Source: Alkalinema sp. FACHB-956 (lineage in GTDB: Bacteria; Cyanobacteriota; Cyanobacteriia; Leptolyngbyales; Leptolyngbyaceae). Taken from it: a DNA stretch of 42,200 nucleotides. Where the stretch lies: positions 1 to 42,200 of the forward strand of contig NZ_JACJRC010000037.1 in the NCBI RefSeq assembly GCF_014697025.1, read 5' to 3'. Under the pieces are notes generated by a model. The model saw only the letters and a list, made by a program, of their open reading frames with translations. It was not told where the DNA came from and ran no database searches. A program made the position numbers and the translations under genes. Shown here in pieces: positions 1-42,200 of this stretch; the first letter of the stretch is position 1; every line of letters starts with the position of its first letter.

Positions 1-1
1 G

Positions 2-38
2 CCCAATACTAGCTGAATTGCCATACTGAGAATTGCTG
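2..38. repeat. Left copy of 37-bp terminal inverted repeat
   Basis: Positions 2-38 are the exact reverse complement of 42163-42199. Identity stops at position 1 and at position 39. The likely explanation is that both ends of the window lie in copies of a dispersed repeat such as an insertion-sequence end or MITE. Confidence 0.85.
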
Positions 39-140
39 GATGGGTTGTGCATTGTCGTTGAATCAGCGTTAATTTGGCTGCAATATCCACAGATCAACTC
101 CAAACCCTTCGAACGGAGTCGAGTAAACTCGCTGATGGGC

Positions 141-200
141 GAGTTGGTACAGGCCGAGTTGGTACAGGGCGAGTTGGTACAGGCCGAGTTGGTGTAGGCC
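141..200. repeat. 15-bp tandem repeat, four copies
   Basis: The unit GAGTTGGTACAGGCC occurs at 141-155, 156-170, 171-185 and 186-200. Copy 2 has one change and copy 4 has two, and a partial copy follows. It lies in non-coding DNA. Confidence 0.9.
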
Positions 201-615
201 GAGTGGAGTGTGATCCCCGCTGCAGTTAGTTTGCCGATTCAAGATTTAAGCTTTTCTTCCAGTGAAGCAACTAGTAACCCAAAAATAGCAACCAAATGGC
301 AAAAGTTTTACGCCTATCTGGGTGTGGTTCAGCTAAATTATTCAGCATCATTTTAGATAAATGACCAAAATCCAGCTTCTGCTTGGCCGATCGCCTAGGG
401 GGAAGCTGGTAACGGAAGGGTGTGGAATGCTACGAAATAGCTTGCCATGGGATTGAAGTGATCTAGGAGCTGAGGTTTGTCCCGAATCGGTTGCACTGAA
501 TCGATCTGATGCAATCGGGTGCACGCCCTTCGGTGATACCAAAGGTTCAGTGGAGCATTGCAGTCGCCGTGGCGTATTGCAGTTAGTCAGTCTTGGGTGG
601 AGGAGTGAAACACGT

Positions 616-1812
616 ATGATGAGTTGGGAAACGGGTTCGAGTATCGCACGGATGCAGCGGGAACGGGCTTGGGTGGAAATCGACCTTGCCGCGATCGCCC
701 ACAATATGCAGCAGGTTCGCCGGATCCTCAAACCCGGCACCGATCTGATGGCTGTGGTCAAAGCCGATGCCTATGGTCATGGAGCCGTCACCGTGGCGCG
801 AGCCGCCCTGCAAGCTGGGGCGACGTGGTTAGGTGTTGCGACGATCCCCGAAGGCATTGAACTGCGGGAAGCGGACATTGAAGCCCCGATTTTAGTGCTG
901 GGAGCCACCAACTTACCGGAACAAGTGCGAACGATCGCCCGTTGGAATCTACAACCGACTCTGTGCACCCCTAAACAAGCACTCGTGTTTGCTGAAGCGA
1001 TCGGCGATCGATCCCAGCTTCCCGTTCACCTCAAAATTGATACCGGAATGTGCCGCCTAGGGACGCCTTGGCAGGAAGCGGTGGAATTTATCCATCTGGT
1101 GCGCCGCTTGCCGAATTTATCCATTGCCAGTCTCTATTCCCATTTCGCCACCGCCGATGATCCCGATCAAACCATCATGCGGGAACAGCAGCGCCGCTTT
1201 GACGAGGTCATTCGTGCCTGTGGCATTCAAGACGCCCCCGATCGACCCAAGCTGCACTTCGCCAACTCCGCTGCCACATTGGCCGATCGGGCATTGCATT
1301 ACGATATGGTACGAACGGGACTGATCACCTATGGACTGTATCCTTCACCGCACTTGAGTTCAGGGGTTGATCTGCGCCCCGCCATGCAAGTCAAGGCCCG
1401 CGTGACCCAGGTGAAAACCATTCCACCGGGAACCGGCGTGAGCTATGGCCATCGCTTTGTCAGCGATCGGGACATGCAGGTGGCGGTGATTGGGATTGGC
1501 TATGCCGATGGGGTGCCGCGTAATCTCTCCAACCAGATGGAAGTCCTGGTACGGGGGCAACGGGTGCGACAGATTGGGGCCATCACCATGGATCAGATCA
1601 TGCTGGATGTCAGCACCCTTCCCGATTTGCAAGCGGGGGAAGTGGTGACGGTGCTGGGGCAGGATGGCGACGATCGCATTAGTGCCGATGATTGGGCTAA
1701 CCAATTAGGCACGATTTCCTGGGAGATTCTCTGTGGCTTTAAGCACCGACTGCCTCGGGTTACCGTGGATCAACTCCGCTGCGATCGGGTACGGGATGAG
1801 TCCCGCTCTTAA
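616..1812 (+). CDS. alr: Alanine racemase
   Basis: A PLP enzyme that interconverts L- and D-alanine in the cytoplasm and so supplies D-Ala for peptidoglycan. The 398-residue protein has the PLP-lysine motif AVVKADAYGHG (Lys49), the TIM-barrel strands, and a C-terminal beta domain with GVSYGHRF, whose Tyr matches the second catalytic base. Length is normal. I chose the ATG at 616 because GGAGGAG lies just upstream at 599-605. A second ATG follows at 619, and the GTG at 550 lacks a ribosome binding site. The gene is alone on its strand and converges on the agmatinase gene, with only a 10-bp tandem repeat between the two stop codons. The window also has a D-Ala-D-Ala dipeptidase about 12 kb away, on the other side of D-alanine metabolism. 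The call is secure. Confidence 0.95.
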   Translation: MMSWETGSSIARMQRERAWVEIDLAAIAHNMQQVRRILKPGTDLMAVVKADAYGHGAVTVARAALQAGATWLGVATIPEGIELREADIEAPILVLGATNLPEQVRTIARWNLQPTLCTPKQALVFAEAIGDRSQLPVHLKIDTGMCRLGTPWQEAVEFIHLVRRLPNLSIASLYSHFATADDPDQTIMREQQRRFDEVIRACGIQDAPDRPKLHFANSAATLADRALHYDMVRTGLITYGLYPSPHLSSGVDLRPAMQVKARVTQVKTIPPGTGVSYGHRFVSDRDMQVAVIGIGYADGVPRNLSNQMEVLVRGQRVRQIGAITMDQIMLDVSTLPDLQAGEVVTVLGQDGDDRISADDWANQLGTISWEILCGFKHRLPRVTVDQLRCDRVRDESRS

Positions 1813-1830
1813 CCCTGCTGCTGTTCAATC

Positions 1831-1890
1831 TGCCTCAACTTGCTTCAACTTGCTTCAACTTGCTTCAACTTGCTTCAACTTGCCTCAACC
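1831..1890. repeat. 10-bp tandem repeat between convergent genes
   Basis: Six head-to-tail copies of TGCYTCAACY occupy 1831-1890. The last copy contains the stop codon of the agmatinase gene (1885-1887, minus strand), so the array abuts or enters the 3' end of that gene. Confidence 0.9.
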
Positions 1891-2979
1891 TGCGGGGAGG
1901 GAACGATGGGAAAGATCCATGAGATTAGCCAGCTTATAGACAATCCGTGCGCCCACGTTCCCATCCCACTCTGCATCCCCCACTTCGCACAGGTCGAAAC
2001 CGATGATTTTGCGGCCACTCTTGACCAGTTCCCGGAAGAGACAAAAGGCTTGTTCTAGTTCCAATCCACCGGGAACAGGTGTGCCTGTGTTGGGACAGAG
2101 TTTTGGATCGAGTCCATCAACATCAAAGCTAATGTGAACAGATTGCGGAAGATGACTAATCATTTCACGGCAGAGTTCAATCCAGGAAATACCCGCGTAC
2201 AGTTTTTGGTGAATAACCGGATCGTAATAGGCAACAATGCGTCGATCGGAATTGTCAATCAATTGCACTTCATCATGGCAAATGTCCCGCAGCCCAACTT
2301 GGACAAGTTTGGTGATTTGCGGTAACTTGATTGCGTTAAACATGATCGATGCATGGGAAAACTCAAAGCCTTCATAGGCATCCCGTAAATCCGCATGGGC
2401 ATCAATGTGCAAAATGCCGAATTCAGGATAGACCTCCGCTAAGGCGCGATAGTAACCTAAGGGAGAACTGTGATCGCCACCAATGACCGCAACTCGCTTG
2501 CCGTTAGACAATGCATCACGACAGTGTTGATATAACCATTGGTTAACTGATTCACAGGCTTGATTAATTTCCGTTAGAACCGGAGCGAGATCGGGAGTTT
2601 CCGTTAAGGCTCTCCCCTGTTCTAAGCGATCGATAATTTGTCCGGCCTTTTCCCGGTAATAACCGTTTTTCTCCAGAATATCTTGGGGAATCTCCATCAT
2701 GAAGATCCCCTGTTGCCAACCCTCGGGATTGTCAAAATCATACAAATCCAGTTGGGGCGATGCATCCAAAATTTGCTGCGGGCCGTTGGCCGTTCCAGCC
2801 CCATAGGAAACCGTGACTTCCCACGGCACCCCAAACACCAACAACTGAGCCGACTCCGCATCAAAGGGCAGGCCGTAGAGGTTGCCATTCAGTAGGCCAA
2901 TGCCACTGGGATTATAGGTTTCCAAAGGGGGATTGCCCGTGCTGTTTAAACTCGTGCTGTTCAAGCTGGAACTTGCCAT
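1885..2979 (-). CDS. speB: Agmatinase / ureohydrolase family protein (SpeB-like)
   Basis: A binuclear-metal ureohydrolase of the arginase family, expected to hydrolyse agmatine to putrescine and urea. The metal ligands are visible: GGDHSSP, then HIDAHADLRD, then SFDVDGLDP. At 364 residues it is longer than classical bacterial agmatinase (about 306), the excess being an N-terminal extension of about 60 residues. Cyanobacterial relatives include both agmatinases and the nickel-dependent guanidine hydrolase GdmH (Sll1077 type), which also has a long N-terminus, so the substrate is not certain from sequence. It follows speE on the same strand after 65 bp, which favours a polyamine role. The ATG at 2979 opens the frame. 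The C-terminus runs into the 10-bp repeat. Family is certain, exact substrate less so. Confidence 0.85.
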   Translation of the reverse strand: MASSSLNSTSLNSTGNPPLETYNPSGIGLLNGNLYGLPFDAESAQLLVFGVPWEVTVSYGAGTANGPQQILDASPQLDLYDFDNPEGWQQGIFMMEIPQDILEKNGYYREKAGQIIDRLEQGRALTETPDLAPVLTEINQACESVNQWLYQHCRDALSNGKRVAVIGGDHSSPLGYYRALAEVYPEFGILHIDAHADLRDAYEGFEFSHASIMFNAIKLPQITKLVQVGLRDICHDEVQLIDNSDRRIVAYYDPVIHQKLYAGISWIELCREMISHLPQSVHISFDVDGLDPKLCPNTGTPVPGGLELEQAFCLFRELVKSGRKIIGFDLCEVGDAEWDGNVGARIVYKLANLMDLSHRSLPAG

Positions 2980-3017
2980 CGATCGCGCCTCGCTATTGCC
3001 TCGCTATTGCAGTCTTC

Positions 3018-3037
3018 TAGGGGATCGCAACCCCCTA
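3018..3037. other. Small hairpin in the speE-speB spacer
   Basis: TAGGGG (3018-3023) and CCCCTA (3032-3037) form a 6-bp inverted repeat just past the speE stop codon. There is no T-run, so it is a weak candidate for a processing or attenuation structure, not a clear terminator. Confidence 0.3.
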
Positions 3038-3044
3038 TGTACCA

Positions 3045-3938
3045 TTAACCTTCAGTCATTTTGCGAATATAGGTGGGCAAGCAAAAAGCTGCCTGGTGAA
3101 CGTCGGCATTGTAATACCGCAGGCCATGGGTTTCTGCAAATTGCTCGGCCTGGGCGCGATCGAAATTCTGCAACGGATGCAGATCGCCCTTGGCACAGTA
3201 GGTTAAACTCCACAATCCCGTGGGATAGGTGGGAATGAAGACTAAATAGCAATGCACCCGATCGCGGCCAAAGACCTGCTTCAGGCAAGCATTCAACTCC
3301 GTAAAGGCTTTGGCATTAAATGAAGGGGACTCGCTCTGTACCGTAATGACGCCACCGGGCCGCAAAATCCGATGCACATCTTCATAGAACGATTGGGTAA
3401 ACAAACCCTCCGACGGGCCAACGGGATCGGAAGAGTCAATGATAATGAGATCGTAGGAGGCATCGGTAGCGTCATGGACAAACTTAATGCCATCGTCAAC
3501 CAGAAGGGTCAGCCGTGGATCGCCAAATGCTGAGGATATCGTCGGTAACCACTCTTTGGATGCCCGAATCACCGCTTCATCAATTTCTACCATCGTCACG
3601 GTTTCGATCGTGGAATAGCGCATGAGTTCCCGAATGGTGCCGCCATCTCCCGCCCCAATCACCAACACATCCTTAACCGTGGGATGGGTTTGCATGGGAA
3701 CGTGGGTAATCATTTCGTGGTAGGCCGCTTCGTCCCACTCTGTGCACATGACCATATTGTCAATGGTCAGCATTTTTCCGCAACTATAGGTGTCAAACAC
3801 CTCGACGGTTTGGTAGGGCGATTGCTCTTGGAACAACCGATCGCCCCGGAAACGAACGGATAGCGCAATTTGCCCATTACTATCAGTCAGCCACTCGTGG
3901 GGATGGGTTTGCGGAGATGCAGGCTCAGGATGGGTCAT
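3045..3938 (-). CDS. speE: Polyamine aminopropyltransferase (spermidine synthase)
   Basis: Transfers an aminopropyl group from decarboxylated S-adenosylmethionine to putrescine (or a related diamine) in the cytoplasm. The 297-residue protein shows the N-terminal beta-barrel, then the Rossmann core: VIGAGDGGTIRELMRY, MVEIDEAV, LLVDDGIKFV, and the active-site stretch IIIDSSDPVGPSEGLF, followed by LRPGGVITVQSESP. Length and motif order are those of the family. It starts at ATG 3938 and is followed after 65 bp by the ureohydrolase gene on the same strand, so the two probably form a putrescine-to-spermidine unit. Because the aminopropyl acceptor can differ, spermidine versus another polyamine product remains inference. 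Confidence 0.93.
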   Translation of the reverse strand: MTHPEPASPQTHPHEWLTDSNGQIALSVRFRGDRLFQEQSPYQTVEVFDTYSCGKMLTIDNMVMCTEWDEAAYHEMITHVPMQTHPTVKDVLVIGAGDGGTIRELMRYSTIETVTMVEIDEAVIRASKEWLPTISSAFGDPRLTLLVDDGIKFVHDATDASYDLIIIDSSDPVGPSEGLFTQSFYEDVHRILRPGGVITVQSESPSFNAKAFTELNACLKQVFGRDRVHCYLVFIPTYPTGLWSLTYCAKGDLHPLQNFDRAQAEQFAETHGLRYYNADVHQAAFCLPTYIRKMTEG

Positions 3939-3974
3939 CGTTAGACGTTGCGCCTCTCTAAATAGTGAAACAAC

Positions 3975-4006
3975 TTAGTGCAAGTGAAATTTAGTGCAAG
4001 TGAAAT
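3975..4006. repeat. 16-bp direct duplication upstream of speE
   Basis: TTAGTGCAAGTGAAAT is repeated exactly at 3975-3990 and 3991-4006, about 40 bp upstream of the speE start. A doubled operator is possible, but slippage is as likely. Confidence 0.8.
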
Positions 4007-4086
4007 CGCTGATTGAAACAACTCAACACCAACGCACTAGCATACGATGTCCCCGCGATCGGCTCAAGATGTTCTGAAAACAATTT

Positions 4087-4112
4087 TGGGGGCCAGGTAA
4101 ATTCTGCCCCCA
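4087..4112 (-). terminator. Probable terminator of the carotenoid oxygenase gene
   Basis: TGGGGGC (4087-4093) and GCCCCCA (4106-4112) are a perfect 7-bp inverted repeat with a 12-nt loop, starting 25 bp past the stop codon of the oxygenase gene. Read on the minus strand the stem is followed by AAAATTGTTTT, a weak U-tract. Confidence 0.55.
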
Positions 4113-4136
4113 TTGAACCCAGCACTGAACCAGGGT

Positions 4137-5624
4137 CTAGTCGATGAAAACCTCGGGTGTAAAGGTACCGTGGAGCCCGTAGGGAACATGGTGCTTCAGC
4201 CAGAGCCGGGTGACGGGAGCCAGGGTTTGTCCATCGAGAATCACCAGGCTCGATCGATCCCGCTGGCCGTCGTACACCATCGTCAGCACCCAGCCGTCAT
4301 CCTCCGCACCCTGCAAGGGGTAAGCTGCATTACGGGGCACAAAAATGGGTTCGCTGATGTAACCGTGGGGCGCAAAACTATGGACAATTTCTGCCCCGGT
4401 TGTCACATCTACCTTCGCGATCGCCTGCAACGGCATATTGCCTACCGGACGATCGGCAGCCCCCATGTAGGTATAGCGATAGTTGCGACCCACCTGTGCT
4501 GGATGGACGACGGGGAATTCACAGCACCGAGCATTGAGTAATTGCCGATCGACGGTTCCTGTTGCTAGATCTAAACGGAAGCGCCACAGTTGCCCCGGCG
4601 AGAGGGCTTCAAAGTTTGTATTGCGGAAATCCGATCCCGGTTCCACCGACGGTAAGGAGTCGTAGCAAATGGAGTCCACGACAATTTGGCCGTTCTCTTC
4701 AAAGGCGTTGGCATGGTGGAAGACAAAGCCCGATCGGGCTTCCAAGACCTGCGGAGCCGATCGACCATCGCGGGGAATCACAATCATTTTGGTGGGGCGA
4801 TCGGGTTGAAATTGCAAACATTCCCCCGCCCCCCGCAGCCCAAAGACAAAGGGCAAGGGATTAAACTGCATCGGATTTTGGAAAAAGATGCAGTAGTTGG
4901 GCGTGATGGCAAAGTCGTGGATAAAGGCAAAACCAGGGATTTGGTGGCTTTGCTGCCGGACGATCGCGCCCGCTAGGTTCAATTCGTACAAATTCAGCTT
5001 GAAGGACAGGCCCGCCTGGATGGAAAAATTCACCAAGCAAGGTTCGCCTTGATCAAACTGGCTGGCGGGATCGACCCAGGGATGGGCTGCGAACGCATCA
5101 CCGGACTTCAGCTTCCCGTCAAAAAATTCCAATCCCAGGGTGTCCAAGTTTGCGGGATCCAAGCGGTGGGGTTCTGCCGCTTCCCAGAGGGCTAGCAGTT
5201 TGCCCCCCCAATAGATCACCTGGGTGTTGGCAATATTCTTCAGTTTGGTGTCAAAGGCGTTGGCCCAGAATCCCCCCGATCGCTGGGTGCCAAAGACACC
5301 ACGATAGAGAATTTTTTCCGCCTTTTGTTCCGCCACGTAGCCTTCCGTTTGCACGTAGCGATTGCGAAAATGGACGCGGCCTGACTGGAAGGTGAAGGCG
5401 CAGATCATACCATCCCCATCAAAGGGATGCTGCACCGGAGTGCCTGCTACATCCAGCATTCCCGGCCCGTTGCGGAACAGGGTTCCCGTCAACCCTTCTG
5501 GAATAGTCCCTTCAATCTCATCAATCCAGTAGTCATACTCACGCTTGAGCGATCGATATCCTTTGGCCCATTCATTCCGGTCATAGGAGCTAGCAGTAGA
5601 GGAGACAACGGGCGAAGAAGTCAT
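4137..5624 (-). CDS. Apocarotenoid 15,15'-oxygenase (carotenoid cleavage oxygenase)
   Basis: A non-haem iron enzyme that oxidatively cleaves apocarotenoids to retinal-type products. The 495-residue protein follows the Synechocystis ACO (Diox1/Sll1541) almost motif for motif, as I remember that sequence: RNGPG near the start, HPFDGDGM, YRGVFGTQ, LKNIANT, GFAFIHDFAITP, FVFHHANAFEENG, RCCEFPVVHP, YTYMGAA, and a C-terminal YGLHG. The four iron-binding His are H181, H236, H304 and H485, evenly matching the seven-bladed propeller fold. The start is ATG 5624. It is a single-gene unit with a hairpin terminator past its stop. With the crtW gene at 31.6 kb it is one of two carotenoid enzymes in the window; they are far apart and need not be co-regulated. 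Substrate assignment is by family. Confidence 0.93.
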   Translation of the reverse strand: MTSSPVVSSTASSYDRNEWAKGYRSLKREYDYWIDEIEGTIPEGLTGTLFRNGPGMLDVAGTPVQHPFDGDGMICAFTFQSGRVHFRNRYVQTEGYVAEQKAEKILYRGVFGTQRSGGFWANAFDTKLKNIANTQVIYWGGKLLALWEAAEPHRLDPANLDTLGLEFFDGKLKSGDAFAAHPWVDPASQFDQGEPCLVNFSIQAGLSFKLNLYELNLAGAIVRQQSHQIPGFAFIHDFAITPNYCIFFQNPMQFNPLPFVFGLRGAGECLQFQPDRPTKMIVIPRDGRSAPQVLEARSGFVFHHANAFEENGQIVVDSICYDSLPSVEPGSDFRNTNFEALSPGQLWRFRLDLATGTVDRQLLNARCCEFPVVHPAQVGRNYRYTYMGAADRPVGNMPLQAIAKVDVTTGAEIVHSFAPHGYISEPIFVPRNAAYPLQGAEDDGWVLTMVYDGQRDRSSLVILDGQTLAPVTRLWLKHHVPYGLHGTFTPEVFID

Positions 5625-5785
5625 GAAGTTATATTAAGAAAGGTAAACATCTCTATCTTACCCCGTCTCATAAAAACAAGGACACATGCTCAATGTGCCC
5701 TGCGGGAGTGTGTTTTGAGATGGCATACTTTGAAAAAGTGTGTTCTGGCGGAGCATTTTTGCCCATCGACACCGTGAACGATGTC

Positions 5786-6103
5786 CTAGGGGCCAATTTG
5801 GGCTTTCATCCGGTCTAGGGTAATCCGCATATTGTCAAACATCTGTTGCGGCGTCATGCCAAACTGGCCCAGTTGGGTTTTGAGTTGTTCGATCGTCATG
5901 CGAGCGGAGAAATCATCGGAGAGCTCCAGCCGCTTCATCATAATTTTGAAGCGATCCATCACTTCTTCCATTTGTTCGATGTATTTGATTTTGCCATCGC
6001 GATCGAACTTGCCGTAATGACTACCCAATTCAATCAGCGATTGATAGGTCTGAAAGACATCCTTGGCTTCTTGCTGGACAATTTCTGATTCAAAAAAAGA
6101 CAT
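5786..6103 (-). CDS. DUF1825 family protein
   Basis: A 105-residue, probably all-helical protein of the cyanobacterial DUF1825 family, recognised from MSFFESEIVQQEAKDVF, YGKFDRDGKI, MTIEQLKTQLGQFG and TPQQMFDNM. Its function is not known to me. I chose the ATG at 6103 because family members begin M-x-F-F-x-S-E-I; the open frame runs 16 codons further up to 6151, with residues that do not fit. No strong ribosome binding site precedes 6103. There is no signal peptide or membrane segment. It stands alone, 160 bp downstream of the oxygenase start on the same strand. Such proteins are nearly universal in cyanobacteria, so a housekeeping role is plausible but unproven. Confidence 0.9.
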   Translation of the reverse strand: MSFFESEIVQQEAKDVFQTYQSLIELGSHYGKFDRDGKIKYIEQMEEVMDRFKIMMKRLELSDDFSARMTIEQLKTQLGQFGMTPQQMFDNMRITLDRMKAQIGP

Positions 6104-6238
6104 GGGTGTTAAATGCGATCGTTTGTGAAGGGCTTGACCTAACAAAATCATTCTAGTGTAGCGGCTAGAGGCAGACTAGGTAGGGGTTTCACTACTCAGC
6201 CCATCCCTACCGAGCTATCCCTACGAACCGAGCCAACG

Positions 6239-6280
6239 GCATTGATTCCCATGCATTGATTCCCATGCATTGATTTCTAT
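6239..6280. repeat. 14-bp tandem repeat, three copies
   Basis: GCATTGATTCCCAT at 6239-6252 and 6253-6266, with a variant third copy at 6267-6280. It lies between the DUF1825 gene and the 3' end of the J-domain gene. Confidence 0.88.
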
Positions 6281-6374
6281 GCATCAAGTCCATTGAATTC
6301 CCTGTAGAAAACTCAATGGACTGGCAGACTTGTTAAGCTGAACAACCTGCGATCGCAAAGATCACCCGTTGGAA

Positions 6375-7292
6375 TTAGCGACGAAACAACCCAAACAATC
6401 CTCGCCGCTCAGTTGCTTTGGCCGCTGGGGGCGCTGGGGGGGGCGTTGGGGTATTGGCTTGAATCTTGCTGATAAAACGATTGGCTAGGGAATTGTTGGG
6501 ATCTAATTTGAGGGCTTGTTTGAAGTAGACCCGCGCCATCCCCAGATTATTTTGCTTAAAGTGGATGTACCCCAAGAGGGCATGGTAATCACTGCGTTGG
6601 GGATTAATCCGAATGGCATCCTTGAGTTCTAGCATGGCCTCTTTCCAAGAGCCATTTTGGGCGTATTGTGTCGCCCGATCGTAGTGTCGCTGGGCATAGT
6701 CCTGCTGGGGATGCTCGGGCTTGGGGGCACTCCCTAATCCACTGGCGGGCGGGGGCGTGGTGATTGAGTGGGCTGGCTGGGCTATCAACCCCGATCGTTT
6801 TTCACGAATAGCGCCATCGCCTTGCTTGAGCTGCAAGTAGACTAAATTGAGTTCACTCAACTGCTGCGTAATTTGGGCAAACTCGGTCAAGGGCAGAAAC
6901 TGTTGCTCTGCAAGCGCTGTAATCTTCTGCTCATAAAAAATTTCTGCGGCGTGTACTGGTTGCCGACTCAGTTCCCGTGCCACCTCAGTGCAGACACTCC
7001 CATTCTTCAGTAACTGCCCCGCCTGTAGACGCAACAGCGCCCCAGCTTCCTTACGCCCCTGTTCTTCCTTCAGTTTGGTGTAAGCTGGGTTGACCAATTT
7101 GGCCAACAGCTGGGTCGCCAATTCTCGAGTTGTCGGATCGGCGTTGACATACCGATCGGGATGGAGAATTTTCGCAATACTCCGGTAACGCTTCAGAATC
7201 CGTTGAGGATCCGCAGTTACTGAGATCCCTAAAACTGCATAGGGATCAGATAACCATTTGAGCCAGTCAGAGGTGAACTCGCTAAGGGTCAT
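6375..7292 (-). CDS. J-domain and TPR-repeat protein
   Basis: A 305-residue co-chaperone-like protein. The N-terminus (about residues 12-75) is a J domain with DPYAVLGIS, RYRSIAKILHPDRY (His44-Pro45-Asp46) and a following helix, the signature that stimulates Hsp70 ATPase. A proline-rich linker near residue 180 leads to two or three TPR units (about 195-275: ATQYAQNGSWKEAMLELKDAIRINP..., YHALLGYIHFKQNNLGMARVYFKQALKLDP). The tail ends in RRGLFGLFRR, basic and aromatic, perhaps a membrane or partner contact. No signal peptide or membrane segment is seen. The start is ATG 7292. An Hsp70-like gene lies 25 kb away, but no link is shown. The client is unknown; the domain call is firm. Confidence 0.88.
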   Translation of the reverse strand: MTLSEFTSDWLKWLSDPYAVLGISVTADPQRILKRYRSIAKILHPDRYVNADPTTRELATQLLAKLVNPAYTKLKEEQGRKEAGALLRLQAGQLLKNGSVCTEVARELSRQPVHAAEIFYEQKITALAEQQFLPLTEFAQITQQLSELNLVYLQLKQGDGAIREKRSGLIAQPAHSITTPPPASGLGSAPKPEHPQQDYAQRHYDRATQYAQNGSWKEAMLELKDAIRINPQRSDYHALLGYIHFKQNNLGMARVYFKQALKLDPNNSLANRFISKIQANTPTPPPAPPAAKATERRGLFGLFRR

Positions 7293-8381
7293 GTCTATCC
7301 TTGTCGGAATGAGGCAGGGTGGCTAAAGGGGAATCAGAACGATCCAAGGAAATACGTATTACCTAGATTGCGAAAAATATGCATGTCAACATCGGCACCT
7401 TAGGAAAGTTTAGGGGGGGCACTAGAGAGACCCAGTAACAAGAGCAACAATCTCTCCAGCAAAAACACTCTCTCCAGTAAAAGTGATTAGTAACATGCAA
7501 TCTACAGAACTCAATTAGATTAAGCTCAATCAAAAGAACAAGTTTCTCTGTTGAGAGGAATCTAGGGAGGGGGCTACGTAGGATTACGGCAGGTAACTAA
7601 GTCTAACTAAGTTATATCCGTTAAGCAAAATCCACGTATCTTCATCACTTTCTCATGGATTCTACTTATCTTAGTTACTTCTTCACAGCGTTTACAGTAG
7701 TACCGGGAACTCTTTGAAAAATTCCTCTGAAGCATTCTAATAAAAGCTGAGAATTATACAGCATTTTAAAAAATTGCAAGTGATCTGAATCGCTGTAGAG
7801 AGTAGAGCGTGATCAACTCTAGCGGGGCATGCTAGAAACAATGCTGAAGCAAGCGGTTTAGTGATTTGAGGAGGTTGCGACTTCTGAGGGAAAACCCGTT
7901 GGTAGAGTGCTATCCAAGTTGCCTACTGCGCCCACTCGCCTAGCACAGTCTAAGCAGAGTTACTACAGTTTAAGCAGAGTTACTGAGGTAAAGGACTTAG
8001 GTAAAGTTATTGCGTCTGCGTCCTCTACGCCGATTGGCCGATTGGTTAAGTATTCACACTATTCAATCCTTGATATTCAAGCTACTGACTCATTGATGGC
8101 TCATTGATGACTCATTGATATGTATGCATTGTTGATTGATTCTCCAGGACCCAGGGTTGCATTTGTTAAACTCTATTGATTGGCCTAAGGACTGTTAGTT
8201 TGAAAACTTACTGCGCCGTCCCGATCGCACGATCGCTGGAAACCGTAGGAAGTTGTCCATAGGGCGTCGTCCATACTGTTGTTCATAAATGTTGTTCATA
8301 ATCCTGTTCGCAATAGAATGGGCGATAGATATAGGCGGCAGGTATGCTGATAGTACGGGTATACTAGGGAGATCCCCATCC
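7293..8381. other. 1.1-kb gene-free region
   Basis: The longest stretch without a gene. I find no open frame with family resemblance; a 66-codon frame from GTG 7907 has no ribosome binding site and low-complexity content. It contains short direct repeats (TAAGCAGAGTTAC twice near 7950-7982, and CTCATTGATG-type units near 8090-8117) and a small CTAGC/GCTAG hairpin near 7815-7831. It separates two divergent genes, so it must hold both promoters. A small RNA is possible but nothing specific supports one. Confidence 0.5.
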
Positions 8382-8807
8382 ATGATTCAAACGCTGAAAA
8401 ATCGTAAAATTGCTGCTGTTTTGGCATTTACGGGTGCTGCCCCCCTAGCGCTCCCTGGGATGGCCCATTCAGTCCACATGGTGGGGTTGCACAAGCTCTA
8501 TCTGGGTCAATACGGTTGGTTTGTGATTTACCTGCTGCTGGGGTTTACCCCCATTCCTTGGATTGCAGGGGTTCTGGAAGGCGTTTGGTACCTGGTGCAG
8601 GAGCCCGAGGAATTCGATTGGAATTTTAACCAGGGCCTTGCCGCTACAGAAATTTCTTTGCAAGCGCCGCTACGATCGCCCCAGGCCAGTCGAACGCTGG
8701 ATGTGACCGATGCGGTACGGGAGTTGGATCAACTGCGCCAGGATGGACTCATTTCTGAATACGAATTTGAGCAGAAACGACGAAAGCTGATCGATCGAAT
8801 CGGCTAA
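8382..8807 (+). CDS. TM2-domain membrane protein with C-terminal SHOCT motif
   Basis: A 141-residue small membrane protein. After a short basic start (KNRKIAAVL) two hydrophobic segments with the TM2 pattern follow (AFTGAAPLALPGMAHSVHMVGLHKLYLG, then YGWFVIYLLLGFTPIPWIAGVLEGVWYLV). The C-terminus (about 109-141) is a SHOCT-type hairpin, LDQLRQDGLISEYEFEQKRRKLI. TM2 proteins often carry such oligomerisation tails; the function is unknown. I chose ATG 8382 because AGGGAG lies at 8367-8372. The open frame upstream starts inside AT-rich leader. The next gene, a helix-hairpin-helix protein, begins 39 bp downstream on the same strand, so the two are probably co-transcribed. Confidence 0.85.
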   Translation: MIQTLKNRKIAAVLAFTGAAPLALPGMAHSVHMVGLHKLYLGQYGWFVIYLLLGFTPIPWIAGVLEGVWYLVQEPEEFDWNFNQGLAATEISLQAPLRSPQASRTLDVTDAVRELDQLRQDGLISEYEFEQKRRKLIDRIG

Positions 8808-8846
8808 CTCTAGAATAGGGAAGTACTAGGGTTTACTGAGGATGGC

Positions 8847-9431
8847 ATGGCATTGCTGGACTGGCTCAATCTGTGGAATGGTATCTTGGGAGGACGTAAC
8901 GGGTTGGGCGGAAATCGACCTGCGTTGCCTTGGCAGAGCCTGAAAGCAAAAATTGCCAATGACCCCTATTACCGATTTCATACCTTAGAAGAAATTAAAC
9001 TAGCCGCTTCCTTGGGCATCCAAATCGATGTCAATATGGCGGGGGTCGATGATTGGCTGCGTTTACCGGGGGTATCCATTCACCAAGCCCGCAGCTTAAC
9101 CCAGTTGGTTGAATCCGGGGTGCAATTTTATTCGTTAGACGATCTAGCCGCCGCCTTGGGGCTGCCCGTGACCCGCTTGCAACCCGTTGCGCCCATTTTG
9201 CGATTTTGCTACTACGAAATGGATTCCCTCGATCGCATTGAGCGACTGGATCCCAATAGTGCCACGATCGAAACCCTGCAACGATTGCCGGGAGTTGGGC
9301 CTGTTCTGGCTCGGGCGATCGTGCGCCATCGTACCTCCCACGGACGCTACCGCAGTTTAGTGGACATGCAACAGCGCCTCAATTTACCAGGTCAGACGAC
9401 AGCCAAACTCATGCACTATCTCAAGTTTTAG
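8847..9431 (+). CDS. Helix-hairpin-helix (ComEA-like) protein
   Basis: A 194-residue protein with two helix-hairpin-helix units: a degenerate one at about 52-107 (IDVNMAGVDDWLRLPGVSIHQARSL and the following helices) and a clear one at about 134-183 (LDPNSATIETLQRLPGVGPVLARAIVRHR...GRYRSLVDMQ). The LPGVGPVLA turn binds DNA backbone in ComEA and relatives. Unlike ComEA it has no clear N-terminal anchor, only a weakly hydrophobic start (MALLDWLNLWNGILGG). DNA binding is likely; a role in DNA uptake is speculation. GAGGA at 8838-8842 precedes ATG 8847. It follows the TM2 gene by 39 bp and converges on the Nudix gene. Confidence 0.85.
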   Translation: MALLDWLNLWNGILGGRNGLGGNRPALPWQSLKAKIANDPYYRFHTLEEIKLAASLGIQIDVNMAGVDDWLRLPGVSIHQARSLTQLVESGVQFYSLDDLAAALGLPVTRLQPVAPILRFCYYEMDSLDRIERLDPNSATIETLQRLPGVGPVLARAIVRHRTSHGRYRSLVDMQQRLNLPGQTTAKLMHYLKF

Positions 9432-9452
9432 GCCAAGGTTGTCTAACGTTTG

Positions 9453-9480
9453 AGGCTAAGGTCGTCAGGCTAAGGTCGTC
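9453..9480. repeat. 14-bp tandem duplication covering the Nudix stop codon
   Basis: AGGCTAAGGTCGTC is repeated at 9453-9466 and 9467-9480. On the minus strand the Nudix gene reads through one copy in frame and stops in the next, because 14 is not a multiple of three. Confidence 0.88.
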
Positions 9481-9920
9481 AGGCCATTGAAGTAATCCTG
9501 GAGTTGGCGACTGTGGTCGTGGGAGAGTTTGCCCGGTGGAATTTCGTCACGGTAAAAGGCTTGTACGTCCATGACTTCCATTTCGTCTAAGGCTTGCATC
9601 TGGCCCACGGCTTCCACTTCCACCACGACACAGATGGAGTGAACCCGTGGATCGCGATCGGGATGGGAATAAACCCCCACCAGCCGTTTGATTTTGGCAA
9701 CTTCCAGTCCCGTTTCTTCCGCCAATTCTCGATGCACCGCTGTGGGCAAATCTTCGCCCCAGTCCACCATGCCCCCCGGCAGCCCCCATTGACCGTTATC
9801 GCGTCGTTTGACCATGACAATGCGCCCGTCCGCAAGCGTTGCAATAATGCTGGTTCCAGTCACGGGGTGACGGAAGATCACTCCCATCACATTTTTGATA
9901 AAGTGCCACAATCGACGCAT
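9465..9920 (-). CDS. Nudix hydrolase
   Basis: A 151-residue cytoplasmic Nudix protein that should hydrolyse a nucleoside diphosphate linked to another group. The Nudix box is complete at about residues 50-72: G-MVDWG-E-DLPTAVH-RELAEETGL, with the metal-binding REXXEE. The preceding KRRDNGQWGLPGG is typical, and the HPDRDPRVHS stretch suggests an ADP-ribose or NADH-type subfamily, but the substrate cannot be assigned. I chose ATG 9920, the only ATG before the core, with AGGAAA 12 nt upstream; the open frame extends to 9965 through unlike residues. The last five residues (LTTLA) come from a 14-bp tandem repeat. It converges on the helix-hairpin-helix gene. Confidence 0.9.
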   Translation of the reverse strand: MRRLWHFIKNVMGVIFRHPVTGTSIIATLADGRIVMVKRRDNGQWGLPGGMVDWGEDLPTAVHRELAEETGLEVAKIKRLVGVYSHPDRDPRVHSICVVVEVEAVGQMQALDEMEVMDVQAFYRDEIPPGKLSHDHSRQLQDYFNGLTTLA

Positions 9921-10239
9921 AGCAATTAGGTTTCCTGATATAGAGCAGACCGAGGAAGTCAACAATGACAGTGTTGAAAAAAGTGTTGAAAAATTAGGAA
10001 TTCCAGACAGTCATGACCCCACAATACTGAAGTTGACAGGATGGGGAGTCCAAAGGGTGCAGCCAAAGGGCTAGCATTCGGACTCATCCCGGCAATTTCT
10101 CTACAATTTTAAGTTCTGGCTTCAATTTTAAGTTCTGGCTTCAGTTCTGGATTGTTTTTAGACCCAGGAACCCTGGAAAACGGCTATTGGTGGATCCTGT
10201 TCAACTTTGGGATCCCAACGACTCACCAGAACAAGCCTT
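9921..10239. other. Repeat-bearing intergenic region
   Basis: No gene seen. It holds a 12-bp duplication (AGTGTTGAAAAA at 9970-9981 and 9982-9993) and a 19-bp duplication (CAATTTTAAGTTCTGGCTT at 10104-10122 and 10123-10141). A CCAGG/CCTGG hairpin (10164-10176) lies downstream of the peroxiredoxin stop on the minus strand and could help termination. Confidence 0.6.
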
Positions 10240-10704
10240 CTAGTCCTCGGGCAAATCATTCAAAACATCGGCTGGGTGGGTTTCTGGCTTAACTTTTTTG
10301 TAGATCTTGAACAACTTGCCCTCCGGATCAATGACAAACGTATTGCGGGTAATACCCATATATTCCTTGCCCATAAACTTTTTCAGGCCATAACTTTCAT
10401 AGGCGGTCGAAACTTGGGCATCGGTATCAACCAGTAAGTGAAATGGAAGGTTGTACTTGGTGATGAATTTGTTGTGATCTTTAGCATCGTTGAGGCTGAC
10501 GCCCAGAATCACCGCATTTTTGCCCTCAAAGGCTGCGTGCTCGTCCCGAAAGGCACAGGCTTCTTTGATACAACCGGGGGTGTTGTCCTTGGGATAGAAG
10601 TACAGAACCACCCATTTGCCCCGCAAGGCATCTAGGGCAATCTCATTGCCAGTTTCGTCCGGTAACACGAAGTTGGGAGCCGGATCTCCGATCGTCAAGG
10701 CCAT
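10240..10704 (-). CDS. prxQ: Peroxiredoxin Q / thiol peroxidase (Bcp family)
   Basis: A thioredoxin-fold peroxidase that reduces hydrogen peroxide and alkyl hydroperoxides with thioredoxin as donor. The 154-residue protein shows PAPNFVLPDETG, then the active-site segment YFYPKDNTPGCIKEAC with peroxidatic Cys45 and resolving Cys50, the five-residue spacing typical of PrxQ, then GVSLNDAKDHNKFITKYNLPF and TFVIDPEGKL. Length is standard. I chose ATG 10704; a GTG three codons earlier (10713) is in frame. No signal peptide is present, so it is cytosolic or thylakoid-associated. It stands alone on the minus strand, upstream of nothing obviously linked, and is expected to defend against photosynthetic oxidants. 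Confidence 0.93.
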   Translation of the reverse strand: MALTIGDPAPNFVLPDETGNEIALDALRGKWVVLYFYPKDNTPGCIKEACAFRDEHAAFEGKNAVILGVSLNDAKDHNKFITKYNLPFHLLVDTDAQVSTAYESYGLKKFMGKEYMGITRNTFVIDPEGKLFKIYKKVKPETHPADVLNDLPED

Positions 10705-10865
10705 GGGGTTCACTCAAACATCAATTTGCAATCCCCTACCATACTGCGATCGGGGGGTTCATTTAAAGAGGTCAAACCTGCCGCTGAATTTTCTACTATC
10801 GAAATTAGAAAAAACCCGCGCGTTGGCGTGCAAACTCCGTTGTAGGTGCTCGGTGGCGCTATGAC

Positions 10866-11912
10866 CTAGGGCGCGATCGACAGTGGAATGCCAAACTCAT
10901 CCAGTTGTTCAGCCTTAGCCCGATCGAGCACCGTCCACACCTCAGACAGTAGGTCATCTAGCCCTAACCGACTGACCGCCGAAATCTGAAACACTTTCCC
11001 TTGGGTGAGTTCAGTGAATTGAGCCGCCAGATCAGCTAGCATCGGATCCTCTGGGTCAAAGGCATCCAGCTTATTCAAAGCAACAATTTGGGGCCGATTG
11101 GCCAAACCTCGACCGTAGGCCAGCAGTTCATCCTGGATGGTGTGATAAGCCGCGATCGGATCCTCAGCAGTGGCATCAATCAAATGCAACAACACCCGCG
11201 TCCGTTCCACATGGCGCAAAAAGTCGTGCCCTAAACCAATCCCCGCATGGGCTCCTTCCACCAGTCCGGGAATATCGGCAAACACTGTCCCATCCCCCGT
11301 CGGTTTGCGGACGACGCCTAGGTTGGGAATCAGCGTCGTGAAGGGGTAGTCAGCAATTTTAGGCCGCGCTGCTGAAAGCGCCGAAATCAGCGTCGATTTG
11401 CCCGCGTTGGGCAGACCAATAATGCCCACTTCTGCTAACAGCTTTAACTCCAAGCGCAGGAGCCGTTGTTCACCTTCCCGTCCGGGTTGGGCCTTATCAG
11501 GGGCACGGTTATGGTTGGTTAAAAAGCAAGCATTTCCGAGGCCGCCCTTGCCCCCCGCTGCGACCAGGAGCGTTTGTCCGGAGGTCGTCAAATCACCGAT
11601 TAACTCTCCCGTCTCCGCGTCAAAGACCATCGTGCCGCAGGGCACTTCAATGATGCGATCGTCGCCGGACGCGCCCGTGCACTTATTGGTTCCCCCCCGC
11701 TTGCCATCTTCGCCCTTAATCAGTCGCTGGTACTGGAAGTCCAACAGCGTTTGCAAATTTTCCACGGCCTTGAGCACCACATCGCCGCCATTGCCGCCAT
11801 TGCCGCCCGATGGCCCTCCCGCTGGCACGTATTTTTCCCGGCGGAAGGACACCATGCCATCGCCACCGTTACCCGCGATTACTTGAATTTGTGCCTGATC
11901 GATGAACTGCAT
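10866..11912 (-). CDS. obg: Obg family GTPase
   Basis: A ribosome-associated GTPase involved in large-subunit assembly and stress control. The 348-residue protein has the glycine-rich Obg fold (residues 1-158: [35 protein letters not shown]) and a G domain with G1 [10 protein letters not shown]2/G3 region [11 protein letters not shown] and [10 protein letters not shown], and G4 NKLD. It stops shortly after the G domain, as usual in cyanobacteria, without the C-terminal OCT domain of some firmicutes. I chose ATG 11912 ([11 protein letters not shown]) because every Obg starts at this motif; the open frame continues 51 codons further to a TTG at 12065 through unrelated sequence. It follows the GH10-like gene on the same strand after 206 bp. 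Confidence 0.95.
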
Positions 11913-12118
11913 AGGGCTGCCTGAGAAATGAGCGATCGCAAAACTGACGCCTGCAAAAAAGCCTGAAAAAACGTTAAGCCTGCCAGCAGGGGAAAGCGCT
12001 TGTAAATTTTGCAAATCCCCATTATAAGACTTGCGTTGCACCTCCGCACCGAGATAGCCCGACAAATCAGGGATGGCTGCTGAACCGCAGGGATGACTGC
12101 TAAATCGCTGGAAATCCG

Positions 12119-13795
12119 CTAAAACTGCCGCGATCGGCAGAATTTTCGATCGCGATCGGACTCCGGTTCCTGCCAGGAGAAGGCAAAGTGACTCACGGTA
12201 TCTGCCTGGGGAAAAATCCGGCGGATCTCTTGCATTTGGACTTCCAGCGGGGGACGGTTACTGATGGATTGCTGCCAAATGCCTGCCAACACAGGTTTGA
12301 CGATGCTGCGGTTTATCGACATGTCTAGGGTCCGTTGTACCTGGGCTGTAATGCAGTTGGATTCCCCACAGGTGGCGTAGGACATGGCATGACGCTCAAT
12401 ATTTTCGGGAAAGCGATCCCACGGTTGCAAGCGGGAATCATAGCCCCGACTAACGGTTTGGTTAGCATCCGGGAAAAAGACGGCTCCGGTGGGAATTCCA
12501 GCCTGTTGTGCCGCATTACTTGCGAGGACGAGGTAATCAACCACCCCCTGCATGGCATGGCCTACGGATAATCGCCACAATTCGTTCTGCAATAGGGTTT
12601 GGCGTTGACTGAGGGGGAGTGTGTTTTCTTGGGGATTGGCCGATCGACCGTGCCAGAGCGGGGGATCCGTTTCCTGGGGATAGCGGCGATCGACCTCTTG
12701 CAGATCGCTGGCCGTAATGCCGCCTTGCTGAAGGTAGCGATCGATTAAATCGCGGCCTTTATTATTAAGTGCCCTTTGCAAAATGGCCGTGCGCGATGCC
12801 TCGCCATAGATCCAAAGATCGCGCACGTCGTTGGCGACGGAATCCTTGCCCCGTCCTTTGGGATAGCGAATGTAGTCGAACAACATGCCATCGGGCTTGC
12901 GCTTGGCCACTTCCTGCACCATAGCTAGGTAATCCTGCCGCAGGGTGGGATGGTAAGGATCAGCAAAGGCTTCGTCGGGGTTAAAGGTGTTATTCAGTTC
13001 CTTGGTGGCCAAATTGGTCTCGATCGTGGTTTGTCCCCGACCATTCACCGCGATCGTGCCCCGTTTTTCCAGCTTAGTCACATAGGGATAGCCCACATTC
13101 AAGCTGAACATCCAGGCGTACACCTTGAGGCCCCGTTGCCGCCCCTTACGAATCACCTCCGCTAATAGATCCACCTGATCCTGCCCCGGTGTTTGGATCA
13201 TGGATTGCCAAGCAGTCCGGTTACTTGCCTTGGGCAGCAGAACTTGGCCATTAAAAAAGGTCTCGACGTAAACCTGGTTATACCCCCGATCGACAATGCG
13301 ATCTAACACCGCTTCAATCGCGCCCGATCGGGTATCGCAAGGATATAACCGCAGCCAAATACCTTGATTGCGCAACCAGTTCTGTTGGCGGCACTGGCGC
13401 AGATGCTCGGCATGTTGCTGGGTTACTTCGTCATAACGCCGTTGGCTATCGCGATCGCCCTTCATTGCCTGGGCCCGCAGTGCATCCTTTTGCTCAATTT
13501 CCTGGGTGGTTTGTTGGCAGTAGGGCAGAAAGGGCTGAGCCTTAGGTGGGGCTGTACGGGCGATCGGAGGCTTTGCGATTGAAGCATTCGCGATCGGAGT
13601 CTGTCTAGCTTCCACTGCGATCGGGGTAGCTGTTTGTCCTTGGGCCATGGTTGGACTCATCCATAGACCTTGGCTCAATAGACTAGTCAGCGCCAACCCG
13701 CGTCCTACTTGTAAGCCAAGCTGCAACCTGTTTGCTGGGGGACTGATTTTCAGGTTCCGATTCAGGTTTCGAACAGTTCTGTTATTCCACACCAT
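12119..13795 (-). CDS. GH10-like (GHL10/DUF187) glycosidase, exported
   Basis: A 558-residue protein of the putative glycosyl-hydrolase-10-like family found in cyanobacterial envelopes. The N-terminus has a basic stretch and a hydrophobic segment ([23 protein letters not shown]), read as a signal peptide or anchor, then a Pro/Ala-rich linker. The TIM-barrel region starts near residue 145 ([39 protein letters not shown]), with [12 protein letters not shown] and [13 protein letters not shown], the latter typical of the family, and a long insertion before the last strands ([13 protein letters not shown]). Substrate is unknown; cell-wall or exopolysaccharide is a guess. It starts at ATG 13795 and is followed by the Obg gene. 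The family call is fairly secure, the activity is inferred. Confidence 0.82.
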
Positions 13796-13951
13796 GCTTT
13801 CAGCAATCCTTCCATCACCAAAAAGTCTGACTTCCTTGCCCTGCCCTAGGGTTCCCCAACGGGCATTTTGCTGCCACTGGATTCTCTGGCCGATCGATAC
13901 ATTCCGGGAAATTTAGCCCCAGCGCTAGATAACTGATGCGCCTCTCCCACG

Positions 13952-14026
13952 GAGTTGAACACTGTCAAACACGAGTGTCAAACACTGTTGAACACTGAGC
14001 TGAGCTGAGCAGTATGTTGAGCTCAG
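13952..14026. repeat. Repeat and inverted-repeat cluster between two genes
   Basis: GTTGAACACTG occurs at 13954-13964 and 13988-13998, TCAAACAC occurs twice in between, and GCTGAG/CTCAGC arms follow toward 14026. The array lies just past the 3' end of the dipeptidase gene on its transcript and could fold as a terminator, but there is no T-run. Confidence 0.55.
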
Positions 14027-14030
14027 CACC

Positions 14031-14747
14031 TCACGCTGCATCAGGGACCCGGCCATAACACGCAACGACATGGCGACTCGGATCCTCCCGCTGACTGAGC
14101 CATGCCCACAGTTGATCGCCCCAGGAGAAATGCCACCACTCATGGTAGTGCCGTTGAAATCCGGCTTGGCGCATGACGTAGTTCAGCAGTTGCCGATGGG
14201 TATCATAACGCTCTGCTGAAGCATCGGGTAACCCCACATAGTGATCTGGGTACGATCGCGGCGAGATTTCATCGATCGCAGAGCCCATGTCGATGACCTG
14301 TCCAGTTTCGTCCACCAACGTGAGATCGATCGCGGCTCCGGTGCTGTGGGGCGGGGGGGTGAGGGGGTTGGGATTGGGCATGGCCCAAAACTGATAGACC
14401 TGCTGGAGGGCTTCGGTACGTTGGGCATCGGTTAGGGAGGCGATCGCCCAGCCCTGTTTTGCCAGCACCTCCTGCAAGGTGTAGTCCACCATAAACTGCT
14501 GCACGGCAATCGGACGGTAGGCGTCAAAGATTTGCAGTCGCCAACCAGGCTTGAGTTGCTGTAAACACTGCTGGGCTTGAATCAGTCGATCTCGCACCCC
14601 TTGCCGCACGGAAAACGGTGAGCGATCGCCATAGGGAGCCCCCAGTTTTGCGTAGGGATGGGGATCCACCAAACAAAAAGTCTGGTGATCCAACGTCACC
14701 AGGGGCTCATGGCATTCTGCAATCGAAATACGTTGGTAGGGTTTCAT
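14031..14747 (-). CDS. D-alanyl-D-alanine dipeptidase (VanX/DdpX-type, M15D)
   Basis: A zinc dipeptidase that splits D-Ala-D-Ala. The 238-residue protein has the VanX-like catalytic set: DAYRP with Arg78, PHSTGAAIDLTL giving zinc ligands His134 and Asp141, and HEWWHFSWG giving catalytic Glu203 and zinc ligand His206. In VanX the matching residues are R71, H116, D123, E181 and H184, so spacing is consistent. There is no signal peptide, which fits a cytoplasmic turnover role. No VanA/VanH/VanRS partners are nearby, so vancomycin resistance is unlikely; peptide recycling is a better guess. I chose ATG 14747. The frame extends to a TTG at 14786 with no ribosome binding site. Confidence 0.9.
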   Translation of the reverse strand: MKPYQRISIAECHEPLVTLDHQTFCLVDPHPYAKLGAPYGDRSPFSVRQGVRDRLIQAQQCLQQLKPGWRLQIFDAYRPIAVQQFMVDYTLQEVLAKQGWAIASLTDAQRTEALQQVYQFWAMPNPNPLTPPPHSTGAAIDLTLVDETGQVIDMGSAIDEISPRSYPDHYVGLPDASAERYDTHRQLLNYVMRQAGFQRHYHEWWHFSWGDQLWAWLSQREDPSRHVVACYGRVPDAA

Positions 14748-15472
14748 CGCGACAGAAGGCAAAGTTTCCAAGGTTGAAGTTCCCAAGGCTATAGGTTACA
14801 GGGATTCGCCAAATTTGCCGCTTTTTGTTTGATCCTTCACAGTCCAAACACCTCTGTAGCCCCAAAAGACTAGCCCAACCGCCCGATCGCGCTCCGCCGA
14901 GCAATCTCCAGATTTGTAACACTTCAGTGTGCCGCCTCTCCTGAGCAGCAGATTTCCCAAAAATGGATTGTCCGATTCGTGATTAACAAAATCAGGGATT
15001 GACCAAATTAATGATCTACAAAATTTTAGTAATCTACAAAATGAGTTGTAATCCTTTGCTTCATCTTGTCTTTGTTAATAATACGATCGAATCACGCTAT
15101 TTCAGTGAATTCAACTAAGCTAATTTTAGTAATTTTTTACTTTCTAGACCAACACGATTTCTAGATCAAAAAATCTAAGTATAAATTGGGATTTTAGACC
15201 CTAAAAATAATCATTTTTATGAATTAATTGATTGATATATCCGAGTAAATACATATTCAGTATCCATATATTCAGGGTGACATTTTGTCATTAAAACTCA
15301 GTACGATCGAGCCCTAGGAACGATCGTGTATTTTGCAAGTGAAATCTTTGCGATTTTTCCGAATTGCCTTCTCTTTGATTTGTATTCGTTGCTCACACAA
15401 AGCTCCCCGCCCCCGTTCTGACATGAATTTGAGTTCAATTACATCTTCTTGCAATAGCTAATTCAACCCATC
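14748..15472. other. AT-rich gene-free region before the FG-GAP gene
   Basis: About 0.7 kb without a gene, clearly richer in A+T than its neighbours from about 14980 to 15300. It holds the divergent promoters of the dipeptidase and FG-GAP genes. A palindromic stretch at 15303-15327 has arms ACGATCG and CGATCGT around a central CCTAGG, and could be an operator or a transcript hairpin. Short repeats of AATCTACAAAA occur near 15010-15050. Confidence 0.55.
15303..15327. promoter_or_regulatory. Palindrome upstream of the FG-GAP gene
   Basis: ACGATCG (15303-15309) and CGATCGT (15321-15327) are perfect inverted arms, with CCTAGG in the loop. The centre is about 160 bp upstream of the ATG at 15473. 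The arms are HIP1-like, so chance is a real alternative. Confidence 0.3.
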
Positions 15473-18400
15473 ATGACAAATTTTACACTGAGTTCTAAAG
15501 TTCCTAATCTCTCTCAGATGAAGCTGAAAGGAAAAGTTCAACCCACCTTTGTTGATCTAGATGGAGATGGAATTTTAGATGTTTTGATTGGTTCGAATGA
15601 TGGTACTCCTGGAGTCAAATGGAATTATTACGCCAGTGGTACACAGTACGCAGAAAACACATTTTCACTGTTTAACAGTGCTGCAAATATTACCTTTTCA
15701 GATGTAGATGGTGATGGCGATCAGGATGCAGTTGGGGTCGCTCAAAATGGGGGGCTGTTATTCTACCGCAATGATGGACGGGGCAAATTTACCAACCTAA
15801 CGGGGAGTAGTAATCCCTTCAATAACCTCTCTGTCGGGGTTGGCTCACAATTGACCTTTGTGAATGGCACCTTAATTGCCACCAGTACGAGTGGGGCGGT
15901 ACAGCAGTTTTCTTTGCAAGATACGCCGGTGTGGAGCACCAGAGCGGTTTGGACACTTGCAGGACGCTTTACAATGCCTGTCCTGACGTACGTTAAGCAA
16001 TGGAGATCGGGGGGCGGTTTTGATTTGGCAGGCATTAATTTTGGAGCTAATGCCCGCCCCACCTTTGTTGATTTCGATCAGGATGGGGATCTGGATATTG
16101 TCGTAGGGGGCGAGGATGGCAAAATCCGCTACTACGAAAGCTACAAAGGCAAGTTTTACCAAATGCAGGAAAAGTTCAATCCGTTTCGCAAGATTAACTT
16201 GGGGAATCGGTTGAACGCGAGTCCCACGATCGTTGACATTGATGGTAACGGTACGCTGGATTTAATGATTGGCAAAGGTGATGGCACGATCGAGCAATAT
16301 CGCGATATGGTGGCGCAGTTCTACCGTCCGATCGCAAAATTGCCTAAGTTTTCCCTAGCCTTGGGCACCTATGAGTTTTCCTATCGTAACGGCTGGAAAA
16401 GCTTTAACCGTGAACCGCGTCAAATGGCGGATATCAATGGGGATGGCTTAGCGGATATCGTTGGGTTTGGGTCTGGTGGGGTCTATGTGGCCTTGTCTAG
16501 AGGGGATGGAAGTTTCTCCAGTGCTTACCGGGCAACCTATGAGTTTGGCAACGGCGACAGAGAATGGCCTAGTTTCGATCGCTATCCTCGCTTCATGGCC
16601 GATGTCAACAGAGACGGACGTGCGGATATCGTTGGCTTTGGTTGGGATGGGGTGTATGTCTCCTTAGCGAATACCCAGGGGAAATTTAACCCATCCTATA
16701 AAGCATCCAATGAGTTTAGCTATACCAGTGGATGGCGGAGTTTTGAGGCGTTCCCTCGCCAAGTTGCTGATGTGAATGGTGACGGATACGTAGATTTAAT
16801 TGGCTTTGGTGAGGCTGGAACGTATGTTTCCCTTGGACAAAGCAATGGTCGATTTGCCAACGCGAAAGCAGCCTCCTTTGAATTCAGTTGGAATAATGGC
16901 TGGCGTGGTTTCGATCGGTGTCCCCGCCAGATGGCGGATGTGAATGGCGATGGTCGTGCGGATATTGTTGGCTTTGGGGATGGTGGTACCTATGTTGCTT
17001 TGGGCAAAGTCGATGGAACCTTTGCGAATGCTCAATTAGCAACCTCGTGGTTTGGAAATGGCAGCAGACAGTGGCCTAGTTTCGGTCGCTATCCCCGGCA
17101 ACTGGGGGATATCAATGGCGATGGACGGGCCGATATTGTTGGGTTTGGCTGGGATGGAGTCTACGTCGCCCTAGGGCAATTGGATGGGACGTTTATGGTA
17201 CCGCACCAATACGACTCGTTCAAAGAATTCTCCTACAGAGCGGGAGGATGGTCTAGTTTTGATCAGTATCCTCGACAGATTGCTGACGTGAATGGCGATG
17301 GCCTCGCAGATATTGTTGGATTTGGCTACGATGCAGTTCTGGTGGGCGTTAATAAAACACCACAGATTCCGAGGAATGCTGACTTATTATTTGAACTAGA
17401 TTTTCAAACTACTGGGCAGGGCATTTTTGGCAATCAGACAGCCCGGTATGCTTATAGTGGTGGGATTAATCCGATCGGATGGGACTATAGCAAAGAATAC
17501 AGTTTTGGCGAAGTGGCCGGATTCGATTTGGGCAGTGTCAAAGCAGGAACTGACGGTAAGTTTGGTGTCAGCTATGGCTACAATCTGGATTTGGGTTCTC
17601 TGAATGCCTCATTACCAATTCAAACGTGGTTTGATTTACCAGATGATATTCGGGCGGGTCAAACCATTACTCTGAAATCGGGTTATAACCTCAAGGAAAC
17701 CGCGAGTTTTTCGACGACTGCCCCACAGTTGCAAGCCTATTTTGATTTTCTCTGTGAACTGTATCTGGGTGCTTCGCTCAAGGTCTTGGGCAGAGAGATG
17801 GTGCCGACACCCTACCAACCCATCGATATTAATGAATCTTTCTCCCTAAGAGTTGACAGCACTAAGTCTTGGTCAGCGAATATGGATGATAAGCATGAGA
17901 CTAAGACCAAGTACTTCTCTGGTAGTTATACCCAACCGGGCTTAGCGAGCATCACGATCGCAGGGCCAAAAGATGGCACACAAGGTGTGGTCGCGAACGC
18001 CACTTCACTTTTTGGCAGTTCTAACAACACCATTCTTAAAGCCAATATCGACCTCGATCGCTTATTAGGCGAGATCTTGGATAAGAGTAGTAATCCCTAT
18101 GCCAAAGCAGTAGCCAAGTTTCTGGAATACATTGAGGGGAGTGTCAGTGGCTCTTTTGCTAATGTTAGTGCCATGGCGGAGTGGAATCTCTTTGATGTAG
18201 AATTCGCCAATGATTTGGCAATTCGGAGTAACATCGATCTATTTGCCAATAACTTAGTTGGGACACTCTTTTTGGAAGATGGGACACGTCAGGCATTCCA
18301 GGTGGGGCAAGATCTTACCTTTAACGTGGGATCTGATGTGAATGGTGATGGCTTTATTAACATGAATGCTATCGTCAACTTGAATGCTAGTGTCCGGAAC

Positions 18401-18646
18401 AAGACCTCACTGACTTACCAAGGGGCTATCGAAATGCAAGCGTTGAGCGCCAAAGTTACTGTTGAGACTGATTGGGGGGCGTTAGGGAGCACTTCAGACA
18501 GTGTTGGCTTTGGGCCTGTCTGGAGAGATCGAGTCAACCTCCCAGGTTTGAGTGCGGCAACGGATCTGTACAACAACACATTTGCATTGGGTGGCTTGAA
18601 CAGTCAGTCCTTTAGCTTTGCCGTCGCTGTGGGGAATCGAGCTTAG
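15473..18646 (+). CDS. Large FG-GAP/VCBS repeat protein
   Basis: A 1057-residue protein, probably secreted or on the cell surface, built of calcium-binding FG-GAP/VCBS blades. Residues about 25-290 hold four degenerate units (VDLDGDGILDVLIG, SDVDGDGDQDAVG, VDFDQDGDLDIVVGG, VDIDGNGTLDLMIG). Residues about 296-629 hold six regular units of about 57 residues, each with PRQxADxNGDGxADIVGFGxxGVYVAL, consistent with a propeller. The C-terminal 430 residues (from RNADLLFELDF) have no domain I recognise; they are beta-rich with repeated DVNGDGFINMN-like calcium loops. No N-terminal signal peptide is visible, so type I secretion by a C-terminal signal is possible but unproven. ATG 15473 has no clear ribosome binding site. 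It is a single-gene unit ending at a strong hairpin. Confidence 0.82.
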   Translation: MTNFTLSSKVPNLSQMKLKGKVQPTFVDLDGDGILDVLIGSNDGTPGVKWNYYASGTQYAENTFSLFNSAANITFSDVDGDGDQDAVGVAQNGGLLFYRNDGRGKFTNLTGSSNPFNNLSVGVGSQLTFVNGTLIATSTSGAVQQFSLQDTPVWSTRAVWTLAGRFTMPVLTYVKQWRSGGGFDLAGINFGANARPTFVDFDQDGDLDIVVGGEDGKIRYYESYKGKFYQMQEKFNPFRKINLGNRLNASPTIVDIDGNGTLDLMIGKGDGTIEQYRDMVAQFYRPIAKLPKFSLALGTYEFSYRNGWKSFNREPRQMADINGDGLADIVGFGSGGVYVALSRGDGSFSSAYRATYEFGNGDREWPSFDRYPRFMADVNRDGRADIVGFGWDGVYVSLANTQGKFNPSYKASNEFSYTSGWRSFEAFPRQVADVNGDGYVDLIGFGEAGTYVSLGQSNGRFANAKAASFEFSWNNGWRGFDRCPRQMADVNGDGRADIVGFGDGGTYVALGKVDGTFANAQLATSWFGNGSRQWPSFGRYPRQLGDINGDGRADIVGFGWDGVYVALGQLDGTFMVPHQYDSFKEFSYRAGGWSSFDQYPRQIADVNGDGLADIVGFGYDAVLVGVNKTPQIPRNADLLFELDFQTTGQGIFGNQTARYAYSGGINPIGWDYSKEYSFGEVAGFDLGSVKAGTDGKFGVSYGYNLDLGSLNASLPIQTWFDLPDDIRAGQTITLKSGYNLKETASFSTTAPQLQAYFDFLCELYLGASLKVLGREMVPTPYQPIDINESFSLRVDSTKSWSANMDDKHETKTKYFSGSYTQPGLASITIAGPKDGTQGVVANATSLFGSSNNTILKANIDLDRLLGEILDKSSNPYAKAVAKFLEYIEGSVSGSFANVSAMAEWNLFDVEFANDLAIRSNIDLFANNLVGTLFLEDGTRQAFQVGQDLTFNVGSDVNGDGFINMNAIVNLNASVRNKTSLTYQGAIEMQALSAKVTVETDWGALGSTSDSVGFGPVWRDRVNLPGLSAATDLYNNTFALGGLNSQSFSFAVAVGNRA

Positions 18647-18972
18647 GCGTTGAAACCCTGGACTGGTCATTTCAGGATTAAGGCCGTTGTAGTTCGGTCA
18701 GTCCAACGGAGCGATCGGTCTCACCTAGGGGGCGATCTGGGAATCGATCAATCCCCTCGATCGTGCCCTCGGTTATAGCCCCCCTGACACAATTACCCAA
18801 CAGGAGATCTGAGTGGATAGCGCCATCTGCCCAGATCTCCTGTTGTTTCCATCCTCAGAATTACTGATTCAACCCAAATGGGCCTCGCTGGTATTTTCCT
18901 CAGTTCAAGTTAATGTGGTTGCGGATCCAGTCCAAAATGTGTAACCCTAATCTTCTTGAAAAGGGGGGATCA
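18647..18972. other. Intergenic region with convergent-gene hairpin
   Basis: Between the convergent FG-GAP and yidD genes. Apart from the strong inverted repeat at 18798-18845 I see nothing gene-like. Confidence 0.6.
18798..18845. terminator. Strong stem-loop between convergent genes
   Basis: A perfect 14-bp inverted repeat: arm CAACAGGAGATCTG (18798-18811) and its complement at 18832-18845, with a 20-nt loop. It lies about 150 bp past the FG-GAP stop codon and about 130 bp past the yidD stop codon on the other strand, so it can serve as a bidirectional terminator. No long T-run follows on either strand. Confidence 0.6.
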
Positions 18973-19194
18973 TTATTTCGTGTTGGGAGGAACAGGGTCG
19001 TAGCCACTACCGCCCCAGGGATGGCAGCGGCAAATGCGACGGGTGGCCAACCAACTGCCTTGGAGGGGGCCATGGGTCTCGATCGCCTCGATCGCGTACT
19101 GTGAGCAAGTGGGCGTGTAGCGACAGCACGGCAGATACAAGGGCGAAATGAAGACACGATAGCCGCGAATGAGAGCCAGTAACAAAACTTTCAC
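18973..19194 (-). CDS. yidD: Membrane protein insertion efficiency factor YidD
   Basis: A small protein of the YidD family that assists YidC-dependent insertion at the cytoplasmic face of the membrane. The 73-residue sequence has the family core: [33 protein letters not shown], with the conserved CCRYxPTCSxY, and the ending [14 protein letters not shown] chose the GTG at 19194 ([13 protein letters not shown]) because GGGAG lies 8 nt upstream and homologues start here; the open frame continues to 19254 through unlike residues. The neighbourhood lacks rnpA, rpmH and yidC, the usual partners, so it stands apart from the common operon. Identification is secure despite the size. Confidence 0.93.
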
Positions 19195-19499
19195 GTGTAC
19201 GTCTCCCGATAACGTAGAAATATTAATTGAGCGGAGACATTTATAGATAACCATCCTTAAAAAATTTTAAGATGCCGAATGTCCTTGCCGAATGCCCCTT
19301 GAGGGGTATCCGTGAATCACGAGAAGTCAGGATCCTACAGTAAGCTATGAACGGCTTTTGGATCAGTAATTTCTAGGAATCAGATACAGAATTCTTAGAG
19401 AATTGCTGAAGGTATCAGAAGTTCTAGAAAAGTTGGGAATAATGACTGGTAGGGCAAGCTAAGTTTATTCAATTGCCGTAATAAAGTTGCGCAAATCGA
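19195..19499. other. Divergent intergenic region
   Basis: It separates yidD (minus) from the GGDEF regulator gene (plus). It has a small CCCCT/AGGGG hairpin at 19295-19306 and two copies of TGCCGAATG near 19273-19294. No gene is seen. Confidence 0.5.
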
Positions 19500-20552
19500 A
19501 TGCCAACCTTGAGCTGTGGGGAACTTCAGCCTCCCCCAACCAATGGAAACTATTTGATGCCAGATGTCATGACCTTCTCACCCCATAATCCGCCATTGAT
19601 TCTAGTGGCAGATGATGACAAGGTAATGCGGGTTTGTCTACGTCAAGCCATGGAACAAGAGGGCTACCAAGTCGTCGAAGTGATGGATGGCGAAAGCTGT
19701 CTCGCTGCTTATACTCAGCTGCGGCCAGATGTTGTACTTCTGGATGCAGTCATGCCGATCATGGATGGTTTTACCTGCTGCACTCACATTCAAAACCTAG
19801 AAAACGGCAATCCCTATACTCCCATCCTGATGATTACAGGGTTGGAAGATGAAGCATCTGTAGAACAAGCTTTTGCGTCAGGGGCATTTGATTTTGTCAG
19901 CAAGCCTATCCATTGGGCGGTGTTACGGCAGCGGGTCAAGCGATTAATTCAGCAAGTCCGGCTCTATCATCATCTCCAAGCAACGAACGATGAACTGATT
20001 CGGTTAGCCGCCTCCGACGGGTTAACCCAAATTGCCAACCGTCGTCGTTTTGATCAGTACCTGCACCAAGAATGGCATCGCCTTCTGCGAGAACATTTGC
20101 CGCTGGCCTTGATTCTTTGCGACATTGATTTCTTTAAAGTTTATAACGATACCTATGGTCACCAATCGGGGGATGATTGCCTGCGTAAAGTCGCCAGGGA
20201 GCTAGAGTTTTCAGCGCGGCGATCGGTGGATTTAGTGGCTCGGTACGGCGGGGAAGAATTTGCGGTGATTCTGCCCAATACCGACATGGAGGGGGCCATC
20301 CAAGTGGCGAAATCGATCCATGAGAGCATTGATGCCCTAGCCATTCCCCATGCGGGATCCCAAGTCAGCAATGTGGTGACAGTCAGCATGGGGGTCAGTT
20401 CCACCATTCCTAGCCAATTAATTGACCCAGCGATGTTAATCACAGCCGCCGATCAAGCGCTCTATCAAGCGAAGGCCGCCGGTCGCAATCGCTTTAAGAC
20501 GCTAGAAATTGCCGATCGGGAGCGATTGAATCAAGGAACGCCATCGGTTTAG
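19500..20552 (+). CDS. PleD-like response regulator with GGDEF diguanylate cyclase
   Basis: A 350-residue (from the first ATG) regulator that should make cyclic di-GMP when phosphorylated. The receiver domain (about 33-150) has the acidic VADDD, phospho-acceptor Asp82 in VVLLDAVMP, and Lys in FVSKPI. The GGDEF domain (about 170-330) has SDGLTQIANRRRFD, DIDFFKVYNDTYGHQSGD and an intact GGEEF near residue 250, with the inhibitory-site RSVD five residues before it, so both activity and product inhibition are expected. The start is uncertain: ATG 19557 follows GGAAA and ATG 19569 also fits the domain. Its last 51 bp overlap the 3' end of cofG on the other strand. No kinase is adjacent. Confidence 0.9.
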   Translation: MPTLSCGELQPPPTNGNYLMPDVMTFSPHNPPLILVADDDKVMRVCLRQAMEQEGYQVVEVMDGESCLAAYTQLRPDVVLLDAVMPIMDGFTCCTHIQNLENGNPYTPILMITGLEDEASVEQAFASGAFDFVSKPIHWAVLRQRVKRLIQQVRLYHHLQATNDELIRLAASDGLTQIANRRRFDQYLHQEWHRLLREHLPLALILCDIDFFKVYNDTYGHQSGDDCLRKVARELEFSARRSVDLVARYGGEEFAVILPNTDMEGAIQVAKSIHESIDALAIPHAGSQVSNVVTVSMGVSSTIPSQLIDPAMLITAADQALYQAKAAGRNRFKTLEIADRERLNQGTPSV

Positions 20553-21533
20553 GGGGGCGTCAAGGGGGGGCACCAGCCAGCGATCGTACTGGGGATAAAT
20601 GGGTAGCCGGGGCACCAATTGCCAACCTTGCGGATCCAGGCACGCTCGTAACTGAGCAGCTGTGGGATGGGGATAGTCGGGATTGACTTCATCGATCGGG
20701 CTGAGTCCTCCCAAATCCCGCGCTCCGGCTTCTAGACAGGCCAAGAGAATCTCCGGCTGATGCACTAAGTTTGGTGGAATTTGCAGGGTAATGTCCTCTG
20801 GCAGAATCGATCGGGCGGTGTGAACCAGTTCAGGCAGTGCCTCTAGCGGAAAACCCTGCCCCATCCGGGTTTCGCTCGTGCCGGGGCTGTAGGGTTGCAG
20901 AATGCATTCTTGGATATGGCCGTATTGGGCGTGGATTTGAGCGATCGTCTCCAGACTGGCAATGCGATCGTCCACTTGCTCCCCCAGCCCTAATAAAATT
21001 CCAGTGGTGAAGGGAATTTTGAGTTCACCCGCTTGGATCAGTTGCTGGTAGCGCAATTCTGGATCCTTGCTGGGGGCATGGCGATGGACAGTTTGTAATA
21101 AATTGGGGGTCATCTGCTCCAGCATCAGCCCCATGGAGACATTGACCGCCTTCAGTTGCTGCATTTCTTGGTGAGACAACGGCCCCACATTGGTATGGGG
21201 TAAAAATCCCAGGTCAAGGGCCCGTTGGCAAAGCTGGTGGATATGCTGCAACCAAGCCGATCGCTGGGGACTATTGGGATGCACCTCGCCGCTGAGAATT
21301 AACACTTCGCAGGTGCTTGGGGGCAGTGATCGCAATTGGGCCTCGGCCTGGGCGATCGACAACCAGCCCTGGGTGCCCACATCGACCCGAAAGTTACAGT
21401 AGGTACAGCGATTAAAGCACTCATAGGTCGGAACCAGGGTATAGGCTGGACTATAGGTGATCGTTCTAGAGGGGATAGTGCTAGAGAGGATGGGTCTAGC
21501 AGGAATTGGTTGAGGGATTTGGTTAGAAATCAT
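20502..21533 (-). CDS. cofG: FO synthase subunit 1 CofG (7,8-didemethyl-8-hydroxy-5-deazariboflavin synthase)
   Basis: A radical-SAM enzyme that, with CofH, makes FO (8-HDF), the deazaflavin antenna of cyanobacterial photolyases and precursor of F420. The 343-residue protein has the CxxxCxxC cluster motif in ECFNRCTYC (Cys39, Cys43, Cys46), then the TIM-barrel with VLILSGEVHP, LGFLPHTNVGPLS, GLMLEQMTP, FTTGILLGLGE and LQPYSPG, and a C-terminal LGGLSPIDEVNPDYPHP typical of CofG. The N-terminus is a Ser/Thr/Pro/Ile-rich extension of about 25 residues. I chose ATG 21533; a TTG at 21545 with AAGGG upstream is an alternative. cofH is not in the window. It overlaps the GGDEF gene tail to tail by 51 bp. 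Confidence 0.93.
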   Translation of the reverse strand: MISNQIPQPIPARPILSSTIPSRTITYSPAYTLVPTYECFNRCTYCNFRVDVGTQGWLSIAQAEAQLRSLPPSTCEVLILSGEVHPNSPQRSAWLQHIHQLCQRALDLGFLPHTNVGPLSHQEMQQLKAVNVSMGLMLEQMTPNLLQTVHRHAPSKDPELRYQQLIQAGELKIPFTTGILLGLGEQVDDRIASLETIAQIHAQYGHIQECILQPYSPGTSETRMGQGFPLEALPELVHTARSILPEDITLQIPPNLVHQPEILLACLEAGARDLGGLSPIDEVNPDYPHPTAAQLRACLDPQGWQLVPRLPIYPQYDRWLVPPLDAPLNRWRSLIQSLPIGNF

Positions 21534-21907
21534 GCAATTTGCCAAGCCAACCCTTGGGGTATGGCCCTCACGAAGTCAAGCTTTTCAAGCTAGGTCTTTT
21601 GTACTAAACTAAATATAGTGGTTCACTTCCTTTAAAACACACTACACTAGACAGCAATTTTCCACGCTCAGCTTAATACCCAATCAACTTGTGATTGCCA
21701 CCCATGACGAGCCCCTAAAACTCCCTTATCAAGGGGGACTCTCAGAGAATTTGATCGCGATCGCAGGTAGATATTGAATCTGAGTGGAATCTGGCCTAAA
21801 GTTGAACATCCTAGTTCAATTTCCAGTAAATCTCGACCCCTTGCCTTTCCTGTTGAGTCCCATTTTCGTTGAAATGATTTTGTTAGCCCTGTTAGTCCCC
21901 GAAACCT
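21534..21907. other. Divergent promoter region of cofG and smc
   Basis: It separates two divergent genes. It holds a CCCTT/AAGGG hairpin at 21723-21735 and a HIP1 palindrome near 21757-21764. No gene is seen. Confidence 0.5.
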
Positions 21908-24900
21908 GTGTTTGTTAAACGCCTGGAACTCACCAATTTCAAATCTTTTGGGGGCACAACTCAGGTGCCTGTTCTGCCGGGATTTACGGTTATTTCCGGG
22001 CCAAACGGGTCTGGAAAGTCCAATCTCTTGGATGCAATTTTGTTCTGCTTGGGCTTGGCGGGATCCAAGGGGATGCGGGCGGAGCGCTTGCCGGACTTGG
22101 TGAACCAGTCCCAATCTAGCCGAGGTCGCACCGTCGAAGCCAGCGTGACAGTGACGTTCGATCTGTCGGACGATCGGGAACTGTTAGAGGCGATTCGGCA
22201 GGAGGCGATCGAATCGGGTCAGGAGGATGCCCGATTTATGGTGCAGCGCACGGACGCGGGTCAGGTGATTGAATGGAGCGTGACTCGTAAACTGCGTGTT
22301 ACCCAACAGGGCACCTACACCTCCAACTACTACATCAATAATGAGCCCTGCACGTTGACAGAACTGCATGATCAGCTCAATCGCCTGCGGGTTTATCCGG
22401 AAGGCTATAACGTTGTGCTGCAAGGGGACGTGACGCGGATCATTTCCATGAACCCTCGGGAGCGGCGGGAAATTATTGATGAGCTGGCGGGGGTGGCTTC
22501 CTTCGATCGCAAGATCACCCAAGCCAAGGAAAAGCTGGATGCGGTCAAGGATCGGGAAGATAAATACCGCATTGTTGAGAAAGAACTGATTGACCAGCGC
22601 GATCGGCTGTCCCAGGATCGGGCCAAGGCGGAAAAGTACAAAAAACTACGGGCAGAATTACAGGCCAAGGAGCAATGGGAGGCGGTATTCCGGTTCCAGC
22701 AATCCCAAACCCAGGCGGAAAAGTTACAGGCTCAAATTGTCTCTGGGGAAGCGGAAATTGCCACCCTGACCCAGCAAATTGCCACCGCCGAAGCGACGAT
22801 TAAGACCACGGGCGCAGAATTGGATGCCCTCAACGCCAAAGTTCGCGCCCTCGGAGAAGCGGAACAAATTGCTTTGCAATCCCAGTTGGCGACCCGCGAA
22901 GCGGAACTGCGGCAGTTGACCCGCCAGGAGCAGGATTTGCAGACCAGCGATCGGGACTTGCAAACGACGATCGGCAAGACCCAGCAGGAACTAGCCGAGC
23001 AGCGGGACCTGTTGAACCGTCTGGCCCAGGAGCAATTGAGCACTGAAACCCAAGAGTTGGCCAGCCTCACCCAAGCCCGCAACCAAGCCCAGGCCAAGTT
23101 GGAGCAGTCACGGCAGGCGGCCAGCCAGTCAGCGGCCAGTGCGGAGGCTTGGGTGCAGGAACAAACGAACCTGCGCCATCAGATTGATACGATTTTGCAA
23201 ACGTTGGATCCCCAACGCACGGAGCAAGCTCGGTTACGGGAGCGGGCGAGCCAGTTAGAAAAGCAAATGGAGGAACAAACCCGCAGCCGCAACTCGTTTC
23301 TGCAACAGTTAACGGAACGGCAAGCTGAGCAAGAAACCTTAGCAACGGCACTGAAGGCTGCAACGGAACAAGTACAATCCTTGGCTCAGTCGATCGCCGC
23401 GATCGACCAGGAATTGCAAATCCAAAAAGATACGCAAACGCGATTGCAAAATGAGCAACGGGAAAAGCAACGTAAGCTCGATAAATTAGAAGCTCAAAAG
23501 CAAGCGGTGCAAGAGGCCCAGGGCACCTTCGCCACCCAGGTGATTCTGGGCTTAGGCATGTCTGGGGTGCATGGATTGGTGGCGCAGTTAGGTCGGGTGG
23601 AATCCACCTATCAGACAGCACTGGAAATTGCGGCAGGGGCTCGGCTTGGCCATTTGGTCGTGGATGATGATGAGATCGCGGCAGCGGCGATCGAAATCCT
23701 CAAACAACAACGAGCGGGTCGGGCTACGTTTTTACCACTGAACAAAATTCGAGCCCCCCAAATTCCCGATGCGTCCACCCTGCGCACCCTCAACGGCTGT
23801 GTGGGCTATGCCATCGATTTAATCGACTGCGACGATCGCTATTGGGATGTCTTTGCCTACGTCTTTGGCGGTACGGTCGTCTTTGAAACGATCAATGCGG
23901 CACGGCGACACCTGGGCAAATTCCGCATGGTGACGCTGGATGGGGAACTGCTGGAAGCCAGTGGGGCCATGACTGGAGGTAGCATCGGTAAGTCAGCCCT
24001 GCACTTTGGGACAGGGCAGGTGGGCGAGTCCGCCGAAGTCCTGGCGCTGCGGGAGCGGCTGGGCGAAATTGATACTATTTTGTTCCGCTGCGAAGATGCG
24101 ATCGCCAAAGCGACGATCGCCCACCAGAACACAACCAAGCAACTCATTGAAGCGCGGCAACAGCACCGGGAAGTACAACTCCAGTCGGAACAGTTGACTA
24201 AAGAACTCGATCGTTTAACCAGTCAACAGGAATCTCTAGCGCAGCAGATTCAGAATCAGTCCCAGGAACAGGCAGCAGCCCGATCGCGATTGCAGGAACT
24301 GGATCGGTCGCTTCCTGATCAGGAAGCACAGTTGGCAACGCTGCGGCAAACGCTGGAAACCTTGGAACAGTCCCAAACCCACAGCGAATGGCAACAAATC
24401 CAAGCCCATTTGCGCCAACTGGAAACGGAACTGGATCAGCGGGAAAAGGCGCTGCGTACCGTCGAGCAACGGTTAGCTGATATTGTGAATCAAAAACAGC
24501 GATCGCAGGAACGGATTGAACAGGGCGAAACGCGATTACAGGAACTGCGCGAACAGCAAACCCAGGTCTTGCAACAAACCACGGGCTTACAAACCCAGCG
24601 GGCGGACATTCAAGCCAAAATTACGGAACTGCAAGCGGCCTTGGTGGAACTGGATAAAACCCTGGGTGAGGAACGCCACAAGCGGGATGCCCTGGATAAA
24701 CAATTACGGGAACTGCAAACCCAACGCCAGCAAGCCGATTGGCAACGCCAAAAGGTTCAGGAGTCCCAAGCCACCCGACGACAGGAATTATCCGCCCTCC
24801 AGGAACAAATCGAGCAACAGAAACTGGAACTGCCCGATCCACTCCCGGAAATCCCAGAGGATGCGACGCGGGATGTGGCCCAGTTGCAGCACGAGATTCG

Positions 24901-25540
24901 ATCGCTGCAAAAACGCCTCCAGGCCATGGAACCTGTCAATATGTTGGCGTTAGAGGAATATGAACGCACCCAGGAACGCCTTCAGGAGCTCAGCGACAAG
25001 CTGGCCACCCTCGGCGAAGAGCGCACGGAATTGTTGCTGCGCATTGAGAATTTTACGACCCTACGAGTCCGGGCCTTCCGGGAAGCCTTTGATGCCGTGA
25101 ATGAGAACTTCCAGCAGATCTTTGCAACCCTGTCGGACGGGGACGGACGGTTACAGTTGGAAGATCAGCAGGATCCCTTTAACGGCGGCTTAAACTTAAT
25201 TGCCCACCCCAAGGGCAAGCCGGTACAGCGGTTGGCCTCCATGTCCGGGGGAGAAAAGTCGCTGACGGCGTTGAGTTTTATCTTTGCGCTGCAACGGTAT
25301 CGACCTTCGCCGTTCTATGCCTTTGACGAGGTGGATATGTTCCTCGACGGGGCCAATGTGGAAAAATTGGCGCGGATGATTAAGCATCAGGCGCAGTCTG
25401 CTCAGTTTATCGTGGTCAGTCTGCGGCGACCGATGATTGAGTCGGCCCAGCGGACGATCGGCGTGACCCAAGCGCGGGGAGCCTATACCCAGGTGTTGGG
25501 CATTCAACTGGAAGGCCAAGCCCAAACAGCTTCGGGTTAA
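21908..25540 (+). CDS. smc: Chromosome segregation ATPase SMC
   Basis: The condensin-type ATPase that organises and separates chromosomes with ScpA/ScpB. The 1210-residue protein has Walker A GPNGSGKSN (about 31-39), long Gln/Glu-rich coiled coils (about 170-520 and 690-1020), a hinge between about 550 and 680 (GVHGLVAQLGRV...GARLGHLVVDDD, ending MTGGSIG), and at the C-terminus the ABC signature LASMSGGEKSL (about 1108-1118) and Walker B FYAFDEVDMFLDGAN (about 1135-1149). Length matches cyanobacterial SMCs. The start is GTG 21908 (VFVKRLELTNFKSFGG), as the family motif begins there, though no ribosome binding site is obvious. scpA and scpB are not in the window. The lhgO gene follows after 91 bp and may share the transcript. 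Confidence 0.96.
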   Translation: MFVKRLELTNFKSFGGTTQVPVLPGFTVISGPNGSGKSNLLDAILFCLGLAGSKGMRAERLPDLVNQSQSSRGRTVEASVTVTFDLSDDRELLEAIRQEAIESGQEDARFMVQRTDAGQVIEWSVTRKLRVTQQGTYTSNYYINNEPCTLTELHDQLNRLRVYPEGYNVVLQGDVTRIISMNPRERREIIDELAGVASFDRKITQAKEKLDAVKDREDKYRIVEKELIDQRDRLSQDRAKAEKYKKLRAELQAKEQWEAVFRFQQSQTQAEKLQAQIVSGEAEIATLTQQIATAEATIKTTGAELDALNAKVRALGEAEQIALQSQLATREAELRQLTRQEQDLQTSDRDLQTTIGKTQQELAEQRDLLNRLAQEQLSTETQELASLTQARNQAQAKLEQSRQAASQSAASAEAWVQEQTNLRHQIDTILQTLDPQRTEQARLRERASQLEKQMEEQTRSRNSFLQQLTERQAEQETLATALKAATEQVQSLAQSIAAIDQELQIQKDTQTRLQNEQREKQRKLDKLEAQKQAVQEAQGTFATQVILGLGMSGVHGLVAQLGRVESTYQTALEIAAGARLGHLVVDDDEIAAAAIEILKQQRAGRATFLPLNKIRAPQIPDASTLRTLNGCVGYAIDLIDCDDRYWDVFAYVFGGTVVFETINAARRHLGKFRMVTLDGELLEASGAMTGGSIGKSALHFGTGQVGESAEVLALRERLGEIDTILFRCEDAIAKATIAHQNTTKQLIEARQQHREVQLQSEQLTKELDRLTSQQESLAQQIQNQSQEQAAARSRLQELDRSLPDQEAQLATLRQTLETLEQSQTHSEWQQIQAHLRQLETELDQREKALRTVEQRLADIVNQKQRSQERIEQGETRLQELREQQTQVLQQTTGLQTQRADIQAKITELQAALVELDKTLGEERHKRDALDKQLRELQTQRQQADWQRQKVQESQATRRQELSALQEQIEQQKLELPDPLPEIPEDATRDVAQLQHEIRSLQKRLQAMEPVNMLALEEYERTQERLQELSDKLATLGEERTELLLRIENFTTLRVRAFREAFDAVNENFQQIFATLSDGDGRLQLEDQQDPFNGGLNLIAHPKGKPVQRLASMSGGEKSLTALSFIFALQRYRPSPFYAFDEVDMFLDGANVEKLARMIKHQAQSAQFIVVSLRRPMIESAQRTIGVTQARGAYTQVLGIQLEGQAQTASG

Positions 25541-25631
25541 GGACGCGAGTTTAATCAGTCCGGTGAATCAGTTCGCAGTGAACCGACCCAACTAGCCTTG
25601 CTTGAATCCACAAACCTTCAAGGGGAACCGG

Positions 25632-26840
25632 ATGTACGACTATGCGATCGTGGGTGGTGGTATTGTGGGTCTTTCCACAGCGATGGCCTTAGGGCAACGC
25701 TATCCCCAGGCCAAGATTCTACTGCTGGAAAAAGAAGCGGAATGGGCGCACCACCAAACGGGAAATAACAGTGGTGTAATCCATTCAGGGATTTACTACA
25801 AACCCGGTAGCTTTAAAGCGAAATTCTGCCGGGATGGGAGTCGATCGATGGTGCAGTTTTGCCAAGCGCACGGCCTGCCCCACGAAGTCTGTGGCAAGGT
25901 GATTGTGGCAACGGAACCGGCAGAGTTGCCGCTGTTGGAAAATCTCTATCAACGGGGCTTGCAAAACGGCTTACCCGTGCGAAAAATTACCGCCGAAGAA
26001 GTGAAGGACTATGAACCCCATGTGGCTTGTTTAGCGGGGATTCACGTTGCTTCTACGGGCATTGCCGATTACAAAGCCGTTTGCCGGAAATATGCGGAAT
26101 TAGCCCAGCAGCAAGGGGCCGATTTACGCTGTAATACCCATGTCGATCGCATTACGTCCAACCCCTTCGGCATCGTCCTGGAAACCTCGGCAGATACGTT
26201 TGAAGCGCGATTTTTAATCAACTGTGCCGGGTTACAGAGCGATCGCATTGCCCAGCAAACCGGAGCCACTGTCCCAGCCAAAATTGTGCCCTTCCGAGGG
26301 GAATATTATGAATTGGTGCCGGAAAAACGCCATCTTGTCAAAGGCTTGATTTACCCCGTGCCCAATCCCAGTTTTCCCTTTTTGGGCGTACATTTTACCC
26401 GCATGATTGACGGTACCGTGCACGCAGGCCCCAACGCAGTGCTCAGCCTCAAGCGCGAGGGCTATCACAAAACTGATTTTGACTGGCGGGATGCTTGGGA
26501 TACCCTGACCTATGGTGGATTTTGGAAACTGGCGGCCAAACATGCCGATCAGGGAGCCCAGGAAGTGCTGAGATCGCTGTTCAAATCGCTCTTTGTCAGC
26601 AGTTTACAACGGCTGATTCCAGAGGTGCAATCGGCGGATTTAATTCCCACCCATGCGGGGGTGCGGGCCCAAGCCCTCCAACCCGATGGCAAACTGGTGG
26701 AGGATTTTCTGTTAATCCCGGATGGGGCGGCGTTGCATGTTTGTAATGCCCCTTCCCCTGCGGCCACGTCTTCCTTGGAAATCGGACAGGCGATCGTGGC
26801 GCAAATTTCAGCTCCAGCTTGCACCCAAATTCCTCGCTAG
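25632..26840 (+). CDS. lhgO: L-2-hydroxyglutarate oxidase
   Basis: An FAD enzyme of the DAO family that oxidises L-2-hydroxyglutarate to 2-oxoglutarate at the membrane. The 402-residue protein starts with the dinucleotide-binding YAIVGGGIVGLSTA (residues 4-17), then LLLEKE, the family motif HHQTGNNSGVIHSGIYYKPGS, GIADYKAVCRKYA, PFRGEYYEL, GVHFTRMIDGTVHAGPNAV and a C-terminal HAGVRAQALQPDG...NAPSPAATSSLEIG. All fit LhgO over its whole length. I chose ATG 25632 because AAGGGG lies 6 nt upstream; the frame opens earlier at a TTG (25602). It follows smc after 91 bp, with no metabolic link to its neighbours. In cyanobacteria it would clear L-2-hydroxyglutarate arising from side activities of dehydrogenases. 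Confidence 0.92.
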   Translation: MYDYAIVGGGIVGLSTAMALGQRYPQAKILLLEKEAEWAHHQTGNNSGVIHSGIYYKPGSFKAKFCRDGSRSMVQFCQAHGLPHEVCGKVIVATEPAELPLLENLYQRGLQNGLPVRKITAEEVKDYEPHVACLAGIHVASTGIADYKAVCRKYAELAQQQGADLRCNTHVDRITSNPFGIVLETSADTFEARFLINCAGLQSDRIAQQTGATVPAKIVPFRGEYYELVPEKRHLVKGLIYPVPNPSFPFLGVHFTRMIDGTVHAGPNAVLSLKREGYHKTDFDWRDAWDTLTYGGFWKLAAKHADQGAQEVLRSLFKSLFVSSLQRLIPEVQSADLIPTHAGVRAQALQPDGKLVEDFLLIPDGAALHVCNAPSPAATSSLEIGQAIVAQISAPACTQIPR

Positions 26841-27666
26841 ACCACATGGGGACAGCTCGGATGATTTCCCTTTTTCAGGATACTACTCATCGAAATTTCA
26901 CCTGAGGCCAAAGTGAAGACAATATGACGGTTCAATTACAGTTCACCTACAAACCCGGATGATGGGCCAAAAAAGGGGGGTGATTAGTTGATCTGATTAG
27001 TTGAACGGTGACTCAAGGACTGGCGATCCATCAAATCCATCGGCTTATGGTGATCTACCAACAAGGCTCTCTGGTGCGGATACATCGATCAAACTGATTC
27101 AGGCTGTTTGTAGGTCAAAGTTTAAGAATTACAAAGATGGACGTGCCCTCCGAGGCATTGCTAAGCACAATCGAACTATTCCGACCAACCTTTAACTTGG
27201 CTCGCTTCATGAGCCAACATCAAGTCATGAGCCAACATCGAGATTTTGGGTTGCAGTTATGATTGTAGGCTTCTACCTAGGGGGTAACGATCGTGGCCCC
27301 AGGCAGTTTTCTATGGATCCAAGCAAGCTGAATTAAACGCAAAGTTCACCTCGCACAAAGTCGGAATTACATGAAGAGTTTGCAAATCCTCCAGGGTCAC
27401 GAGGTTCAATAATTTCACGGAGGTGTTAGAAATGGGTTGGTGTTAAAAGGAACCATTTGACTTCTGCATGGTCTATTTCTACTAACGGCCTATTGCTACT
27501 AATGGTTTTTCCCGCGTATTTCAACTTTGTCTGCGGTAATTTTTGCATTAAGCCCCTATCTTGCAGTTAAGTTAAATCGCTATCAGTTTCGGCTATTTTG
27601 ATTTTTTGGCGTTCCACAGGTTGCTTCCCTATGGTTGTCCGATTCCATCCTAGTTCTAACCTCAGC
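26841..27666. other. Gene-free region before the polysaccharide export genes
   Basis: About 0.8 kb without a gene. A 64-codon frame from TTG 27001 resembles nothing and lacks a ribosome binding site. An 18-bp direct duplication lies at 27207-27224 and 27225-27242 (TCATGAGCCAACATCAAG, one change). The rest presumably carries the promoter of the export operon; I cannot place it. Confidence 0.5.
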
Positions 27667-29169
27667 ATGAAGCTGTTCCGCGTTGGCCGATTGAAGACCT
27701 GTGTGCTCGGGACTAGTCTGCTAGCAACTCTGGTTGGCCTGCTGCCCCCCAGTGCCTTCGCCCAAACTGCAATCCCCCGAAGATCGACCCAATTTCCCCC
27801 GAATGCAGTGGCTCCAGTCATCAACCGGCCTCCGATCGATGAGGACTATATCCTCGGCCCGGGCGATCGCGTCAGAATTGACGTCCAGAAAGCGCCGCAA
27901 TATTCCCTGGAAACCCAGGTATTGGTAGATGGCACTATTAGCTTGTTGCAATTTGGCTCCTTGCCCGTGCGCAACCTTTCCCTCACAGAAGCTACTGCCC
28001 GCGCCACTGAAAAATATCGCAAGGTGTTACGCTATCCCGTAGTAACCATTACACTAGTCACCCCACGCCCCGTCAAAGTCACTGTTGCAGGAGAAGTCAG
28101 CCGTCGGGGGGCCTACGATGTCACACTCAACCCCGTTAGTGATACGGGCAACACCGTTGGCTCCGCAAACCTCCCCACCCTCACTCGAGCCCTCAAGCTT
28201 GCCGGGGGCATTACTCAATCTGCAGACTTAAACCGCGTCGAAATTCGTCGAGCTCAGCGGGGTGGATCGGCTCAAGTTTACACCGTTAATTTGTGGGACT
28301 TTGTCCGCAATGGCGATACCAGCCAAGATGCTGTGCTACGAGATGGGGACTCCATTTTTGTTCCCACGGCAGCCAACTTGGACTTGAACGAGTCGTACCA
28401 ACTAGCCACAACCAGCTTTTCCGCAGAAAAAATTCAACCGCTTAACATTACAGTAGTCGGCGAGGTCTATCGGCCCGGTACCCATACAGTCGAAAGTAGC
28501 GTTCGGGTTCCTACTGCAGGTATTCCGGGGGAAGCAAGAGATTCTTTTAACCAAGCACGTATTTTCCCAACGCTTACCCGTGCCATTCAAACCGCTGGCG
28601 GGATCAAGCCTATGGCCAATCTGCGGAATATTGAAGTCCGACGAATCACTCAACAGGGGACTCAGCAGGTATTTAAGATTGATCTGTGGGCATTACTGCA
28701 AGCCGGTGATCAAACCCAAGATTTGATTTTGCAAGATCGCGATACTATTGTTATACCCCAGGCAACTAATTTAACGAATGCCGAAATTGCATCTGCATCT
28801 GCTGCTAGTTTTTCGCCCGATCGCATTCGTGTTGCCGTCATGGGTGAGGTGGGGACACCGGGTGTCATCGAAGTGCCTCCTAATACACCCTTGAATAAAG
28901 CTATTTTGACCGCAGGAGGCTTTAATAGCCGAGCCGTGCGCAATAAAGTTGATTTTGTCCGGCTCAATCCGGATGGTACCGCTGTGAAACGGGAGGTTAA
29001 GGTCGATTTAGCCGCAGGCTATGATGAAGCCAACAATCCACCACTTCGCAATGAAGATGTCATTATTGTGAAGCGCTCAGGGCTTTCCGTTTTTGGAGAA
29101 GCGGGTCAAGTCTTTGGGCCACTTGGTGGAATCGTGAGTGTGTTTCGAGCCATCTTTGGTGGGCCTTAA
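27667..29169 (+). CDS. Polysaccharide export protein (Wza-like, SLBB domains)
   Basis: A periplasmic/outer-membrane protein of the polysaccharide export family. From ATG 27667 the 500-residue protein begins with a signal peptide (MKLFRVGRLKTCVLGTSLLATLVGLLPPSAFAQT), then the Poly_export domain (DYILGPGDRVRIDVQKAPQYSLETQVLVDGTISLLQFGSLPV) and three SLBB units, each with VxVxGEVxRxGxY/H/V and a later LTRAxxxAGGI: near VKVTVAGEVSRRGAYDV, LNITVVGEVYRPGTHTV and VAVMGEVGTPGVIEV. It should form the exit channel of an exopolysaccharide pathway. ATG 27631 and TTG 27598 are in frame upstream, but the signal peptide fits 27667. The Wzc-like kinase gene follows after 82 bp, surely the same unit. No lipobox cysteine is seen. 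Confidence 0.9.
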   Translation: MKLFRVGRLKTCVLGTSLLATLVGLLPPSAFAQTAIPRRSTQFPPNAVAPVINRPPIDEDYILGPGDRVRIDVQKAPQYSLETQVLVDGTISLLQFGSLPVRNLSLTEATARATEKYRKVLRYPVVTITLVTPRPVKVTVAGEVSRRGAYDVTLNPVSDTGNTVGSANLPTLTRALKLAGGITQSADLNRVEIRRAQRGGSAQVYTVNLWDFVRNGDTSQDAVLRDGDSIFVPTAANLDLNESYQLATTSFSAEKIQPLNITVVGEVYRPGTHTVESSVRVPTAGIPGEARDSFNQARIFPTLTRAIQTAGGIKPMANLRNIEVRRITQQGTQQVFKIDLWALLQAGDQTQDLILQDRDTIVIPQATNLTNAEIASASAASFSPDRIRVAVMGEVGTPGVIEVPPNTPLNKAILTAGGFNSRAVRNKVDFVRLNPDGTAVKREVKVDLAAGYDEANNPPLRNEDVIIVKRSGLSVFGEAGQVFGPLGGIVSVFRAIFGGP

Positions 29170-29251
29170 GACGATCATCAAACTCAGGGCTCCATCCTGA
29201 AAATTACGCGATCCTCACTGCAACTGTTTGTCTAATCCCCTTGAGGTCAGA

Positions 29252-31480
29252 ATGGAAAGCGGATTTCCCCCATCAATTCCCCCCTCGTCTAATCCTGGAA
29301 ATAGTCAACGTCCTTCATGGCTACCTAGCATTGGAGGCAATCAATCTCGCCCTAACGAAGACAATGATGTTCTCGATATCGGCCAATTGCTGTCTCTTCT
29401 CAAAAGGCGGGCGGTGGTTATCCTGGGTGTCACCACAGTGGTTGCAACGGCGGCGGCGGCGAAAGGGAAACTAGATCCTACCTATCGAGCTACCCTGCAA
29501 ATTCTGACCCGTCCTGTGACGGCTGAAAATCAAGTAGTATCCTCCTTGCCCCAGGCCCTTCGAGAGGAGCAACGATCACCCTCTGGATCGGCTCGGGGCT
29601 ATGACGATACCAAACTGCGTCTATTAACCAGTCCAACCCTCGTTGATCCTGTTGTGGATCAGTTGAAGGGGAAATATCCAGACGTTAGTTACGGGTCGAT
29701 CGTTAAGGGATTGCAAGTCAAACCCGTGGGAGAAACAGATATCTTTGAAGTGCATTACATCGACTCCAGTAGTGAACGGGTCAAGGATATTCTAGATGCC
29801 CTCGGCAAACGCTACATTGACTACGCTCTCCAAGACCGATTGGCGGACACTAAAAAGGGGATTACCTTTATTGACGAGCAGTTGAAACCGTTAAAAGATC
29901 AGGTGAGCTATTGGCAAGGAAAATTGCAGTCCTTCCGGCAGCAGAACACCTTCTTTGACCCTGAGTCCCAAAGCCGAGAACTTTCAGATCAAATGGCCAA
30001 TTTTCGGCGGCAACGGCTAGAAAATGAAGTGCAGTTGAAGCAATCCATGGGGCTATACCAGGAATTACAAAATGAGATTGAACGATCTCCGAGCGATCGC
30101 ACCGCAACCCTCGCCCTGAGACAAAGTGAGACCTATAGACAACTATTAGGCCAATTGCTAGCCCTAGATACCAGGATTGCAGAACAGGGGAGCATTTATG
30201 AAGCCGGATCTGAAGACATGCAAATTCTTCGAGATAACCGGACAAAGCTCATGCCACTGTTGGAACGGGAAGCGGAACGTGTACGGGAAGAAGTCGCTAG
30301 CCAAGTGCGGGACTACGCCGAGCGCGACCGTGCCCTGCGCAAAACAGAGGATGAACTAGCACAACGGATTAAGAACCTATCCAATATTGCACGGGAGTAT
30401 ACTGATATTCAGCGGGAACTGAAAGTAGCGACAGATAACCTGGATCAATTCCTGGCGAAGCGATCAGCTCTCGATATTGATGCCGGCCAACGGCAAACGC
30501 CCTGGGAAATTGTCACACCCATCATCTCTCCCGAATTGGCGAGCTTACAGACGAATTTGCTCCTGGGCGGTGTACTGGGATTGGTCCTAGGCATCATTAG
30601 TGCTGTGATCGTCGATCGCATGAGTAATGTTTTCCACACCCCACAGGAAATTAAAAAAGCCAGTAAATTGCCGCTGTTAGGCATTATTCCCTTTAATCAA
30701 GAACTGGCTGCGGTTGGGGAGTCTCCTACCGCTGCTAGCCTTTTCCAACCTAATCGGATTTTACTGGCAGCGAATCACCCGAATGCCTTAGTAACCCTAC
30801 CCTTTTTAGAATCGTTCCGACTTCTCCAGACCAATCTGCGCCTCTTAAATGCCGATCGGCCTGTGCGATCGATTTCAATTAGTTCTCCCACCCCCCAGGA
30901 TGGTAAATCCACAACAGCAACCTATCTGGCTCAAGCGGCTGCTTCCATGGGGCAACGGGTGTTGCTGGTAGATACGGAGTTACGCTATCCCCAACTGCAT
31001 AGCCGATTTGGCTTATCCAATGCCCAGGGCCTGAGCGATCTCGTAGCCAGCCACGGCGATCCCCAAGCGTTTATCCAAGTATCCCCTTTAAATGACCAAA
31101 TTCATGTGCTGACCGCAGGACAATCCACTACGGATCCCATCACCCTGCTCTCCTCTCCCTATATGCAGGAGGTCATGGAACAGCTCCAGGAGCGCTACGA
31201 TTTAGTCATTTATGATACGCCTCCGCTAGCGGGTCTTTCGGATGCCCACTTAGTTGCAGCTAAAACCGATGGATTGTTGTTGGTGGCTCGGGTGGGCAAG
31301 ACCAACCGCGATGCCTACGAGCATGTAATGGAAACGCTCAACTTCCTGCCAACGAAGGTGTTTGGAGTGGTGGCGAACGATTCTCGCAAAGTGCCAAGCA
31401 ATTTATATACGTCCTACTATCTAGATTCAAACAACTCTCCGCCCAATACGCCGATTTCCACCCCGGTTGGTTCCCGATAG
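29252..31480 (+). CDS. Polysaccharide co-polymerase with BY-kinase domain (Wzc-like)
   Basis: An inner-membrane chain-length regulator and tyrosine kinase for exopolysaccharide export. The 742-residue protein has a Pro/Ser-rich start, a Wzz domain with first membrane segment (RRAVVILGVTTVVATAAAA), a long coiled coil (about 200-410), a second membrane segment (LLLGGVLGLVLGIISAVIVDR), then the cytoplasmic BY-kinase: Walker A SPTPQDGKSTTA (about 545), Walker A' VLLVDTELRYP and Walker B LVIYDTPPL. The C-terminus has a small tyrosine cluster, YTSYY (about 719-723), for autophosphorylation. Walker A' has Glu-Leu-Arg-Tyr where Asp-Leu-Arg-Arg/Lys is usual. ATG 29252 follows GAGG; a TTG eight codons earlier (29228) is less likely. 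No glycosyltransferase or flippase gene is adjacent. Confidence 0.9.
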   Translation: MESGFPPSIPPSSNPGNSQRPSWLPSIGGNQSRPNEDNDVLDIGQLLSLLKRRAVVILGVTTVVATAAAAKGKLDPTYRATLQILTRPVTAENQVVSSLPQALREEQRSPSGSARGYDDTKLRLLTSPTLVDPVVDQLKGKYPDVSYGSIVKGLQVKPVGETDIFEVHYIDSSSERVKDILDALGKRYIDYALQDRLADTKKGITFIDEQLKPLKDQVSYWQGKLQSFRQQNTFFDPESQSRELSDQMANFRRQRLENEVQLKQSMGLYQELQNEIERSPSDRTATLALRQSETYRQLLGQLLALDTRIAEQGSIYEAGSEDMQILRDNRTKLMPLLEREAERVREEVASQVRDYAERDRALRKTEDELAQRIKNLSNIAREYTDIQRELKVATDNLDQFLAKRSALDIDAGQRQTPWEIVTPIISPELASLQTNLLLGGVLGLVLGIISAVIVDRMSNVFHTPQEIKKASKLPLLGIIPFNQELAAVGESPTAASLFQPNRILLAANHPNALVTLPFLESFRLLQTNLRLLNADRPVRSISISSPTPQDGKSTTATYLAQAAASMGQRVLLVDTELRYPQLHSRFGLSNAQGLSDLVASHGDPQAFIQVSPLNDQIHVLTAGQSTTDPITLLSSPYMQEVMEQLQERYDLVIYDTPPLAGLSDAHLVAAKTDGLLLVARVGKTNRDAYEHVMETLNFLPTKVFGVVANDSRKVPSNLYTSYYLDSNNSPPNTPISTPVGSR

Positions 31481-31622
31481 AGGTCTCTCATGGATCCGTT
31501 CTAAAGGTTGGGTGACCCGAAATCCTTCGCGCCCCCAGATCTTGTCGCGATCGTTCAAGGGCTAAGGTCACCACATAGCCGAGGGTACCGGAAGAAAGGG
31601 GCCGATCGCGGCCTCGATCGAG

Positions 31623-32393
31623 CTAAGAACCCAGGCGTAGACGACGAGCAGTGGGTAGTTGCCACCAAGCCAGGTGGGGCATTTCGTGGTGCTCTTCGTG
31701 GTAGCCAAAGTGGTAGCAGGTGATAAACGACCAGAACTCTGATAGCGGCGTACTGCGGGCATGGCAGTCATTCTGGTAGCCTTCCTTCGGTTCACGGTGG
31801 GGTAAGAAGGTTCCAAAGAAAAACAGTTGAAAGGAACTGGCGACGGAGGGAACAACCCAAAACCAGGTCAAATTGGCTTCGGCGATCTGCAAAACTTGGT
31901 GCAGGGCGTGGAAGCTGCCAATGAGGAGAACTAAACGCATCCAACTCCAATAATTGACCATAAATTGGGCGTACCAGCCAAAAAAGTTAGACCAGCGCCC
32001 ATTGTGATAATCGGGATCACCCGATCGAGCGGGGATAGCATGGTGCAGATGGTGCATCTCAGCCATTTTTTTAAAAGGAAACATGGCATAGCAAAATAAG
32101 GCCACTTGCCCAATGCAATTGTTAAGCTGTCGATTGTGGGGCGCGATCGACCCATGCATGGCATCGTGGGCCGTCACAAACAAGCCGGTGTAGAGAAACA
32201 TTTGCCAGAGAAAGCCCAGTCCCCGCAAGCTCCAGGGGATTTGCTCCCAGTCAAGACTCAACAATACAGTCGTGCTGATAGCCCAAATCCCTAAAACACC
32301 GGAGGCCACAAGGACCCCACGAGATTGATTACGATCGGGCTTAGAAGTTACTGGTTGAAGCCGCCACACCCAATTCACCACCCAATCCACCAT
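31623..32393 (-). CDS. crtW: Beta-carotene ketolase CrtW
   Basis: A membrane di-iron oxygenase that adds 4-keto groups to beta-carotene, giving echinenone and canthaxanthin. The 256-residue protein has the family's histidine boxes in order: FVTAHDAMHG, MHHLHHAIPARSGDPDYH, FGTFLPHREPKEG and HFGYHEEHHEMPHLAWWQLP, with hydrophobic segments between them. Length matches cyanobacterial CrtW. The start is ATG 32393. It lies between the Wzc-like gene, with which it converges, and the divergent Hsp70-like gene. Echinenone and 3'-hydroxyechinenone are the ligands of orange carotenoid protein, but no OCP gene is in the window. The related CrtR hydroxylases have a different box pattern, so the call is firm. 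Confidence 0.94.
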   Translation of the reverse strand: MVDWVVNWVWRLQPVTSKPDRNQSRGVLVASGVLGIWAISTTVLLSLDWEQIPWSLRGLGFLWQMFLYTGLFVTAHDAMHGSIAPHNRQLNNCIGQVALFCYAMFPFKKMAEMHHLHHAIPARSGDPDYHNGRWSNFFGWYAQFMVNYWSWMRLVLLIGSFHALHQVLQIAEANLTWFWVVPSVASSFQLFFFGTFLPHREPKEGYQNDCHARSTPLSEFWSFITCYHFGYHEEHHEMPHLAWWQLPTARRLRLGS

Positions 32394-32556
32394 GGTTAGT
32401 TGCCTATCCTGTAAGAAGCTAAATATAAAACTTGATATATCTTAACGCTTCTTTACTAAATCCATGGGGATTGCGGGTTTGAGGGCCACGATTTCAGTCC
32501 AAATAGAGAGATTTGCTAGGATCTTGAAGTGGCATTGTTGGGCATTAAATTAACCT

Positions 32557-34164
32557 ATGACCTACGCGATCGACTTTGGGACGAGCAACACGGTGATTGC
32601 CCGTTGGAATGCAGTCAGTCAACAGGCTGAAACCTTATCGGTACCCGAGTTATCGCTCAAGCTGGCCCAAAATCCGCCGCTAATCCCCAGTCTGCTCTAT
32701 GTGGAGAACGCCGCCCGTGGCCAAGTGGTGGTGGGGCAGCCGGTGCGCGATCGCGCCTTGGATTTAGCCAGCGATACCCGGTTTTTTCGCAACTTCAAGC
32801 GCGGCATTGGCTCAGCGGTGCAAGGGTTTATTCCAGAGTTAGATGGTCGCACTGTGGAATTTCCCCAGGTGGGGCGTTGGTTTTTGGGGCAAGTGATTCG
32901 GCAGGCGAGTCAACTCAACCCCGATGTTCTGGATTCAATCGTCTTTACGGTCCCCGTTGATAGCTTTGAAGCCTATCGGCTCTGGTTAGGCCAAGTGTGT
33001 GAGGACTTGCAAATTAACCAAGTGCGGATGTTGGATGAGCCGACAGCCGCCGCCTTGGGCTACGGTTTGGCCAACCAAGAATGTCTATTGGTTGTGGATT
33101 TTGGCGGCGGCACTTTAGATTTGTCCCTGGTGCAACTGGATACCCGAGTCATCCAGCAATCTGGGGGGCAATCCTTGGGCTTTATTTTGAAGTGGGGCCA
33201 AAAATCCTTTGCGGAGGAGTCTGGCCAAAAGGTGAAAACGGCGCGGGTTCTGGCCAAGGCCGGCCAGAACTTGGGTGGGGCAGATATTGACCATTGGCTG
33301 GTGGATCATTTTGTTCAAACCCAAGGCTTGCAGGTTAGTCCGGTCACCACCCGGTTAGCGGAACGGTTAAAGATTGCCCTATCGCTGCAACATCAAGCCC
33401 AAGAAGTGTTTTTTAACGACGAAACCTTTGAAAGCTATGAACTGGCCCTTACCCGCGATCGCTTCAACGATATTCTCCAAGAACACCAGTTTTTTGCCCG
33501 CTTGGACGAGGCGATGAACCAAGTGCTCCAGCAGGCGCAACGGCAGGGCTTGGCGCTTCAGGACATTGGGGCCGTGTTACTCGTTGGCGGCACCTCCCAA
33601 ATTCCCGCTGTGCAAACCTGGCTGCACCAGTATTTTGATCCCAGCAAGATTCGATCGGATAAACCCTTCGAAGCGATCGCCCAAGGGGCTCTGCAACTCG
33701 ATCGGGGGGTGGAACTCAAGGATTTCCTGTACCACGGCTATGGAGTGCGTTTTTGGGATCGCCGGATCAATGCCCACAACTGGCATCCCATTATTCGGAC
33801 AGGTCAACCCTATCCCATGGAAAAAGCGGTCGAAATCGTTTTGGGAGCCTCGCGGGAAAATCAACCGAGTATTGAACTGATTATTGGTGAACTGGGTAAC
33901 GAAACGGGACAAACGGAAGTGTATTTTGATGGGGATCGCTTAGTCACCCGCAATCTTTCTAGTCAAACGACGACGGTGCAGCCGCTGAATGACAAGGAGG
34001 GAGCACGGAACATTGCAGAGCTCGATCCACCGGGAGTGCCAGGGAGCGATCGCATCAAGGTGCAATTTCAGGTAGATGCCAAACGCTTTTTGCGCATTAC
34101 CGTCGAAGATTTGTTGACCCAACGCACCCTTGTAGAGGATCAGCCGGTCGTGCAATTGAGCTAG
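32557..34164 (+). CDS. Hsp70-family ATPase without a clear substrate lid
   Basis: A 535-residue Hsp70-like protein. The nucleotide-binding domain is present: AIDFGTSNTVIA at the N-terminus, LDEPTAAALGYG, LLVVDFGGGTLDLSLVQ, and LLVGGTSQIPAVQTWL. It also has a HscC/YegD-type feel in the early PLIPSLLYV and a short C-terminus (about 130 residues) with beta-strands (IELIIGELG, KVQFQVDAKRFLRITVEDLL) but no helical lid like that of DnaK. It is therefore a specialised Hsp70 relative, not DnaK. Substrate and co-chaperone are unknown; the J-domain protein at 6.4-7.3 kb is a possible partner by domain logic only. ATG 32557 starts it, divergent from crtW with 163 bp between. Confidence 0.88.
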   Translation: MTYAIDFGTSNTVIARWNAVSQQAETLSVPELSLKLAQNPPLIPSLLYVENAARGQVVVGQPVRDRALDLASDTRFFRNFKRGIGSAVQGFIPELDGRTVEFPQVGRWFLGQVIRQASQLNPDVLDSIVFTVPVDSFEAYRLWLGQVCEDLQINQVRMLDEPTAAALGYGLANQECLLVVDFGGGTLDLSLVQLDTRVIQQSGGQSLGFILKWGQKSFAEESGQKVKTARVLAKAGQNLGGADIDHWLVDHFVQTQGLQVSPVTTRLAERLKIALSLQHQAQEVFFNDETFESYELALTRDRFNDILQEHQFFARLDEAMNQVLQQAQRQGLALQDIGAVLLVGGTSQIPAVQTWLHQYFDPSKIRSDKPFEAIAQGALQLDRGVELKDFLYHGYGVRFWDRRINAHNWHPIIRTGQPYPMEKAVEIVLGASRENQPSIELIIGELGNETGQTEVYFDGDRLVTRNLSSQTTTVQPLNDKEGARNIAELDPPGVPGSDRIKVQFQVDAKRFLRITVEDLLTQRTLVEDQPVVQLS

Positions 34165-34203
34165 CCTCCGGCCATCCAGGTCGCCGACGTTTAAACTTGT
34201 AAA

Positions 34204-35430
34204 CTAACTGGCCCAAGGAATCGTTGTTTCCAGGGTGGCGGGTCGGCAATTGGGCAGGCGGACGGTAAACGTTGTGCCTTGACCTAGCTGACTTTCAAAG
34301 GAAATATGTCCATTGTGAGCGTCAACACATTGCTTGACGATCGCCAAGCCCAATCCCGTGCCTTGAATCATGCCAACATTGGAAGCTCGGTAGAACAGCT
34401 TGAAGAGATTGGCTTGATCCTCCGGAGGAATCCCAATTCCTGCATCTTTTACGACTAATCGCACCTCATCCTCACTCTGGATGAGTTCCACCTCAATGGG
34501 ACTGTTTTGGGGGGAGTATTTCAGTGCATTTAATAACAAATTCGTCAGAATATGTTTGGTGAGCTTTGGATCTAGAAACGCTGGAATGACCGGCTCTGCG
34601 GTTGGAGCTTGACTGTTGATCACGGCACTGTTGATCACGGTACTGTTGATTACCGCATTGTTGATCACAGCACTGTTGATTACCACCAACTGAATTTCAT
34701 GGTTCTGAATGTCCACAGCCTTGGTTTCATCAATAATCTTTTGACAAAACTCTTGAAGATTGACGGCAACTGGATAACAGGCAATGGCTCGCGTCGTGGA
34801 TTCGTTCATGATGAGAACATCCTCTAGCATTTCCCGTAGATGTTCTAGGGCCGATCGCGCTTGATTGAGATAGGTTTGTCGCTTGATGGGAGTGAGCTTG
34901 GCGGGGTAATTTTCCAGCATATCCAACGTGATGGAAATAATACTCAGCGGCGTTCGGAATTCGTGGGAAACGAGGCCAATAAACTGGGACTTGAGTTGAT
35001 TCAGTTCTCGCTCGCGCTCTAGGGCTTTTTGAATGGCGATTTCCGCTTGATATTTGCTGATCGCAATTTCGATCGTGGTAATCAAGTCCTTATTGGAGAA
35101 AGGTTTAATCACATAGCCAAAGGGTGAAACGGTTTTAGCTTGTTCTAACGTGACTTGATCGGCATGGGCGGTGAGAAACACCACTGGAATGTTATAGGTC
35201 GATCGAAGTTGATCCGCAATATCAATCCCCGCCATCACGCCATTCAAACAGATATCCATCAAAATCAAATCTGGCCGAGTCTGCTCTACAAGGGCGATCG
35301 CGGCTTCCGCTGAATCGGTAATGCCCACGACTCCGTAGTTTAAAGCGACCAATCGACGTTGTAAGTCCATGGCAATAATGGGCTCATCTTCGACGACCAG
35401 GATTTGAGTATTGGGTTGCATGTTGAGCAT
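34204..35430 (-). CDS. Hybrid receiver-histidine kinase
   Basis: A 408-residue cytoplasmic protein with an N-terminal receiver (VVEDEP, Asp59 in LILMDICLNG, Lys109 in YVIKPF) joined by a helix to a HisKA domain (FIGLVSHEFRTPLS, His156) and a HATPase domain (N-box NLLLNALKYSP, G1 DAGIGIPPED, G2 GTGLGLAI). Receiver-then-kinase proteins usually act in the middle of a phosphorelay. Within the ATPase domain, residues 249-273 are five tandem pentapeptides of the type AVINS, coded by a 15-bp DNA repeat. I chose ATG 35430; ATG 35421 and TTG 35478 are also in frame. The HisKA_2 kinase gene lies 146 bp upstream on the same strand, so it is probably the partner. Confidence 0.9.
   Translation of the reverse strand: MLNMQPNTQILVVEDEPIIAMDLQRRLVALNYGVVGITDSAEAAIALVEQTRPDLILMDICLNGVMAGIDIADQLRSTYNIPVVFLTAHADQVTLEQAKTVSPFGYVIKPFSNKDLITTIEIAISKYQAEIAIQKALERERELNQLKSQFIGLVSHEFRTPLSIISITLDMLENYPAKLTPIKRQTYLNQARSALEHLREMLEDVLIMNESTTRAIACYPVAVNLQEFCQKIIDETKAVDIQNHEIQLVVINSAVINNAVINSTVINSAVINSQAPTAEPVIPAFLDPKLTKHILTNLLLNALKYSPQNSPIEVELIQSEDEVRLVVKDAGIGIPPEDQANLFKLFYRASNVGMIQGTGLGLAIVKQCVDAHNGHISFESQLGQGTTFTVRLPNCRPATLETTIPWAS
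34612..34686. repeat. In-frame 15-bp repeat inside the hybrid kinase gene
   Basis: Five 15-bp units built on ACTGTTGATCACGGC-type sequence code for VVINS, AVINN, AVINS, TVINS and AVINS. The unit length keeps the reading frame, so copy-number change would lengthen or shorten a surface loop without breaking the gene. Confidence 0.9.
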
Positions 35431-35576
35431 CCGCAAGATAAACGAAGGAAAACCAACTGGGAAAGTACGATTGACCAAAAGACGAGTCCTAGGACTCTAT
35501 TTTCCTTAACCTGAGCCTCAACCTTCCGAGATTGGCCCCTTATCCGAGATTAACCCTTTCAAGGATGACTGATCCA

Positions 35577-36839
35577 CTACGCTTTCCTAAATTGAATCAC
35601 AAATTGGCTTCCCCCCCTGCGCTCCACCTCCAGCGTACCTCGTAATTTGGCAGTCAGTGCCGTCACTAATTGAAACCCCAAGGAGTCCGTCCGATGAATA
35701 TCGACACTGGTGGGTAAACCAATGCCATCATCACCAATCATCAATCTACAAATTTGCTCAGGACTTTGCTGGAACGTGCAACGGATGGTGCCTGACACCT
35801 GATTGGGAAAGGCATATTTGAAGGCATTGGTCATCAGTTCATTCATGATCAAGCCACAGGGAATTGCTTGGTCTACCGTCAGATGAACCGATTCAAGATT
35901 TAAATCTAGTGTAAGACGGTGATCATCCTGGCAATAGGATCGGAATAGGTTAGTGGCAAGTTGCTCTGCATACTCTCGAAAATTGATATGACGCACCTGG
36001 GAGGACTGGTAAAGCTGTTCGTGGATCAATGCCATGGCTTGAATACGCGCTTGGGCATCGGCAAAGGGCCCGATCGTGCTGGAGTCTTCGATCGAGCTTG
36101 ATTGAAGATTGAGCAAGCTCGACACCATTTGCAGATTATTTTTAATGCGATGGTGAACTTCCTGGAGAAAAATCTCTTTTTCGTGCAGCGCTTGAAAGAG
36201 TTGATTCTCCTTACTTTTAAAGGCAGTCACATTGTGGATTATCGCCAGAACTGATCCTACTTTGCCCATCTCATCGAGTTCTGGCAGCAAACGGACTTGG
36301 TAAGACTGTAAGGCGGAAGGGTGTTGATTGCTAAACTCAAAACACGCTTGATTTTTTTTGACAAAGACACGTTGTAACTGCTGACACCAAAGATCACGTT
36401 CCAATGGCGGAATGGTGAATTCCAAGAGCTGTTTCCCAATCATTGCATCGGGGGTCACACCATACTCGTTGAATACGACAGGGTTGACATAGGTGCAGGA
36501 GAGTTGGCGATCGAACCGAATAATCACGTCGGGGGATTGTTCCACCAGTAACTGAAACAGATACTTCTGCTGTTTCAGGTCTTGCTGCATCGCATTCATC
36601 ACCTGAGCTTGGTGGATAATCTGACGCTCTAGGTCACCATTGATTTCCTGAAGGGCTGCTTCCCGCGCTTTTAAGGCTTTAATTTCTGCTTCTAGAATTT
36701 CTGCTTCTAGAACAGTGATTGCAGGGACGGGGGCGAAACCGCTTGCCGGGGGATTGAGTTGTGGTGGATCCCCCTGAGATGACTCAGTTGTTTGCAGATC
36801 AGAGTTGGACAGGGGTTCGATTGAATGGGGTGTAACCAT
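35577..36839 (-). CDS. PAS-domain histidine kinase of the HisKA_2 class
   Basis: A 420-residue soluble sensor kinase. A disordered start (residues 1-42) and a coiled coil (about 43-93, with LEAEILEAEIKALKAREAAL) lead to a PAS domain (about 93-207: LFQLLVEQSPDVIIRFDRQLSCTYVNP...), then HisKA_2 with EIFLQEVHHRIKNNLQMVSSLLNLQ (His229/His230) and a HATPase with N-box NELMTNAFKYAFP and GDDGIGLP. The PAS lacks the GXNCRFLQ flavin motif of LOV domains, so the ligand is unknown. ATG 36839 is preferred over TTG 36866. The receiver-kinase gene follows after 146 bp and the large regulator is divergent, so these three probably form one pathway, although partnership is inferred from position only. Confidence 0.9.
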   Translation of the reverse strand: MVTPHSIEPLSNSDLQTTESSQGDPPQLNPPASGFAPVPAITVLEAEILEAEIKALKAREAALQEINGDLERQIIHQAQVMNAMQQDLKQQKYLFQLLVEQSPDVIIRFDRQLSCTYVNPVVFNEYGVTPDAMIGKQLLEFTIPPLERDLWCQQLQRVFVKKNQACFEFSNQHPSALQSYQVRLLPELDEMGKVGSVLAIIHNVTAFKSKENQLFQALHEKEIFLQEVHHRIKNNLQMVSSLLNLQSSSIEDSSTIGPFADAQARIQAMALIHEQLYQSSQVRHINFREYAEQLATNLFRSYCQDDHRLTLDLNLESVHLTVDQAIPCGLIMNELMTNAFKYAFPNQVSGTIRCTFQQSPEQICRLMIGDDGIGLPTSVDIHRTDSLGFQLVTALTAKLRGTLEVERRGGSQFVIQFRKA

Positions 36840-37212
36840 CTCTTGTATCGCGCGATCGATAAACAATCTCTAAAAAAATCTCTGTGGGAATTTCCATCTA
36901 GAAATTGACAGCAAAGTAACGAGCAACTAAGGCAATGATCCCATCAACATCGAATGCTTCCCACCAATGCTTCCTACCCAAGTGTAGCCCTGAAAGACAG
37001 ATGATGCTTTTCGTCACACAATCTATTGTACGATATCCCATGGATCATGGCATCTACATAACTAAATTTAAAATAACTAATTCCGATCGCAAAGAATAAT
37101 GATGAATCATGGTGTTGTCCCCGTCGGTCATAGTCCATAGATATATCCCATAGATTAAGAGCCCATCAGATTAAGAGCCCATCCGGGATTGGCTGCGGGA
37201 TGAGCCGGGTCG

Positions 37213-37228
37213 TGTGATCAATCTCACA
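37213..37228. promoter_or_regulatory. Candidate CRP (SyCRP1-type) binding site
   Basis: TGTGATCAATCTCACA matches TGTGA-N6-TCACA exactly. It lies 263 bp upstream of the large regulator's ATG and 374 bp upstream of the PAS kinase's ATG. The match to the cAMP-receptor consensus is seen; binding is inferred. Confidence 0.6.
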
Positions 37229-37243
37229 GAAAAGCTGTGAGAT
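37221..37243. other. 9-bp inverted repeat overlapping the CRP-type site
   Basis: ATCTCACAG (37221-37229) and CTGTGAGAT (37235-37243) are perfect arms with a 5-nt loop. The left arm shares TCACA with the CRP-type site, so a hairpin or a second half-site arrangement (TCACA...TGTGA) could compete with it. Confidence 0.55.
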
Positions 37244-37398
37244 TATTGCGATATTAGACAATCTATGGAATAACCTTGATCTTTCGCTGCACCGAGACTC
37301 ATCTAAAGCACATTTACAGCCGATAAAGCCTATTGTGGAGAGGATGGCTTAACTACTGAGAGCTAGAACCCCGTTAGCTGCCATAGTTAAGAATCCCC

Positions 37399-37404
37399 TA
37401 TAAT
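37399..37404 (+). promoter_or_regulatory. Possible -10 box of the large regulator gene
   Basis: TATAAT lies 87 bp upstream of the ATG at 37491. A matching -35 box is not clear at the usual distance, so an activator-dependent promoter or a chance match is possible. Confidence 0.3.
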
Positions 37405-37490
37405 CTCGGTGCAATTGAATAAACTCCTTCAGCGTATCTTAAGCGTAAATTGTTGAAGACTTAAATGGTTGAAGTCTCGATAGGTTTGTA

Positions 37491-39959
37491 ATGAAAATCT
37501 TGCTGGTAGAAGATAACCAGTACCTTGCTCAGCAACTAGCCGACGCTCTATCCATACAGCGTTATACAGTTGATGTTGCCTTTGATGGCCTAGAGGGCTG
37601 GGAGTATCTACAGGGTGCTGATTATGATTTAGTCATTTTGGATGTGATGCTTCCGAGACTAGATGGTGTCAGCTTGTGCCGTCGTATTCGGGACTGTGGG
37701 AATCAGATTCCTATTTTGATGCTGACGGCCCGAGGCACGAGCCAAGACAAAATTGAAGGATTAGACGCTGGGGCCGATGATTATCTGACTAAGCCCATTC
37801 GGGTTGAAGAGTTGGGCGCGAGAATCCGTGCCCTGTTGCGGCGGGGTGGCCATCGAGAGGCCTCTCCCATTTTGAGTTGGGGCGATTTAACCCTGAATCC
37901 CAATCTTTGCGAAGTATTTTATGCGGGGCAACCTCTCCCCTTGACGCCCAAAGAATATTCGTTGCTGGAACTCTTCATGCGCAATCAGCAGCGGGTTTAT
38001 AGTCGTCAAGCCATTCTGGATCAACTGTGGTCGCTATCCGATGATTTACCCGGCGAAGATACGGTGAAATCCCACATCAAGGGACTGCGGCAAAAACTTA
38101 AGGCCGTGGGGGCCAAAGATCTAATTGAAACGGTGTATGGATTAGGGTATCGGTTAAATAGCGCCTATCTGAAACCTGTAGCGAAGTCAGAGCCAGCTCC
38201 AGAGGGCATGGCTTCCCCCCTGTCGTTAGGCGATCCAAAGAGTCCGTTGCCTAACCCTGATGTCCCTGAGGCAGGGACGCAAAATTCCTTTAAGCGCTAC
38301 TCAATTTTAATCGTCGATAACCGAACGACTTGGGCCGATACGGTTTTCTCTAGCGCCAATTTTCAGTATTTTCGGGTGCAAGTGGCTACCTCCCTAGCCA
38401 GGGTTCAAGAGGCATTGACGAACCATTGGCCAGATTTAGTCATTGCATCACTCTCCTTTGAATCCGGTTGTGAAACCTTTCTGACGATGTTTCAGAGCTT
38501 GTCCGAGAATATGCCGGACAGTCCCGTGCTCATTCTGACGGATGGAGACTCCTTCAACGATCGCCGAACGGTAATGGGCTACCAGTATGCAGGTTTCCTC
38601 GATCGATCGAGCCCAGCCCAAATCATTTTAGAGACGTTGCAGTCTCTGCTGGAATGCCCAAGCACGGCCAATCCATCAACCCTGTTAGTCGTCAGCGATA
38701 GTGTAACGACGGGACAACTGATTACCTCCTTGCTGTCTCCTTGGGGGCTACAGGTGCATGTCCTCTACGACCTCCAAGCGCTGTGGCAAAGCCTAGAGAC
38801 CACTCCCCCCAATTTGTTAATCCTGGACAGCCAAGCCTTTTCTGGGGCGAGCTTTGAAGTCTGTCAACTCCTGCGTCAGGATCGGCGCTGGGGCTGGTTG
38901 CCGATTATGATGCTGGGGGCATCTACCCCAGAGGAAATTCAAAAAGCGTTTACCTCAGGGGCGGATGATTTTGCGAGTTTGCCAATTATTGGCTCAGAGA
39001 TGGTAACCAGAATTTTGAATCGCTTGGAAAGAACTCAAGTGTTGCGATTGCATCCAGAAATCGATCGCTTAACTGGACTGGCTCAGCGATCGGCGGCCAT
39101 TCAAGAATTCAATCGCTTGATCCAACTGGCTAAGCGGTCTCAGATTGTTAATTATTTTGGCATTTTGTCGATCGATAACTTGCAAATGATTAATGAACGA
39201 TACGGCTATCAAGTTGGCGATCAAGTCTTAAAACAAGTCGGGCAATGTCTCTTACAGCACACCCGATCGGGGGATATTGTGGCTCGGTGGGGGGGCGCGA
39301 CCATCGTTGTTGGAGGCTATGGCGCAACGGAACAAGAAGGCAATGAAGAGATTGCCCTGGTTTTAGAGCATTTGCGCAGTCAGCCTCTCCCATTACCCCA
39401 GGGTGGAGACTTGGCTATTACCTTTAGTGCAGGAGTCACCCAATATCCCACCCATGGACAGACCTTACAAGCGCTCTATCAGGCGGCTGAAGCTGCTTTA
39501 AACACCGCCCGCGATCGGGGGGGCAATCAAGTGGTTGCGACAAGTCAGTTATCCGATCGTGCGCCCTTGATTACCGTCTTACAGGGGGATCCGACCAGTT
39601 CTCAACGGTTGAGCCAAAGCTTGCAGACCCGTGGCCATCAAGTGACCCTTCAGTCCAGCAGCCAACAAGCCCAGGCTGATTTAGTCGCCAATGCTCAAAC
39701 GGGTAGACTCCAAATTTTATTTTTATCTGAGGATATCGCGCCAGACAGTGGCCTGAAATTTCTCAAATGGCTCATGAAGCAGCCCCACAATACTTCTACA
39801 TTGCGAGTTATTTGGCTAGCGAAGGACACCCAAGAAGCTGAGCGTGCTGTTCAGTTGGGCGCTGCGGAATATGTCCTCTATCCCTACGAATCTGCAGCTA
39901 TTCTTCAAGCCTTTACCCGGTTACAGGCCAGCCATGATCCGCATTATTCCCGGTCTTAG
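37491..39959 (+). CDS. Multi-domain OmpR-type regulator with extra receivers and degenerate GGDEF
   Basis: An 822-residue regulator. Residues 1-120 are an intact receiver (VEDN, Asp51 in LVILDVMLP, Lys in YLTKPI). Residues about 128-225 are an OmpR/PhoB winged helix (LTPKEYSLLELF, SHIKGLRQKLK, ETVYGLGYRL). Then come three receiver-like domains (about 270-385, 397-515 and 693-815) and, between the last two, a GGDEF-like domain (about 525-690). In receiver 2 the phospho-Asp is Ala (VIASLSF). Receiver 3 keeps Asp (LLILDSQ) but has Leu for Lys. Receiver 4 has Ser (LFLSED) and Tyr. The GGDEF signature is GGATI (RWGGATIVV), so cyclase activity is not expected. ATG 37491 starts it. The likely input is the divergent kinase pair. 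Confidence 0.88.
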   Translation: MKILLVEDNQYLAQQLADALSIQRYTVDVAFDGLEGWEYLQGADYDLVILDVMLPRLDGVSLCRRIRDCGNQIPILMLTARGTSQDKIEGLDAGADDYLTKPIRVEELGARIRALLRRGGHREASPILSWGDLTLNPNLCEVFYAGQPLPLTPKEYSLLELFMRNQQRVYSRQAILDQLWSLSDDLPGEDTVKSHIKGLRQKLKAVGAKDLIETVYGLGYRLNSAYLKPVAKSEPAPEGMASPLSLGDPKSPLPNPDVPEAGTQNSFKRYSILIVDNRTTWADTVFSSANFQYFRVQVATSLARVQEALTNHWPDLVIASLSFESGCETFLTMFQSLSENMPDSPVLILTDGDSFNDRRTVMGYQYAGFLDRSSPAQIILETLQSLLECPSTANPSTLLVVSDSVTTGQLITSLLSPWGLQVHVLYDLQALWQSLETTPPNLLILDSQAFSGASFEVCQLLRQDRRWGWLPIMMLGASTPEEIQKAFTSGADDFASLPIIGSEMVTRILNRLERTQVLRLHPEIDRLTGLAQRSAAIQEFNRLIQLAKRSQIVNYFGILSIDNLQMINERYGYQVGDQVLKQVGQCLLQHTRSGDIVARWGGATIVVGGYGATEQEGNEEIALVLEHLRSQPLPLPQGGDLAITFSAGVTQYPTHGQTLQALYQAAEAALNTARDRGGNQVVATSQLSDRAPLITVLQGDPTSSQRLSQSLQTRGHQVTLQSSSQQAQADLVANAQTGRLQILFLSEDIAPDSGLKFLKWLMKQPHNTSTLRVIWLAKDTQEAERAVQLGAAEYVLYPYESAAILQAFTRLQASHDPHYSRS

Positions 39960-40185
39960 CAATTTTGCTGTTTTATTCTCTGGCTGTTTTACTCTCTGGC
40001 TGTTCTCTCCCCTAGCATTCTTCCCAGAATCTTTCCCAGGTGGTTGGGAGGTTCCCAGAGGGTAGGAGAGCCCAAGGGGGTGGGAGAGACCACGTAAGTG
40101 GGAGAGCCCAAGGGGTGAGTATGCAGATAACGCTGGCTTCGGTCTCGTGGATGGAATTGATTGTCTAGGGAATGGATGCTCTGAA

Positions 40186-40350
40186 AACAAAAAAACTCCT
40201 CAGGTATCTTCTGAGCGCTTCCGAAAAGTTGAAATAATTACAACTCTACGAAATTCACTAAGTGAGATATCTGAGGCAGGTGTTTTGTCCTTTTGATCTT
40301 TCGCACAATATTTATAGTAAATAGGAATTGTGAAGAAAAAGGGTAGATCC
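40186..40350. repeat. Duplicated structured element, copy A
   Basis: Homologous to 40631-40782. It contains an outer inverted repeat (40198-40209 with 40265-40276; CCTCAG...CTGAGG ends, 11 of 12 pairs plus one G-T), inner AGTTG/CAACT and TCACT/AGTGA arms, and the conserved 12-mer GATCTTTCGCAC (40295-40306). No function known to me; an RNA element or an insertion-sequence remnant are both possible. Confidence 0.75.
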
Positions 40351-40504
40351 TCTACAAGAATTCTTTAGCCAGATGAACGAGATTTGCTATCCTCTGGTGG
40401 CCTTAATTTGGATATCCCCTCGATGACCCGACCCTCAAAGGTTCCGCCAGATCAGGAGTTTCCCTGCCCAGCTCTGGGAAGGGGTGAACTACTGCCCAGT
40501 CTCC

Positions 40505-40632
40505 CACAGGTTCACAATTGAGTTACATACTCACACAGGTTCACAATTGAGTCGCATACGATAAGTTACATGCAATGAGTCGCATATGATAAGTCACATA
40601 CAATGAGTCGCATACAAAAAACAAGTTGCATA
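40505..40632. repeat. 28-bp minisatellite
   Basis: About four units of 28-29 bp. The clearest are 40549-40576 and 40577-40604 (GAGTCGCATA...CAAT). The first unit (40520-40548) is diverged and the last is partial from 40605. CACAGGTTCACAATTGAGT also occurs twice (40505-40523, 40534-40552). The units are contiguous, with no spacers. Confidence 0.8.
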
Positions 40633-40782
40633 CAAAAAACCTCAGAATTAACTTAGGAATTCCGATCAAGTATTGCAACTATGAACGGAATTTGCTAAGT
40701 GAAACTCTGAGGAAGGATTTGTCCTTATTAGATCTTTCGCACACTCCCCCATAGTAGGTAGGAAAAGTGGAAAAATCGGGTA
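40631..40782. repeat. Duplicated structured element, copy B
   Basis: Homologous to copy A at 40186-40350, diverged by substitutions and small gaps. It keeps the outer CCTCAG (40640-40645) and CTGAGG (40707-40712) arms, CTAAGTGA, and the 12-mer GATCTTTCGCAC (40731-40742). It lies about 50 bp past the stop codon of the minus-strand unrecognised gene, where it could act as part of its 3' end. Confidence 0.75.
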
Positions 40783-40832
40783 TTTTTTGCAATCAATCTG
40801 GATAGAAAAAATGCCCGGATCACGCTCATGGA

Positions 40833-41582
40833 TTAAGCGATCGCGGGCATTTGGTAGACTTCCGAATGGGAGGGGAATCCATAGGGATCCTCTATGGGGA
40901 ACTGAGCTCTAAACCGTCGCAGTATGGGATATAACGCTTTCACCCAGTTCAGTAACACTTGATCCTGCTTGATTAAGACAGCATAACTAGAAGACTGTAA
41001 ACTGACCCAGAATTCATAGCCATCTCGACTAGGGGTTACAATCACGGGAACTTTCTGTTCTTGTAGCACCCAAGCAACAATACAAGCATGACCTCGTTGG
41101 TGACTCGAAATTTGGTAGACTCGACCATACAAGGTTCCGTCATACAATAAACCTTCCCGAACTGCACCATCATAATAGAAGGCATATCGGGAAAATTGTG
41201 TGTTTTCTGCCACCATGGGAAGCTGGGCAGATAGAGGCCACCGCAAGTTCAGAGCCTGAAAGAGTTGCTGTTGAACAGCATAGAGTTGATCAGAGGTGTC
41301 CGTTTGCTCAGATTTGCTCGCCGTTTCCGATAGTTCGTGATATAGAGAAATGAGGGTCTCTAAGTGTTGATGTCTCGCCGATCGCCGCTCCGGCAGTGCA
41401 GATAGCTGGGGCTTGGTGTCCAACGAAGTCGCTGTTGTTGCGCTGGAGTGATGAATTAAGGGAGCCGCGCTCAGGTACTGACTGAGCAATTTACGCAGAC
41501 GATAGCGAGAAATGGGCGATAGTTGCTGAATTTCTTTCTTTTGTAATTCGGTGATGATGGGGGAAGTGTTAAAGGCCCGCAT
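40833..41582 (-). CDS. Unrecognised protein
   Basis: A 249-residue protein that I cannot assign to a family. The N-terminal half is helical and rich in Ser, Gln and Leu (ITELQKKEIQQLSPISRYRLRKLLSQYLSAAP, then HLETLISLYHELSETASK...LYAVQQQLFQALNL). The C-terminal half is more beta-like (YAFYYDGAVREGLLYDGTLYGRVYQISSHQRGHACIVAWVLQEQKVPVIVTPSRDGYEFWVSLQ) and ends in a basic/aromatic helix. There is no signal peptide or membrane segment. I chose ATG 41582 because AAGGAG lies 7 nt upstream; an ATG at 41600 is also in frame. A consensus CRP-type site lies about 140 bp upstream, hinting at cAMP control. Coding looks real by length and ribosome binding site. Confidence 0.75.
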   Translation of the reverse strand: MRAFNTSPIITELQKKEIQQLSPISRYRLRKLLSQYLSAAPLIHHSSATTATSLDTKPQLSALPERRSARHQHLETLISLYHELSETASKSEQTDTSDQLYAVQQQLFQALNLRWPLSAQLPMVAENTQFSRYAFYYDGAVREGLLYDGTLYGRVYQISSHQRGHACIVAWVLQEQKVPVIVTPSRDGYEFWVSLQSSSYAVLIKQDQVLLNWVKALYPILRRFRAQFPIEDPYGFPSHSEVYQMPAIA

Positions 41583-41696
41583 AGAGCAACTCCTTGGCAT
41601 GAGGTAGCAATGGAAACGTGAGCCGTGAATCGAAAGCTGTGGATCGAAGTTAACTAAGATTTTAGAAATAGATCGTGTAAAACCTGAGAAATTTCA

Positions 41697-41709
41697 GTTG
41701 TGACACAAC
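41697..41709. promoter_or_regulatory. 13-bp palindrome upstream of the unrecognised gene
   Basis: GTTGTGACACAAC is a perfect palindrome around a central base, 13 bp before the CRP-type site and about 115 bp upstream of the start codon. It could be a regulator site; which one is unknown. Confidence 0.4.
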
Positions 41710-41721
41710 CTGCAACTATGA

Positions 41722-41737
41722 TGTGAGCCAGATCACA
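41722..41737. promoter_or_regulatory. Candidate CRP (SyCRP1-type) binding site
   Basis: TGTGAGCCAGATCACA matches TGTGA-N6-TCACA exactly. It lies 140 bp upstream of ATG 41582 on the minus strand. Its right half is the first copy of a four-copy repeat, which supplies further TCACA half-sites. Confidence 0.6.
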
Positions 41738-41781
41738 AGCCTAGATCACAGGTCTGGATCACAAGTCTAGATCACAAGCTG
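41730..41781. repeat. 13-bp tandem repeat of CRP half-sites
   Basis: Four contiguous units of AGATCACAAGCCT type at 41730-41742, 41743-41755, 41756-41768 and 41769-41781. Each contains GATCACA, a half of the CRP consensus. Confidence 0.85.
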
Positions 41782-41873
41782 ATTGCGCGTTTGCCAGTCT
41801 CGCCCAGAATCAATCAGCAATATTATGGTTGATCCAAATCAACCTTTTTTCTAGCGTAGCGGTTCGTAACCCG

Positions 41874-42099
41874 ACGTGAGTTCGATAAATTCGTGGTAAG
41901 GCGCGATCGTCGGGGCTGCTCCGCAGCGAAGATCGGGGAACTTCTCTCCTCAAGGCAGTTTGCTCTGGCATTGCGTCAGAGAAACCGCCTTGCCCCCTGC
42001 AATATCAGGGGACTCTACTCCCCCGACACCCCCGAAAGTGAGTTCTCCGTCCAAGCACAGGAGATTTGTGAGGAACAATTTGGCTTGTCGAACTCACGT
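41874..42099. mobile_element. MITE-like element or insertion-sequence remnant
   Basis: ACGTGAGTTCGA (41874-41885) is repeated inverted and exact at 42088-42099, bounding about 226 bp. Inside are a CTGC/GCAG hairpin near 41917-41927, a long imperfect stem (41951-41967 with 41977-41992) and a CCCTG/CAGGG hairpin (about 41996-42011). A 69-codon frame inside resembles no transposase I know. Terminal repeats, size and internal folding suit a non-autonomous element; no target-site duplication is evident. Confidence 0.55.
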
Positions 42100-42162
42100 T
42101 AACCCGGGGGCTTGGGGGATCAAATCTATAGTATTGATCAATCAATTGGGTATGAAAAACCA

Positions 42163-42199
42163 CAGCAATTCTCAGTATGGCAATTCAGCTAGTATTGGG
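42163..42199. repeat. Right copy of 37-bp terminal inverted repeat
   Basis: Exact reverse complement of positions 2-38. The flanking inner sequences differ completely from the left side. Confidence 0.85.
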
Positions 42200-42200
42200 T

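Follow-up and report, generated by a model that had tools for sequence, protein, structure and literature searches.

In proteins of the PleD type, ligand binding cross-links the GGDEF and receiver domains, while PopA, a c-di-GMP effector of the order REC-REC-variant GGDEF, has an I-site and no DNA-binding domain. Dead GGDEF proteins that work through protein contacts have reportedly been described as well (PMC5635695). The I-site of CbrR from Campylobacter, a protein of the order REC-REC-variant GGDEF, reads KGRD and is where c-di-GMP binds; the protein seemingly also makes a little c-di-GMP in E. coli (PMC8779298), so that a variant GGDEF domain need not be dead. VCA0965, which has AGDEF, reportedly retains activity as well (PMC3974145). 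For cyanobacteria, published reports describe CdgK/CdgS of Anabaena, a phosphorelay to a REC-GGDEF cyclase (PMC9927289), and Dgc2 of Leptolyngbya boryana, a CHASE2-PAS-GGDEF protein (PMC10581220). Judging from the open-access literature, transcription factors controlled directly by c-di-GMP seem little studied in cyanobacteria. Here we analyse a predicted regulator in which a dead GGDEF domain stands behind a DNA-binding front end; the window is the whole stretch of DNA examined, 42,200 nucleotides long.

Results

The gene starts with ATG, encodes 822 residues and occupies exactly 37491-39959 on the plus strand in the list of open reading frames. A sequence-only reading of the window had described its product as an OmpR-type regulator joined to three more receivers and a GGDEF domain, and Pfam, our own HMMs and an AlphaFold model bear this out. 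All the domains for which that reading proposed a search are found by Pfam: Response_reg in four stretches (1.1e-53 for the whole protein), Trans_reg_C at residues 146-222 (4.5e-22) and GGDEF (PF00990) at residues 524-680 (4e-28). The domain limits given below were set by HMMs built from the regulator's own family.

37491..39959, plus strand: gene for the 822-residue regulator, REC1-wHTH-REC2-REC3-GGDEF-REC4 (ORF, Pfam, family HMMs, AlphaFold model)
37494..37841, plus strand: REC1, residues 2-117, with a complete phosphorylation set (D51, T79, K101; Pfam, alignment, model)
37911..38159, plus strand: OmpR/PhoB winged helix, residues 141-223 (Trans_reg_C 4.5e-22), with putative recognition helix EDTVKSHIKGLRQKLK
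38160..38300, plus strand: linker of 47 residues, 224-270, site of the Hpt domain in relatives
38301..38654, plus strand: REC2, residues 271-388, pseudo-receiver, acceptor Asp and Lys lost (alignment, model)
38679..39029, plus strand: REC3, residues 397-513, pseudo-receiver that retains Asp446 but has lost the Thr and the Lys (alignment, model)
39057..39533, plus strand: degenerate GGDEF, residues 523-681 (PF00990, PleD and DgcR alignments, structural matches)
39168..39170, plus strand: Ser560, where a cyclase has the first Asp of its metal-binding DxD site (alignment to PleD and 158 family members)
39264..39275, plus strand: intact I-site motif RxxD, R592-S-G-D595 (alignment to PleD)
39291..39305, plus strand: GGATI, residues 601-605, in place of GG(D/E)EF (ORF translation, alignments)
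39570..39926, plus strand: REC4, residues 694-812, aspartate-less receiver (own REC HMM 1.9e-13; predicted fold)

The AlphaFold model, for which 31 named homologues were part of the input (pLDDT 85, pTM 0.51), gives all four receivers, the winged helix and the GGDEF domain their expected folds, with a helix at 501-520 that runs from REC3 into the GGDEF domain. The linker 231-267 has pLDDT below 50 and the mutual arrangement of the domains is uncertain in the model. Receiver and GGDEF folds are predicted throughout residues 271-815, as the sequence-only reading had expected, and this rules out a back end lacking such folds. A structure search finds PleD chains for residues 269-686 (Z 24.5-25.1); the rmsd is 16.5-18.8 over three domains, since these are placed differently in the two proteins, and the matches are evidence for domain order and folds rather than for arrangement. 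Residues 396-683 match DgcR, the GGDEF domain matches other GGDEF domains at Z of about 23-26, and the REC1-wHTH front end returns regulators of the RpaA/PhoB type. That front end has what defines an OmpR/PhoB regulator, namely a receiver with acid pocket, Asp, Thr and Lys and a C-terminal Trans_reg_C domain. The rest has the REC-REC-GGDEF order and fold of PleD-type proteins, and lacks their GG(D/E)EF and pair of metal ligands (GGATI, Ser560).

Aligned key residues confirm that REC1 is the only receiver with the full phosphorylation set (E7, D8, D51, T79, Y98 and K101). REC2 has Ser320 in place of the acceptor Asp and Arg in place of the Lys; REC4 has Ser746 and Tyr at these positions. For REC3 the loss of the Lys had been noted, which we also find (Leu497), and the damage is greater than was stated: Asp446 is present, while the first pocket acid has become Ser and the Thr Gly476. 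Intact active sites in the later domains are thereby ruled out. All three later receivers have the receiver fold with at least one of the five key residues missing, which makes them pseudo-receivers by a definition given in PMC12632262, and their residues predict that normal phosphorylation of REC2 to REC4 is impossible. The intact REC1 residues and winged helix support the suggestion of a DNA-binding output with a single phosphorylatable receiver. In the family at large, Asp and Lys are present in 117/125 REC1s and in 151/158 REC3s, so that a broken REC3 like this one is rare. The Asp is absent from 25 of 35 REC4s, that is, from 22/22 cyanobacterial ones and 3/13 from other phyla. As an observation on the latter, the non-cyanobacterial Hpt-REC-REC-GGDEF-REC proteins (L179, L187, L188, L190, L193 and others) keep the REC4 Asp in 10/13 cases, against 0/22 in cyanobacteria.

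The functional roles by which we label sites in the GGDEF domain (metal Asp, guanine contacts) are those that we take the aligned PleD residues to have. The dead signature GGATI had been noticed before, and the residues agree with it, adding Ser560: besides the first metal ligand the second is gone (Ala603), and the adjacent residue is Thr rather than Glu. The guanine contacts Asn568 and Asp577 are present, as is Asp562. These contacts, the intact RxxD and the missing family Hpt had not been part of the earlier description. At the position aligned with PleD R390, presumably a further I-site Arg, the regulator has Leu, which counts against binding of c-di-GMP, though an Arg is found there in only 8/158 family members. 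Among these 158 the GGATI signature occurs in the regulator only. The domain is thus, going by its residues, a GGDEF of the PopA/CbrR kind, with RxxD and with predicted inactivity; it is probably unable to make c-di-GMP, and because RxxD is kept, binding of c-di-GMP by the regulator is a reasonable possibility.

With the regulator from residue 224 onward as query, relatives were found at 1e-40 in 24/42 genomes of the taxonomic family and at 1e-60 in at least 92/388 sampled genomes of the class, its own genome included in both; three candidates were scored per genome in the class search, making 92/388 a lower bound, and the order-level search gave the same 42 genomes as the family search. A first scan of genome contigs with a single protein as query confirmed nothing. 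From a scan of named genomes, 66 of the best 80 of 305 relatives are titled cyanobacteria; the other 14 of these best 80 carry the titles Actinomycetes, Acidobacteria and kin, Armatimonadetes, Gemmatimonadetes and Deltaproteobacteria, and their loci hold mostly Hpt-REC-REC-GGDEF-REC proteins. Related plasmid proteins occur in Leptolyngbya boryana and Leptolyngbya sp. NIES-3755, and in public plasmid records relatives bear the names 'response regulator', 'two-component transcriptional regulator' or 'two-component transcriptional regulator/diguanylate cyclase'. The loci examined in the regulator's own genome include paralogues with the same front end, four of them REC-wHTH-Hpt-REC-REC and one REC-wHTH-Hpt-REC-GGDEF. 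In Leptolyngbyaceae cyanobacterium CSU_1_3 (L130), a 259-residue ORF at 3548-4327 overlaps the start of an Hpt-REC-REC-GGDEF-REC ORF at 4284-6269, perhaps a split or frameshifted gene.

Among 106 distinct multi-domain homologues, 61 are REC-wHTH-Hpt-REC-REC-GGDEF and 9 have an additional C-terminal REC. The regulator is homologous to this cyanobacterial family, in the same order, over the domains that they share. Four of the 106 (the regulator, L035, L041 and L046) have its own order with no recognisable Hpt; three truly lack one, since L046 has 153 residues there that match no Hpt model. The spacer between wHTH and REC2 is 47 residues long in the regulator, against about 150 including Hpt in relatives, and neither Pfam nor our own HMMs match an Hpt in it, which together rule out a hidden one. 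The remark that no characterised protein has this order stands in part: we recognised no published study of the REC-wHTH-Hpt-REC-REC-GGDEF family among the top-ranked open-access papers searched, but the order is not isolated, being an Hpt-deleted form of a common architecture, and L035 and L041 rule out that it is unique to the regulator. The family is widespread in cyanobacteria, and the regulator is one of its members, worn and without an Hpt. Across 125 REC-wHTH proteins both metal ligands are lost in 11/11 without Hpt and in 31/114 with it, a link that depends on some six changes and is without significance in a tree-aware test of 3 to 6 independent pairs.

In a 98-row REC3-GGDEF tree the regulator lies inside a 15-row set of dead GGDEFs (support 97), and with six joined domains (66 rows, 714 columns) it lies in a 21-row clade (SH-aLRT 99). 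It is still in the clade at 97 when the GGDEF columns are omitted, with or without REC4. The 66-row tree left out L031, L028, L027, L029, L122, L165 and L186, as well as non-clade rows without REC1, wHTH, REC2 or REC3; the remaining non-clade rows were thinned to 45 (40 random and 5 with REC4). L027 and L029 fell within the clade in the 98-row and 158-row trees. The 158-row REC3-GGDEF tree places the regulator outside the clade, beside another long branch (support 81), and a position outside is not rejected by an AU test (p 0.39). In the six-domain tree it is the longest branch of the clade. Our alignments and trees suggest that the regulator is most likely a member or sister of this dead-GGDEF clade, in which, as in the regulator, both metal ligands and the REC4 Asp are lost.

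Both metal ligands are kept by 99/158 family GGDEFs, 82 of which have RxxD; one is lost in 12, 4 of which have RxxD; and both are lost in 47, 21 of them in the one clade, the regulator included, and 26 elsewhere. The clade, which was delimited after the trees had been seen, thus lacks both ligands in 21/21 cases. Its dead domains keep RxxD in 20/21 cases, against 5/26 outside (Fisher p 1.3e-7, treating sequences as independent), and from this contrast RxxD would not simply be carried along in a dead domain, though the clade counts as one lineage and the contrast accordingly has little independent support. Counting L027 and L029 in the clade gives 20/23 inside and 5/24 outside. By parsimony RxxD changes once within the clade and 18 times outside; outside the clade, a tree-aware test of whether catalysis and RxxD are lost together gave no significant result, being too weak with 3 to 6 independent pairs. 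The REC4 Asp is absent in 16/16 clade members that have REC4, 10 of which have Glu there and the regulator Ser. As to whether the degenerate sites noted earlier recur in homologues, the lost metal ligands and the lost REC4 Asp do so clade-wide, while the broken REC3 is rare and GGATI unique.

The putative recognition helix is of a kind found in most of the family, where K, L, R, K and L stand at helix positions 9, 11, 12, 14 and 15 in 119-124 of 125. Some paralogues in the same genome have closely similar helices (ENTVKSHIKGLRQKLK in L002, EEAVKSHIKALRQKLK in L003), with L007 and L118 differing more. By analogy with the family we infer that this helix reads DNA, and operators common to the regulator and these paralogues are plausible from the likeness of their helices.

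Just upstream, on the other strand, lie two kinases.

34204..35478, minus strand: REC-HisKA-HATPase kinase (Pfam), candidate partner by proximity
35577..36866, minus strand: PAS-HisKA_2-HATPase sensor kinase, divergent neighbour (Pfam), candidate partner by proximity

Five window neighbours compared with the ORFs of the best 80 of 305 loci led us to reject a gene order common to relatives: the HisKA_2 kinase and the Hsp70-like protein have one match each, nothing matches the 255-residue protein or the desaturase, and the REC-kinase has 64 matches, the best at 26-30% identity, as expected for any kinase. Of ten neighbour proteins chosen from 8 of these best 80 of 305 loci, four are hybrid kinases. 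The window also contains an Hsp70/MreB-like protein of 535 residues at 32557-34164, matched only in part by HSP70, and a 255-residue protein at 40833-41600 for which neither Pfam (up to E 1) nor NCBIfam gives a match. A polysaccharide export protein (Poly_export, SLBB) and a Wzz/ParA-type protein lie at 27598-31480, a few kilobases before the regulator, to which any link would be a guess. About 550 bases downstream of the regulator gene is a direct-repeat array at 40501-40640, with a 14/28-base period (TGAGTCGCATACGA-like) and a 29-base pair, that has no second match in its own genome; it is flanked by an imperfect 38-base direct repeat (74% alike) at 40270-40307 and 40706-40743, ending GATCTTTCGCACA. 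A promoter and terminator scan gave no excess over shuffles, and no Rfam families were found in 30000-42200.

Discussion

The explanation that we prefer, giving it an even chance of being right, is a PhoB-type regulator switched by one phosphorylation of REC1 and fused to a PopA-like dead PleD module that senses c-di-GMP. A histidine kinase would phosphorylate D51 of REC1, the single switch of the REC1-winged-helix front end, and this would drive dimerisation as in PhoB. In its ancestral form the back end is likely to have been a diguanylate cyclase tied to a phosphorelay (Hpt, receivers, GGEEF); in the regulator the Hpt appears to have gone, REC2 to REC4 to have been disabled and both cyclase metal ligands to have been lost. 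The GGDEF domain would now be a c-di-GMP receptor by way of its intact RxxD, for which CbrR offers a precedent. Bound there, the ligand may link GGDEF to receiver domains, within a chain or between two, and thereby either favour or prevent a dimer of the DNA-binding front end. Since ligand binding would alter front-end dimerisation, one protein could combine the input from a kinase with the level of c-di-GMP. The organism itself is a probable producer of c-di-GMP, because its genome has 13 matched GGDEF stretches, the regulator included, and one of them has an intact GGEEF: a REC-GGDEF protein at 19500-20552 on the same contig, by its residues likely an active diguanylate cyclase.

How else could such a back half be accounted for? 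It might be a docking scaffold that binds no ligand and tunes REC1-wHTH by contact with kinases, receivers or active cyclases, RxxD being a leftover. Three of the four receivers are pseudo-receivers, the absence of the REC4 Asp from 22/22 cyanobacterial REC4s makes an unphosphorylated contact role look old, and dead GGDEF proteins said to act through contacts offer a precedent. However, RxxD is usually gone from dead GGDEFs outside the clade (21/26), and here the base-contact residues are also kept. We regard this as possible but rather unlikely. The sequence-only reading had proposed a C-terminal scaffold, of which the receiver and GGDEF folds stand; a bare scaffold is somewhat less favoured than ligand sensing because RxxD is kept while much else has changed.

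Alternatively, the protein may simply be decaying: with the Hpt deleted, relay and cyclase function would have been lost in turn, leaving selection on REC1-wHTH alone and the rest as ballast. The regulator's branch, at 1.1 changes per site the longest in the clade, suits this, and so do the clade-conserved columns kept by REC2 (9/13), REC3 (31/46, the lowest share in the clade) and REC4 (11/25), set beside 39/43 in REC1 and 26/26 in the winged helix. The GGDEF domain, on the other hand, keeps 34/42, and four clade members keep no larger a share; the roughly 600 C-terminal residues are free of stops, folds are predicted confidently throughout, and similar dead GGDEFs persist in named genera, e.g. 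Calothrix, strains of which carry a clade member, all of which makes decay unlikely in our view. The genus of the source organism is represented by 1 genome. The conserved-column pattern would fit a retained GGDEF role with relaxed receivers. It is more improbable still that the GGDEF domain retains some activity, or that it binds and senses GTP instead of c-di-GMP. The guanine contacts Asn568 and Asp577 are kept, and variant GGDEF proteins such as CbrR (PMC8779298) and VCA0965 with AGDEF (PMC3974145) can retain activity; yet both metal ligands are gone here (Ser560, Ala603), with Thr instead of Glu right after Ala603.

If the sensor reading is true, a single chain takes in both a kinase signal and c-di-GMP and gives its response at a promoter. 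Because some paralogues in the same genome have a recognition helix very like its own, its operators may also be those of relay-bearing sister proteins, with which it would then compete. More generally, we propose tentatively, and with some doubt, that a cyanobacterial PhoB-type clade converted a built-in phosphorelay-controlled cyclase into a c-di-GMP sensor; the regulator, its relay parts gone or disabled, would be a greatly reduced form of it. Should the former product-inhibition site be where the clade binds c-di-GMP, this would show how an enzyme within a transcription factor becomes a sensor, and the 158 GGDEF-bearing members (99 with both metal ligands, 47 with neither) are a ready set for testing that step. 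What is new here is the clade-wide loss of catalysis together with retention of the putative c-di-GMP site inside a predicted transcription factor.

Among known systems, the module behind the front end is like PleD, whose domain order and folds are matched by residues 269-686 and whose RxxD is kept; the regulator differs in lacking the metal ligands and GGEEF and in being fused behind a DNA-binding regulator. CbrR resembles it in its receivers and non-canonical GGDEF with an I-site (KGRD; PMC8779298) but has no DNA-binding domain, where the regulator has a winged-helix output. Dgc2 of Leptolyngbya boryana differs from it in kind. Like aspartate-less and pseudo-receivers as defined in PMC12632262, REC2 and REC4 lack the Asp and REC3 the Lys; unlike them, the regulator has three in one chain behind a normal receiver. 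Its REC1-wHTH is 39-40% identical to 1kgs and RpaA in structural alignments, while regulators of the RpaA/PhoB type are without its C-terminal extension of about 600 residues of signalling domains. Also close are the cyanobacterial REC-wHTH-Hpt-REC-REC-GGDEF(-REC) regulators, with the same type of recognition helix. Three of them, L127 (FACHB-471), L128 and L129, are 39-43% identical to the regulator and have the same order apart from the Hpt; they carry Hpt and REC4, whereas the regulator has lost the Hpt and has a dead REC3 and GGATI.
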